Part shown: positions 1 through 64,000 of the stretch, in pieces
Position numbering within the stretch: the stretch's first letter is position 1
How the letters are laid out: each line of letters opens with the position of its first letter
Source: Gracilariopsis chorda
Lineage: Eukaryota > Rhodophyta > Florideophyceae > Gracilariales > Gracilariaceae
Reading direction: 5' to 3'
NCBI GenBank assembly: GCA_003194525.1
Contig: NBIV01000273.1
Location: 41,465 to 105,464, forward strand
DNA: 64,000 bases
The notes under the pieces: model-generated
Told to the model about the DNA's origin: nothing
Database searches by the model: none
Seen by the model: only the letters and a program-made list of their open reading frames with translations
Translations under genes and position numbers: made by a program

Positions 1-278
1 GAAACGGATTGTGAAGTTCCCGACTGGAGTCGGTCTTGGAGGCTGGTTTTTGTTGCTCTTGTTCATATTCCCCTTCGAGAGGGTGTTAACCGATTGAGTT
101 GAGCAGGAAGAGAAGGAGCGTGCAATTGTGAGAGGGTGGTCCACTGCTGTTGCAGGAGGTTGTTTCTCTGAGGCAGAGGTTTGAAACGGTGACCAGGAGG
201 GTTTTGGACTGTTATCACCTATTTTCCGCTGGGATTCGCCCGCGTCCGCGAATGCTTCCCCGACTAATGAGGGGGATA
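1..278 (-). pseudogene. Degraded gypsy copy: start of the antisense ORF region, cut by window edge
   Basis: Read on the minus strand, this stretch resembles the start of the antisense ORF at 48,547-48,770, including the Gln/Asn-coding and Pro-rich part, but with many substitutions and indels. It lies just inside an LTR copy (279-1074), as in the intact element, but the whole unit is inverted relative to the element at 47.7-59.4 kb. No open frame survives. The rest of the element would lie to the left of the window. The identification rests on alignment by eye. Confidence 0.6.
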
Positions 279-1074
279 TGAATTGCAATGTCCTCAGGGA
301 GTGATTCCTGGTAGTTGGTTGATTTCCCGAATGTTTCGGTAATGTAGTCATTGCATGAAATACGACCACTAATAGTGGATTGGACACGTGGGACAAGGAA
401 GAGTTAATTGGCGGCTGGCCACAGTAATGGGCATGAACTACGAAAGTGGAATAGATTACTCAATTTTATTTATTATTTTTGCACCCATTTCTGGGATTGT
501 TAGTACTTAGTGCGCCGTGGAGTTGCTATTGCACCAGTAAACCTTCCCCAAAAAGGGACCCCAACCTGGGGAATTGGCTCTAGACCTCACCGCTTTCGCG
601 TGTTCTCTGCTCCTCTTTGGAGGGAAGCACCGTCGCATACGGGAAGTCTAACCCCCTTGCCTATCTGAAGGACCCAAGGATTCAGATTTTTATTCCAACT
701 GTCTTGGTGTTCGCCTTGTATAAGGTTTATTTACTACCATTCCCGTTAGTCTTTGGCACGACACTCGTGACTCAGCTCCCCCTCATTTTTCCCTTTACGC
801 GGTCGCTTTCCCGCTACCCGCGGCTCGTGTTCGCACGTGCCAGTAACATGGAAACCTCACCTCTCTAGAGGAAGACCACCCTCATACACCGCTCCTGCAG
901 ATATACGATTATTGCCTCAACCTCCCTGCGTAAATCGCGACGGGTGGCCTCGGCATTACAACCTGACATATTCGTGCCACTCCTGGGAGGGCTCTACTCG
1001 ACTGGGCCCACCTCTAACGTGGAAAGGTCCCGAACACCTTTCGGTGCCCTCCCGCTTCCGGGCATTGCACTACA
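279..1074 (+). repeat. Diverged gypsy LTR (copy C)
   Basis: This is the reverse complement of the LTRs at 47,664-48,490 and 58,530-59,357, clearly related but diverged by many substitutions and small indels. It starts TGAATTGCAATG and ends CATTGCACTACA, an imperfect terminal inverted repeat matching that of the young LTRs. A purine tract (GAGGGGGATA, 270-278) abuts the start at the polypurine-tract position. No primer-binding site follows 1074, so this looks like the outer 3' LTR of a plus-oriented element whose body lies left of the window. Confidence 0.8.
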
Positions 1075-1487
1075 CCTTCTCTGCTCCCCCCCGAAAATCC
1101 CCTTTCCAATGTCGCACCCCAGCAACTACTGCCCGATGAAAACGCTGCTCTCCCGTCTTCTACGGCACCCATGCCTTTGTAGATAACCCCGACCCTGACC
1201 ACACATTCCCACCCCCTTCCCTGACCATAGAGTCTGACTCCATCTTCTCCCACAACCCGGTTCCCGTTGATCCTGATGACCTTGCCAGCCTAAAGGCCAC
1301 CACCGGGAAGATGGAGGCCGATCGGTCTGCGGAGGAGAACAGAAGGGAGACGCCTTTGCCCCTGAACAGGACTACTTCCCGTTCAGCGAACGTAGGAGTC
1401 ATTTTCGAAGGAAATGATAGATATATAATTCGCTCTTGAGAGACACTCAAAACCAAACGTCACGCACCGCATGGTATAACATTGTTA
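1075..1487. other. No gene seen; flank between gypsy LTR and Sec7 pseudogene
   Basis: Only short overlapping open frames without recognisable motifs are present. The sequence is CT-rich around 1080-1260. It may contain the decayed 5' part of the ARF-GEF gene that becomes recognisable at 1488, but I cannot align it. Confidence 0.4.
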
Positions 1488-2420
1488 AACGCTAAGCCGA
1501 AGCGTGGCATTGAATATCTTGTCAAAAATGAACGTTTGAAACAAGAACCACCTCGCAGTGGTGGGGATCCTTCACAAAGCTGAAAATCTCGATGCGAAGA
1601 TGCAACAGTTGGAGAGTGCTTGGCCAATCCAGAACCTTCAACCTTAGCGCCATGCATTCCTACAGGGCTATGCACTATTTCACGGATGTGACATTCGACA
1701 ATGCTCTCGGACTGCATCTCAGTGGATTCAGGCTTCCTGGTGAGGTTCAGAAGATTGATCGCATCATGTTAAAGTATGAGTCACGGTACTGCAAAGGCAA
1801 TAATACCATATTTTCTAACACTGATGCGGCGTATGTTCTTACGTGCTCCTCTCTCATGTAACTTACGGATGCGCAAAATGGCACAATCAAGAATAAGATG
1901 AACAACAGAGGCGTCAAAGATGGCAGATATGTTGATGCAGTGTTTTTGAGCAACTTATACGATCGAATCACGACCACAGAGATTCGTCTCACTTCGACGA
2001 AGAAGGACTGTACAGATAGGGATTTCAAAGCTCTCAACAATACTTCCAGTACCATGGACCCAGCGCAAACAGCAAAGCAATTCGAAGAGAGTGAGACAAA
2101 AGTCCTTTTCGCGGAGAACTGCTGCCCGGCCCAGGATCACGCATATAATCCCACGACAAATGTTCATCTTGCTCTGTTGATGTTTGAAACTGCATGGTAG
2201 CCATTTTTGGCTGCTAAGTCATTAACCCCGGACGACGCGCAGACTGCTGACACAGGTAAAACTGCACTCTGTCACTTCTTCGCTTTTGGAACGTACTAGA
2301 TGGACTATGAGACTTGGGTGGCGATGTGCGTGCGGTTGCGGCAGAACCTCTACTTCTTGTTGCTTCGAGAATTCCAAGCTATCTTCCGGATCACGTTTCT
2401 CACCTTTTAACGATATTATA
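1488..2420 (+). pseudogene. ARF guanine-nucleotide exchange factor, Sec7 domain (BIG/GBF type), decayed
   Basis: Sec7 proteins load GTP onto ARF GTPases at Golgi and endosomal membranes. Pieces in shifting frames follow the Sec7 order: a KPKRGIEYL segment (from 1488), an EFNL-like segment (about 1635), FRLPGE with the catalytic glutamate finger (about 1726), QKIDRIM, an AAYVL segment ending LM (about 1830), TDAQN (after an in-frame TAA at 1859-1861), NNRGVKDG (1900) and LYDRI (1960). Beyond the domain, a conserved MFE.AW.P.LAA motif appears at 2185-2215, broken by TAG at 2198. Several frameshifts, two stops and lost residues before NNRG show that it is dead. A functional copy must exist elsewhere if this one was ever the only gene. 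Confidence 0.85.
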
Positions 2421-2478
2421 GGAAGCACTACTCGACCTTGATGACATAAGTGCGTCAACCATTAGTATTTTTCATTCA

Positions 2479-5400
2479 TTGTCCAAACTCGAAAGCCTTC
2501 CCCTTCCCAAGGGATACAACTATGTATGGTTACAGCCACGGCAGGTAATGGATCTGTCGGAATTTGAAAACGAGGCCGTTGGGGAAGATATAAACGTCTA
2601 CCTCTCTCAGTCCCCACCAAAAGAAATATCAAGAAGGATTACCGAGCTTGTTTCGCGCCCTTGGCCTTTCCTACGTCACAGTTCAAGAAACGTTAGAAGA
2701 GCTGCACTCAACCTGCTTCAAAGTCTAACGGAAGTTTTTTCTGACAAAAAGCTTCTGCAATGGATTGAGCCACTATGTGCAGAGGGGTTCACGCACCTCT
2801 TCCAAAATGTGCTGCTTGAGACTAAACTTAATATCTTGACAACTTCAATGAATGTCTGGGATCGCGTGTTAGAACCACTCAACGGGAGGACTCCATTTCT
2901 TTTGGTTTTAATACAAAGCCTCAATCCCATGTTAGATCTGTGGATGCATGCAACATCTCAAGAGTTGAGAGCGGAAGCAACGTCAGGTCATTACAGCCAC
3001 AAAACAAAAGTTGGGAATTCCGCAATGGCAAATCGGAGGAAGACAGCAACGGCCATTGATGCAAAACTGAAGGCCGCGAAGGGGAGCTGAAGCCTTATTA
3101 CTCAAAAAGTTCAAGATGGGGACTGCACTCCCGCCATCGAAGGGCCTTATGATTTTTCTGTCATGCACCAGACGTTTTTCGCTGTCATTGGGCCCTTAGC
3201 TGCACAATGGTCATCCGATGAGCTATCCCTTCAGTCTGTTTTAGGAAAGTATCTACAGAGGAAGACTGCCAGGTCTAAACAACGCGTTTGTAAAAATATG
3301 TGAAATATGGGTTCTGACGTCCAAGGATGCCTCGTATGTACTACCAGACGAAATAGCTGCATCTTTAGTTATGCTTTTTTAATTTAATGCAAATACGCTG
3401 TTCGCCGAAGTGGGTATGGGGGCTGGTCTTCTGTTCTCGGACACGAAAGCGTTCTTAGAGGCTATTCTAACCATTAAAAACGCTTTTGGGAAGGCAATTT
3501 TGAGTGTGAAGGATAACTTTGAAGAGGGTAGGCGCTATGTTGGGAAGCTAACTCTCACCCAGCCTGCTTTCAATGCTAAGAAATTGTGGATAGAAATGGA
3601 CGATTTAGACCCGGGCAATGTATGGAAGGCGATATAAACGGACTTTAACCTTTCTGAAATGCAGAAACGGTGAATTGAGTCTATTTCGGCTCTCTGAATG
3701 CGACTGAGTAAGTCCTGTATGGTCGTGACGAAGATCTCACCATCTCCACTTCTGTATGCGCCGTAGCAGTCATCGTAGTGGCTATCAGTATTCCAGTGCC
3801 TCCTAAAGTTGGCCCCTACATCAAATCGTTGATGGCTGTATTGCGAAAGGGTTACCATATGCATGTGCAGACTCATGCCACAGACTCAATCGCAAGCCTA
3901 GATCTCCGTATAGCTGCAGGTGATATGAGAAAGGCGACTGATCTGATGATCAAAACCTGATCAAGTACCTGACAGCAGAACAAGAAACAAAAGAGGAGGA
4001 AATTATGGCATCCATGATTTCATCCGCCAGATGCAGGCGGTCACCGATGGCACTGGTGAAGCGGGGAGCATTGTATGTATTCCGTGCGTTCTGTGTGCAA
4101 TTCAATGTGCGTTTGTTTTCAACTGTACTCTCATTACGGAGTCACATAATTGGTCTTCTGAGCGCATGCCCAACCGAGGAACAGAGTCAAGAAGTGGTAG
4201 AAGCGTTAAAAACACTACACGCAGTGGTTTTGCACGCTACTCAAGACCTCCATTCAACCATCATTGATATAATTTCCCCAATTATCAAGATATGTATATC
4301 GCCGCATGAAGATTATGTGTATCACACACTACTATGTCTAGCCGATGTTTTCGCGCCTATTCCAGGGCAATTAATGCCGATGATCGTGTCAGGCCTTGTT
4401 ACACTACCCTTTAGGATCCAGAAAGACAGGGATACTGACAGTCGTTCTCTTCAGGGTGCAGAAAAGGCGCTACGGGTGGATGTTGACTACCTTGGTTCAA
4501 ACATAATTCCCTACACAGCGTTTCTCATGGTGTCCATGAGGACTAGAATAGTTGATAAATATGAGATCGTTCGAAAAGCAAGTGCACGTGTGTTCGGGAT
4601 GTTGGAACGTCTCATGCCTTTGGAACGAGGCATTCCAGACGATCCCATGATGAGTGAATCAATGTCTCCAAAACTAGAAGAAGCACAGAGCTTTTTCGGA
4701 CTCTTATTGGGAATTGCACGTCGCCAACATTATGAACTGCCTGTGCCTATTTGTCATGACATATGACTGCGAAAATATCAGCTAAATTGCTTTGACTGGC
4801 TAGCCTTCCTTAAAACGTACGGTTTCTACGGTGCTTTTTGTGATGATATGGGGCTTGCAAAGACCCTTATGAGAGTTTGCATACTCACAGGCCACTATGC
4901 TACAAATATGAAGAAATATTAGAATCTTCCATCGCTATTCGTTTGTCCGAGCACAATCTTGGCTTACTGGGTACAAGGAGTGGACAAAGTTTTCGGCCAT
5001 GTTTTACGAAGCGTCATTCACTACGCTGGGCTTCCCAAAGCACGGGCACGTATACAAAGCCGAAGCTTAGTAAGAGGTGGATCTTTAATAGTAGCAAACT
5101 ATGACATTCATAGCAATGATTTACGATATTTTGAGCATATCCACTGGAGTTAAGTGGTCTTTGACAAAGGCCATGTGATCGAGACTGCAAAAAATAAGGC
5201 AACCGACGCATTTCGAATCCTATCCTCAAATCACAGATTGATACTCACAGAAACCCCTATCCAGAATTCAGTCATCGAACTTTCGGCTATGTTCGATTTT
5301 CTCATGCCTGGTTATCCTGGTAGTCACGAGAGCTTCAAGAACACTTATGCAAAACCGATAATGACTGCAAGAGAAGAGAAATGTAGCGAAGCAGATCAGA

Positions 5401-6500
5401 AGAGAGGTATACCACCAACAGAATCTTTTCATAGGCAAGTCTTACCGTTTGTCCTACTACGGTTTAAGGAGGATGTATTGGCGGAACTGTCGCCAAAGGT
5501 TAAACAAAACTACTACTGCAACATGACACCAGTTCAGTTGCGCCTGTACGAGGACTTTGCATCAGATGTCTCTAACAATTTCGAAGTCCAGTCGAATTCG
5601 AGAGAGAATGGAGCTCTGAAGGAATCCAAAAGTCACGTACTCCAAGCACTATCCTATCTTTTTCGTTTATGCAGTCATCCAAAGTTTGCCCATTCTCCGA
5701 AACATCCTTGGTATCCCAGGGTTCACGATGCTCTGCATCGCCAAGGCCGGTAGATCGATGATATGAAATCAAGTTCGAAGCAACTTGGACTAAGAAATAT
5801 TCTACAGGAGTGTGGTATTCGCCTAGATGAAACGAAGTTTAGGGACTCGGGAGAACATCGAGTTTTCATCTCTTCTCAGCTAAAGCAAATGCTGGACGTC
5901 GTTGAGAAGGACCTCTTTGGCTTGCATATGCCCAATGCGACCTACGTGAGGCTCGACGGTACTGTTGAAGCCAGAAGGAGACAGAGTATTATCACCAGCT
6001 TCAATGCTGACCGTACCATTGACTGGGTTTTGATCACAAGTCATGTCGGCGGTATCACTCTAAACCTCAGTGGAGCCGATACAGTCATCCTCTTGGAACA
6101 TGATCGCAGTCCAACTAAAGACCTTCAAGCAATAGATCGGGCACAGAGCTTGGGTCAAACGTGGACCACTAATGCATATAGGTTGATTACTCGCGGAATG
6201 TTGAAAGAGAAGATTATGAGTATTCAGAAATTCAAGACGCATATCGCAAATGCTGTTGTGAATCGAGAGAACTCCAATTTGGAATCCATGATCACGGAAG
6301 ACTTGCTAGACATGTTCAAGGTACATAATGCTAAGGCCTCACTAGCCTACGACTCATCTCTTGATATCAATGTTGGAACTGGAAAGGGCACGAAGGCTGC
6401 TTTGGCATGGCTTGGGGCACTATGGGAAGAAAAGCAATACGAGAATGAGTACAACATGGACATTTTTCTTGCTGAAATGTACACGTCAGGGAAGACGTGA
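2479..6500 (+). pseudogene. MOT1: MOT1/BTAF1-like TBP-removing Swi2/Snf2 ATPase, decayed
   Basis: MOT1 (BTAF1) strips TATA-binding protein from DNA using ATP. HEAT-repeat pieces are readable at 2479-3090 (WPFLRH motif) and 4005-4766 (NIIPYTAFL, LMPLE, LPVPI). The Snf2 helicase follows: LRKYQ and DDMGLAKTL (about 4770-4875), VFDKGH (about 5155), TPIQN, a conserved HRQVLPF.LLR.KEDVL block (about 5435), LRLYEDF, then lobe 2 (5763-6500) with HVGG, LNLSGADTV, DRAQSLGQ, YRLITRG and LQSM-like tail motifs. Key residues are lost: the Walker A glycine (GLGKT to GLAKT), the acidic DEGH box (now DKGH) and the motif VI arginine. Stops occur at 3090, 4766, about 4920, 5151 and 5753. The order and extent of domains match the family, so this was once a full gene. 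Confidence 0.9.
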
Positions 6501-7141
6501 TCTGTTGATTCGTAGCGTTGGTGGAAAAGTAGGCACTTTCTCGAGAAGCGTCCTAACTGATTTCCTGCTGCAACTTTCACGGCGGCTCTTTCGTATATAG
6601 AAGACATGAACTGCATCAACTACAAAGGTAGCAGTCATACCGTTTACGTTTGTATTTGGTATACGGTAATGGGTTCCATTGAATCTTGATAGCTCAAACA
6701 ATTTATTTCGTACAGCACTAAGATATAGATTGCAGCTCGCCTCCACCCAGCGCTGAACGCCTCTCCAACTTTGATGAGTAAAATTATGCTAAGCAGTTAT
6801 CAAATAAATCTTACCACCAATCGGCTCCAAGAGCCTCTGAATGAGTCTGTAGGATAACAATAATGAGAGCTACCTTCGAAGTAGTTGCTAGTAAATGTTC
6901 ATCGAATATAGCTCTGATGGTTTCAAAATTATTTGGAACTGTTTTTCTATGTTCCGAGTGCCTTACGCGCATTCTCAATACATATTCGGTTGTTCGTCGT
7001 CTGCGCTTGCTAGTATCGCATGGCGCTCTGTTCCAAAAGTTCCATCATCTTCTTTTGGTTTTACAGTTGTTTAAGGATCATATTCTCGTCATTCTCATCT
7101 ACTTTGCTCGATCTGTCGTACATCATTTGATACCACAAAGG
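6501..7141. other. No gene seen
   Basis: AT-richer sequence between the MOT1 pseudogene and an unidentified minus-strand ORF. Short open frames on both strands have no motif and no support. Confidence 0.4.
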
Positions 7142-8074
7142 TTATTTTCGAGCCTCCAAAGCAGATCCGAGACGGTCCAGACCCCTCGAAAGATTGCCAA
7201 CTTCTGATCGCAAATCGCCACTATCCCTTTGCGATCGTCGCCTACGCTTTCCGCTCGATTCCTCGCTCTCCAGACCAGTTGGTATGCCCTTTTCGTAAGC
7301 TGCATCAACTTCGCCGATTAGCTTAGTGGTCAGATGCAGAATTTTCGTATCTTCATCTTTGGATCCTAGCGTGCAGACCGTAAAAGGAGCATGAAAAAGT
7401 TTAAAATCAGCAGTCAGATCTCCAATAAAAGTATATTGCAAAACATCTGGAACTCGAGAACCATCATTCTGAGCAGATGCAGACCATCGCTTGCCCAAAA
7501 TTTTAAAAAAGCGCTCAACGTGGTTAAACGTGGTTTTCAGAACCATAGCAGTCAGATAACAAATTGGGTGCTTATTCAAGTTCTTTTCATCATTTTGACC
7601 ACGAATGTTTTCCTTAGTGTCCAAATTCGCATCATTGAATCGATGCTCAACCACTGTTCTAAGCGATTCCCTTGTAATACTAACATCCAGCTGCATTTGT
7701 GACAGCTCTGTGCCAATTGCGGTAGACAATGCAAAACGGGGTCGCCCATCCAGTACGCAAAGTCGAGCAAATTCATTCAAGGTGAATAGAAGATTAGTTC
7801 TTTTATCAGTCACATGTTTGCCATTTTGAGCTTGTTGTCCACGGTTATTGTGGTACAGCCAGTGGTGAGCACAAATTCCGTAAAATAGAACTTTTAGATT
7901 GGGCCTAACAGATGGGTTCCAATAGGCGGTGGTCTCTGTAATATAAGAATGGCGGCCGGGCGAATCCTGTAAGGAAATCCGCAAGCTCCAAGCAGAGAGC
8001 GCGTTCCTTGGGCGGAAGATAATCCTGCAGGCGCTGCTATGGGACGCGCTGGGTATCAGCAGCTTAGAAACCAC
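7142..8074 (-). CDS. Hypothetical protein, about 310 codons open
   Basis: This is the longest open frame in the region. The product is hydrophilic, with a lysine/arginine-rich, probably helical C-terminus (GKRRRRSQRD, then SALEARK). I recognise no domain. The first codon of the open stretch is GTG and no ATG occurs in the first hundred or so codons, so either the 5' end lies in another exon or this is the surviving part of a larger gene. The middle, with RFNDANLDTKENIRG and HVERFFKILG, looks like real protein rather than noise. It could be a host gene or the remains of a mobile-element ORF. Confidence 0.4.
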   Translation of the reverse strand: MVSKLLIPSASHSSACRIIFRPRNALSAWSLRISLQDSPGRHSYITETTAYWNPSVRPNLKVLFYGICAHHWLYHNNRGQQAQNGKHVTDKRTNLLFTLNEFARLCVLDGRPRFALSTAIGTELSQMQLDVSITRESLRTVVEHRFNDANLDTKENIRGQNDEKNLNKHPICYLTAMVLKTTFNHVERFFKILGKRWSASAQNDGSRVPDVLQYTFIGDLTADFKLFHAPFTVCTLGSKDEDTKILHLTTKLIGEVDAAYEKGIPTGLESEESSGKRRRRSQRDSGDLRSEVGNLSRGLDRLGSALEARK

Positions 8075-8454
8075 ACCTAGAGGATGACGTAATGAAGTAC
8101 CTGAAAGTGAATATCACGAAGTTGAACCAGACAAACTAGAACAAGAATCGAGGGTGCTTGGTTTAGTTCCTCGGAGGTGGAGATTCCAGTGGCGTACTAT
8201 ATACAGTGCCGCGAGCTGACCTCGACAGAAACTATCTACTGCAACCTATAAAAATCTAAGTTAGGATTCTACCTAATTAAATTACATTCTACTGGAACAA
8301 TTCCTGAGGAGTGGTGTGCCACGTGGCACCAGTTAGAAAATACAAGTACTCCGTTAGGAACCTTCCGTAACAGCCCATCATTAGGAGCATGCAAAGTACC
8401 CACTGTACTACATACCCCCTTTCTTGGATTACACCACGTCCTCGAGGTGCATCA
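8075..8454. other. Probable end of the old gypsy LTR plus polypurine tract
   Basis: At 8410-8428 the plus strand reads ACA followed by a pyrimidine tract (TACCCCCTTTC). This resembles the LTR end and polypurine-tract complement of the young element at 48,488-48,502, and it sits at the same place relative to the antisense ORF. The other LTR boundary cannot be set. A short palindrome (TGCCACGTGGCA) lies near 8320. No gene is seen. Confidence 0.35.
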
Positions 8455-10752
8455 TGCTTAAGTGTTCTTCTTCCTCGGTGATTCTGAGGGTCCACTCGGG
8501 GCGTGCCTTGCAGCGGTGAGTCTTGTTACCTCCATCGCAGGTGCTATCCTCTCATACACTTTCCTTCCGTGCGGCGTCCATTCGGAACCTCCAATGCAAA
8601 GAGTCGGCCCCAACCTCACGCGTATCCACCCGCGTCCGCTCATACCTCAGTTGTAACTTCTTCTGGTGCTTGGATGCATTTCATCTCCATTCCTCCATTT
8701 CCTCGTGTGGACGACTTTCATGTCCTGTAGAAACCCCTGAACAAGGAGCTATGAATCTGGTCCGCATTATGGAGCAGCCTACATCTCCTTCATTCTCCTA
8801 GGCGTCATCCGCACAAACTCCTGGACGGCGTTGCTATAGTCCCGCGATTCATGAAGGACATATAAGTGGCGGAACTCCTCTGCAGGTATCTCCCTCCTTT
8901 TCTGGTGTTAACACACAACTTTCTCCTGCTCTTCCTGCTTTGTTCTTCTTCTTTGGAATGTCTAAAGCTTATAACGATCAATCTTCCACTTCCGTCGATA
9001 CTCAGGTGTACCACACCTCTACTGGAGCCCCATACCGGCCTGGAGAGCGTTTCGATCATCACGCCACTCGGGTGTTCGTGCCTTTCTACGATCGGCAGGT
9101 CCGCCTACCATGCTCTGTCGGTGAATATATCCATCATTTCGCATGATAACTTCAGACGGGGCGCTCTCGTGCAGTTCCCGAAACTCCCTGAAGTGAGGGC
9201 AAACGTAACCGTGAGGATTCGTATCGCGCTCATTGGCTACAAAGTCCGGTGCATGGCTATAACGCTCCGTCAAAGATGGGGTACTGCAATATTCCCTACC
9301 TTACGTGTATCGAGGAACACGAAATGCAGTCGCATCTGCAACTTTTCCTTCAGGAGGAATCCATTCACCATGCGGAGCGTCGTCGTGGCAGCATCTCGGA
9401 TGGCTGCTCTTCTCTGGCCTTGCTTCCTTATGACCCTCTGTACGACAGAATCTATTGGTTAAACTGCAGTAGCGTTTGTACCAGCTCTGTGGACGAAACC
9501 CGTATCAACAACATCTTTGAATCTTTCTTCGGAGGGCACAACATGGAGTTCCATGATATGCCTTCAGGTCGGCGTTCTAAATACTACGTCCCAATTTTCA
9601 ACTCCTGGAGGGAACATTGGGTGTCGCCTCACCTGAGCGTGTCGACACCCTCGTCTTGCATATCACACCTGCAAGGTACTCGATACCCACGACTTACTGA
9701 GAGGTTTCGGTATGTTGATTGCCTCTATGGAGTTCGCTGTGGGGGCCATTATGGCGTACCTTCAGGTGGCGGAAGAGGATGTCTTCTATTAAACGCGGAG
9801 CCACGATGGTGGCCTCTACTGGGAATCGTCATACCAGCCTACACCAGCTCGTTTACTTCCCCTTTTGGTGGCCATAATACGGTACATCTGCTCCTTGGGT
9901 GTCCAATAACTTCTCAGGGGCACCATGTGGAGTGCGGAAAAGGCGGATGCTCTTCTTGATCACAATCTTCAGGTGGATTGGTGTGAAAGACTCGGGCTCC
10001 TGTGGTATCACTATGGGGAAGAAAAGTTCTACCCCATCAGGCGAAACCCAAACAGTGACGATGACGTGCGCAAATATGCCGCTTTTCCCCGCCATATTGA
10101 AGAGAGGACGCCTAAGGTGCCACGAGTTCAGGTCTCTGACTACTATCCTAAGGTGGAGAGTCTGTCAATACGCACGCCAGTTCCATCGCCGGTCGGAGGA
10201 CTAGCTGTCACTCCTGCAGTGAGTGGTGATACTTCTCCTACTCCTGCGCTTGCTGCTGCAGCTCCCATCAGTGCCAGGCCGGCGTCGGTGGCCATGCTCC
10301 CTGCGGTGGGTATGGATGTTTCGCACATGAAGAACGAAGCAATCCCTTCTTTACCGGTGCGTCGAACGCCTTCGGTTCTTTCGGCTTCTCCATAGCCATC
10401 GCCTTCGGTGGCTGAACTTGCTTCTCCTATCGAGGCCAGTGCGTCTTCTCCTATAGTGGTATCTGCAGCTCTTTTGGTGGTTGCTACTGCAGTCCAGTCA
10501 ACAGAAGGTGCGATGGCAGTCGTCTTTCAGGAGTTGGTGCAGGCCTGCCTTGGAACCAGTGCACAAGCTTCTCCCGTTGAGGCTAGGCACGAATGTCGCG
10601 GCTGGGTGCTAGAGCTCTGGGAGGTGCGTACTGAGAGCGATTCCCTGTGGGCGATGCATGACAGTCTGGAGGAATTCATCGACAACCAGACCACTGTGGC
10701 AAAGGCGCACTTGGATGTGGAGTATGCGGCGCGCTTTAGCGGGAACCTCTAG
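8455..10752 (+). pseudogene. Antisense ORF of the old split gypsy chromovirus, decayed
   Basis: A chain of plus-strand open frames (8462-8656, 8866-9462, 9249-9959, 9925-10,395, 10,408-10,752) lies just downstream of, and antisense to, the integrase/chromodomain of the old gypsy (stop at 10,861). The 595-aa ORF at 48,547-50,334 sits the same way in the young element. The last two pieces are in one frame across a TAG. They encode a short globular part (LLWYHYGEEKFYPI), a Pro/Ala/Ser-rich linker and a helical tail. A PRHI...SDYY stretch faintly recalls PRHV...DDYY in the young ORF, but homology is not proven. No known domain is seen. Confidence 0.5.
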
Positions 10753-10860
10753 GTGGTTGACATAGACTGTACGGATCTACTTAGCAAATTCAATAAAGCC
10801 AGCCCTTAGGTGTTCCAGTGGTTACATCTAAGGTTAGTGTTAAATTGGGTTCATTAGTCC

Positions 10861-11817
10861 CTATAGGTGCGAAAAGAAACGGCTAGAAACCTGTAGAGTA
10901 GTGTGAAAATGTGTGTCTCCTGTAGGTGAAGATAGTGAAGATAGACCCTTGCTGGTCCTTCCCCCCTTCTCAAATGAAAAAAGTCTACGAAAGTTGCGGT
11001 TTCGCTCCAGTGTGGCGTGGTATTGCCTGAGAAAGTTGTCCGGAATGTGTTCCAGAGCTTCTTCCGTATCACCCACTGAGGTGTAGCAGTACCATTAGAC
11101 GCGGTACTTGATTCCTGAAGGGATTTGACGGTGCAACACGATGTGTCCCACTGCATATACAGTCCCATTCTGCGGTGTGGGAAGTACGTCCGGGTTATCC
11201 CAAGCAGTACTTCCTAAAAGAGGGTCATAGTTATTCATTGAAGAGATACGCCGGTCTGCCGATAATACCTTAGGTGAGCGCGGAATGACCGGTCTTGTCG
11301 CTGGTGTCACCTGCGGTGGAGGATGAGTAATCCGTGGCCGCTGAGCTCGCTTCCTTGGGAGGGGCTCTGAGATTTTTGTCACCCAGTTTTGTGAGAGGTT
11401 ATCGTGGAGCCCGCCAACCTCGATGGAGATCGTATCCTTCTAAGTGACGAGGACTTCGTAGGGCTCTAAGATGTTTCGCGCCAATTTGCTGGTGACGTCT
11501 GGTGGTTCTTCTGGCGTCTTCTGGGGTTTATCGGGTACAATGTCATCCCATTCCTTCAGGTGCGGGCCTTGCTTCACTTTGAGGTCAACACCCTGCTTGT
11601 ATCTCCTTTGAGAGACCGTCAGCCTAGCCTTCGCAATGCGAGTGCATTTTCATACCACCTGATGGTTGCAATTTTCGATTGGGCTGCCGTGGGAACCTGA
11701 GGAGCGTCTGAAGCGTACGCCGTGGCGCGCGCGGGAATTAGGGTGCTTGGCTGGATCCATGACAGCACTAGATTGAACGGTGAGGTCCCTGTGTAGCGGT
11801 GCACCTGAAGTTTATAG
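10861..11817 (-). pseudogene. Gypsy integrase C-terminus, GPY/F and chromodomain (left half of split element)
   Basis: Minus-strand pieces read TYVYKLQVHRYTG and SPFNLVLS, the conserved end of the integrase core. A basic RRYKQG segment follows, then a GPY/F-type stretch (ARNILEPYEVL...ISIEVGG) cut by a TAG near 11,440. A chromodomain-like segment comes last (GIKYRV, stop, WYCY...GDTEEALEHIP...LRQYH). A frameshift lies near 11,640. The coding sense stops exactly at the DNA-transposon insertion (11,825) and resumes at 22,577, so this is the 3' half of the gypsy at 22,577-25,275. The chromodomain places it among chromoviruses, which use it to target chromatin. Confidence 0.8.
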
Positions 11818-11825
11818 ACATACGT
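11818..11825. repeat. Target site duplication, left copy (ACATACGT)
   Basis: The flank of the large DNA transposon. The partner at 22,569-22,576 reads ACGTATGT, which differs by two transitions. Removing the element and one copy restores an uninterrupted integrase reading frame (codons for S-L-T-Y-V-Y-K), which supports an 8-bp duplication. Confidence 0.7.
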
Positions 11826-12025
11826 CGGTGTTCTCGTTATGCTAGTTTGGCATTCAAAAAGCAAAGAATTAAAATGAACGAATAACGACTCTTGAAACCC
11901 AATTTTGAATGAATCAAATTTCTCAAAATAATTCCATACATAGCACAGAGCTAGCTTGCTTAGGACAAAAGACTAGCAGTATACTACACATTTCCCAGTG
12001 TCTTTGGAGGTAAAACTAGCGCTAG
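11826..12025. repeat. Left terminal inverted repeat and subterminal CTAGC cluster
   Basis: The terminal 20 bp match the right end at 18 positions. CTAGC or its complement occurs at 11,841, 11,951, 11,973, 12,016 and 12,021, the last two forming a palindrome. A similar set lies at the right end. Repeated subterminal pentamers of this kind are typical transposase-binding sites in DNA transposons. Confidence 0.7.
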
Positions 12026-12111
12026 AATCCACTAATACCTACCCTCTCAGGTGCACATGGAGTCCAAATCTTACTGCTCCTGAGCGAGTGCCCCTTAAAA
12101 TAGCAAAATAG

Positions 12112-12137
12112 AATAGATAGAATAGATAGAATAGATA
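12112..12137 (+). repeat. Short tandem repeat, AATAGATAG unit
   Basis: About three copies of a 9-bp unit just inside the left end of the DNA transposon. No function is apparent. Confidence 0.7.
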
Positions 12138-12369
12138 CATACCGTTTACATAACCAAATAGCTTTGGCTTTCTATCACCCGTTGCTTGACCTGCTCCCTG
12201 CATCGCATGCTCTACCCCACGCCCTACAGAAAGACGCTCTGCATCACGTGCACCACCTCATATACGTGCGCCATAATATTACGCTCCCCACTATCCCACT
12301 CCGCCACTCCGCCACCACCCTCCCTTCTCTGTTTCCAAGCATCCCGTTCTCCGTTCTCCTTCCCCCGCC

Positions 12370-13436
12370 ATGATACCCTGTTGCCATCCCCGTTGCACCT
12401 TCTATGGCCGCACCGCGTTCTCTCTCCAGAGTCACCAACGCAGGTGCCCTCTCCCCATACTTCGTCCCAATCCCCCTCCCCTCTCCTCAACAACCCCCAT
12501 CTCGAGCAACTCGTCCTCTGCATATCCTCCATCGCTTCCTCCTTTAGCACAGGCAAAGCCGACGAACTCATCTCCCTTCTCAACCACCCGGACTTCTCCA
12601 AGTCAGCCTTCCAGAAATCCATCTCCTTCGCAAAGCAGTGCCTCGCACTCCAAGAACACCTCGTCAAGGGACGTATCAACTCCACCAGTTTTATCCCTCT
12701 CACAATCTCCGACGAGCAGAACTCCTTCTCCGCAACTCTCTTCCAAAAAGGCGCCATAGACGTCCTGAAGCAACAACTCGCTCTCGCACACTTCAACAAC
12801 ATCTTCTTACAACGCGTGTCCCAATCTTCACCTTACTCTTCTTCAACCCCCACCTTCGCCCATCCTATTGCCGCAGCCTTCGGAAACAAAGTCGTTCCTG
12901 TCTTTAAACAGGCCATCACGCAGTGCCACATCAATGATATCGTCTGGCACACCCCCGAAACAACCGGTATGGAATCATTCGTCGGTCTCGTCCAGTTATA
13001 CTCCGATACGTCTGTACCCTCACTCAAAGGCTCCTCCATCACCTCCTACCCCCTTCACATCACCCTTCTCAACCTCTCCGACGCATTCCACCGAACGTGT
13101 GTCTCCCAAAACCACACCCTACTCGGATACCTCCCAACTTTCTTCTCCCCCTCTTCCTCCCCCGGCGACGGATACTCCATCCCACATTCGTCCTCCAACA
13201 TCCCACGCGAAACAAGAATGGCCCTCATTCAGAGCGCCATCTCCACAGTCTTCCGTTTCGAAGGTATCCACAGCACTACCTTTGCTTCTCTACACCCATT
13301 CCTAGCTATTAAACGCGGTTCACCGTCATCGCAACCTTCATTCTCCAATTCTTCACGATGTAGTTCTCTCACCCTCTCCCACGCCACCCCAAGTATTTTC
13401 TCCACCGCAAGCCGAAGATACTCCCCGTACAACTAG
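12370..13436 (+). pseudogene. KDZ/Plavaka-like transposase, N-terminal part, frameshifted
   Basis: An ATG at 12,370 opens a frame with a C2H2-like zinc finger (CCHPRC...SLQSHQRRC), as at the start of Plavaka transposases. A frameshift near 12,480 leads into a second frame, open from 12,186 to 13,436. It encodes a helical segment (LISLLNHPDFSKSAFQKSI) and then a block resembling the KDZ core: MESFVGLVQLYSDTS, SYPLHITLLNLSDAF and LLGYLPTF. The D in LYSD would be the first catalytic aspartate. The family protein is usually around 1000 aa, so the C-terminal part with the remaining catalytic residues is missing or unrecognised. The assignment rests on remembered family patterns. Confidence 0.5.
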
Positions 13437-13503
13437 AAATTAACAACTGCCTTCTTCCTCCACGCCCCATATCTTTGTCCATTGCTGTCAAAACAAATCC
13501 GAT

Positions 13504-15577
13504 TCACGCATCCAAACGAGCCAAATGCATCACTGTCCCATCATGGTACTCCATCTTTCCCTCCCTTTCCGTCCCCACCTCATATCCCATTAATTCTTCC
13601 AACACTTCCACGGCAGCCCCGTTCTTGAAGTACATGTCCTCTTCACTAAACTCCCTCAGCCGACCAGCAACCTGATATCCAGAATACGTAACACCCTCGA
13701 TTGTTCTCATCCTCCAAGAACATAAACTACCGCTCTTCGCCTCCCCATCCCCCTTGAACTTCGTCTTTGCTTCCTCTAACTGCTTCTTCAACTCAATGTC
13801 TAGCCCCGTCCCCTCTCGCGGTCTCACCCGTCTGGGAATCAAGTCATATCCAAGCAACGAAAGCATTTTGTCCGGTGCCGCACGCTTCCGAATCCCAATC
13901 ACATCACTCAAATTCTGCTTCATACGTTGCCTCAAACACCTGTCCGCAACAACCTCCCGCACGCATTGATCCTTCCTACCCGCATCACTAATCGACTGCC
14001 ATCTCTCCCCCTCAATCTCAATGCCAACCAAGTACTTCAATTGGTCATTACTTCCTCCTCGCGACGAAGGCGTGTACGACTTCATCTCAGACGCGATCTC
14101 AAACGGACAATCGAGGCACAATTTCCTTTTCTCCGACGACAAACACACTCCACTCTCTTCCCTTCTCCCATACTTTGCATAGATTATTCCAGTTTCTTTC
14201 CACACCCTCCAAAGTAAAACAAACTTCTGATACCTCCACCTTCGCATAGTACAACAACCTATCATATGATACCCTGGCAAACCCATAAAAACTCTCTTGC
14301 ACATCAACCACATACTTCCTACTCCCTCTCAAGCAATTTTTACCTTCAGATCTCTTTCTCTCCCCTCTTCCCACCTTCATCCATTCCCGTAAGCTACCTA
14401 TCAATATATTCTTCTCGCTCATCTCTTCTCTCATCCTCTTGAGTTCCTCTTGCGTCAGCTTCAGCGATATCTTTAGGCTGCAGTGGTCCCCTTTGATCTG
14501 TCCGAGTTCTGCCTTCAACATATTGACCCTCTCAACTAACGAAGATCAAGAAATCACACCGATGTCGTCATTTCCTGCATCTCCCAAAACATTGACATGC
14601 GGGCTTCGCTCGTCAGCAGGTTCACTTGGCGACCGATGAACAATTCATTTTCTCTCTCGCATGCCTTCCAGAGTCTGCGGTGTTCTGCTTTCTCTATCAC
14701 TTTTCAAGTTTTCAGCCATTTGCACCTTTTGCGTCCGCACGAGTGTGCTTGTACGGTCTCCGCTTTTCGATGCTTCCTGTATTCCATCCGTCGCTCTGAC
14801 CACTTCTTCCACTTCTCGCGTTTCCTTTAAATTAGAGCGGCGTCCCACTCCTTCGTTTATCATATCTCTCGTCCATCTCTCCTTCACAATGTGATCCTCT
14901 TCGTCCCCATCACTGTGTTCCAAAAAGACATTTACCTGTCCTACATCTCGGTTTCCACTTGGGGCCCCACGTCTCTTCAGCGCACCTGCCTCTTCTATTT
15001 GTTTCCTTCCGGGCATATCTTCATCCTTATTTCGGTCTTCGACCCACGCATTTCCTTTCAACCCTCCCTGATCTGTTACCTCTTCCGTTCTCCGAACAAC
15101 CAACCCTTTTTTACCCTCCACTCTACCACCCGACCCAGGCATAGATCGCTGTCCCCGAACCGAATCTCTCCCGCCTGCTATATGCGCATGGGCATCAGCC
15201 TTCAAATTCTCATTCGTCGTGCCCTCACTCGTCGTGCGCTCGGATCCGACGTTCTTTGCCCCACCTCTTCCCCCTCTCTTCAAAGCACCTTCTCCTGACC
15301 TCCTCCCCGATAATCTGCTCCTGGGAACACATGATTTCGCTTTCGTTCCACTCGCGGGTCGCTCTTCAATAGCATTTCGCCACGTCTTAGCCGCACTCGC
15401 CGCACTACCCCTTCCTGGGCCTCGCTTCTTTCCCTTCGGCGCGATTCTTGGAGTCAAAACTCTTGCGCAAGTGGCTGGTGACGCTCTGGAATGGCGCACG
15501 CCGTGTGTTTTCCGGGAAAATCTCGCCACCCGATGCGCACAGAAATCTTTGCTTTTTGTGAAATCTTGAAAATACAA
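13504..15577 (-). pseudogene. Coiled-coil protein gene of the DNA transposon, frameshifted
   Basis: Three minus-strand frames join end to end. 15,577-14,645 is a basic, disordered N-terminus with a KKRGPGRG segment. 14,640-14,099 is coiled coil rich in Leu/Glu/Lys (LTQEELKRMREEMSEKN). 14,313-13,504 is a globular C-terminus including RVRPREGTGLDIELKKQLEE and SYSGYQVAGR-like text. Coherent protein sense continues across the frame changes near 14,640 and 14,300, which suggests one gene of about 650 codons. It runs convergent with the transposase. I do not recognise the family. It might be a DNA-binding or accessory transposition protein, by position only. Confidence 0.45.
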
Positions 15578-15826
15578 TCCTCAGTGGTACCGAAAATGGA
15601 CGTTTCTGTGTCACATCTATACCGTTTTGTATCTTCTATCCCTACTGAAAAGTAATATTGTCCTAAGTTAGGACTACACAACCGTTCACATAATAAACGA
15701 CATCCTTTAGCCAAGCTGTGGAGAAAGGTTAATAACAACAAACTAATCAATGACTGTCGTTCCATCCTCCACATTCAAATGGTTTTGCCAGTCATAAACA
15801 TCACCGTATCTGGCGAAGAGTTCTTC

Positions 15827-18800
15827 TCATTGCTCTATGTTGGCTGTCACCTCCATCTTAATAAGTTTGTAGTGCGTTATTCCCCCTGGTGTTCGTCCCA
15901 CTCCCGGTGTCCGTTTCATTCGCACATTAGCCTCCCTTTTTTTCACGAGGCCATCCACCATGGCATCTAACTGTTTATCCCCTTCGACGTACTTTAGATG
16001 GTTGATATACCCCGCAATACAAAAGGGGAAGGAACAACCCATAAAATGGGGTTTGCTTGTTTTCCATGCCAATTCGTCAGCTGTTTTCGATGCGGAAGTG
16101 ATTGGAACTGTTGACCGTAGACTTCTATCTCCACCGCATACTTCCGGAAGCGATCCTTCGTCACACCCATGACTCCCTCCCCATAGGTCTTGTGCACTTC
16201 TTTCCGATTCGAAAGGTCATGATAAACCAACGTTTCGTAGAAATAACACACTACCTCGCCTGCAGCAATTCGACGACTTGCAAACACTCCAACACCAGCC
16301 TTTTCGTGACGAATAGTAGACTTGCCCACTCGCAACCCATATTGCACAGCCTCCATTGCCAATAGAGACTTCATGTTCTCCAGTTTCATTATTCCCTGTA
16401 GCTCCATCGGCCATCCATACATAACTTTCTTCCTTCCCAACTTCCCTAGAATTCCACTTTGCCACAAAGTGGAGAGAAAGTCGAGAAGGTGTGGGGGAAG
16501 AATTTGGTACGGTGGAAATCCGTCGACAGCCCTCCCTAACACGGTGTGCCTGCTTCTCCCCATTGGGAATGCAGAGGAAACACAATGGGCCATCTTTCGA
16601 CGCTCCTGGCTCTTCTCAATATCCGTGTGTCCTTCCCGTATTATGGAAGCGAAGCGAACAATAGCGGCATGCCTGGCGTGTTCAAAGCAAGCTTTGTCCG
16701 GTTCACACCCCACAAACTTCCGATGCTTGGGCAGTTCCATGCACGCCATCGCTGTCGAGAACGTTCCGGCAAACATGTGGACCACGAGGTCTCCTGGCTG
16801 ACTGAACCTGCAAATCAGCTCTTTCAACAGTGCCCTACACTTCTGTTCCGGTCGCACCCTCTTCCTCGTATACTTCCCATCCGGGGTTTTCACAGAACAC
16901 ATAAGCATCTCACTATTTGATATCGGGGGCACCTGATCCATGATTGCATGATACGCTGGGTATCGTGAAGCAACATAATTGAAGTTCTCATATTGGACCA
17001 TCCGGTGCTGTTGTGCATAAGGAACTCCAGACCGAACAGCATGTACAGCGTATTCTGTCGTCTGGTGCAACCGGCAACTTCTTCTCCCAACGTTACCAGT
17101 CGTATTACCTAAAGACCGTACGAAATGGAGGGGCTGTTCGTCGACGACAAAGAAGTAACGCTTCGTATCAGAGTCATCCAGGTAGGTAACTTTCCGTAGC
17201 ACATCCCGCCACAACGGTACCTGATCCCAATGAGCAGAACTGTATAATATGTCCACCAGAACGTAGAAGGTTTGACGGCCTCCTCGCTGACCTGCTCATG
17301 CCCTTCTCTGTCAGAATATCGTGTTCGCTGTTCTCCAAACGACGCTCAGAACGAGTCCCATATGGCGGATCGGAAAGCAGGAACTGTACCCTTCCTTCAA
17401 TAGATATCTCACTTTCGCCAGACTTGTTGTCGTCAACTTCGATGAGATTTTCGAACTTGCAGTTGTGGAAACGAAAGTTGTGGGACATCTCCTTCTCACA
17501 GTACTTGTAAGCTATCACATCATCCAAAGTCGTAGGGTACGGTGGTGCACGAATACCCGTGCCTTCGACATCATAGGATACGTTCTGGGACAAAGCTGTT
17601 GTCTGCAGTCCTTCAGTGGCCTTTGGTGCAGTACCACGTTCTGCAGTACCACTTTCCGCATCCTTTACCCTCTCTATCTCTTCCACTTCTTCCAAGTCAC
17701 CCTGATCACCACCTTCCACACGCTCAGCACGTTCGTTCCCACCACCAGCCGTACCAGTTTCTACCAGCTCCATAATGATTTCAACGTCTTCTGCGGGCTC
17801 TGTTTTCACAGCTTGATGTACTTTGACATTGCTTCCATGCAATTCAATGAACTTCAGAGGCTTTATGGCATTTTGAACCGTAGTGAAAAGAGATTCACTA
17901 AAGTTCTCAAACCGCAGAGGGTAAAGTCTCGTTCTCGTGATGATGAACGTTTTGAGGGGATCCCATTTGCTGGGAGCAGAGATGTCGAACAGTTTCTCTT
18001 GTAACACCACATTAGAAAGGTCATCAAGGTATTCTTTGGCACGAAGGCAAAGCGCTGTATCCACTGGGTTCGGCAGATTCCATGCCCATTTGGTAACGTT
18101 TTCTTCTACGGTGGTGACGTTCTTCTCCTCCACAAACTGTTTGGAACAATCATTTTGTTGGAAGCCCATGGAGCGTTCTACGATATCGGTGAAGACTACA
18201 CTGATATAATCGAGTCGAATGTAAGGCAAGATCATAAACTCAACGTTGGGAAACCCGAGAAATCGGGGGAAACAATCCCAAGCCCTGGTCACCAGCTGCA
18301 CACCATACCCAACTCTCTGACTCTGGGTCTTGTCCGACAAACTCACTTTCGAGAACTTCTTAGCTGCCATGCCCCTTTTCCTTTTTCTACCACTTCCTTT
18401 CTTATCCACGGCATTCTGTTGCACCATAGACAACCCAATGACCATTTGAAAGTCGGTGCAAGGATCCGTGTGGAAAGCGGAAGATTTCTTGGTTGCTCCC
18501 AGAACAAGGGACTAGCAAAAGACAGATAGCAACACGTTACGGGGAATTCCTTTAAGCCCTTCCCTTTTACAATAAACCTTCCAAAAGTCCCTTACACGCC
18601 TGCCTTCTTCACGGTCCTTTACGTCCACCACTCTTGCCATAAGATAGAGTTGACGTGGAGGGCCTCTGAGAGACATGTTACGGAGCTCGGAGTCCGAACA
18701 CGAGATGTAATCCGGTCCCATGAGAGTGAGAAACATTTTCTCGGCAGAGTCATGAACGTTGCGACGTTCTACCGCGAACTCCACAAAGTCCGTGTGCTTC

Positions 18801-18895
18801 AAACTTTTCGGCTCATCCACATTTTGCCTCGTCGCTGCGTAGTCATCACGAACTGCAAGATAAGCATCAATAGGCTCTTCTCCGGTTCCGTGCAT
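15827..18895 (-). pseudogene. DNA methyltransferase (beta-type N6A/N4C) fused to a SET domain, broken
   Basis: One minus-strand gene in four pieces. The N-terminal part (18,895-18,515) and the next ORF are in one frame across a TAG at 18,512-18,514. The second piece (to 17,174) has a Glu-rich linker and motif IV DPPYGTR (17,360-17,371). After a frameshift near 17,240, the third piece carries motif I FAGT (16,762-16,773) in the context LVVHMFAGTFSTAMACM. Motif IV before motif I is the beta-class order of bacterial amino-methyltransferases. The C-terminus is SET-like: GVGVFASRRIAAGEVV (near 16,260), GYINH (near 16,005, after another frameshift) and an EELFARYGDVYDW end beyond a TGA at 15,827-15,829. 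Such enzymes would methylate DNA bases and histone lysines. This copy is inactive as it stands. Confidence 0.75.
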
Positions 18896-18948
18896 CTTGA
18901 ATGAACCCGTTTCCTTCGAATTATGTTTCTCTTCGTTTTGGGTCGAGG

Positions 18949-19080
18949 ACCGTGGTCCGAGGTGTCATGGTGCTCCATCGCGAAGAAGATGGAGCGCCAG
19001 GCATGAATTTTAATTAAACTTTCGCGTCCTGGCGCTCCATCGTGTTCGCGATGGAGCACCACGACACCTCGGACCATGGT
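18949..19080. repeat. 132-bp near-perfect hairpin between methyltransferase and ParB-like genes
   Basis: Two 53-bp arms (18,949-19,001 and 19,028-19,080) are inverted complements with four mismatches, around a 26-nt AT-rich loop. Each arm holds the word TGCTCCATCGCGAA and an ATGGAGC core, giving an internal second symmetry. It lies 54 bp upstream of the ATG of the methyltransferase ORF. It could be a shared operator, a binding site for the ParB-like protein, a small foldback insertion or a small-RNA source. None of these is shown by the sequence alone. Confidence 0.9.
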
Positions 19081-19443
19081 CGTCGACCAAAAAATTATCA
19101 AATTCTTTTTGCAATGCAAGTAATTGGGAGGGGAATTGCAGGGATGCTACGTTGACGACAATGGATGTCATGAAAATGATATTCATCTCTTTGGAACCAA
19201 GCATACGTGATCACGGAAGCATTCGACGTCAGCGGGTGCCAAGAAAGCGCAAGCGTGACCTTTGAAGTACTCAGCCATAGATTCGACTGGGAATAAGATA
19301 AACGCGCCACCACGGAAACGGACTCCGAGGAAGCCTGTTTCGCCAAAGAGACGTGTTATCGACATGCCGACCACGCGAGGCAAAGCGAAGAGCCGGGGCG
19401 CCACCTGAACTGCCAGCCACCCTGAGCCATCAATTGGGGGCAA
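19010..19443 (-). pseudogene. Protein-like minus-strand remnants upstream of the methyltransferase
   Basis: Open pieces at 19,443-19,183 (FGETGFLGVRFRGGAF) and 19,204-19,010 (SQLLALQKEFDNFL) look more like protein than chance. They could be the broken 5' part of the methyltransferase gene, or of another small gene cut by the hairpin. No ATG starts the first piece and no domain is recognised. Confidence 0.25.
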
Positions 19444-19510
19444 TACGGGTCAGGTGCTTAAGGGCGATGCGGAGGTCAATCAGTTCGTACGAGTTGGGAG
19501 TAGTGATGCG

Positions 19511-21535
19511 ATGGTGAAGGTAGGAGAGGTGAAATTGCGCGGTGTGTGGGTTGCTGGGTGGCCGGGGACGAGAATCTGTCGTTCACTACACAACCATCCC
19601 CTGTCCTCTACGCAGAGACCTGGAGAGGACTTGGTGGTTATCTTTAAGATAAATATTTCGTCATACCAAGATGAGAAGTACCCTTGTGTTTTTGAGGGTC
19701 CCGAGGAACCGCCAGCAACTTTGAAGGAGATGGTTTCAGCAGGTTTATATGCATGGGACACTGCGATGATGAGTGTCAAAAATGAAGGCGGAGAGGGGAG
19801 TAAGTCGGTTCCACTGCAGTCAGGAGCAATTGTGAAGACTGTCCACAGAAGTACAGCTTCCAGGACCACTGCAGGACAAGTCAAGCGCATTCCCGCTGTT
19901 GCTGGTACACCATCAAGCATTTTGGTGACCAAAGCGCCGGTGAAGAGCCTTGAGAGCGGTGGAGAGGCTCCGGTGAAAACCCGTCAGAGCGGTGGAGGAA
20001 CATCAGGTGCTCTTGCGGGCGGCTCTGGAAACCGAGGAGGCCCTGAAGTTGGAGCAAGCTCCGATCATGACGTCATAGAGGTGCCTGTACTCTCCAGGAA
20101 CGATCTTGATCCGGAGGAGAAGGTTTTATATGATGATGGTGATGCTGTTCCTTCGGAGAAGGTGGATAACAGTTTGGGGGTCTTAGACATCAATCGAAAT
20201 GACCATGACCAGCACAATTGCGTACTCGATATCCACAACATTCTATTTCCGAAGAACATGGTTCGTTCGAAGAATGACAAACATCTTCGAGATACTTCGA
20301 ACAAACTGAGGAAATTCGGATGGCTCCCTTCTCTTGGGTGGATTGCCGTGGCCCTGTTGGAGGATGTGCCGGCTCGTGACGTTATTGATACGAGTGGGCG
20401 TTTGATTGTTCCTGTGGTTTTGGTGGACGGCTTCCATCGGGTAATTGTTCTACTGGACCTCGAGCAGGATGGTGTGAGGTGGGCACGGATTACTGCTGGG
20501 TTGAACGTCACGCTTTGGGAACGGAACGACGGCCGGAGAATGACATTGAATGAGTTGTTGTGGCTGGGGAAGAAGTTGAATGATTTGAGCTCCAATGTTC
20601 TGGTGATGTCCTGCGCAGATAAGATTCACACTGCTGTTTCGTTTATTCGTAATGGCGTAGAGCAGGATGGGTATGAGTTGTCGAAGCTTAAACCAAGCCG
20701 AATCATGGAGGTGTTGTGGAGCAGTGAGACGAAGGGGAAAGAAGGGAAGATACGTCATTTCAATCGCCATTCTGCGCTTGCTCTGAAGTTTGCGCGTAAT
20801 CCCGGTCTGTTAGAGTTCTTCGATGTGGTGTGCCAGGAGACGCCTCAAATTGGAATCACTCATGTGTCTAGTGATATTCTGCTTGGAATGTCAGGGGATA
20901 AGTTTCGTTTTACTATGCAATGTCTACAGGCGCATGTTCGAGTGAGGTCGGCGGCCACTGTGAAGATGGGACCGTTTGAGGATTTCCGAAAGTACTTCTT
21001 CGACTGCGCTTCTAGAACGTATGACATTTGCAGTGAGCTGGGGAGTTCCATGAAGGAGAGAAGGAATGTACCGGAAGTGATGAATACCACGGTTACCATC
21101 TGCGATTCTGACCAGACTGTGTCGAAGTATATCATATCTCGTCTGGGAAAGAGGTATACGAAAGGGAAACGCAGTTCACTGGAGTCCAGAGTGAGTAATA
21201 AGGTGAAAGAGGTTCGTAGGACGTTGTCCAGCGCTTTTTCGGGCATGCAGAGACAGGATGCTACTGCTGCTGCTCCCTCTGCGGCCGATGTGGACGTGAT
21301 CGAGTTGCTTGGTCTGAATGAGGAAGCTGCTAAGGAGCCTCTGAACGCTGACCAGGAGCCTCGAAGAAGTAAGCAAATCGCAAAGAAGTGTAAAGTGGAG
21401 GTCTTGGACGAAGATGAAGGTGAAGAGTCATTTGATTTTGAGCCACCGATGAAAAGGCAGAGACCATCGAATCGTAAGCCGACTGCACCTGATGTGAAGC
21501 GATTTGGCTTTGGTATCTCGCAGGAGGTGGTGTAG
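19511..21535 (+). CDS. ParB/sulfiredoxin-fold-like protein, about 674 aa
   Basis: The frame is open from 19,409, and the first ATG is at 19,511, chosen as start. A Ser/Gly/Pro-rich N-terminal third leads to an IHNILFPKN...LRKFGWLPSLGWIAVALL segment and LVDGFHRVIVLLDL (about residues 302-315). That matches the ParB-superfamily pattern of a strand-forming 'G.l..i.V' stretch followed by VDG.HR. A long helical region follows, then an acidic C-terminus with basic patches (KKCKVEVLDEDEGEE, MKRQRPSNRKP) like a nuclear localisation signal. ParB-like domains bind CTP and DNA, or act as nucleases, and in bacterial mobile DNA often sit beside beta-class methyltransferases. Here the gene diverges from a methyltransferase-SET gene across a hairpin. 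The family call is by motif only. The ORF itself is intact. Confidence 0.55.
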   Translation: MVKVGEVKLRGVWVAGWPGTRICRSLHNHPLSSTQRPGEDLVVIFKINISSYQDEKYPCVFEGPEEPPATLKEMVSAGLYAWDTAMMSVKNEGGEGSKSVPLQSGAIVKTVHRSTASRTTAGQVKRIPAVAGTPSSILVTKAPVKSLESGGEAPVKTRQSGGGTSGALAGGSGNRGGPEVGASSDHDVIEVPVLSRNDLDPEEKVLYDDGDAVPSEKVDNSLGVLDINRNDHDQHNCVLDIHNILFPKNMVRSKNDKHLRDTSNKLRKFGWLPSLGWIAVALLEDVPARDVIDTSGRLIVPVVLVDGFHRVIVLLDLEQDGVRWARITAGLNVTLWERNDGRRMTLNELLWLGKKLNDLSSNVLVMSCADKIHTAVSFIRNGVEQDGYELSKLKPSRIMEVLWSSETKGKEGKIRHFNRHSALALKFARNPGLLEFFDVVCQETPQIGITHVSSDILLGMSGDKFRFTMQCLQAHVRVRSAATVKMGPFEDFRKYFFDCASRTYDICSELGSSMKERRNVPEVMNTTVTICDSDQTVSKYIISRLGKRYTKGKRSSLESRVSNKVKEVRRTLSSAFSGMQRQDATAAAPSAADVDVIELLGLNEEAAKEPLNADQEPRRSKQIAKKCKVEVLDEDEGEESFDFEPPMKRQRPSNRKPTAPDVKRFGFGISQEVV

Positions 21536-21889
21536 GTGCTGCATAGTATGGAAAGGAGAGATTTGGAGAGGTGGCTGACATCACAGGAGATCATTGTGCC
21601 CGGGTCAAGCGAGGATGAAGCTCAAGAGGACTTTGTGGATGATGAGGAAGACGAGGCAGAGGAGCAGGAAACCACAGGCAGCTTTGACGATAAGAATCCT
21701 GACAAGCCTCCAGCTGGCGTAAGTACGCCAGGAGAGCTGGCTATGGGAGTGGACATGTGTTGGGTGGACCTGGTATACTCGTTGCCGAGTGAGTGGCCTG
21801 GAAGCGCAAAATGCAGTGAAGCATTCCCATCCATGGATGCAGAGGATAAATCTGAGGAAGCACCATCGGGCGGAGTGCCTATCACCTGA
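21536..21889 (+). CDS. In-frame acidic extension beyond the TAG of the ParB-like gene
   Basis: Directly after the TAG at 21,533-21,535 the same frame stays open for 117 codons, with an Asp/Glu-rich tract (FVDDEEDEAEEQE). Length and composition continue the acidic C-terminus upstream. It may be a former or read-through C-terminus, or a short downstream gene starting at the internal ATG near 21,548. The stop may simply be a mutation. Confidence 0.35.
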   Translation: MLHSMERRDLERWLTSQEIIVPGSSEDEAQEDFVDDEEDEAEEQETTGSFDDKNPDKPPAGVSTPGELAMGVDMCWVDLVYSLPSEWPGSAKCSEAFPSMDAEDKSEEAPSGGVPIT

Positions 21890-22294
21890 TGACTTCTAAA
21901 TGGTTCATCATGCTGTATACTGGCGTGCGTCACGCAACATACACAAAGAGATGGGTACTACGACACGTGCAGTGCTGGGCGTGAAGATGGGGTCGTGAAA
22001 AGGAGGTTGGAGGAGAAGGACGAAAAAAGATTGGAGGTTAAGAGTCGGTTGAAGAGGAGGCATGGAAAGAGGGAAGAGGGAGAAGAAGGCTAGTGATGTC
22101 TAGGAGTGTCGTTGAGGCTGTTAGGAAGACGGAATGGGTGGTATGGGAATCTGATGTGCGGTGCGTCAGGTGTCTGAGAACGGAAAGAGCTGCCCAGATG
22201 AGTTCCTGAGGATGCGTTGAAAGTCAAAATAGGGCAGTATGAAGTTTGAAATTCAAAAGAAGGAAATAAAAATGTTGGTTTTGGCTGGGTGCTC
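21890..22294. other. No gene seen; right interior of DNA transposon
   Basis: Purine-rich sequence (about 22,000-22,090) with no open frame of note. It leads into the right subterminal region. Confidence 0.4.
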
Positions 22295-22331
22295 GAAATG
22301 GCGCTGGCCACTGCGCGGCTAGCGCCATTTC
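22295..22331. repeat. 15-bp-arm inverted repeat in right subterminal region
   Basis: GAAATGGCGCTGGCC and GGCTAGCGCCATTTC pair with one mismatch across a 7-nt loop. The second arm contains one of the CTAGC motifs. The position suggests a structural or binding element of the transposon end. Confidence 0.8.
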
Positions 22332-22568
22332 AAGATCTGTATCTAGCTTTTAGTGGAGAATGAACTTGCTCTAAACTTGAAACTAACGATGCGCAGTGCA
22401 GGTGAGGCAAGGCTCTGTAACATATGGAAGTGTGAATTCCAAAGAATTTGTTTCTTTTACTTGGCAAGCGCCAGAAACTAGCATAATCTATCATTTTTGT
22501 AGTATTTTTGAGCTTTTGCCTAAGAAACTTGCGATCTAGCACCTCTATCTAGCATTCCGAGAACACCG
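22319..22568. repeat. Right terminal inverted repeat and subterminal CTAGC cluster
   Basis: CTAGC occurs at 22,319, 22,343, 22,478, 22,536 and 22,549. The last 20 bp complement the left end with two mismatches. The layout mirrors that of the left end. Confidence 0.7.
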
Positions 22569-22576
22569 ACGTATGT
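22569..22576. repeat. Target site duplication, right copy (ACGTATGT)
   Basis: Direct partner of 11,818-11,825, with two transition differences. The gypsy integrase reading resumes immediately to the right. Confidence 0.7.
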
Positions 22577-25275
22577 GAGCGAGCCCACGTATGCGTCCCA
22601 ATCTTCCTGGTGATCCGCAATATAGTGGTTTAACCTCGAAGCGATGGTCTCGTTGAACCTCAGCGCTTGGCCATTCGTCTGGGGATAATAGGCAATGGTA
22701 CGCAGCTGTTACAACCCCAGCAATTCTAAGATGGCGCCAAAGAGTTTTGATGCGAATTGGGGACCATTATTTGTGAGGAGGTATATGGATATCCCGTACG
22801 GGTAGACCCAATTCTCCAGAAAGGCGTTGGCAACAACTCCAGCCATGGTGCTCCTCAGAGGAATGGCGTGGGTGAGCTTCGGAAACCGGTCGGTGATAGC
22901 CAGGATATAACGGTACCCTCGCCCCGACTTAGGTTGAGGGCACAATATATCCATGGCCACAAAGCCCAAAGGACATGATAGAGGAAACAAGGCTAAGAGA
23001 GTGCTATGCTTCGTTATGGTACCCCTTTTAAGGGCGCATGAACGGCAGTCCGCCACTGTTTGGACAGCATCGTTGGCCATATGTGGCCAATAGAACTCTC
23101 TCCTCATGGTGAAATACATATGGGCGCCAGCGGGGTGTTCTGTGAGCCGCGGATACTGCGAAAGATACAGAACCCTAGCCAGCAGGCTGGCAGGGACCAC
23201 CTTTTGGAGTATGCCGTCAAGGGGTGCACGACGCACCAAAACGCTATCCCGGTCTATATCGAAGAGGGATGTGGTGTGTCCAAAAGTGGCGAGGCTCTTC
23301 TTACAGAAAGGGCCCGTGCTCTGCTCCTTCAAGAATTCCTCCATGGTTTCGGGGAGTACTTCCCTCTCCTCCTCAACCACGGCCATCATCTCAGGAATAC
23401 TGGCATATTGTCCACTGCAGTTATTACATTCTACGTAGTCTCCTGCAGGTTCACTTCCTTCCTTGGTGCCACATACAGTGAGGCACGGAAAGATGTCCCC
23501 CAAGGGGGTTGTACCTTCTTCATCTGTGAATAGACGGGAAAGACCGTCCGCTGCCTGGTGTTTCACGCCTGGGCGGTGGACGATATCAAACTCGTACTCC
23601 AGCAGGCGCAACCTCCAACGTTATAGGCGTCTGGAGGCGTCCGTCAGGGACTATATCCACTTCCATGGATCATGATCAGTCCTCGAGGTGAAGCGAGTAC
23701 CCTCCACGTAGGGGCGCAGTAGTAGTACTGCCCGAACGATAGCAAGACATTCCCGTTCGGAGGTGGATTAGTTCCGCTACGCCTGGGTGTGGCTACAACT
23801 CCAGTAACCTATTGGGTGCAGTCTACCTTCCAGTTGTTCTTGTAATAGAGCGCATTCCATCTGGTACCGACAGGCGTCCGTATCCAAAACCATGCGTCCG
23901 TGCTGTTTTGGTAGAACCAATATCGGAGGTTCAATCAGCTTCCTCTTCAGGATTTCGAAAGCTTCATACTCCTCGTGCGTCAAGGTGCTAATCTGTGTCG
24001 GTTGCTTTTGCTCCAAAAGGAAGTTCAATGGGGCCGCTATTCGGGATTAATTAGGAACAAACCTGCGAAAGACATTGCAAAAACCTAGGAAGGAACGAAG
24101 TTCCGTCTGGTCCGTGGGCAGTTTGGCTTCCTTGATGGCGTCTCGAGTCTTGCTTTATACCTGTAAGGGACCGGGGAGCACTAAATGTCCCAGGTAATCC
24201 ACAGAACACTTGAAAAAGAAGCACTTCTCTAGCTTTAGAGTTAGGCCAGCATCCTTCAGTAACTGGAGGACGTGTCGTACATGCGTAAAGTGCTCCTCCA
24301 CGGTGTACGAGTAGATAATGACGTCGTCAATGTATATCAGGGCGTATTGCCACTTTACCTTTGACAGGATTATGTCAACTGACCGCTGGAATGTGGAGGG
24401 GGCGTTTTTCAATTCGAGAAGCATCCCTAGGAATCTGAATATGCCTCAGTGGATGGTGAACGTTGTATTGTCCTTGTCGGTTTCGACCATTTCGAGTTGC
24501 AAGTGTCCACTATTCGCGTCCAGAGTATAGAATACCGACGCATTACCTAAGGAGTCGATAAATTCAGCCATGCGGGGTATCGGGTAGGAGTCCCGCATGA
24601 TTACCTCATTCAGGCGCCAGTAATCGACAGAAAACCTCATAGATCCATCTTTCTTCTTGACGGACACCACCAGGGAGGCCCATTTGAAGGTGGAAGGCTC
24701 AAGCACGATCTTGTCCAACATGCGTTGGATCTCCTCACGCTTGAAATCACGTGCATGGGGATCGGCTCTTCTTGGGAGTTGAGGTACTGGTTTCGCCTCA
24801 GGTGTTAACTGGATCCGGTGTTTCGTCAAGTTCCGTTGGCTCAATCGGCCGAACCACATATTCTCAAAGGCGGATAACATTTCTATTATCGCTTGGCGAT
24901 ACTATACGAATTCTTCGCCAATTTGGAGCTTCTCCTGCCATGGGGCAGGTTTCTCCTTAAGAGGCGACGGTGAAGAATCAGTCTCCATTGCAGTGACAGT
25001 GTGTACGGCGAAGGATTCGTTTGGCAGGATCTGAGCCATTTCTGTAGGAGCGTGCAGAGCTATCCCCACTAAGGTGCCCTTCTGGAGCACTAATGGAGAA
25101 TCCTTGAGGTTGGCAACGACAACCATGAAGGGGATGGTTTGCACTATTTCCATGACACCATTCGCCATCAGGATTATTGCCTCATAGTAAAATGAGGGCT
25201 GCCCTGCAAAGACAGGCCTGAGATGGATGATTGCACCCAGAGTTCTGCCTGGCTTCTCGCGGGATTCTGAACAAT
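22577..25275 (-). pseudogene. Old gypsy chromovirus: linker, RT, RNase H and integrase (right half)
   Basis: Minus-strand pieces in several frames follow the gypsy order. 25,275-24,902 is the segment between protease and RT. 24,880-24,155 is RT (VDYWRLNEVI, YTLDANSG, YIDDVII). 24,028-23,600 is RNase H (VLDTDACRYQMECAL, RPGVKHQAADGLSR). 23,600-22,577 is integrase (H2C2 with DCRSCALKRG, then FVAMDILCP and LLTNNGPQF). The RT active site is YIDD, but the integrase core has TNNG where SDNG is usual. The end at 22,577 joins the piece at 10,861-11,817. The 5' LTR, gag and protease are absent: the sequence changes abruptly to copia at about 25,276. Confidence 0.85.
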
Positions 25276-25737
25276 GTACAACGGTTTCAAGAGCTGCAAG
25301 CACTGATGCGGCTCGAGTTCAAGTTCAGGAACGGGCTCAGCGATGTACAGATCACGGGAGAGTACTTCTATCGACTGCAAGTAGCCTTGCCTTATGTCGT
25401 TTGTCCACACATCGAAACAGAATAGAGCGGATATTGCAAGAATAAGTCTGACCGATTGCGGTTGAAGAGTATGGCTGTAATGAGCCATGAGATGCTTCAA
25501 TCGATCGAGGTGTCCTCCGATCACATATCGGGCTTTGAAATTTTCTTGTCCGTCGTCGGTCGATTTGATTGGTAACATAAATCTTCCGGGTAGAACATTT
25601 CCGTTCCGTGGTATGTACTGTTTAGGAATAACCTTAAAGATATCACGTTCAAACAATCCAAATAGTTCTGCTTTTTTGGCTTCCTGCATCTGGGCATCTT
25701 TGGTGCGGGGATCACCAGCACTGAGGATCTCAGTCAT
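25276..25737 (-). pseudogene. Copia reverse transcriptase fragment
   Basis: Reads as Ty1/copia RT: MLPIKSTDDGQENFKARYV, WTNDIRQGYLQS (the first catalytic aspartate region, DI.QAYL-like) and LQLLKPLY. The frame then passes into gypsy sequence. The second half of RT, RNase H and the 3' LTR are missing, so the element is truncated at the junction. Confidence 0.8.
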
Positions 25738-26101
25738 GTATGTGTCATCCGAATCGGAAAATTAATTGGCTAGGCCATCACGTATGTCATACATGTGCGT
25801 GTTAGAAAACTTAAGGTTCAAATCCTAATACACTCAACTATGCATTCGTGAGAAACTTTTTCATTTCGTTTGAGCAAAAGCACCAAAAGTACCTTTGATT
25901 TACTCGAAGCTGAAGCTGAGCTTGTACTCAGTAAGTTTAATAATCCAATTTAGCTTTGAAAAAATTAATCATAAATTGAATTTTGCACACATAAGGCTTA
26001 ACCTGAGCGAAGTTGAATGAGCTCAAATCCGAGTGGAGTGATAGACTTACATAGAAAAGCTTAGCGCCATTTTCCACTGCGGTCACTTCATAAGGACAAA
26101 G

Positions 26102-27293
26102 CTATTCTCCGATACGGTTAGGAACAACCTTCTTCCTCCAAAGGAGGACCTTGTCACCGGGTTTGTAAGCGAAGTTGGCTGATGACGGAACATTATGACG
26201 CAAAGTGCGTTGAACACGAAGATTTGCCATGTGTTGTTCCATCCCTTTCCTTGCGGTACTAGCTGGTGTAGCTCTCTCATCTAAAGTGGCCTTGGACTGC
26301 AAGCGCTCACCAATCATACGGAGTGAAGGGAATTCACCCAATCCCAGAAAGGAGGGAACTATACCTTCTGGGCACAGGTGTTGTTCATCGCATAGACAGA
26401 GAATGCGAGTAGGGTGCTTAGTTCCATGTTCTGCGAAACAATCTTCACTTTGCTGAAGGTCTTCCGTATCGGATCATGGTAGCGTTCACCTATTCCCATA
26501 GAGGAATATGATTCAATACCAGTGCGAACGATATCAATGTTCGATGCTTTCGCAAGTGAGATGAAGCTATTTCTGAAAGCGAAACCTTGATCCACCTTAA
26601 TCCGATTCGGTATTCCATTGTATATGAGAATCCAAAACTCAACAATGCATCTCCAGATTGTCTTAGTGGAGACATCAGGCAAGAACCGATTGGCAGAAAA
26701 GTGGGTCTGCGCATCCGCCATGTGGAGTACAGGCTTTCCTTGGAGGTACATCACGTCAAAAAAACTCTCTTCATTGAAGCGTAAGTTCTCTCTACCAATG
26801 AGACCTTAAACCGGGTCGGTCCAGATTGAATACGTTGGAATGGGTCACATGTGCGACTTATTTCTTCAAGCTGCTCCTCCGTTTCCGGGTTGGTGTATTC
26901 CGGACAGGCTTTCCTCAGAAGATTAAAAAGCTTTTCCGAGGACGGGAGGAAGAACTGACGATGAAGCTTAGACAGCTGCTGAGTCATAAACATTGTCAGA
27001 ACCAGGACGGAATAATGGGCGTAGATATGTCCATCAAACCTGGTTAACGGAACATGCCAGTCATCAATGGCATAAGATTTCTCGTCGTTATCCACAAGCG
27101 TTCTCTTGATAAGCCTATTGGAGACCATACACGGTGCTAACAAATTTTGGTCAAGCACATCCATTCCCATGAGAGCAGGGACATCTGCAGGGATACAGTC
27201 GAGCAAGACTGGTATACATGGAATTCTGGGCGGTGTTTCTAAGGGAATCATGATCCTTCGCAAAGATCCGTACACAGAATCCACAAAACGCAA
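26102..27293 (-). pseudogene. Copia protease end, pre-integrase and integrase, decayed
   Basis: 27,293-26,751 carries the tail of the aspartic protease (LMGMDVLD), then the GAG-pre-integrase region (LSKLHRQFFLPSSEKLFNLL). 26,754-26,359 is the integrase core: HMADAQTHFSANRFLP, IKVDQG and RTGIESYSSMGIGERYH, with D, D and E positions visible. 26,341-26,102 holds the C-terminus (YKPGDKVLLWRKK). Order gag-PR-IN-RT is the copia order. Frameshifts separate the pieces. Between 25,740 and 26,100 nothing is recognisable except AT-rich sequence. Confidence 0.8.
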
Positions 27294-27652
27294 CTTGCGT
27301 TTTGACCTTAAGAGTTTAAGGCGTTTTCCGATACGGTTATATATCCTACGTGATTCTTTGATACCAATGACGGATCGCGGTGCGCCTATGTCAACACAAA
27401 AGCTGGGGCGGAATCCTTTCTCAGTCCGCTTGGTAAAAGAGGAACTGTAGATAGGAGTTAAGTCAATGATTTCCTTCTGATGTCGGTTTTGTTTGAACCG
27501 TCTGCGCCTGGGAATGGTGCTGCGGTGTGCAGCTACCTTCGTTAGATTTCTAGGAGCAGGTGCATCTTCTAGGCATCTTGGCGAAAACCCGAACGGTCTT
27601 TGAAGCGAACTTGCTTCTTCGGAGTGGTAATGACTGAGGGCAGTGAAGAGAG

Positions 27653-29344
27653 TCAGGAAGAAAGGTTAGTCAGTATCTCCCTTTTCTCCACGAAGTGGGT
27701 TTTGTTCACTTCTTCCGTAATTTGTTTTTCATCCGTTCGGTGATCATTCGACGTCAAAGCGTAAAAAATGTCAAGGTCTGCTACTTCCTCATCGTCCAAA
27801 TCGGAATCAGTGAAAGCATCATCTTCCTTGAGGGAATTCACAACCTCCGATAAGTCGTGAATAGCTGGCGTCTCCTGCTTGAGGGACTGTAAAACCCCGT
27901 TCCGTACGCGGGTGAACCTGGAGCCAGTCAGATGATCACGGACAAGGTGATCTTCACTTCCACAGGTGTGGCATTGCATACGCTTTCCATCTTTCCCGAA
28001 TGGGTTTCTTTTCCGTTGGGGCATCCGAGAATGGTTAGGAAAGCGGTTACGGGGTGCTCCGTACTGCTGAAAAAACGTGCCCGACGCGATCGAGGAAGAA
28101 TATTCCCCAGAAAGAGCTTTCTTTTCCTCTTCAAATTGGATCTGTTCCTGAAAGGCGGCCACGAATCTGTTGAAGGTAAACCGAGCGGTAGTCATCTGGT
28201 AGAAAAGTGTCTCTGCCCAGGACTTGGTAAGCACTGCGTTGCGCAGGAAGCGCGTATTATTTTCGTCGGATCGGAATTGAGGCGAGGCCTGAGGAGTAAA
28301 AACGTTGATTTTCACCACTAGGTGGCTAAGGCCCGAGTCCGAATCGATAAAATATTTCTCCTACATCACCTGATCGATGGTGATGCGTTCCAATTCGGCC
28401 TCCGTGGCGAGTTGACGTGCGTCGTTGTCTTACTCGTTCAACATAACCTTAATCATTTCCTGAAAAGGCATATCTGGAGCGGTGTTTTCGAAGAATTATT
28501 ACCGAGCAGGTCCACCAAAGACAATAACGAAGAATTTCTGACGTTGCTCATGAGATACAATGAACTGATACGAACATACGTCATAGTCTCGAAGGGTGTA
28601 GCGGATGGATTGCTCCTTCAAACCAGTATAAGTCATGTCCTTGAAGTACGTGGCGACCGAGGCGGCTTTCTTCAAAGTATCCCTAGTGGGGTACGTGGGT
28701 GAAATCGAAATGGATTGTTGTCCAGAGGGTGGGATACTATCGTGCGGAATACTCTGATCAGCCGTTGCACTCACGTTCTGAGTATGTTCGGTCGGATTAT
28801 TCGGAGCTTTCGACTGCGGTGAATAATTATTCTGAACGTAGAAAGTCAGTGGTGGCTGTAGCGGTGAATAATGACCAGTACCGAGCGGTTGTGCGTAAAA
28901 TGAATTCGCGGTTCGAATTTTCTTGTACGCATCAACCATATCAAGAACTTGGTTTTTGTCATTAGCCTATGCGGCATATACCCAAACGAAGGCCATAAGA
29001 CTTCTGCTTGCCCGATTGGTCGGTGACAGGGCATTAATATTAATGTCCGAAATATGAATGGCGTTTAAAAACTGTGGATTGTCATGCAGTAAGAAAATTG
29101 CGTAAGCTCCGTTACGGAATGTATCTCGGCTGAATAAGAGACTCGGTGCCGGGAGAAACGATTCGATGTACGATTCTACAGTATGCAAGTCTTGCGAGCC
29201 ATCCGCTGGAAAGAAGTTCAAAAAGTACTTCGCAAGGTCCGAAATGGCGTGCAAAATATAGTCAGGACCGTTTAAAATTGTCCAAGCGCTCCAGTAGTGC
29301 CTCACGGTGCGCGTTATGTACGTAGGAAAAAAAGTGCCGCCCAT
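27653..29344 (-). pseudogene. Copia gag with CCHH-type zinc knuckle, interrupted
   Basis: Three pieces: 29,344-28,967, 28,939-28,499 and 28,318-27,653. Sense continues between them (for example through 28,500-28,320, FQEMIKVMLNEY), with stops and frameshifts. The last contains the nucleic-acid-binding knuckle CHTCGSEDHLVRDH, where the final cysteine of CCHC is a histidine. Acidic linker follows. 29,344 is taken as the start because it opens with ATG-GGA and no further coding sense is seen upstream. Confidence 0.7.
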
Positions 29345-29623
29345 GTTGGTAGTACTACAAAGAAATCAAATCCAAATTGACAATGTCTCTAATGACGGTT
29401 TTTTTTCGTTGGTACGGCGGAAAGCGCAATGTATAATTGATAGTTTTCAAGCGTTAGTAGGAGGCTAGAACTCTAAAGGATAAAATAGTCTTAGAAGATC
29501 AGAGCTGAAAACAGCCTCTGTAGGCAGCCAGACACGGACAAACTTGTTTCCCTTTACTGCTAATCTTGTAGTTCGTCTATATTATTCGTGCAAAGTAGAT
29601 TCCGATACGGTTCAGTAGCTAGT
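29345..29623. other. Copia leader or flank; no gene
   Basis: AT-rich sequence upstream of the copia gag. The matching 5' LTR of that element was not found here. It ends at the CTAGT target duplication of the solo LTR. Confidence 0.4.
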
Positions 29624-30685
29624 TGCCGGTCGCAAAATTGGTAGAATATTCCAGCACTGCTGGAACACACGTGTAGAGTGCTCCAGCAGTGTCTGGAGCA
29701 TTGTAAGCTTCGCTGGCCCAGCATTACCACTGTATTTCGGTGATGCAGTCGCCAGTTGCTAAATTACTATTGGTTACTGTGCAGCTTCAGAGGCTTCTGG
29801 AAGCCAATGGAGTAAACTAGACGCACACATGAGTAAGTAGAAAGTAGTAATGCGTTTCTGTGTTGTTTTGCATGCTTTTTGACTCTATAAAAGGGCCAGT
29901 TGAGTTCCGAACTTCGGTCTGGACTCATTTCAAGGAGAACCACATCTCAAACGCCTCACCCCCGCAACTATCTCAACTATTACTATCAACCATCAACTCT
30001 CAACCGCACTTAGTGAGGCGCTTGCCGCTTTGTGCATAATTGGGGTGGAGCATTACCGTCGCTGAGACCGGTTGAAGCGCCCTTGGCGTGGACGGAAGAC
30101 GGGTAGTGTGTACCAAAGGCGCTTCTGTCGTCTGTGAGAGCCCACCGGAGCTTTGCTCGGATAACGGTGACGGTCGAAAGACCTGATGGTTTCCGGACGG
30201 AGGTGCTTGACGGGAAGCTGTCCACAGGCGACGTGCCGTGCAACCTCTCCTGCAAAGGGCCAGATTGGGTATAGATTGAAAGCATATCCCGCTGTTAGTA
30301 GGTCTCTTTTGGAAGCCCTGTAAGGCTTGTAAGCACCTGCTTCTTATTGGTGCAGAAGCGGGTAGGCTGCAGAAATCACTTCATATCCGGAGTGTCTTAC
30401 CGGAAGCCGGGAGTCTGACTCCTATTGACCATTGAAATAATTCTTGGGTTGTGTGCCGTTTCAAGAAGTATCAAGAAGTTTTTATTTGGATTGAGCCTTG
30501 TGCTCTCCTTTTGTATTTGTTTTTATCGTTGCAGGTTGAGTCCTTTCGGTCCCTGCATTGGTTGTTCGTTTGATGTTTTATTCGTGTCGTTTCATCTTTT
30601 TGGGGCTTCGAGCTACGGAATCTTTTTAGGCTAGTTTGTCATTTATTTTGGCCCCCTGCGTCACCGTCTCGTGATGGCGCCCACA
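29624..30685 (+). repeat. Solo LTR 1, 1062 bp, with CTAGT target duplication
   Basis: Begins TGCCGGTCGC and ends GGCGCCCACA (TG...CA), flanked on both sides by CTAGT (29,619-29,623 and 30,686-30,690). It is an inverted, diverged copy of the repeat at 37,075-38,136, and both are 1062 bp. A TATA box (TATAAAA, 29,886-29,892) sets the orientation as plus. No internal retroelement sequence is attached, so it is a solo LTR left by LTR-LTR recombination. The gag fragment next to it is on the opposite strand and belongs to another element. Confidence 0.85.
29886..29892 (+). promoter_or_regulatory. LTR TATA box facing the NB-ARC gene
   Basis: TATAAAA followed by GGGCC inside solo LTR 1. The homologous motif lies on the minus strand at 37,866-37,872 in solo LTR 2. 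It is directed toward the gene at 31,171, about 1.28 kb away. Confidence 0.6.
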
Positions 30686-30690
30686 CTAGT

Positions 30691-31170
30691 CTAAACAAAA
30701 TTATTCTAACTACCGAAACGGTCTAGAAGCTCCTGTTTGAACAAAAGCGCCGACGCAAGTACGGCTTACAGCCCTACATGCACACTTTCCCCACTTCTTC
30801 CAACAAATCGTAGTCAACGACCAATTGCATCGTTTGTTTCGCACATAATTTCGTGCAGATTCGCGCATCATTTGTGCAGTAAGGGCACAGCGAGGCCAAT
30901 CTTTTCGGCACGCAGCTCGTCTCGGCCACAGAAAGCGAAAATCGAGATTCGCCTGCCAACTGTCATGAAATAGACACAAGAATACACAATGAGCTCTTCC
31001 TCCGCCGTCCCACTTGCATTTAACGCGCCCGGAACGACCGCAGTATTCTTGTCTAATCCGAGCTCCGACAAATTCCGCGGAACGTTTGCACGCCTTGCAT
31101 CTGCTTGAATATTGCTTTCCCCAGGAGTTTTGCTGTGCATCCGCACTGAACCACCTATTTTCGGCGAAGG
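30691..31170. other. Upstream region of the NB-ARC gene; no other gene seen
   Basis: About 480 bp between the solo LTR and the ATG. Short open frames on the minus strand lack motifs. No clear TATA box was found close to the start. Confidence 0.4.
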
Positions 31171-34100
31171 ATGGAGACCACAGGTGCAGTACTGGGCACA
31201 ATAACCGGAGCGTTCGACCTACTTGACAGGGTTGAGTTGTACGTAAACCGGTACTTTGAGAGAAGGGATTTGGCCGAAGACAGTGTCGCACTGCACTTAC
31301 GTTTGCTGGAAGAGCACCGAACCGCATTACAACTCATTCAGAAGATTGAACAACGTGATTTCGATCGTGAACCCATATGCAACGAGATCATACGAGGCAG
31401 ACTGGGCGAGATGAAGTCTGTTCTGGAGAGCAGCAAAAATGATCTAAGTGCTCTCAGTAGTACGCTAAGCAATGCTGGCGCAACCAGTCGTGTCCGAAGG
31501 GCAAACGCGACGCTAAAGAATCACGAGAAAGATATCGCGGAGTTTCGCGGCTTTCTACAAGATACGGTGATACCGGCGCTCAGAGAACACAACCAAGCTA
31601 TTCAGGTGAACAGTAATGTTCCCCCGAATCCGCCGAGACTGACACTGCAGTACGAAAATAAGGATACTAGCGAGGGGAAACTGAAAGCTGCTATTCTAGA
31701 AGGCAGCGGCAGTATGGTTGTCGGCGTTGTGGCTTCTGGCCTGGGAGGTGTTGGGAAGTCATGCGCTGTGAGGGGGCTGGCGACGGTCCCGAAAATCAAG
31801 GACGAATTTCCTGGAGGGCTCCTCTACATTGAGCTCGGAAACGATGCAGGTATTGCCGAAATCATCAAAGGGATCTCGCGGATTGTGGAGAGAACCGGTG
31901 ATGTGCAGCTCGCTGCAGCAATACGTGGCGAGATATACCTGCAAGATGCATCTGATAAAGCTGCGCCATGGTTTCGTGGACGCAAGTGCTTGTTTGTGGT
32001 TGACGATATATGGTGGGTGAATGGCATAACCTCGAACGTTTTCACAATTCTGGGTACCATGTTACACGATGAAAGCCTGCTGGTATACACAACCAGAGAT
32101 GAACGGTTTTTGAGAGGAGCTAACAGAATAGTTCGCTTTGAAGAGAAAGAGGCACATGGGGAGCTGGCACGGCGTATGTTGTTGACGCATGCTGGATTCG
32201 ATAGTGATGCCGATTTCAGCGCAGCAAACCGACAAGCTTTGACAGGTATTCTGGACATATGCGGAGGACTTCCTCTTGCTCTTGGAATTGCAGGCTCGAC
32301 AATATGGACGCACCAAGAGAAGCGAGAAGGCGACAAACAGGATGTGTTTACTGATTATTATCACAGTTTGCAATCCCAAGAAGATAATATTTTCAAGGGC
32401 AGTGCAGAGGAGTATGGACCGCTGAAACTGATTGTGGACAATTCTATCGAAGTGTTAGAGTCGGAGAGCTCGGAAACAGACAGGGTAACGAAGAGAAAGA
32501 TTGGAGAGTTGTTTCGGGCACTGTGCGTGCTCAAGAAGCAACAGAGGGCTTACGGAGAGATGCTGCAGAAGCTGTGGGACATGGATAGCTTAGGTGAGAC
32601 ACGGGAGGTCGCCGAAAAGATGCATGAGGTGTCGCTTGTTCGGATGACACTAGCGGGCGGGAATGTATTCTATGTACAGCTGCACGACTTGGTGCTGGAC
32701 ATTGCGACGCGCAAGGCGTCGGAGAGGTACGAAAAGAAGGCGCACTTTTCAACTCTGGCGGACAAGTACATGCCAAAGATGGTCGACGGCGCAGATTTGC
32801 TGACGGCACAGATTGAGAAGCGACAGTTGTTCAGAGCGTGGTGGACTGTGGCAGACGACGGGTACATTGTTGACAACGTGTGCCGAGTTTTGGAGGGAGC
32901 AGGAGAAGCGGAGGAAGTATTATGGTTGTTGGAAAGAGCGCAATGGGTGGTGATGCGGCTGCAAAAGTATGGTACCAGTGGTGTGGAGGACGACGTAAGA
33001 ATCGCCGAGGAGGCGAGTAGGAAGGCAAGTACGGAGCATGGTGCGACGTTGAAGTACCTGGACATGATACGTAGCGCGGCTCGGATGAGTTGCGGTGCCG
33101 TGTCGCGAAACGCGTGTGAAGCTTGGTTTCAGCTGCACGGGCGTGTTGTGTGGTACGCAACACAGTGCAAGAAGATAAGCGCATTTATAGCAGAGATCGA
33201 ACATCACGCACCTCGCCCTTGGGTGAAAGCTCAGGCCGGATTCTTACTTGGTGCAGGAGGCGCGGCGTTGGACTCGTTAGAGACGACTGTCCGCTTGCTC
33301 TGCATATCGCACGGGAAGGAATTGGTTCGATTCGTCGGCACTGACGGAGATGATGTGTTCGTGACCGAGTACGATAGAAGGTACGGGAACCAGACGCGAT
33401 ATGCACTTGTTGGAAACAAGCGGTCCGAAGGCGTGACGGAAGGCGCTGCTGCAAGCAGTGTGGGTGAAGATGAAGCTGGTACGGAGAGGCAGAAGTGTCG
33501 TTGCGCTGCGTTTTCGAAGGACATGAAGAAGGTGATAACCGGGCACGAGGACGGGAGCGTACTGGTATGGGACATTGATCGCGGATACAAGCTTGACGGG
33601 CGCGTGAGCATGCATGTGGATGAAACTGATGTCGCCGCAGAGGAAAGAAAAGTACGAGGTAAATTGGATGCACTCAGGAATATGTGTTGCGGACTGTGGA
33701 AGAGCGAAGGGACGATGAGAGAAGCTGCGAGTAGCCGTGTGAGAAGTGAGCGCAGTACTGTGAAATGCTTGGCGGTAAGTGCAGACGGATCGAAGATTGT
33801 TTGCGGCTCATCTGACGGCAACGTTTCTGCGCGAAGCTGTGGAAGCGGTGCTGTCGGGGTTGCGCTTGACGCACTCCCGGGAAGTGGAAGGGTTGAACAC
33901 GTTGCGGTGAGCAGTGACGCGAGACGAGTGGTTTGCGTTCAGGGCAGCGATATTCACGTGTGGGACCGCGGGTGTGGGACATGGCTGGCAGTGCCTGCAG
34001 AGCTGGAGAACGTTGGCGTGAGGTGTGTTGCGGTGAGCGCTGATGGAGAGAGAATAGTGTGCGGTACGGAAGGAGGTGCGGTTCTCGTGTGGGACGTCAA

Positions 34101-35379
34101 CAGCAGTGAAAGTACAGTGCGGAGCATGTCGGGACACTCGCGTATGGTAGGGTGTGTTGCGCTAAGTAGCGACGGAGGAGTGGCTGTGTCTGGATCGTAT
34201 GATCACACCGTTCGCGTGTGGGACGCGGACAAAGGCGAGATGCTGTGCGCACCGCTGAGAGGACACAAAAATATTGTAATGTATGTGGCATTGAGCGCAG
34301 ACTGCAAAGAGGCTGTTTCGGCATCAGGGGACGGCAGTGTGCGGGTGTGGGACGTGCAGAGAAATGTGGAGACGCTGCACGATGACGAACGCTTCACAAC
34401 CGCAATAGAAAGTTTTGCATACGGTGGCCATGGCACACGAGCTGTTTTCGGGTCAGATGACGGGTGTGTTCGGTTGATGGACGTGGAGAGCGGACGAGTG
34501 GTCGAACAGCCTCTGCGCGGCCACACCGCTGCTGTGCATGACGTTGCGCTGAGCGGCGACGGCAGTCGAATTGTGTCGGCGTCACTCGACGAAACTGTGC
34601 GAGTGTGGGACGCGAACAGCGGTGCGGCTGTTGGTGCGCCGCTGACGGATGTGGACGCATCTCGCGTTGCGGTGAGCAATGACGGCACGCGAGCAGTCGC
34701 TGGGCTGCTCGATGGGGCGCTGGTTATGTTCGACACGCGCAGTGGCTGCGTCATTGCGCGTCTCCGCGGCGGCACCGGCGCCGTTTGGTGTTGCGCGATG
34801 AGCAGCGACGGCACTCGAGTTGCGTCCGCCGGACGAAACGGCACGGTTCGGATCTGGGACGTGGCCACGTGTGCAGCAGTGGCGCTGCCGCTCTTCGGTC
34901 ATACAGCGTCGGTGTATTGCGTGGCATGGAGTGCCGATGGCAAACGAGTGGTGTCCGCATCAGGGGACGGCACGGTCCGCGTGTGGGACGTGGACACGGC
35001 ACAGCCCGTCGGCGATGCCATCGTTCACGGCGAACTGGTCAGTCATGTGCAGACGGATGCGCACGGTTCGCGCGTCTTGTCCGTCGATAGGAACGGTTAT
35101 GGGCGACTGTGGGACGTGACGCGCGCCGAGTGCGTCATCACTTCCAGTCACCGCGCATGGGCCCAAACCGTGCGCAGGTTTGGACTCGCTCGACTTGAGA
35201 TGCTTCGTTACTTGTATCGTGATACGAAAATAATGTGGCGCGATGCCGCCGGGCAAGAGCAAGTATTGGCGTCTCCAGACACACTCGTGATACGAGTTGG
35301 CGACAAGTACTTTGCTGCGGAGCATGGTCCATCGTCCGTCCCGTTTTGTCAGGTGCAACACGCCTCGCACTCCGTGTAA
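31171..35379 (+). CDS. NB-ARC (STAND ATPase) protein with C-terminal WD40 repeats, 1402 aa
   Basis: Intact and intronless from ATG to TAA. The N-terminus (about 1-145) is helical. The NB-ARC ATPase has P-loop GLGGVGKS (about 190-197), Walker B CLFVVDDIW (about 271-279), a TTRDER sensor (about 309), GLPLAL (about 366) and a QLHDL element standing for MHD (about 505). A helical stretch to about 740 is followed by roughly twelve WD40 repeats (about 775-1330), many ending in VRVWD. This is the APAF-1-like layout: ATP-driven oligomerisation with WD40 ligand sensing, a cytosolic signalling or defence receptor by family. The ligand and effector are unknown. A broken paralogue follows at 35.7 kb. Solo LTRs flank the pair. 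Confidence 0.93.
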   Translation: METTGAVLGTITGAFDLLDRVELYVNRYFERRDLAEDSVALHLRLLEEHRTALQLIQKIEQRDFDREPICNEIIRGRLGEMKSVLESSKNDLSALSSTLSNAGATSRVRRANATLKNHEKDIAEFRGFLQDTVIPALREHNQAIQVNSNVPPNPPRLTLQYENKDTSEGKLKAAILEGSGSMVVGVVASGLGGVGKSCAVRGLATVPKIKDEFPGGLLYIELGNDAGIAEIIKGISRIVERTGDVQLAAAIRGEIYLQDASDKAAPWFRGRKCLFVVDDIWWVNGITSNVFTILGTMLHDESLLVYTTRDERFLRGANRIVRFEEKEAHGELARRMLLTHAGFDSDADFSAANRQALTGILDICGGLPLALGIAGSTIWTHQEKREGDKQDVFTDYYHSLQSQEDNIFKGSAEEYGPLKLIVDNSIEVLESESSETDRVTKRKIGELFRALCVLKKQQRAYGEMLQKLWDMDSLGETREVAEKMHEVSLVRMTLAGGNVFYVQLHDLVLDIATRKASERYEKKAHFSTLADKYMPKMVDGADLLTAQIEKRQLFRAWWTVADDGYIVDNVCRVLEGAGEAEEVLWLLERAQWVVMRLQKYGTSGVEDDVRIAEEASRKASTEHGATLKYLDMIRSAARMSCGAVSRNACEAWFQLHGRVVWYATQCKKISAFIAEIEHHAPRPWVKAQAGFLLGAGGAALDSLETTVRLLCISHGKELVRFVGTDGDDVFVTEYDRRYGNQTRYALVGNKRSEGVTEGAAASSVGEDEAGTERQKCRCAAFSKDMKKVITGHEDGSVLVWDIDRGYKLDGRVSMHVDETDVAAEERKVRGKLDALRNMCCGLWKSEGTMREAASSRVRSERSTVKCLAVSADGSKIVCGSSDGNVSARSCGSGAVGVALDALPGSGRVEHVAVSSDARRVVCVQGSDIHVWDRGCGTWLAVPAELENVGVRCVAVSADGERIVCGTEGGAVLVWDVNSSESTVRSMSGHSRMVGCVALSSDGGVAVSGSYDHTVRVWDADKGEMLCAPLRGHKNIVMYVALSADCKEAVSASGDGSVRVWDVQRNVETLHDDERFTTAIESFAYGGHGTRAVFGSDDGCVRLMDVESGRVVEQPLRGHTAAVHDVALSGDGSRIVSASLDETVRVWDANSGAAVGAPLTDVDASRVAVSNDGTRAVAGLLDGALVMFDTRSGCVIARLRGGTGAVWCCAMSSDGTRVASAGRNGTVRIWDVATCAAVALPLFGHTASVYCVAWSADGKRVVSASGDGTVRVWDVDTAQPVGDAIVHGELVSHVQTDAHGSRVLSVDRNGYGRLWDVTRAECVITSSHRAWAQTVRRFGLARLEMLRYLYRDTKIMWRDAAGQEQVLASPDTLVIRVGDKYFAAEHGPSSVPFCQVQHASHSV

Positions 35380-35690
35380 TTGTTCACATGTTTTCGCTCA
35401 ATGTATCAACCATGTTCTATAAAGAGAGAAACTGCCAATCTTATCTACCTCCGACAGTTGTCAAACCCTCCGCACTTATCTGCATCACTAAGCTGCACCT
35501 TCCTGCAAAGCGTGATAAAGGGTTAACCCTTGTCTCGCCTTCACTCTACTGCAACAATCCACCAAGAGCTCCGTTCGCATGTCCCTGCACTCGTTGCGGT
35601 GCAAACTGCACGTCTCTCGCTCCCATCAAGCATACATGACGCTCAGCAACCGAGTAAAGAACAAATGGTTTCCGCAATTGGTGGAAAGCC
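35380..35690. other. Intergenic; no gene seen
   Basis: Spacer between the NB-ARC gene and its broken paralogue. It may contain decayed paralogue sequence, but nothing aligns by eye. Confidence 0.4.
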
Positions 35691-38489
35691 GAGTGCGACG
35701 CGTGTCCACAAAATGAGCTGTGCACAATGTTACGAGACAATGAGGATGTGGACGAGTTGATGTGGCTACTGCTCAAGCCACAATGCATTATTAAGCGTTT
35801 GCAAAACGCTGGCATCTACGGCGTGCGCCACGACATAGAGGTTGCACTTAGTGCGTTAGACCACAACAGCAAACATTCCGCCGCAGTTGCTCAATGTCTG
35901 CAGGTGATCGCGAAGGCTGTGCGGATCAGCTCGCTGGCTGTAGCGCCCAATCACTCAGAAGCATCATTCCACCTATATGGCCGACTGCTAGAGTACGCGT
36001 AAAAGCGTCAACGAACAAAGAACTTCGTCGACGAAATCGAGAGCGCTGCGGAACGGCCGTGGTTCAAACCGAGTATAGGCTTTCTCACATCGGCAGGGTT
36101 TGGGGCATTGGAGAAGATCCAGCGTGGATGCTCCTGTGATGTGCTTGGTTTCTGGCGACTGGACACGCGGGCGGTGCGCTGCTACGCGGCGTGACTGATC
36201 ACAGCAAGGACCTTGTGAGCGTGGCCATCAACGACAACACCGGAATTATCTCAGCGTGCTTGGATGGCACGGTGCGCGCGTGGAACATTAATCCATTCAG
36301 CTTGCACATTCGACTGGCACCGCTGAGCAGTTCGGTGACAACTCCCAGCGTGACGGCGATGGAGCTCAAATGGATGACACATGTCTTGCGCGCGAGGGCG
36401 CAAGGTGATGATGATACACGACGCGGGTTGCGAATTGATGGTGTTGGAGGGGCGCCAGGAGCATGAAGGCGAAGTGAGTTGCTTGACGATCAGCAAGGAC
36501 AACGGGTGGCTGGGACCGGAATCTACGTTCTATTCGAGTGGGGCTGGCCGTCGTATCGGCCACATGCGACTGCGGAGCATCTTAAGTGGCGTGCAGGTAG
36601 CGACACCGTTTCCCGCAGGCCGGGCTAACATCAGTCTGGCTTTCAGCGCGGATGGGACGCGACTGGTATCCGCTGCTCGTTATGGCTCCGTATGGATGTG
36701 GGACGTGCTGGGACGTCATGAGGTGATGAGACCGTTTCGTGGGCACACCGATTCTGTACGTCTCGTGGCGCTGAGCGCTGACGGAAGACGGGTGGTATCG
36801 GTCGCGAACGACGGCAGCGTGCGTGTGTGGGACGCGATCACAGGCGGCATGCCTGAGACGCCGGCTTGCTGCTAGCTGTGAAATGCAGAGCGGATGAAGC
36901 ACACATGGCGTGCGGCTTAACGGATGTGGCGTCGAGCGTTACAATGTGGCGCATTGGCGCTGTGCGCGCGGCGTGCCAGAAATGGTACTCCGGCCGTGAA
37001 TCGGGGTCCAACTTACGCGCGATCATTGGATGTGGTGCTGATCATCTGGCACTGCAGGAGGCGATTGAGCTGACTGTGGGCGCCATCACGGGACGGTGAC
37101 GCAGGGGGCCAAAAAGTTGTAATAATAAAAGCCAAAAGGGTGCTCTTCGTAGCTAAAAGCCCCAAAACAAGTTGAAAACAGTGGGATCAAAAGAACTAAA
37201 CCCACTCGATGAAATAAAACAACACTAGGGAGAGCAAGAGGCTCAATCCCCAAATAAAACTTCTTAACTTCTTGTTGAAACGGCGCGCAACCCAAGAATT
37301 ATGTCAAGGATCACTAAGGGTCAGACTCTCGGCTTCCGGTCAGACACTCCGGGTGTGAAGTGGATTCTGCAGCCTACCTACCTCTGCACTAACCACAAGC
37401 AGGCGCATACAATCCTTACAGGGCTTCCAGAGGAGAGCTACTAACAGCGGGATATGCTTTCACTCTGTACCCAAGCTGGCCCTTTGCAGGAAAGGTTGCA
37501 CGCCACGTCGCCTGCGGATGGCTTCCCGTCAAGTACTTCCGTCCGGAAATCACCAGGTCTTTCGACCGAAACCGTTATCCGAGCAAAGCTCCGGTGAGGC
37601 TCACTGACGACAGAAATACCTTTGGTACACACTACCCGTCTCCCGTCCACGCCTAAGGCGCTTCAACTGGTCTTAGCGACGGTACTTCCCCACCCTATTG
37701 GACAACTAGCGGCACAAGCCTCACTAGAAGCCCTTTATCCAGCGGCGAACGCCTCACTGGTTGTTGATGATAGTTGAAGTGGCTGAAGGTTGATAGGGGG
37801 TGGGGCTTAGATGTTGGTCGATTGTTGAGGTGAGTGCAGACCGAAGTCCGAAGCTCAGAATCTCTTTTTATAGTGTGTAGAGGCACTACAAACGAGCCAA
37901 ATACGCATTTCTACTTGCTAGTTACTCATGTGTGCGTCTAGGTTACTCCATTGGCTTCTAGAGACCTCTGGAGCTGCACACTAACCAATAATAAAGCGAA
38001 AATTTGCGCCAGCATCACTAAAATACTGTATTCTTTGCTGGGCCAACAAAGCGTGCAATGTGCTAGACTCTACTGGAACATTCTACACGTGTGTTCCAGC
38101 AATGTCTGGCACATTCTGCAACATTCGCGACCGACACTGACGGTGCCACACGAGCGCTTGCATGCCGCGGCATTCAGCACGCACGGAAAGCGATGCGCCA
38201 CGGCGAAAAGCGCAACGTGCGTTTGTGGCGCTTTGGGTTTGGCGGCTGGCGACCGTGGACGACGAGTTGCACTACGAGTGCGGCGCGCTGTGGTTTAGCG
38301 CAGATGGTGGGCGGGTGGCGGCGTTGCGTGAGTGCGGCGACGTGCGCGTGTGGGAGCGTGGTGGATGAACGAACGGAGCGCAACGCGTTTCGGCTGACGG
38401 AGAGCGCAGTGCCGTTGGACGGTGGCGCTGGGCGTGTCGCGTTGCAGTGCGCTTGGCGACCACCGCCAGCACTTAGGGGCGTTATATGA
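35691..38489 (+). pseudogene. NB-ARC/WD40 paralogue, C-terminal part, interrupted by solo LTR 2
   Basis: Pieces match the intact gene next door. ELMWLLLKPQCIIKRLQNAG (35,750-35,815) corresponds to its EVLWLLERAQ...MRLQKYG. ASFHLYGRLLEYA ends at a TAA (36,000). WD40 units follow in changing frames (DGTVRAWNI at about 36,265; GSVWMWDV, LSADGRRVVS and GSVRVWDA up to 36,835). The gene is split at 37,075-38,136 by an LTR. Removing that and one CTGAC restores a continuous frame (E-L-T-V-P-H-E), and the last WD unit reads LWFSADGGRVAAL...VRVWERG. The ATPase part is missing, and stops and frameshifts show it is dead. Confidence 0.85.
37075..38136 (-). repeat. Solo LTR 2, 1062 bp, with CTGAC target duplication
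   Basis: On the minus strand it begins TGTCGGTCGC and ends GGCGCCCACA, with CTGAC at 37,070-37,074 and 38,137-38,141. It is the same family as solo LTR 1 in opposite orientation, with a TATA box at 37,866-37,872 (minus). It sits inside the NB-ARC paralogue, so it inserted after that duplication. Confidence 0.88.
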
Positions 38490-38498
38490 CTTTGTGAA

Positions 38499-38545
38499 TC
38501 TGGAAATCGGAAACTGACAAGCTGTAAATATTTCCGATTTCCAGA
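38499..38545. repeat. Perfect 15-bp inverted repeat
   Basis: TCTGGAAATCGGAAA and TTTCCGATTTCCAGA are perfect complements across a 17-nt loop, just after the end of the NB-ARC paralogue. It could mark a terminator-like RNA hairpin or an end of the neighbouring Harbinger element. No matching partner was found at its right side. Confidence 0.85.
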
Positions 38546-38663
38546 ACCATATTCATTCTACGAGCTGCGTAACTGTTCCCAAACGAAGCTGAGGATGCTT
38601 GTAACAAGGTCATGCAGTAGATGACCGACATGAACCGTCCCATTACCGCCCTCGCAAACCGGC

Positions 38664-40000
38664 GTGTGCATTCGCCCCACCGTCGTCTCAAACGCTTTCA
38701 ATCAATCACCAAAAAGAGTCCAACAACTCTACAAAAACTGTCTATCTCAATACTTCTCGCCGCCGTTCTGTCAGAGGCTGTTAATGATTCAGACAAACAA
38801 TGAGTTTTTTTCCATTGTTCTCCGTTCAAATTTCTTCACCACATCAGCTGCTTGTCTGATTGGCTGTTTCGAAGGATGTATAGAGTCTCCAAAACCCAGT
38901 TCATGTGTCTTAAACATCCGGTTAATCCTCGATTATCTCGACAGCAGCGCTATTCCTCTCTTGTCGCACCCGCAGTAGAAGTGGAAGTGATGTTGTGTGT
39001 AACTCTCCGTATGCTCGCCGGAGCTAGCTATTTAGACCTTGGATGGCCATACGGCATATCGGAATCAACTGTATATGTTGTGTTTACTGACACCCTATTG
39101 GCGTTAAACGAAACACTTCCACGGATAACGTTTCCTACTTCTATTGAACACTGTCAGAACAAGGCTCGAGAGTTTTGTTTTTTAAGTAAAACGCCATTCC
39201 ATGGCGTCATAGCGGCGCTAGATGGTATTGCAATCGAGATAACACAGCCGAAACTTCGTGAAATTTCTGACCCCCGGAAGTACTACAATCGAAAAGGCTT
39301 GTTCGCAATTTGCGTACCGGCAGCCGTCCAAGCTGATTAAAAGTTCTGCTTTGTATCCGCTTGACATGCGGGGGGAGCACATGATTCTACCGCCTTCAGT
39401 GCTACAAAATTGTACGAATTGTTGCAAGGTTCAGATCTTCCATCATGGGCTGCAGTTGTAGCGGATGATTCATATTCAAATGAATATCGCATTTTGACTC
39501 CCTATCCAGGGAAAAACTTATCGGTTAAGCAGGACACATATAATGGGTATCATTCATCCTGTAGGGTTTGCGTCTAACAAGCGTTTGGCATACTTATATG
39601 CCGGTTTGGCATATTTTGGTCTGCACTGCGGTTCTCTTTACGGAAATGCACCCTCATGATAATGGTAGCTTGTAAGCTGCATAACTTTATTATTGAGACT
39701 GCAGAACGCCCAGTGTTTGATATTTCACCTTCTCATGACGACAATAGTTTGATAGGATCCCCTGTTATTCACTTTCAAGATGTTTGTCACACGGAAAGGG
39801 ATAACTTGAGATCCCGAGATCGACGACGTGAATATTCCATTCTCCGAGAGACAATTGCGGAAAACTTCAGGAGCTCGGGTTTTTGCGAAGAAGATCTCAC
39901 TCCAAGTCATGAGGAATACCAATCCAGCCAGCGCAGGAAGAGAGTCTGTGAGCTTCATTTCGAATCGCACTTTTGTATATTGCCTTGGCTCGCTTGTTAA
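38664..40000 (+). pseudogene. PIF/Harbinger transposase (DDE), inactivated
   Basis: DDE-4 superfamily transposase that cuts and joins element ends. The N-terminal helical part (LRMLAGASYLDLGWPYGIS, about 39,008) leads to VIAALDGIAIEI (first catalytic Asp, about 39,215) and PRKYYNRKG. A frameshift near 39,340 follows. VVADDSYSNEYRILTPYPGK (second Asp, about 39,455) and YHSSCRVCV come next, and then TAA at the place of the catalytic glutamate (family pattern VEQAFG, here V-stop-QAFG, about 39,570). MVACKLHNFIIE (about 39,660) ends the domain. Terminal inverted repeats and the TWA duplication were not found. Confidence 0.85.
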
Positions 40001-40308
40001 CCTTGCTCGCTAATGTGAACGAACCGCTTTGCTGGCGAGGTGAAGAGTTACTGCGAACAGTTTGCGCTCCTGACAAATCTGCCATATGAGACGAAATCTA
40101 AGAACAGGACTGTCGCGGTTAGAACGCTTGGCGCGCGTCAAACCTCTGCCCTGGAGTGACGGAGCACGGAAGCCGGTGTTGCAGATCAGCATCCGCTTCG
40201 ATTGCGTGTCACTACCTCTCCGACAGCTCACAGAACCAAAAGGCCTCAAACTTCCTCTTCTTTTAAATTGCGCACTCAACAGACTCAACCAAGGATTTTG
40301 CGCTACGC
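40001..40308. other. No gene seen
   Basis: Gap between the Harbinger pseudogene and the DUF3684-type gene. Open minus-strand frames here have no motif. Confidence 0.35.
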
Positions 40309-43300
40309 TTGAACACAAATGTCTCACCCGTCGCCAACTCCGATTGCCCTGTTCCACATCCAACGCGTACTCCACAGCACAAGCACCCCGCCTCTCTTTC
40401 TGTAACTCCAAATGAATCTACGCCCGTCATGGAAAGTAAGGCAGATGAACAAGCGCGCTGCGCCATGCTGGTGCAAACCAAAACTCCTGCGACAACGCAC
40501 GTTCACAAGCCCAAAACCGTTCCTGATCCTGTAGTATCCATACAACAATTCAGAGTACCGTTTGGCACTTCACCGCCGGTAGTAGGGCGTCCATCGTTTC
40601 CTCCTGCGTTCGCGGTTCCGACAATTCCACAGGGACGTCAACTCCGATTTGATCCGGCCAACATGAATAGTTTGGGCGCAAATGCTACCACCCGCAACGA
40701 TCACCGTGTGTCCAATCCGCGCTTTGGACATGAACGTCCACATCTTGCCCAAGTTCCTGACGGAAGAGTTCACGGCCTTTCGCCGGAGGCAATTCTTCAG
40801 TTGAACAGATTTCCTCATCCTCCTTTTCTTGCACTGCCGCATATGGCACCGATGATGGGATATCAAAGCCCGCTGCCATTGCAACCAAATTTCTTAACCA
40901 CTTCAGTTTCGGGCATGGATTGAGTTTATTGTTGAGCATCCAAGCATGACCATGGGGCGCGCGAAGGATGCTAACCTGAGGTTAAAGATTCTTTCCAAGA
41001 TGTGCAGAGAATACTATAGATTGGATGGCACTGAACGGGTCCAATTTGGAAAGACTTTACTATCCCGATTGTCTAGTGTAAAGTGCATTCCATATGATGA
41101 CCCACGTGGATTTGCATCTGCAGATGTTCCTGAAGATCTATACCTTCCATCCGCAGAGCTACATATATTTGAAGGGTTAGGCTCATTCCAAAAAGTATCC
41201 TCTTCTCTTCGAAACAGTGGCATAAATGATGAGTTTCTTCTCGCTATTGGAGTGCGGAAAGCTATATCGATCGATTTTCTGTTCACGCAACTTGACACCC
41301 TGAAATGGAATGAGAACCCAAAGCCTCTCATCACCTACCTTCGCAAAGCAACACTCTCCGCTCAAGTTTTGGCCAAATTGAAGGGCACACAATATCTGCC
41401 AGAGAAGAAGGACAAATCCAGAACGTATGCGCCGTCGGAACTTCACCTTCCAAACCCGGAGTTACATGTTTTTCCGTTTCTTAAGGTACTTCAATGCTCT
41501 TCACAAGAAGAGCTCAATGAGTGGCCCGCCGACGGAAAGTTCCTAGTGAAGCTTGGCTGTAGAGTCCATCCTCCTCTGGAAGCAGTTCTGAAATACATGG
41601 CTTATGAGAACACTGGGCGTACTATTCGTTTGAAATTTTTGAAGTTCTTGTACAAGAGGCTAGTTGCAGGTGGGCCATATGCCAATGAATACGTCTCTCA
41701 GTCTACCGGTTATTCAGGCGAACCATCACATTTCTTGAACATGAAGTTTTTGCCAGTGGTTAGAACAGATCCGCTAGATGAAAAGAAGTTCAGGGAACTG
41801 CAAGCACCCAACACTTGCTTCATAAACCCATCGTTTGGTTGCATGGGCTCTCCTAAATTACATGTAGAGGTGGGGAGTGAACAGATGTACGGCAATACCT
41901 TCCGATGTAGTGAATGCCCTCCAACAGATGCATTGCTTCACCGACTACTGAACCTGGTAGCGATAGCGAAGTCGAAACTTAGGTCTCAGGAAACCTCAGC
42001 GTCCTCCGATTTTCAGCGCCACATACTGAAGGTCTCCGCCAAGATACACCGTTATTTTTCAACTCAAACAAACAAGTTTGATAGGAAACAGCTTGGAGTG
42101 CTTTCGAAGGAGCAAATAATACCAGTACTGGTAGAAGATAATCTGGGGTGGTTTCGTTCTCATGAAGTATATTTCAAGAATGAGACTGATGAAGGCCCAG
42201 AAAGCACCACCGCTTTGTTCCACGTCGTTGATTTTAATCCTTTCCTGGCAACAATTGGGGTGAAGAGAGAGGCAACTATCAAATATTTGTTTCAAATGTT
42301 GTTGACGAATCCAAAGTCAGTGTTAACCAAGCTCGGAGGTGAAGAGCAATATAGAACCCTTCTAAGAAGAATTGCATCGAATCCACCGTACAGGGCTGTC
42401 ACTCGACAGATTCGAGTATCTCCGTTTCTCCTGGCATATCAACTCGATATGAACTCGGCAGCCGAGGATGAGGGTCAAGATACATCTATCCCAGTAAAAG
42501 CTAGGTACACGTTGGCGAAGGCGGAAGAGATATGCATTATTGACAACTCGTTTTTTGCTAGGATGTTTGACGTGTTAAGCGCTCCTCAAGAATCCGATCT
42601 CGAAGAATTTTATATCAGCCTAGCGGCGAAGTATATCTCACAGCGAGTGCAGACATCTTTTGAAGTTTCAGGTCAGTCAGTTCGCGGAACACCTTACGTG
42701 AAGGATTCTGCCAGACGAATTTATGAAAGACGGCCATTGCTGGTATCGCCAAATATCACATCAAGACCCTTGAAAAAGAATGCTGCCAGCTTGTTAGTTG
42801 AGCAGAATCTGAGTGTTTGTGAGGCAACAAAGATTGAAGCACACTACAGACTTGGTCGAACAACAAGAACTCAAACCGTTACGTGTTGTGCCAAACCAGA
42901 AGGAAGGGGGAACAATGAAATGTTCATAACGCAAGACCTTGACTGGTTCGACGTCGGAAATGCAATTGGAGGCTTAATTCTTCAAAGATGCCAGCCGGAA
43001 GATTCGTTTTTTTGTTGGAAATCTTCTTGAAGCTCCGTTAAGCCAAATAAGATCGAGAGGGTTTCCTGTGGATCGCATTTTCCGAGCAGATGCTCCTGTG
43101 CATTCTGAAGTTAATATGGTACGAGAAGCGGCTCTTTCTGAGCACGGAGATGTTGCACTGAGTGCACAAAAGCTAAAAGGCAAAGATGAGGCCCCTTAAG
43201 GACGAGCAGCCCAACTTTAAGGGGAGGCAAAAGTTTTCAAGACTGGAACACTTCCACCTCAGGGCTTCAACGGCACTAGTCACTCAAAATGGAAAAGCAG

Positions 43301-44524
43301 ATCACAGTCAAAACCTGCAGAGCTTATTAGCGACAAACAAGGTTTCCAACAAATTCTTTGTGAGATGTTTAACGATTGTGCACCGCAGTACATCAACAGT
43401 TTACTAGGACCAAATCCTTTTTTAGAGTAGCTGAAAGAAGCGAGGGAGATTTTGAAACGAGGGAGATTTTGAAACGAGGGGACTACCCAAAAGGTGCGGC
43501 AGCAAAGCCACCCGCTTCGAAACCACCCGCTTCAGGCAAACTCACACCGAGGTCTACTCAGACGAGTAAGAGCGCTAAAATCCCAAGCGGCGCGAGCCTG
43601 GCTAATGAAAAGTCACCAAGGTCTACTGGTTCAATTCTTGATTTTATTACCCCTAACTCTCGAAATTCGAGCTCTCGGCCATTCTCTACACCTTCTCCAC
43701 CGTCGTCAGCCCCAGCACCCCCCTCACAGCCAGTTGAGTCAAAAGAATCGTTCTCAAAACGGAGTAACTTGTTCGGACGCGTCTTCAGTATTCGCGGTGC
43801 TAACCCAGGGTTGAGCCATTTGACAAACGAAACAGTCGGTTCTAAGCAAATCACTCGCGATGCACCAATGAATTCCGAACAGGATTCAACTGCAAATCAT
43901 GGCACTGAACGTTTGCTGGCTAATTCTATACTCAAGACTCGTTCCGTAGCACGGTCGGGTTTTTATTCGCCTGAGCGACTTATGACTTCAATCCCAGCCA
44001 ACCTTGACCGCAATGGAGATGGATGCGAAGTTGTACCGGCACAGAATCTCGTGCCTTTCCACTGTCCAGGACATATGAGACTAGGAATTCAAGTATTCTC
44101 CTTCCGAAACAATGACAATCACGTGGATGCGGATCAATTCCTAAGAACGAACCTAGAAACAGTTATTGCTTTTCGAAACGTCCTCCATCATTTGGCCCAG
44201 ATTTATTCTGTTCGCATGGATGGCATGGCCATTTATTACAACTGTACGGGACGCAGTCTTGCATTTAACAGGCAGGGCGGATTATACTTCAACTTGAGAT
44301 TCTTTACATCCCTTCACTACGTTCGCGGAGCGACACCTACGACGGATTGGTACAGCTTCTGGTTTACGAAGATAGCACATGAACTCGCCCACAATTTAGT
44401 TAGTCCGCACCACAAAGAGCATGGATATTACACAGAATCATTTGTTTCCGTATATCTTCCCAAACTTCATCAGTCCCTTTCTCGGAATGCAATCAGGAAC
44501 CAACTGGCTGGTATCTCAGAATAG
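40309..44524 (+). pseudogene. DUF3684/sacsin-related protein with C-terminal HELAH motif, frameshifted
   Basis: A Pro-rich piece (40,309-40,923) is followed, after a frame change near 40,900, by a 694-codon frame (40,946-43,030). It carries the repeating DUF3684 pattern: APSELHLPNPELHVF...LVKLGCRVHPPLEAVLKYM. A T7 run at 43,007-43,013 shifts the frame (FFVGNLLEAPLSQ continues the sense). Another break follows near 43,190, and a 17-bp tandem duplication at 43,442-43,475 causes the last. The final frame (to 44,524) is Ser/Pro-rich and then FRNVLHHLAQIYSV and KIAHELAHNLVSPHHKEHG, a metalloprotease-like H-E-x-x-H with a downstream His. The HSP90-like ATPase domain expected at the N-terminus is absent. 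The role of the family is poorly known. Confidence 0.7.
43442..43475 (+). repeat. 17-bp perfect tandem duplication that shifts the frame
   Basis: GAGGGAGATTTTGAAAC occurs twice head to tail. With one copy the frame reads straight through (L-K-E-A-R-E-I-L-K-R-G-D-Y). With two, the frame is lost, so it is an inactivating duplication. Confidence 0.85.
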
Positions 44525-44579
44525 ATAAAACATGTAGGCATTTACTCTTATCTTACGTTGAAAGCCTTGAATCACGCTA

Positions 44580-46683
44580 TCATTCTAGCATGTCTACCCA
44601 GGCAAGAAACCGAGACGTAGCGGAAGGGTAAACGTCGCTGTCGAAATGTTCATCTTCCAGCAGTCTAGACCGCACTTCAGACTCAACGTGTTCAAGACAT
44701 TCGTGAGAATTCTCTTGTAGAATACGCTGTATCTCCTTCTTTTTAGAAGGTTTTATAGGTACTGTCGTTGCTGGGGCGTCCACACTCTGTCCCACGAGCT
44801 CAACCGCTTTCTTGCAGTGGAGCTTTTGTGGTGGTTCTACGTCGAATCGATAGCCTCTGCTCAAAGGCTTGTACCTTGACCCTGTTATGCGAGTTTCATC
44901 ATTTCTGACGATGTTCTGCCACACCTTTGCTTCTGAACTTTCCAAGACCCCAAATTCATCTGACGATTGACTTGACGATAGGTGTCTATCGTTTGTACTT
45001 CGTCTTGCAAAAGGCACCGCGGTCGAAGAAAACGAGGCATGGCCCAACGCCGATGAGCGAAGAGATACTAGCTGAGCTGCTGGAAAACCAACACGCACTT
45101 GAGACCGTATTGAGGACGATGAAGCTCGTGCAGTGGATGGAACCTTCTTAGTTCCCGGGGGTTGCTGTGGCCTTGCAGAAACTGGTTCGTTGGAGTAACT
45201 GTTGTTTGGAAGGGACCTAGCCTCCGTCTCAAGTCCTGAGGCAAGCTCATCCATCTACATATTCGACCTGCGAATACTGCTACGTGTGCGATTGTGCGCT
45301 TTCGACTTGCATAGTGTTGACACACAATGGACTCGAGGCAGTGGCCTGCTCTTGTACCACTTGTGGCTGAAACTGAACTGCATCCTCAACAGACACCGTC
45401 TCAAAATCTGTGCGCATCGCAGCACCAGTGGCCAGATTAGGCTTTAGCTGTTGCAGCAGGTTTTCAAAGAGAGCCCTGTCTTCATCCGTTTTTGCGCTCT
45501 CTGAAATCTTCACCGTTCGCGTTAGCGCTTCCATCGCTGAAGTTGTGTTCCTTGCATGCGCATCAAAGAGTTCAAGTTGCAGCCCTCGTAACTCAGCATC
45601 TTCCACTTCTTATGCATGTATATGATCCCTGCCTCTCAAAGCCGTTACTAAACAATCCATTCCGATAACGTTGACATCTCTAACACTACGTCGCGCAGAA
45701 GTTGCTCGGCTTCCTTCGTTACTGCCAAATCCAAACGGTGACACGCCATTGTGTACACCCTCCTCTCGTTGCGCGTCACTGCTGAGCGCCCTAGTGGCAA
45801 ACGGTTTCAGTAATGGGTGGACGTGCAGGAAACAAAAAGCGTAAAGGATATACGATCTCCCATTTCCGAACGTAACGAACGCATCAGGATCACCCTGTTC
45901 TGAGGCCTCATAGCGGGCCATGCAACTTCCATACTCACTTTTAAATGCCGCAAACTTTCGTTTTAGGAAACCTCGTTCACGACAAAAAGGTCGCATCGCG
46001 GGGTTGATCGCATCAATATCACTTTATGAAACACCACCAGCCAATACCAAGATTCTCTCGGGGTTGAAATCAACATCGTTGAAAAGCCGGGCAATACTTT
46101 CACACCAAGGGTCTTCATGTTGGTGATGTAGTTCCACACGCGTCATGCACTCCATAAGTTTCTGCCTGGCAGATATCATACGAGGATCCGCAAGCACGTG
46201 CAGCAGGCAACAATATTCTGAAGCCTGGAAAGGGGGAGTTCGAGATTCACTGAGTGTAGACGAATTTTCTCTTTCCTATCTTTGCAGCATGCCAATATCG
46301 ATACCCTCATCAGTAAAAATGGGACAATCGCCACGCACAAACTCGACGTTTTCACTGCCGTCTGGTTGTCTGGTGAGTTTTACCGTGGAAGTGATATTGC
46401 TAGAGAGCGGTTCGAGATGAGTACCACTGTCAGCAGAGCCGTTAGCGATAAATTTGCGAAGGTCTTGAAGCTTCACCGCTCTTTGAACCATTTTGATGGT
46501 AATGACTTTCAATTTTGTTGCCCGTTTGGCATTGTGTGCGCCGATAACTTTGAGTGCTTTGAGAGCTTTCTTACAATGTTCATTTGTGAGAGCATTGTTG
46601 ATTAAGACTTCTTCGGCTTCTGTTACAGTGGTTGGTGCGGCATCAGATGAAAGATTGTTTGGAATCTGTTCTGGTGTTTGCAT
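44580..46683 (-). pseudogene. Unidentified protein gene, broken into four frames
   Basis: Minus-strand pieces: 46,683-46,276 (ATG start, helical, Lys-rich), about 46,270-45,996 (RILVLAGGVS then a stop), 45,996-45,610 (FLKRKFAAFKSEYGSCMARY, DPDAFVTFGNG, HPLLKPFATRAL), 45,609-45,280 (in frame after a TAA, coiled coil) and 45,254-44,580 (Ser-rich, basic tail). Coherent protein sense crosses the breaks, so this was one gene of about 690 codons. The FKSEY...DPDAF block has the feel of an accessory ORF of a repeated element, but I cannot name a family. It runs convergent with the DUF3684-type gene. Confidence 0.45.
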
Positions 46684-47145
46684 TGTTGAGATTGTAAAGC
46701 TTTGAGCGCTGCTTGCTTTGCAAACGGTAGCGCTATGTGTTAATGTCTGTTGGCGAAGCTGGTGAGAAGTGATGGTTACAATTACAAACTGTAAAGTGAT
46801 TGCGTATGTTGAGTGAGCTCGCGCCTGTATTCCGTTCGTTTCCTGGAAGGCGAAACGAACCGCCCTGCCTACGGAAAGGTAATTGGAAACCCTCGGTGGG
46901 CACGTGTGTAGTTTCTATTGCACTACAGTTGATTGAGCGTTTCCGATTACCACTTTCCAAACTCATATAACGGCCCTTACCGCCGTTCTAAACAAGCATG
47001 ATCTGCTCATGTTCTGATCGGGTTCTATTGACGGTTTTTCTTCTTCTGTAAGCGCATCATTTCAAGCGCCCTATGCCCGACGCCGGTCCACTTTGAGATG
47101 ACCCGGCAAACATTGGCCCCGCCGTCGCAAATCCCTGCACCCCCC
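46684..47145. other. No gene seen
   Basis: Intergenic sequence upstream of the broken minus-strand gene. Short imperfect palindromes occur (near 46,840-46,860). No coding support. Confidence 0.4.
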
Positions 47146-47240
47146 TTGCCACGACTTCACAAAACTCCGCCCCCCTCTCTTGCCACGACTTCACAAAACT
47201 CCGCCCCCCTCTCTTGCCACGACTCTGCAAATCCCTACAC
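47146..47240 (+). repeat. 34-bp tandem repeat, C-rich
   Basis: Two identical 34-bp units start at 47,146 and 47,180 (TTGCCACGACTTCACAAAAC...). A third copy from 47,214 diverges after 10 bp, and looser copies extend to about 47,310. It is a small minisatellite, with no array of spacers. Confidence 0.8.
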
Positions 47241-47663
47241 ATCTCTTGCCTCCCTTCCCAAATCCTTGCACCGACCCTTTGCCACGCCTTCTCAAATCTC
47301 TGCACTCCCCCGGATAGCCCATAATTTCCAAGATTGCAGCCACAAGCCCACTTTCCGTGCCGAATCCACGAACCCCCACACAACAAGACTGGATCCAACA
47401 GCTCAGATTACAGTCGGGAGCTGTTCTTTCATATTGAAACTTTATTGCCGCGCAATCCAGGCATCACTATATTTGCACCCATTATCCTTTTTTCTATCAC
47501 TTACATGGTAGAGTTGCAAGTTCCCTTAGACCTGCAAAACTGGCAGTAGATGATCTTAGAGCTTGCTGCTACCTCGTGCGTGGTTATAGTACAACATATT
47601 TTTGACAACCGTATTCAATAAGCGAAAGCAAGGTGTGCGCATATACGGATCCCCCCACGGAAA
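47241..47663. other. Genomic flank of the young gypsy; no gene seen
   Basis: Unique sequence up to the LTR. The five bases before the LTR (GGAAA) are one half of the expected target duplication. The other half would lie beyond the tandem array, outside the window. Confidence 0.4.
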
Positions 47664-48490
47664 TGTGGTGCAATGCCCCAAAGGGGAAAAACACCGAAAG
47701 ACGTTCGGGATCTTCCTCTCAAGAGGTGAACCCAGTTGGGTAGAGCCCTCCCAGAGGTGTCACGGCGAAGCCGGTTTGTAAGACCAGGGACACCTGTCGC
47801 GACTCGCGCAGGGAGGTGAAGGCGAAGAATCGGTATCCGCGTGAGCGGGGTGTGATCCTCAGTAGAGGTATGTTTCCACGTAAGTGGGGGCGTGTGGGCG
47901 GATGCGCACACGAGGGCCGCGGATAGCGGGAGGTGCTACCCTAAAAAGGGGGAAAAGGAAGGGCCAAGAGGAGGAAGAGAGGACGATGTGAGTCGCGAGA
48001 GCGACGAACAGATACGGCAATGCCGGTGGACAGGACTCCCTATACAGGGCGAAACACCAATATGATTGGAACAATTATACTCCCAAGGATGGGCTTCTTT
48101 AGATGTGCAAGGGGGTTAGATGTCCCGTGGTTTACGGCGTTTCCCTCCAAGGAGGAGTAGAGTACGCGCGCAAGCGGCAACAACTAGAGCCAATTCCCCA
48201 GGTTGGGGTCCCTTGTTGGGGAAGGTTTACTGGTGCGACGGCAGTGCGCCGTCGCACTAAGTACTAGCTTCCCAGAAATGGGTGTGATAATAATAAATAA
48301 TATTAACTAAAATATTCCACATTTCGTGGCAACATCCACTACTGTGGCCAACCGCCAATTGACCCAAAACCGTGTTCCACGTGTCCATATCCACCATAGT
48401 GGGGCGTAGTTCATATACACACTACACAACCGATAATATCGGCAAAGCGTTCAAGTACCCAGAATCCCTCCCTGAGGGCGTTGCACTTCA
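47664..48490 (-). repeat. 3' LTR of the young gypsy (copy A), 827 bp
   Basis: On the minus strand it starts TGAAGTGCAACG and ends CATTGCACCACA, an imperfect 12-bp terminal inverted repeat. Boundaries are set by those ends, by the polypurine tract at its inner edge, and by loss of identity with copy B beyond the outer edge. Hairpins such as CCCC-AAA-GGGG (47,676-47,686) occur near the end. Confidence 0.88.
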
Positions 48491-48504
48491 TATCCCCCCC
48501 CTAA
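48491..48504 (-). other. Polypurine tract
   Basis: Minus-strand CTTAGGGGGGGATA, directly before the LTR. In retroelements it primes plus-strand DNA synthesis. The tandem copy has the same tract at 59,358-59,370, one G shorter. Confidence 0.75.
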
Positions 48505-48546
48505 GACGGGAAAACGACCGCGGACGCGGAGGATTCCCAGACGAAA

Positions 48547-50334
48547 ATGGGTGATAAAAGCGCGTGCTCTGTCTCCGGTTCTCCGGTAAATCCCTCTGCA
48601 CCAGAGTGCTCAAGCGCACAAACGACAACAACAGCCACCCTCCAAAAGGGAAAAATGAACGACGACAACAACATCAACAACCACAGCCAACCTCCGAGAC
48701 TTCTCGGGCGATACACCACCGGTTTCCGGTCAGTTCCCCTGCCTCAGGGCGATCGACATCCGGTACAACCGGGGAATATGGCTGCTGCAGCCGACCATCC
48801 CTTCGCACTACCACCTTCGGTGGTGTCCTCCGGAAACACTCCGGTGTCCAGCTGGCCAACCTACAACACCCTGGTGGGGCTCAAACCGATGAATCGGAAT
48901 CAAGCGTCGCGCCTGCGCCTTGCCCCGTGGTTTCACCCGGTCGCTGTCCTCAATGAGGGATTGGTCACCGCTTATGCGGATGGCTCAGACACCCTTCCGG
49001 GGGATCTTCCGAGAGCAGTCACCACATCGTGGGAGTGGCGTCACCGGATTGCGATTCCGCGTCACCACCTCCGAAGAAATTCGGGCGAGACCGTCGCTGC
49101 AGCGCAGACCACGCTGACGCGCATGGCGTACCAACGGCAGAGCCGGGCTCCATTCGATGTACCGGTCCCACCGGAGTTTGGCTTCGACGTTAGCTACTTC
49201 CGCACTCGCGGGGAGATTGGGTACGGCGAGAACCCGTTCCACCTCGAAACCCTCGCTTGGAGGAATTTCCCCGCAGCGCGGCAAGAAGCCCTTTGCTGGG
49301 AGCGACCGATTATTTGGGCGGAGTTCAGGTATCTTCCCCGGCAATACCGGTCCAACTTTCTCCAAAGCTTCGTCCGCTACGAGCGGCGTTGGCGATCCCG
49401 ATTCGGGTATTTTATTCCGTATCAGAACGTGGAGATAGAGCGGATTGCGCCGCCTCACCGACTAGGTCGGTATGTAGCACTCCCCGAGTGGTGGCGCTTC
49501 CATGAAGCCTGCCGGGGGTGCTCCATAGAACTCCCGCCGGTACTTACGTACCTCGGTTCGCTGCTCATGCAGGATCCCCGGTCGGGGTTGTGGTCCGTAG
49601 TGGTTACGGAGTGGGCGGCCCGCACTGCGGCTTATATCCTCAACGAGGCGTACGACCAGTATCGTCTCTGGTTCCTTCAACCGCGTGTGCGGGCAGCGAT
49701 CCGAAACCTGGATCTTCGCATCCCCCTTGGGGGCCAGGCCAACAATGAAGAGGTCCTCCAATTACTTGGGTACATCGACAGCGTCAGCTGGAGTGAGGTC
49801 CTGCTGGAGCAAAGCGGTCGTCTGGATGGCAGCAGCGGTAACACCGGTGGTCCGGGACTCGGTAGAAACACCGCCCTTGCGGGGGATTTTATCTACTTCG
49901 ACCCATGGGAGTTCCGGGAAAATTCCTCCGAGGAGGCGCGTGAGCTTCGCAATACGCCCCGGCATGTGCCGGAAGACCACCCGGTGGGGTATGTCGATTC
50001 TGACGACTACTACCGCGCATACGGCGGGGATGATCCAATGGTCGATAACGAACCGGAAGAACCCGGGGAGATGGACGTAGAGGAAACCAGCGCTAGCGCG
50101 GAAGCTTTCCCAGAAGGGGTATCTCCGGCCAAGCCGGCTTCTGACCCTTCGGCGGCAAGTGCCGGACCTTCTATCCCCATTGGAGTGACGTCGAATGAAA
50201 ACGAGATCATCGCACGTTTTCTCCGGGGTGCCGGTCTGAGCGCTGCCGAGGTATCGGGGGATGTCACCACCATAGCGGACGCGTTGGCCTACCGCCTCGC
50301 TGGTGGTTACGCCCCGGACGATGGGGGTGAGTGA
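48547..50334 (+). CDS. Antisense ORF of the chromovirus, 595 aa, unknown function
   Basis: Starts at ATG 48,547, which is 43 bp inside the polypurine tract, and ends 192 bp from the chromodomain stop. It is transcribed against gag-pol. The N-terminus (1-100) is low-complexity, rich in Thr, Asn, Gln and Pro. The middle (about 100-430) is a Trp/Tyr/Arg-rich globular region (SWEWRHRIAIPRHH, WRRFPAARQ-like, RYVALPEWWRFHEAC). The end is acidic (DNEPEEPGEMDVEE) with a helical tail. No known domain is recognised. An uninterrupted 595-codon frame, re-seen in the tandem copy, argues that it is maintained. Antisense ORFs between pol and the 3' LTR are known in some plant gypsy elements such as Grande. 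An env-like or regulatory role is speculation. Confidence 0.7.
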   Translation: MGDKSACSVSGSPVNPSAPECSSAQTTTTATLQKGKMNDDNNINNHSQPPRLLGRYTTGFRSVPLPQGDRHPVQPGNMAAAADHPFALPPSVVSSGNTPVSSWPTYNTLVGLKPMNRNQASRLRLAPWFHPVAVLNEGLVTAYADGSDTLPGDLPRAVTTSWEWRHRIAIPRHHLRRNSGETVAAAQTTLTRMAYQRQSRAPFDVPVPPEFGFDVSYFRTRGEIGYGENPFHLETLAWRNFPAARQEALCWERPIIWAEFRYLPRQYRSNFLQSFVRYERRWRSRFGYFIPYQNVEIERIAPPHRLGRYVALPEWWRFHEACRGCSIELPPVLTYLGSLLMQDPRSGLWSVVVTEWAARTAAYILNEAYDQYRLWFLQPRVRAAIRNLDLRIPLGGQANNEEVLQLLGYIDSVSWSEVLLEQSGRLDGSSGNTGGPGLGRNTALAGDFIYFDPWEFRENSSEEARELRNTPRHVPEDHPVGYVDSDDYYRAYGGDDPMVDNEPEEPGEMDVEETSASAEAFPEGVSPAKPASDPSAASAGPSIPIGVTSNENEIIARFLRGAGLSAAEVSGDVTTIADALAYRLAGGYAPDDGGE

Positions 50335-50525
50335 AACCTCTAGTCCAGTTTCCTGGTTCTTCTTTCCCTGGCTATGCCAGTTAGTGTGGTGTAGTATTGT
50401 GGGGAGCTAGCTGCTCCCTTGAATAAACTTTCCGGTTTAGAACGGTGCTTCTCGGTTAAGTTCCCCGTCTTCGACGGACCTTGCCTTGTTATCCTTTCCT
50501 ATCGCTCTCCGCTCGCGCGGCAACG

Positions 50526-52534
50526 TTACCCAACTTGGGCATTAACCAGCGTGGCTGGGGCTGCAGTTCCCGTTTGACGGTGGTATCGCAGGACCTGCGA
50601 CCGTGGGAGGTGTTCAATTGGCTCCCACGCATCCCCACTGGGGTCGTACCCGTACCAGCGGACGCGGTATTGTAGAATACCATCCTGGTCCCAGGTGTGT
50701 CCGACAAGTCGGTCTACTACGAACTCTCGTTCGTAGACCTGCCGGCCGTGCCGGGTGGTGGTTGTACTTCCTTGCGGGGGCTGCCCGCTGTGCGGTATAA
50801 TGTCCCTTAGCAGGGTGTTCGGCGATAACTCCGGCGTTGCCGTGCGCTGTGATAGCGGCCGCTGCTCATGCGGGAAGATATCCCTCAAGAGGGTGTGTGG
50901 TGCCACGGTTTTCATCGGCAAGTCATTCCGCATTGGGGCAGGTTCATTTCCGCTTTCGCGGTATTGCGGGCGAACTGCCAGTCGACGGGGGAGTTGGGTT
51001 CCGCCTTCGCGGTTGAGCTCACGAACCGCGAGTTTGCAGGAAGATGACCGCTCCTGCGGAATCGGCATTTCCACAATCCCCTGGGGATCCCGTACGACAC
51101 GGTGATTGGCTGGCAAACCGCCTCCCTGCCAGGTGCACGAGCGCTCCGCACCATACGTTCCGGCGATGCCGTGGTGTCCCCGGCTACTGACGGGTTGCCT
51201 GGGGCTAACTCCGGTACACCGGTATTTTGGTCAAAATTCCCCTTTGGGGGGTGCCGGGCAGGTGCCAATGACACCCTTTTCAGGGGCTTGGCCGCTAAGT
51301 GCGGTGCACCGTCTCCACACGGAGGAGCAGCGTCCGGTATGACCGGTTTCGAGCGTGCGATGGCGTGCGCTTTTTCCGAGTTCCTCAGTTCTTCCCCGCA
51401 GCGTTGCGGGAGGTGGCGCAAATTATTCCCTGGAACGGGGGCTTCAATTCCGTCGACGACGGGAGGCGTTTCTGGCGCTTGCAGGCCAGGGCCTGAACCT
51501 TCGGCTGCGGCTTGGCTGCCTTTTTCCCCAGGAGGGGTGTGGGGATTTCCCAGCGGCGCTGGTGTATCTGGGCGCCTCTTTTCCGCAGGGCACGGGGCTG
51601 ATCGACCTGATTGAACCGCTTCCGCGGGGACTTCCGCCAACGGCGGCTTCGAGGCATCGCCCTGCTGAGGGGATTGAGGGCAATCGTCACCATACTCTCT
51701 TATCGGGGATACTTCCCTGACAGGGGTTTGCGGTAGTTGCGCTTCAACTTCCCGTGTAGCACGGTATATTTTCCGCGTTTGTGGCGATGCCTCCGGGGAT
51801 GGATCGGGCGATTGCATTTCTGCTGCTGCGGTATTGGAGGGAGGCTTCTCGTTTTCCCGTGACAAAAGGTGTATTTGCCGCTTTTGCGGGGCCTGCGCGT
51901 CTGGTTTCTGTTGCACAGCACTGCCCGGGAACGGGGGATTAGTGTCGCGTGATATACTCCGTGCTCCACGGTCAGTGTTCCGTATGTTACGGTGTGTTTC
52001 CCGTTGCGACGGCGATATCGTTCCTCGAAATCGAGTGTTCTCCTCCCCCTCCTTAGACGGAGCGGCGGGATAAGGGATAACATTCCCCGCTTGGCGGGTA
52101 TAAATTCGCGCCAATGGGGCGGGCGTGGTAGGGGCGGGCGCTGAGAGGCCCGAATTACCCGGCTGAGCCGGTGAGTCCGACAGAGTCGGTAGGTCTGAGA
52201 GTCCCCGGCTGGGGTTTGGTAGTACCGTAGGTCTAGTACTCCCGGATGATTCCGGTGTTGCAGAGTCCGTAGAAACGGGGTTGCCTGGATCCAGGACTAC
52301 CTCTGACGAGGGAGGAGGGGCAAGGACAACACGATCACGGGAAATCCATTCGTGCGTGTCGCCCATCTCTACCACGACAGTGTCGGTGTTAACAGAGATG
52401 ACCTTGAAGGGTCCGTCCGCCACAGGCGAGAGTTTGTGACGCTTCTCCCGTTCCGGGTTGTAGTACTCCTTCCTGATGAAGACGTATTTATTTGCCCGAA
52501 TCCGGGGGGGTCTTTCCTCGCAAGCGAGCGTCAA
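50526..52534 (-). pseudogene. Integrase C-terminus, GPY/F, long linker and chromodomain
   Basis: The 52,534-50,912 frame begins with the basic RANKYVFIRKEYYNPERE end of integrase, then a GPY/F module (ADGPFKVISV, VVVEMGD...WISRDRVVL). A Pro/Ser-rich linker of about 450 residues follows, made largely of sequence built from small hairpins. After a frame change near 51,000 the frame 51,116-50,526 ends in a chromodomain: REFVVDRLVGH...LQYRVRWYGYDPSGDAWEPI, with the aromatic cage residues in place. It joins the RT-integrase frame through an indel in a C7 run at 52,503-52,509. Chromodomains direct integration to methylated-histone chromatin. Confidence 0.8.
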
Positions 52535-54974
52535 AATCCCGCTTGTAAGCGGCTTGGGCCCGTGCCATAGACTTCCGCGCAGCGGGGACCAGCTTGGAAA
52601 GCCATTGCTTCCATTGCTGCCGGTAGATACCCACAGATAGGAAATTGTCCAAGGTAGCTTGGGGTTCCAGCGCCACAGGCGGGGGTGTTCTACATAGAAC
52701 CAACTCGAATGGCGAAACTCCGGTAGTCCGGTGTACCTGCGTATTGTACGCGTAGGTTACCGCATCAGCGTAGAGATCCCAATTCGTTGGGTGGTCAGCG
52801 ACGTAGGAACGTAACGCTGCGAGTAACGTCCGGTTAAACCGTTCAACTTGCCCATTACACTGGGGGTTGTAGGTAGTCGTGAACAAGTTCTTGACATCCA
52901 GGATGCGACAAACATCCTGGAAGAACTTGCTCACGAACTGTTTCCCGTTATCGGAGAGCACCTCCACAGGGGGAACGTAGACAAAAAGCCAGTGCGTCAT
53001 CAGAGCCTGGACCACCATGAGAGCGGTTATCCTCCGAAGAGGGACAGTCCGTACTAGCTTAGAGAAGCGGTCGGTAATGACAAGTAGAAACTTGTTTCCA
53101 CGTTTCGTGGTGAGTAATGGTCCGAGAATATCGATCGCAATAAACTCGAGCGGCGCCCTTGCGGGGAATAGTTTCATCTTCTTCGCATTTTTGCGGAGCT
53201 TGACGCGATTCTTCGCGCATTCGCTACAGAACCGCACAGTCGCGTAGCAATCCACCGCCATGGCGGGCCAATAGAAATCCCTTCGCAGGGTTAGGTAGAG
53301 TTTCCTCCCACCTGGGTGACCTCCGATGGGGGCGTAGTGTGATAGATGTAACACCCGCGACTGCAGGGAATGAGGTACCACAATCTGTGGGCGGGCTTCG
53401 ACCTTCCTTACAAGGTAGCCTTTGTCGTTTACCCCGAAAGGGAGATCTTCACCACCGTTAAGACGGGCAGGAATCCTCGTACAGAATGGGTCGCCGAATT
53501 GTTCTCGGATCATTTCTTCCGGTGATACCGGTACAAAGTTTCCCGGTAACGGGTTCTCAGATTTATCTCGCGATGCGAGTAGTTCGTCAAAATCAGCATC
53601 CTCGTCCCAGTTTTCTGGCCTAGCCTCGACGGCACATTCCGGATCATCCGGGTCTATAGCCATGAAACATGGGACTTCATCATCCTCCGTTGGGAGTGCT
53701 TCCCCACTTGTGGGTAACCGCGACAAAGCGTCGGCCTGGGTGTTGTGCGCACCCTTTTTATAAATGACTTGAAAGTCATATTTCGCGAGGCGGAGTCTCC
53801 AGCGCATGAGGCGTCCCGACGGGTCGGAGATATTCATCAACCACCTCATTGAGGAATGATCCGTGTACACGGTGAAGTGAACTCCCATAAGGTAGAAGCG
53901 CAGAGTGGTCATCGCCCAAACGACGGCGAGGCACTCTTTCTCCGATACGGAGTAGTTCCGCTCATGAACATTGAGCGATCGCGACCAATAACCAATTGGA
54001 TGTCGTTCCCCCTCGGGGGTGGTTTGAAAAAGAGCACACCCGACTTGGTAGTCGCTCGAGTCCGTATCTACGGAGTATGGCAACCCAAGTTTTGGGAGAT
54101 GTAGGATTGGTGCTGATGTGACAGCCTCCTTCAAGTAGATAAAAGCTTCCGATTGCTCGGGCGTAAATGTTCCCAGTTTTGGGGGGTTCCCCTTTCGCAA
54201 CAACGCATTTAGGGGCGCCGCAGTATCCAAAAAGTTCGGGATAAACCGTCGATAGACGTTGACCAGCCCCAAAAAGGAGCGCAGTTCCGTTTGAGTACGG
54301 GGTTCTTTCGCCTCAACGAGGGATTTGACTCGAGCTTTCTCCATCGCTAACCGTCCAGGACGGATAATGTGACCCAGATACTTCACAGTATCTGTGAAAA
54401 ACTCGCATTTCCTCAACTTGAGGGTAATTCCCGCATCGCGGAGTACGGTCAGCACGTCTCGGACGTGAGTGAGATGGTCGTCCAACGAGTTGGAGAAGAT
54501 GATAATATCATCAAGGTAGACCAGACAACTCCGCCACTTAAAGCGGTTGAGTAGAATATCTACTGCACGCTGAAAGGTCGCGGGGGCGTTGGTTAACCCA
54601 AATGGCATCCGCTTGAAGCGGTACGTTCCTGCGTGGCATGTGAATGCGGTTTTGTCGCGATCCTCCTGTCTGAAAGGTACTTGCCAATATCCCCAATTGG
54701 CATCAAGGGCCGTGAACACGGTGGCGTCTCCAAGGGAGTCAATACACTCGTCCATACGAGGGATACGGTACGTGTCCCTAACGGTCACGGCATTGAGCCG
54801 GCGGTAGTCGACACAGAACCTCCAGGTTCCGTCGGCCTTTAAAGCCAGTACAACTGGGGATGCCCAGGGTGATTGAGCGGGCTCAATCACACCTTCGCGG
54901 AGCATCTTGTCCACTTGGGACTGCTCCTCTTCCCGAGCTTTCGGACCTGCCCTGTAAGGGGGTTGTGCAACCGG
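52488..54974 (-). CDS. pol: Gypsy reverse transcriptase, RNase H and integrase
   Basis: An 808-codon open frame from 54,914, with sense extending back to the stop at 54,975. RT: FCVDYRRLNAVTV, LDAN (catalytic Asp about 71) and YLDD (133-136), then a thumb with FLGLVNVYRRFI. RNase H: YSVDTDSSDYQVGCALFQ, with E in SEKE and D in YTDHSS. Integrase: zinc finger HLSHY...GGHPGG...CSECAKNR, then the core FIAIDILGPL, LSDNGKQFVS and NGQVERFNRTL, supplying D, D and E. All catalytic residues are present. The frame ends at 52,488 because of a one-base indel in a C-run, so the product would lack the integrase tail. Confidence 0.92.
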   Translation of the reverse strand, partial: PVAQPPYRAGPKAREEEQSQVDKMLREGVIEPAQSPWASPVVLALKADGTWRFCVDYRRLNAVTVRDTYRIPRMDECIDSLGDATVFTALDANWGYWQVPFRQEDRDKTAFTCHAGTYRFKRMPFGLTNAPATFQRAVDILLNRFKWRSCLVYLDDIIIFSNSLDDHLTHVRDVLTVLRDAGITLKLRKCEFFTDTVKYLGHIIRPGRLAMEKARVKSLVEAKEPRTQTELRSFLGLVNVYRRFIPNFLDTAAPLNALLRKGNPPKLGTFTPEQSEAFIYLKEAVTSAPILHLPKLGLPYSVDTDSSDYQVGCALFQTTPEGERHPIGYWSRSLNVHERNYSVSEKECLAVVWAMTTLRFYLMGVHFTVYTDHSSMRWLMNISDPSGRLMRWRLRLAKYDFQVIYKKGAHNTQADALSRLPTSGEALPTEDDEVPCFMAIDPDDPECAVEARPENWDEDADFDELLASRDKSENPLPGNFVPVSPEEMIREQFGDPFCTRIPARLNGGEDLPFGVNDKGYLVRKVEARPQIVVPHSLQSRVLHLSHYAPIGGHPGGRKLYLTLRRDFYWPAMAVDCYATVRFCSECAKNRVKLRKNAKKMKLFPARAPLEFIAIDILGPLLTTKRGNKFLLVITDRFSKLVRTVPLRRITALMVVQALMTHWLFVYVPPVEVLSDNGKQFVSKFFQDVCRILDVKNLFTTTYNPQCNGQVERFNRTLLAALRSYVADHPTNWDLYADAVTYAYNTQVHRTTGVSPFELVLCRTPPPVALEPQATLDNFLSVGIYRQQWKQWLSKLVPAARKSMARAQAAYKRDFDARLRGKTPPDSGK

Positions 54975-56234
54975 TCACGCACCGGGGATTAAATCGATCC
55001 GGTGTTCCGTTGCGTTAATCTCGCCAAGCGAGCCATCCCACATTGTGGTGAATTCCCGTAACATGGTACGGAGTTTGTCGCGGTGCGACTCTGGCACGTG
55101 GCTAAAGTCCAGCGCTTCAAGTGCTTTTTCCGGATCAATCCGGTCGTTGCTCGATGGAGCATTGTCCTGTGGAACATGTGTGGTTCGCAATTCCGAGTTA
55201 CTCGGTATGTTTGACGCTGAAGTAGCGGTTTCCTCCCCCTCCTTAGACTTGACGTCTTCGGACGGCGGGGCGAACTCCTCAGAAGAGGTGGTAACTCCGA
55301 GTACATCGGCGGCTGTCATCTTCGTTGGCAGCATTCCCATAGGATGGGGGGTTACACTCCCAATTACTTGGTGTTTTACCAGATACTGGGGGTGTTTGCC
55401 AAGGTTGGCAACCAATATCCGGAAAGGAACATCCGGGGAAATGGAGAAAATTCCATTAGCCAGCGCCAGCTGGGATTTCTCGTACAACGAGGCGAGGGGT
55501 TGTATAACCCGAAGACCGTGTTGACGGGAATTTACCTGCACCCAGAATTGGGACTCAGCCGGTATAGAAACCGAGGCAGCGACGCGGAGCTTGGTGGACT
55601 CGCGGGACGCGGGCGGTGGTTCCTGCGCAGCAGGGAGCGGAACTTGTTTCCGAGAGGACCGCTTTAGCGGGCGGCGAACAATCGGAACCGATGATCCGTC
55701 GTCAAGTTCTACACGCCTGAGGCGGGGCCTGATTGCGTCGACAAATCTGTCGCAGTAATCACATCCCAGTATCACTGGTGCTGCCAATGAACGGCAAACG
55801 ATGAAGTCCAACTTCACCGCAGAGGTACCAAGTCTCACGACGAGGTCCACTGTGCCCACCGTTTGTAACGGATTGTTGTTCGCATCCGAAATGTCGGGGA
55901 CCGCGTCAGAGCGGATACGAGACCGCACAAGCGGGGGTAACAATGATTCCACAACAAAGTTGGGGCCTGCACCTGTATCCAGGACGGTGAGAAACCTCAC
56001 CATAAACTGGGGATCAAGGCCAAGGTCGGCATAGACCTTATAATTGCGCTTGGCCAAGACCAAGACTCTACCGGGAATCCGGGGATTTTTACTCCGTATC
56101 CACGGGCGACGCAACACACCGAGGTGCGCAGAGTCCGCGTCAGCGGTGTCTTTCCTCGAGAGGACTTTCACCGAGGAGCGAGGCGAGTACGCCTCGGGCG
56201 CCAACAGCCTCGTTCTTGAGGACGCCTCTCCCAA
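54975..56234 (-). CDS. Gypsy aspartic protease and linker to RT
   Basis: A 419-codon frame. The N-terminal part is basic. The protease active site LDTGAGPNFV is at about residue 86, and the flap-distal VILGCDYCDRF at about 155-165. The linker before RT includes LASLYEKSQLALANG and ends at a TGA (54,975-54,977). The frame itself continues directly into RT, so a single change (CGA to TGA fits, a CpG transition) separates protease from RT. It is in a different frame from gag, whose stop lies 17 bases upstream of the ATG at 56,234. Confidence 0.85.
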   Translation of the reverse strand: MGEASSRTRLLAPEAYSPRSSVKVLSRKDTADADSAHLGVLRRPWIRSKNPRIPGRVLVLAKRNYKVYADLGLDPQFMVRFLTVLDTGAGPNFVVESLLPPLVRSRIRSDAVPDISDANNNPLQTVGTVDLVVRLGTSAVKLDFIVCRSLAAPVILGCDYCDRFVDAIRPRLRRVELDDGSSVPIVRRPLKRSSRKQVPLPAAQEPPPASRESTKLRVAASVSIPAESQFWVQVNSRQHGLRVIQPLASLYEKSQLALANGIFSISPDVPFRILVANLGKHPQYLVKHQVIGSVTPHPMGMLPTKMTAADVLGVTTSSEEFAPPSEDVKSKEGEETATSASNIPSNSELRTTHVPQDNAPSSNDRIDPEKALEALDFSHVPESHRDKLRTMLREFTTMWDGSLGEINATEHRIDLIPGA

Positions 56235-56251
56235 AGGGGAGACTCCCTCAG

Positions 56252-58424
56252 TTAGTTTTCCGCCTTCGGCGGTGGGTTGGTTTCCTCGACAACGAGTGCT
56301 TCATCCCGTTGACGGGGGTTTCTATCCGCATAAGCGGGGGTTGCAACGGATGGTTGCGTGATCTCCCGAATCGGGGTGTATGAAGCTTGCGGCGCACGCG
56401 AGGTCTGTGGTAGGGCATGGGAAAAGTCCGTTTTAGCACGGAGGTAGGAAGCCGTCGGGACGGAACGTTTCTCCTCTGGAGTGAGGGCCTCATAATTTGC
56501 CACCACCTTGGCCATATCCTTCAGTGAACAAATACACTGAGGTGAGGTATGGCCATGGGCATAGCACAGGTGGCAAATGAGAGCCAATACCGCGACACGC
56601 GGATTATTATTCCGAGTATCGGAGAAGCGAACCGCAGGGCGGGTGTCAGTCCATCCAGGCCGTTGATAACGGGATTGACCGTTTGAAAACGGGAGTCGTT
56701 GGGGTTGAACCCGACTGTTACCACCGTACAAAACGGGGTCTTCCGTTCCCGTATCACGGGTCATCTCCGTCGTTGACGGTAAATCACTGGTGGGTATCGA
56801 CACACCATCCTCCTGCACCAAATGCACGGTATCAAATCCCTGTCCAGGGTTCCCATCCGCGGTGAGCGGGAGTGAGGAAGCTTCGCTTTCCAGCAACAAC
56901 GCCTTGGCGGATTTAGACCGATTGTTCGGAGTTCTTGCACGAAGTGCATCCCTTCCGCTCGGGCGTGTTGGACCAGCTCGAGATAGGTGATCCTCCGCTT
57001 GTCCTCCCGATAACGGGTAACTAAACTCCGGATTGCCGGGTCAAGACCATCGATGAACATGGTACTGCGCTCCCCAGCGGGGTATACGTTACCACATCTG
57101 TGGAAAGCCTTGTTAAGGCGCACCGAGTAATCGGTCTCGGTCTCTCCAGCACGCTGGCGTGTATCTCGCAAAGCGAGGATAGCCTGCTGTATAGCGGTGT
57201 TTGTGGCGTAGGATCGCAGTAGATACTGCACAGCCTCCGGCCAGCAAGTAACTCCTCCCTCGGAGGCACGAGAAGATCCTCTGACAGAGTGTATTGGTCC
57301 TCCGCCACTCCCCGTAAGAAATACGGTAAAGCCAAATAGGCTTGTCCCTCATTCATACCGAGGATATCGGCCTCCGCTACAAAGCGGGATAGGAAATCCA
57401 GTACTAGGACTGGGTCCTCTCCAGTAAAATACTGGTTGCGGAGCGAGAGCTGCATTCGCTTAATGCATTCTCGCACCTTTCCCGTACCACGGGGCGTACG
57501 TCCAAGTGACGAGTCTTCGAGCCGGTAGTACCGGTATGATAAAAGCTTCCGGTAATCCGGGTTTGTCGGTTTCAATTCCCGGAGACCGGGGTGTCTTCTC
57601 CCCTTCTGGCGGGTTCGGACCACACCTTCAGTGGCCGATGACCGCTTCGAGCGGGAGGAGTAGCCTCGCTTCTCGTCCTCCGAGTCGGAGTCCGAGGAGC
57701 TCGAGCTAACCGAATGGTTTCGGGATGAGTCCGACGATGTCGAAGAATCGGAGTCCGAATATTTTCGGTGGTGTTTCCGTCGATGACGGCGTTTCTTCTT
57801 CCCAGCAAGGTGGTCGTTGTGCGATGCCTCGTTTACCGGATCACCCGGGGATGGTTTGTCCATGAGGACGAACTGCTACAGCGTCTCCAGGCGGGCACCA
57901 ATCCGATCAAATCGGGCTTCAACTCCTTCGATGAAGGTGGCGGGTTGCCCCAAACTCTCGAACACGGAGTTGACGTCAGACCGTAAAACACGGAGTTCCT
58001 CGGCGACCTCCTTTACGGGGGTTGCCAAGACCACCTCTTGGAGGGATTTTAGTTCCCCTACAAGGGTGTCATGGGCTGTCCACAGAGCGCGGACCTGGGA
58101 TTCCAGGGAAGTCCCCTGGGGGTTGTTATCGCCCGTTCCACGGGGGTTTGAAGCCGCGACAGCGGGAGCAGGCCGGGGAGCCTGGGGCACTGCGGCAACA
58201 GCCGGAGTCGATGCTGCATTCCCATGCGGGAGTGATAACGAGGGCAAAAGGAGGTTCCGGGGTTCCCGGTCGGGGGTATCATTCCGCGATGAAGCGGCGC
58301 CAGCACGGCTGGAACTTGTGCGTATAGGGATACGGGGTACGAACCGAACTTCGGAAGTGTCCGCGTTGTCGCGGGAGCGACTACGCGTAACCACTGGCTC
58401 CGCATCGGAGGGATTTCTCGACAT
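56252..58424 (-). pseudogene. gag: Gypsy gag with CCHC zinc knuckle, interrupted
   Basis: From ATG 58,424: 182 codons with a helical end (FDRIGARLETL), then TAG (57,876-57,878) followed in frame by CAG-TTC and a further 280-codon frame. The retrotransposon-gag fold is seen there (ECIKRMQLSLRNQYFTGED, FLSRFVAEADILG). Frameshifts near 57,243 and 56,930 carry the sense into QYLLRSYATNTAIQQAIL and then a frame ending at 56,252 with the knuckle CHLCYAHGHTSPQC (C-x2-C-x4-H-x4-C). Gag would form the particle shell. Three breaks mean this copy cannot make intact Gag without read-through and frameshifting. Confidence 0.85.
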
Positions 58425-58504
58425 GAGAAAATACCGTTACGAAGGGAAACGATCACGGAACTTCCGGTAAATAAGAACAAACCTCGTAAGAGGGAAAACA
58501 AAAA

Positions 58505-58526
58505 CCGATTCTAGGTCGGGAGACCA
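58505..58526 (-). other. Primer-binding site for a tRNA 3' end
   Basis: Three bases inside the 5' LTR the minus strand reads TGGTCTCCCGACCTAGAATCGG. Its complement has every mark of a tRNA 3' end: CGATTC (C56-R57-A58..C61), a 5-nt T-stem strand, a 7-nt acceptor strand TCGGGAG, A73 and CCA. The acceptor partner would start CTCCCGA. That is not initiator tRNA-Met, so another tRNA primes this element. Confidence 0.75.
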
Positions 58527-58529
58527 CTT

Positions 58530-59357
58530 TGTGGTGCAATGTCCCAAAGGGGAAAAACGCCGAGAAAGAAGTTCGGGATCTTCCTCTCACGAGGTGAACC
58601 CAGTTGGGTAGAGCCCTCCCAGAGGTGTCACGGCGAAGCCGGTTTGTAAAACCAGGGACACCTGTCGCGACTCGCGCAGGGAGGTGAAGGCGAAGAATCG
58701 GTATCCGCGTGAGCGGGGTGTGATCCTCAGTAAAGGTATGTTTCCACGTAACTGGGGCGTGTGGGAGGATGCGCACACGAGGGCCGCGGATAGCGGGAGG
58801 TGCTACCCTAAAAAGGGGGAAAAGGAAGGGCCAAGAGGAGGAAGAGAGGACGATGTGAGTCGTGAGAGCGACGGACAGATACGGCAATGCCGGTGGACAG
58901 GACTCCCTATACAGGGCGAAACACCAATATGATTGGAACAATTATACTCCCAAGGATGGGCTTCTTTAGATGTGCAAGGGGGTTAGATGTCCCGTGGTTT
59001 ACGGCGTTTCCCTCCAAGGAGGAGTAGAGTACGCGCGCAAGCGGCAACAACTAGAGCCAATTCCCCAGGTTGGGGTCCCTTGTTGGGGAAGGTTTACTGG
59101 TGCGACGGCACTGCGCCGTCGCACTAAGTACTATCTTCCCAGAAATGGGTGTGATAATAATAAATATTATTAACTAAAATATTCCACATTTCATGGCAAC
59201 ATCCACTACTGTGGCCAACCGCCAATTGACCCAAAACCGTGTTCCACGTGTCCATATCCACCATAGTGGGGCGTAGTTCATATACACACTACACAACCGA
59301 TAATATCGGCAAAGCGTTCAAGTACCCAGAATCCCTCCCTGAGGGCGTTGCACTTCA
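58530..59357 (-). repeat. 5' LTR of the young gypsy (copy B), shared with the next tandem copy
   Basis: 828 bp with the same ends as copy A, and about a dozen differences from it. The inner edge (58,530) is followed by the primer-binding site. The outer edge (59,357) is followed by the polypurine tract and antisense ORF of another copy, so this LTR serves as 5' LTR for one element and 3' LTR for the other. Confidence 0.88.
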
Positions 59358-59412
59358 TATCCCCCCCTAAGACGGGAAAACGACCGCGGACGCGGAGGAT
59401 TCCCAGACGAAA

Positions 59413-61276
59413 ATGGGTGATAAAAGCGCGTGCTCTGTCTCCGGTTCTCCGGTAAATCCCTCTGCACCAGAGTGCTCAAGCGCACAAACGACAACAACAG
59501 CCACCCTCCAAAAGGGAAAAATGAACGACGACAACAACATCAACAACCACAGCCAACCTCCGAGACTTCTCGGGCGATACACCACCGGTTTCCGGTCAGT
59601 TCCCCTGCCTCAGGGCGATCGACATCCGGTACAACCGGGGAATATGGCTGCTGCAGCCGACCATCCCTTCGCACTACCACCTTCGGTGGTGTCCTCCGGA
59701 AACACTCCGGTGTCCAGCTGGCCAACCTACAACACCCTGGTGGGGCTCAAACCGATGAATCGGAATCAAGCGTCGCGCCTGCGCCTTGCCCCGTGGTTTC
59801 ACCCGGTCGCTGTCCTCAATGAGGGATTGGTCACCGCTTATGCGGATGGCTCAGACACCCTTCCGGGGGATCTTCCGAGAGCAGTCACCACATCGTGGGA
59901 GTGGCGTCACCGGATTGCGATTCCGCGTCACCACCTCCGAAGAAATTCGGGCGAGACCGTCGCTGCAGCGCAGACCACGCTGACGCGCATGGCGTACCAA
60001 CGGCAGAGCCGGGCTCCATTCGATGTACCGGTCCCACCGGAGTTTGGCTTCGACGTTAGCTACTTCCGCACTCGCGGGGAGATTGGGTACGGCGAGAACC
60101 CGTTCCACCTCGAAACCCTCGCTTGGAGGAATTTCCCCGCAGCGCGGCAAGAAGCCCTTTGCTGGGAGCGACCGATTATTTGGGCGGAGTTCAGGTATCT
60201 TCCCCGGCAATACCGGTCCAACTTTCTCCAAAGCTTCGTCCGCTACGAGCGGCGTTGGCGATCCCGATTCGGGTATTTTATTCCGTATCAGAACGTGGAG
60301 ATAGAGCGGATTGCGCCGCCTCACCGACAAGGTCGGTATGTAGCACTCCCCGAGTGGTGGCGCTTCCATGAAGCCTGCCGGGGGTGCTCCATAGAACTCC
60401 CGCCGGTACTTACGTACCTCGGTTCGCTGCTCATGCAGGATCCCCGGTCGGGGGTTGTGGTCCGTAGTGGTTACGGAGTGGGCGGCCCGCACTGCGGCTT
60501 ATATCCTCAACGAGGCGTACGACCAGTATCGTCTCTGGTTCCTTCAACCGCGTGTGCGGGCAGCGATCCGAAACCTGGATCTTCGCATCCCCCTTGGGGG
60601 CCAGGCCAACAATGAAGAGGTCCTCCAATTACTTGGGTACATCGACAGCGTCAGCTGGAGTGAGGTCCTGCTGGAGCAAAGCGGTCGTCTGGATGGCAGC
60701 AGCGGTAACACCGGTGGTCCGGGACTCGGTAGAAACACTGCCCTTGCGGGGGATTTTATCTACTTCGACCCATGGGAGTTCCGGGAAAATTCCTCCGAGG
60801 AGGCGCGTGAGCTTCGCAATACGCCCCGGCATGTGCCGGAAGACCACCCGGTGGGGTATGTCGATTCTGACGACTACTACCGCGCATACGGCGGGGATGA
60901 TCCAATGGTCGATAACGAACCGGAAGAACCCGGGGAGATGGACGTAGAGGAAACCAGCGCTAGCGCGGAAGCTTTCCCAGAAGGGGTATCTCCGGCCGAG
61001 CCGGCTTCTGACCCTTCGGCGGCAAGTGCCGGACCTTCTATCCCCATTGGAGTGACGTCGAATGAAAACGAGATCATCGCACGTTTTCTCCGGGGTGCCG
61101 GTCTGAGCGCTGCCGAGGTATCGGGGGATGTCACCACCATAGCGGACGCGTTGGCCTACCGCCTCGCTGGTGGTTACGCCCCGGACGATGGGGTGAGTGA
61201 AACCTCTAGTCCAGTTTCCTGGTTCTTCTTTCCCTGGCTATGCCAGTTAGTGTGGTGTAGTATTGTGGGGAGCTAG
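59413..61276 (+). pseudogene. Antisense ORF, tandem copy, with two one-base indels
   Basis: Identical in sense to 48,547-50,334. An extra G in a G-run near 60,451 shifts the frame after about 345 codons. The original frame continues as 60,455-61,276. A missing G near 61,190 removes the native stop, adding about 27 foreign residues. Otherwise the sequence is nearly the same as the first copy. Confidence 0.85.
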
Positions 61277-61391
61277 CTGCTCCCTTGAATAAACTTTCCG
61301 GTTTAGAACGGTGCTTCTCGGTTAAGTTCCCCGTCTTCGACGGACCTTGCCTTGTTATCCTTTCCTATCGCTCTCCGCTCGCGCGGCAACG

Positions 61392-64000
61392 TTACCCAAC
61401 TTGGGCATTAACCAGCGTGGCTGGGGCTGCAGTTCCCGTTTGACGGTGGTATCGCAGGACCTGCGACCGTGGGAGGTGTTCAATTGGCTCCCACGCATCC
61501 CCACTGGGGTCGTACCCGTACCAGCGGACGCGGTATTGTAGAATACCATCCTGGTCCCAGGTGTGTCCGACAAGTCGGTCTACTACGAACTCTCGTTCGT
61601 AGACCTGCCGGCCGTGCCGGGTGGTGGTTGTACTTCCTTGCGGGGCTGCCCGCTGTGGGGTATAATGTCCCTTAGCAGGGTGTTCGGCGATAACTCCGGC
61701 GTTGCCGTGCGCTGTGATAGCGGCCGCTGCTCATGCGGGAAGATATCCCTCAAGAGGGTGTGTGGTGCCACGGTTTTCATCGGCAAGTCATTCCGCATTG
61801 GGGCAGGTTCATTTCCGCTTTCGCGGTATTGCGGGCGAACTGCCAGTCGACGGGGGAGTTGGGTTCCGCCTTCGCGGTTGAGCTCACGAACCGCGAGTTT
61901 GCAGGAACATGACCGCTCCTGCGGAATCGGCATTTCCACAATCCCCTGGGGATCCCGTACGACACGGTGATTGGCTGGCAAACCGCCTCCCTGCCAGGTG
62001 CACGAGCGCTCCGCACCATACGTTCCGGCGATGCCGTGGTGTCCCCGGCTACTGACGGGTTGCCTGGGGCTAACTCCGGTACACCGGTATTTTGGTCAAA
62101 ATTCCCCTTTGGGGGGTGCCGGGCAGGTGCCAATGACACCCTTTTCAGGGGCTTGGCCGCTAAGTGCGGTGCACCGTCTCCACACGGAGGAGCAGCGTCC
62201 GGTATGACCGGTTTCGAGCGTGCGATGGCGTGCGCTTTTTCCGAGTTCCTCAGTTCTTCCCCGCAGCGTTGCGGGAGGTGGCGCAAATTATTCCCTGGAA
62301 CGGGGGCTTCAATTCCGTCGACGACGGGAGGCGTTTCTGGCGCTTGCAGGCCAGGGCCTGAACCTTCGGCTGCGGCTTGGCTGCCTTTTTCCCCAGGAGG
62401 GGTGTGGGGATTTCCCAGCGGCGCTGGTGTATCTGGGCGCCTCTTTTCCGCAGGGCACGGGGCTGATCGACCTGATTGAACCGCTTCCGCGGGGACTTCC
62501 GCCAACGGCGGCTTCGAGGCATCGCCCTGCTGAGGGGATTGAGGGCAATCGTCACCATACTCTCTTATCGGGGATACTTCCCTGACAGGGGTTTGCGGTA
62601 GTTGCGCTTCAACTTCCGTGTAGCACGGTATATTTTCCGCGTTTGTGGCGATGCCTCCGGGATGGATCGGGCGATTGCATTTCTGCTGCTGCGGTATTGG
62701 AGGGAGGCTTCTCGTTTTCCCGTGACAAAAGGTGTATTTGCCGCTTTTGCGGGGCCTGCGCGTCTGGTTTCTGTTGCACAGCACTGCCCGGGAACGGGGA
62801 TTAGTGTCGCGTGATATACTCCGTGCTCCACGGTCAGTGTTCCGTATGTTACGGTGTGTTTCCCGTTGCGACGGCGATATCGTTCCTCGAAATCGAGTGT
62901 TCTCCTCCCCTCCTTAGACGGAGCGGCGGGATAAGGGATAACATTCCCCGCTTGGCGGGTATAAATTCGCGCCAATGGGCGGGCGTGGTAGGGCGGGCGC
63001 TGAGAGGCCGAATTACCCGGCTGAGCCGGTGAGTCCGACAGAGTCGGTAGGTCTGAGAGTCCCGGCTGGGGTTTGGTAGTACCGTAGGTCTAGTACTCCG
63101 GATGATTCCGGTGTTGCAGAGTCCGTAGAAACGGGTTGCCTGGATCCAGGACTACCTCTGACGAGGGAGGAGGGCAAGGACAACACGATCACGGGAAATC
63201 CATTCGTGCGTGTCGCCCATCTCTACCACGACAGTGTCGGTGTTAACAGAGATGACCTTGAAGGGTCCGTCCGCCACAGGCGAGAGTTTGTGACGCTTCT
63301 CCGTTCCGGGTTGTAGTACTCCTTCTGATGAAGACGTATTTATTTGCCCGAATCGGGGGGTCTTTCCTCGCAAGCGAGCGTCAAAATCCCGCTTGTAAGC
63401 GGCTTGGGCCGTGCCATAGACTTCCGCGCAGCGGGACCAGCTTGGAAAGCCATTGCTTCCATTGCTGCCGGTAGATACCCACAGATAGGAAATTGTCCAA
63501 GGTAGCTTGGGTTCCAGCGCCACAGGCGGGGGTGTTCTACATAGAACCAACTCGAATGGCGAAACTCCGGTAGTCCGGTGTACCTGCGTATTGTACGCGT
63601 AGGTTACCGCATCAGCGTAGAGATCCCAATTCGTTGGGTGGTCAGCGACGTAGGAACGTAACGCTGCGAGTAACGTCCGGTTAAACCGTTCAACTTGCCC
63701 ATTACACTGGGGGTTGTAGGTAGTCGTGAACAAGTTCTTGACATCCAGGATGCGACAAACCCTAAGAACTTGCTCACGAACTGTTTCCCGTTATCGGAGA
63801 GCACCTCCACAGGGGGAACGTAGACAAAAAGCCAGTGCGTCATCAGAGCCTGGACCACCATGAGAGCGGTTATCCTCCGAAGAGGGACAGTCCGTACTAG
63901 CTTAGAGAAGCGGTCGGTAATGACAAGTAGAAACTTGTTTCCACGTTTCGTGGTGAGTAATGGTCCGAGAATATCGATCGCAATAAACTCGAGCGGCGCC
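61392..64000 (-). pseudogene. Chromodomain, linker and integrase of the tandem copy, frameshifted
   Basis: Matches 50,526-53,160. Open pieces are 61,981-61,583 (chromodomain linker), 62,784-61,777 (linker), 62,975-62,565, 63,733-63,152 (NGQVERFNRTL through the GPY/F module) and 63,861-63,604 (LSDNGKQFVSKF). Breaks correspond to single-base losses in G or C runs, plus a short replaced stretch near 63,760 (AAACCCTAAG against AAACATCCTGG...). Confidence 0.85.

Follow-up and report, generated by a model that had tools for sequence, protein, structure and literature searches.

A decayed giant Plavaka-type transposon of Gracilariopsis chorda with divergent methyltransferase-SET and ParB-like genes around a palindrome

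The element and its insertion site

The window, a 64,000 nt stretch of the G. chorda genome, contains a DNA transposon of 10,749 bp at positions 11823–22571, with the ends CGTCGGTGTTCTCG..CGAGAACACCGACG. Its features are listed below, where C53 denotes another copy, of 11,851 bp.

11821–11822, no strand: left target-site duplication TA (direct TA/TA; the joined flanks are matched by 38 Gypsy copies without the element)
11823–11845, + strand: left terminal inverted repeat CGTCGGTGTTCTCGTTATGCTAG (inverted-repeat pair; end-motif genome counts)
11842–12025, no strand: left subterminal cluster of 5 CTAG sites within 300 bp
12162–13436, + strand: Plavaka transposase fragment (PF18759, E 0.005; 63 % identity over 367 aa to the C53 frame)
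13504–15580, − strand: coiled-coil-like gene in three broken frames (13504–14328, 14099–14545, 14645–15580)
15827–18964, − strand: beta-class DNA methyltransferase-SET fusion in broken frames (18512–18964, 17174–18511, 15994–17295, 15827–16216)
18936–19093, no strand: palindrome, a parS-like candidate, between the methyltransferase-SET and ParB-like genes (66 nt arms, 91 % complementary)
19409–21889, + strand: ParB-like gene (708 aa frame 19409–21535, a stop, then 21536–21889), dioxygenase-like C-terminus missing
21893–22093, + strand: remnant, the end of a small downstream gene (end residues like those of a 276 aa C53 frame, by eye)
22319–22552, no strand: right subterminal cluster of 5 CTAG sites within 300 bp
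22549–22571, − strand: right terminal inverted repeat, CTAGCATTCCGAGAACACCGACG on the + strand (inverted-repeat pair, end-motif search)
22572–22573, no strand: right target-site duplication TA (direct TA/TA; joined-flank search)

The inverted ends are near-perfect, with 28 nt arms in an inverted-repeat comparison within the window. Both these ends and the mirrored CTAGC clusters noticed in a preliminary description of the locus are borne out; CTAG density is 10–23 per kb in both terminal 300 bp segments compared with about 1 per kb inside (three elements). The 14 bp end motif CGTCGGTGTTYTCG has 165 matches in the genome assembly searched (91.3 Mb, 1081 contigs), and a reversed control motif has 6. 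The limits have been revised, each true end lying 3 bp further out than the 11826–22568 first proposed. Likewise, the 8 bp target duplication proposed at the outset is rejected: ACATACGT and ACGTATGT are reverse complements of one another, inverted rather than direct, and the true duplication is 2 bp. A 2 bp direct repeat is found outside CGTCGG..CCGACG in all seven copies retrieved with both ends (TA in the window copy and CG, AT, AG, TA, CT and TA in six young copies).

The insertion site is a Gypsy integrase gene, and the flanks of the element are the two halves of the integrase frame. When the flanks are joined with one TA kept (300 nt), the sequence has 40 genome matches, namely the two halves within the window and 38 others; these 38 Gypsy copies cross the junction without the element, in one example over 299 of 299 bases.

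The transposase had been described as KDZ/Plavaka-like, and only the second name is supported. In a full-length relative (L035:2584–6063, from C53, 1160 aa) PF18759 is matched at E 2.7e-21 and 76.6 bits, against a cut-off of 26.3, whereas the match on the window fragment is under the cut-off. The same profile has 114 matches in this genome and none in 14 control genomes. By eye the C53 transposase has CPRC and HLLDH followed by E, in the C(2)C, H(3-4)H pattern, which is absent from the truncated window fragment. A Pfam scan of the 1160 aa protein (E up to 1) returned Plavaka only. Plavaka has been placed with EnSpm in the CMCT clade, apart from KDZ, and has 2 bp or 2–3 bp duplications in the account available (PMC12730594). 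Membership of KDZ is rejected; the duplication is 2 bp rather than the 8 bp of KDZ. The termini CGTCGG..CCGACG differ from those of PlavakaA and PlavakaB (TGT..ACA or CATCA..TGATG). Giant Plavaka repeats are also reported from Amoebidium, according to the part of that study available (PMC11244446).

The window holds further repeats of its own. At 29627–38136 there is an NB-ARC and WD40-repeat-like gene, named by eye, with an open frame of 1409 aa (31150–35379); inverted repeats that are 79 % identical (29627–30508 and 37229–38136) flank it, and this segment may be a mobile element with an NLR-like gene as cargo. A 5.5 kb direct repeat, 99.1 % identical, lies in a Gypsy region (47664–53157 and 58530–64000), with a 609 aa frame in both copies and a tandem or very long-repeat arrangement. 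Additionally, a repeat of approximately 470 bp is present at 209–676, 48090–48560 and 58957–59426; the copies are 78 % identical and one is inverted with respect to the other two.

Copies, gene order and selection

The window element is a decayed, internally deleted and frame-broken copy of a many-copy giant Plavaka-type cut-and-paste transposon. Searches with the window ends show that other copies share both of them: the left end (251 bp) occurs at at least 40 places with 93–100 % identity (40 scored of 135 candidates), and the right end at at least 40 places with 92–100 % identity (40 scored of 130). Genome searches scored the best candidates only, and copy counts are lower bounds. An intact window copy is rejected: only a fragment of the transposase is present, the frames of the methyltransferase-SET and ParB-like genes are broken, and the dioxygenase-like part of longer copies is missing.

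Three groups are separable within the family by protein identity. The old group resembles the window copy, with a methyltransferase-SET identity of 80–93 %. Most members of the young group are 72–75 % identical to the window copy; they are near-identical to one another, and in many of them the open frames are long. Near-identical methyltransferase-SET copies of this young group number about two dozen. Members of the third group, also found with PF01555, are approximately 40–55 % identical to the dioxygenase-like query. Six loci were checked: two have transposases of this group, with an identity to the young transposase of 50 % (L012) and 52 % (L014), and the other four have no forward frame above 400 aa of that group or strand. 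L012 (position 320) has a related but different terminus, CGTCTGTGTTTCCGG, and represents a third Plavaka group in the same genome.

C53 has open frames for the transposase (1160 aa), the coiled-coil-like protein (821 aa) and the methyltransferase-SET protein (1065 aa). However, it lacks most of the ParB-like gene, and in C550, which has a ParB-like frame of 1417 aa, the methyltransferase-SET frame is shifted; thus no single retrieved copy is fully open. Plavaka, methyltransferase-SET and ParB matches occur together in 9 of 49 paired-end elements, at lengths of 13.9–17.6 kb.

Linkage was counted for 97 of 99 methyltransferase-SET matches and 61 of 77 ParB-like matches, after second pieces of the same loci were dropped, with ends taken from the first 100 of the 165 end-motif matches and from 80 left- or right-end matches. 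The ParB-like gene is head to head with the methyltransferase-SET gene in all 44 neighbour pairs, and Plavaka is on the opposite strand, on the 3′ side of methyltransferase-SET, in 58 of 62. A nearest-neighbour count with the dioxygenase-like query (107 loci from 134 matches) gives the same head-to-head order in 38 of 38 pairs, with no partner match nearby at 32 of the 107 loci. In 61 further methyltransferase loci, identified by PF01555 only, order is kept in 28 of 28 pairs with the dioxygenase-like gene and in 19 of 19 with Plavaka; 21 of these loci have neither neighbour. The view that a single transposon carries the cargo is upheld: the cargo genes go with ends common to the family, and their order recurs from copy to copy. 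Host DNA unrelated to the element is rejected as an account of the cargo. That the methyltransferase might also occur as a free host gene is left with 5 of 97 methyltransferase-SET loci, which have no end, Plavaka or ParB match nearby and may be host genes or cut contigs.

Outside this genome, the homologues P0003 (methyltransferase-SET) and P0038 (ParB-dioxygenase) are each recorded on four contigs, the longest 20,528 bases, and their identical contig listing suggests one shared contig.

Nei–Gojobori comparisons of the window with young copies give dN/dS values of 0.20 for ParB (694 codons), 0.17 and 0.22 for methyltransferase-SET (410 and 414 codons), 0.32 for the transposase fragment (367 codons), and 0.20 and 0.07 for the coiled-coil-like gene (201 and 144 codons, the latter saturated with dS 2.7); these are rough values, each drawn from one pair of copies at a dS of about 1 or more. 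They are also conservative, because decay of the window copy raises the ratio.

Cargo proteins and the intervening palindrome

The DNA base methyltransferase recognized in the preliminary description is confirmed in an intact relative (L033:5067–8261, 1065 aa), where PF01555 scores 66.8 bits and motif IV precedes motif I, the beta-class order (DPPY at 524–527 and GDxVVDxFAG near 716–725). DpnA and CcrM are close to this DPPY beta-class enzyme by sequence. The SET assignment probably also holds: PF00856 scores 22.0 bits in the same relative, just under the cut-off of 22.4, and a SET domain is precomputed in 24 of 36 homologues. The nearest named host of such a homologue is the red alga Chondrus crispus. 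Virus contigs yielded no relative of P0003 or of the ParB-dioxygenase protein; at least 70 methyltransferase loci on them match query residues 503–797 only, and none of those listed match the SET part. The coiled-coil-like frames of the window are 71 % and 68 % identical to the 821 aa frame of C53, and a Pfam scan of this putative coiled-coil protein gave no match. Separately, the most divergent full-span methyltransferase-SET match (C96:80936–82153, 56 %) has no end, Plavaka or ParB match nearby and is possibly a host gene or part of another element.

For the divergent partner gene, the ParB-like DNA-binding fold proposed earlier is supported through homologue P0038, in which a structure model and fold comparison show a ParB/Srx N-terminal fold followed by a helical DNA-binding part. 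Searches of the ParB region against Pfam and PDB sequences matched no ParB family; the sole Pfam match is AFG1_ATPase in two of six sequences (E 0.0025), and the sole PDB sequence match is unrelated (E 0.21). DGxHR is invariant in the ParB-like alignment, at what we take to be the expected place of the ParB nucleotide motif.

In longer copies the ParB-like gene carries a C-terminal half that had been overlooked and that is putatively dioxygenase-like, a call resting on motifs. The HxD..H..R set of 2OG-Fe(II) dioxygenases (H170, D172, H246 and R262) is invariant in six aligned sequences, and of four relatives three have HxDF, two have GRGDxxH and one has RYHxY. No match for this part, including to TET/JBP, was found in Pfam (E up to 10, six members) or among PDB sequences, and its model has a pLDDT below 50. 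The nearest named host of a relative is the red alga Gracilaria domingensis.

Between the two divergent genes the window copy has one palindrome of 158 bp with a 26 nt loop, the significance of which had likewise been overlooked. In young copies there are two, both near-perfect, of 94 and 90 bp and spaced approximately 240 bp apart. The 17 bp core TGTCGTGGYGCTYCATC (up to one mismatch) has 267 genome matches, compared with 1 for its reversed control. The 100 of these listed, all exact, fall into 57 loci, all 57 with an element feature within 9 kb, and the core lies between both genes in each of the 19 loci that have both within 6 kb. It is present in 9 of 10 young copies retrieved; the exception, C27, lacks it even at three mismatches. 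Of 45 paired-end elements, at least 28 have an exact core among the matches listed, several of them with no remaining methyltransferase or ParB match, and 17 have no listed core. Together with C27, these 17 indicate that a copy can exist between the ends without the palindrome. Subfamilies at a synonymous divergence of about 1 share 15 of the 17 core letters. The position of a ParB fold beside a conserved palindrome, itself placed as an operator would be, suggests that binding occurs there.

Possible functions and related transposons

Fusion of the dioxygenase-like part to ParB, next to a partner combining DNA and histone methyltransferase domains, suggests that marks are placed or edited on the element itself. 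Judged from sequence, the cargo may be a self-addressed chromatin-marking kit that counters silencing in cis; this is the first choice among the readings, with a probability of roughly 0.45. The palindrome would be to the ParB-like protein what parS is to bacterial ParB, a binding site, and the protein would spread along the element as a clamp, carrying the dioxygenase half in cis over the element, where it could erase or change repressive methylation. Adenine methylation of the DNA and methylation of histones on the same element would fall to the methyltransferase-SET protein. The likeliest net effect would be that the element and its transposase gene stay open despite host silencing. A fuller version, a complete self-addressed epigenetic operating system in which ParB clamps loaded at the parS-like palindrome would take a dioxygenase editor along the element and a fused DNA and histone methyltransferase would act as a two-layer writer, is offered tentatively, at roughly one chance in three. 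The function first suggested for this locus, self-marking of chromatin or escape from silencing, is by inference the most plausible one.

The same kit could instead act in self-restraint, silencing or limiting its own copies through repressive methyltransferase-SET marks and through repression of the promoter at the palindrome by the ParB-like protein, as with KorB/ParB. This is unlikely: upwards of 40 copies per end and the near-identical young copies speak against tight control, and self-restraint has no need for a dioxygenase.

Dam times the transposition of some bacterial elements via hemimethylated DNA. Comparable timing here, with adenine methylation marking old DNA and hemimethylated DNA after replication licensing the transposase, would suit both the proximity of the methyltransferase to DpnA and CcrM and the linkage of its gene to that of the transposase, but it leaves the SET, ParB and dioxygenase-like parts unexplained and is distinctly improbable.

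Slightly less credible still is that the cargo consists of trapped host-derived genes and the palindrome is a functionless nested fold-back repeat. Many copies are indeed broken or have partial cargo; however, dN/dS values of 0.07–0.32, the same gene order in a distant group, the retention of 15 of 17 core letters across subfamilies and homologues with both enzymes elsewhere all argue against passive carriage. Least probable of all is a role in segregation or tethering, with ParB and the palindrome as a plasmid-like partition site for excised circles or as a chromatin tether: the ParB fold, with its modelled DNA-binding span in the homologue, does adjoin the palindrome, but Pfam matches to those element proteins that were scanned include no ParA-like gene, and an excised circle is not known.

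Several known systems are comparable. The bacterial ParB–parS, Noc and KorB systems differ in setting; here a ParB-like domain, assigned from the modelled fold of a homologue, is fused to a dioxygenase-like domain in a eukaryotic transposon. Sola1-1_Ec32 of Ectocarpus, and similar transposon proteins of green and red algae, combine a ParB-like domain with an N4C/N6A DNA methyltransferase, and self-binding with epigenetic modification of the own transposon has already been proposed for such proteins in the available account (PMC12477816). Sola1-1_Ec32 is likewise a large algal DNA transposon with both domains; as described there (PMC12477816), ParB and methyltransferase form one 1104 aa protein on a Sola1 element, whereas the Plavaka element here encodes them as separate, divergent proteins, with SET fused to the methyltransferase, a dioxygenase-like domain fused to ParB and the palindrome in between. 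Giant EnSpm elements with accessory genes are known from the red alga Bostrychia (Petroll et al. 2025, as cited in PMC12477816); by the citing paper's description they too are giant, belong to EnSpm/Plavaka and carry several accessory genes in a red-algal host.

Fungal TET+ Plavaka elements share the Plavaka transposase, 2 bp duplications and an accessory 2OG-dioxygenase (here putative), which in the fungi is thought to counter silencing (Kojima 2025, PMC12730594). They differ in their termini (TGT..ACA or CATCA..TGATG), and the available text mentions no methyltransferase-SET or ParB in them; the dioxygenase-like part here, in turn, matches no Pfam family. According to the same text, HarbingerS and MuDR elements contain a SET histone methyltransferase gene, as here, with no mention of a fused DNA methyltransferase or ParB (PMC12730594). 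The N4CMT of bdelloids is comparable as an amino-methyltransferase that came from bacteria by horizontal transfer and is connected with histone marks, but in the part of that report available it belongs to the host, has SPPY and a chromodomain, and acts to silence transposons (PMC8885841). With transposon ParB-methyltransferase proteins and giant red-algal transposons in print, the kind of element is already known.

The literature searched describes neither of the two fusions, SET with the methyltransferase and the dioxygenase-like part with ParB, nor the palindrome. No paper with this gene set was found there, and Petroll et al. 2025, which reportedly describes giant Plavaka elements, may cover part of it.

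Mark-editing transposons are known with single enzymes; in this family a writer for DNA and histones, a putative editor and a sequence address seem to move as one set and to be kept by selection. Should the anti-silencing reading be true, the family would show how a mobile element sets its own chromatin state in cis and would provide a natural addressable ParB-based chromatin tool. It would also become testable whether algal adenine methylation is partly transposon-made.
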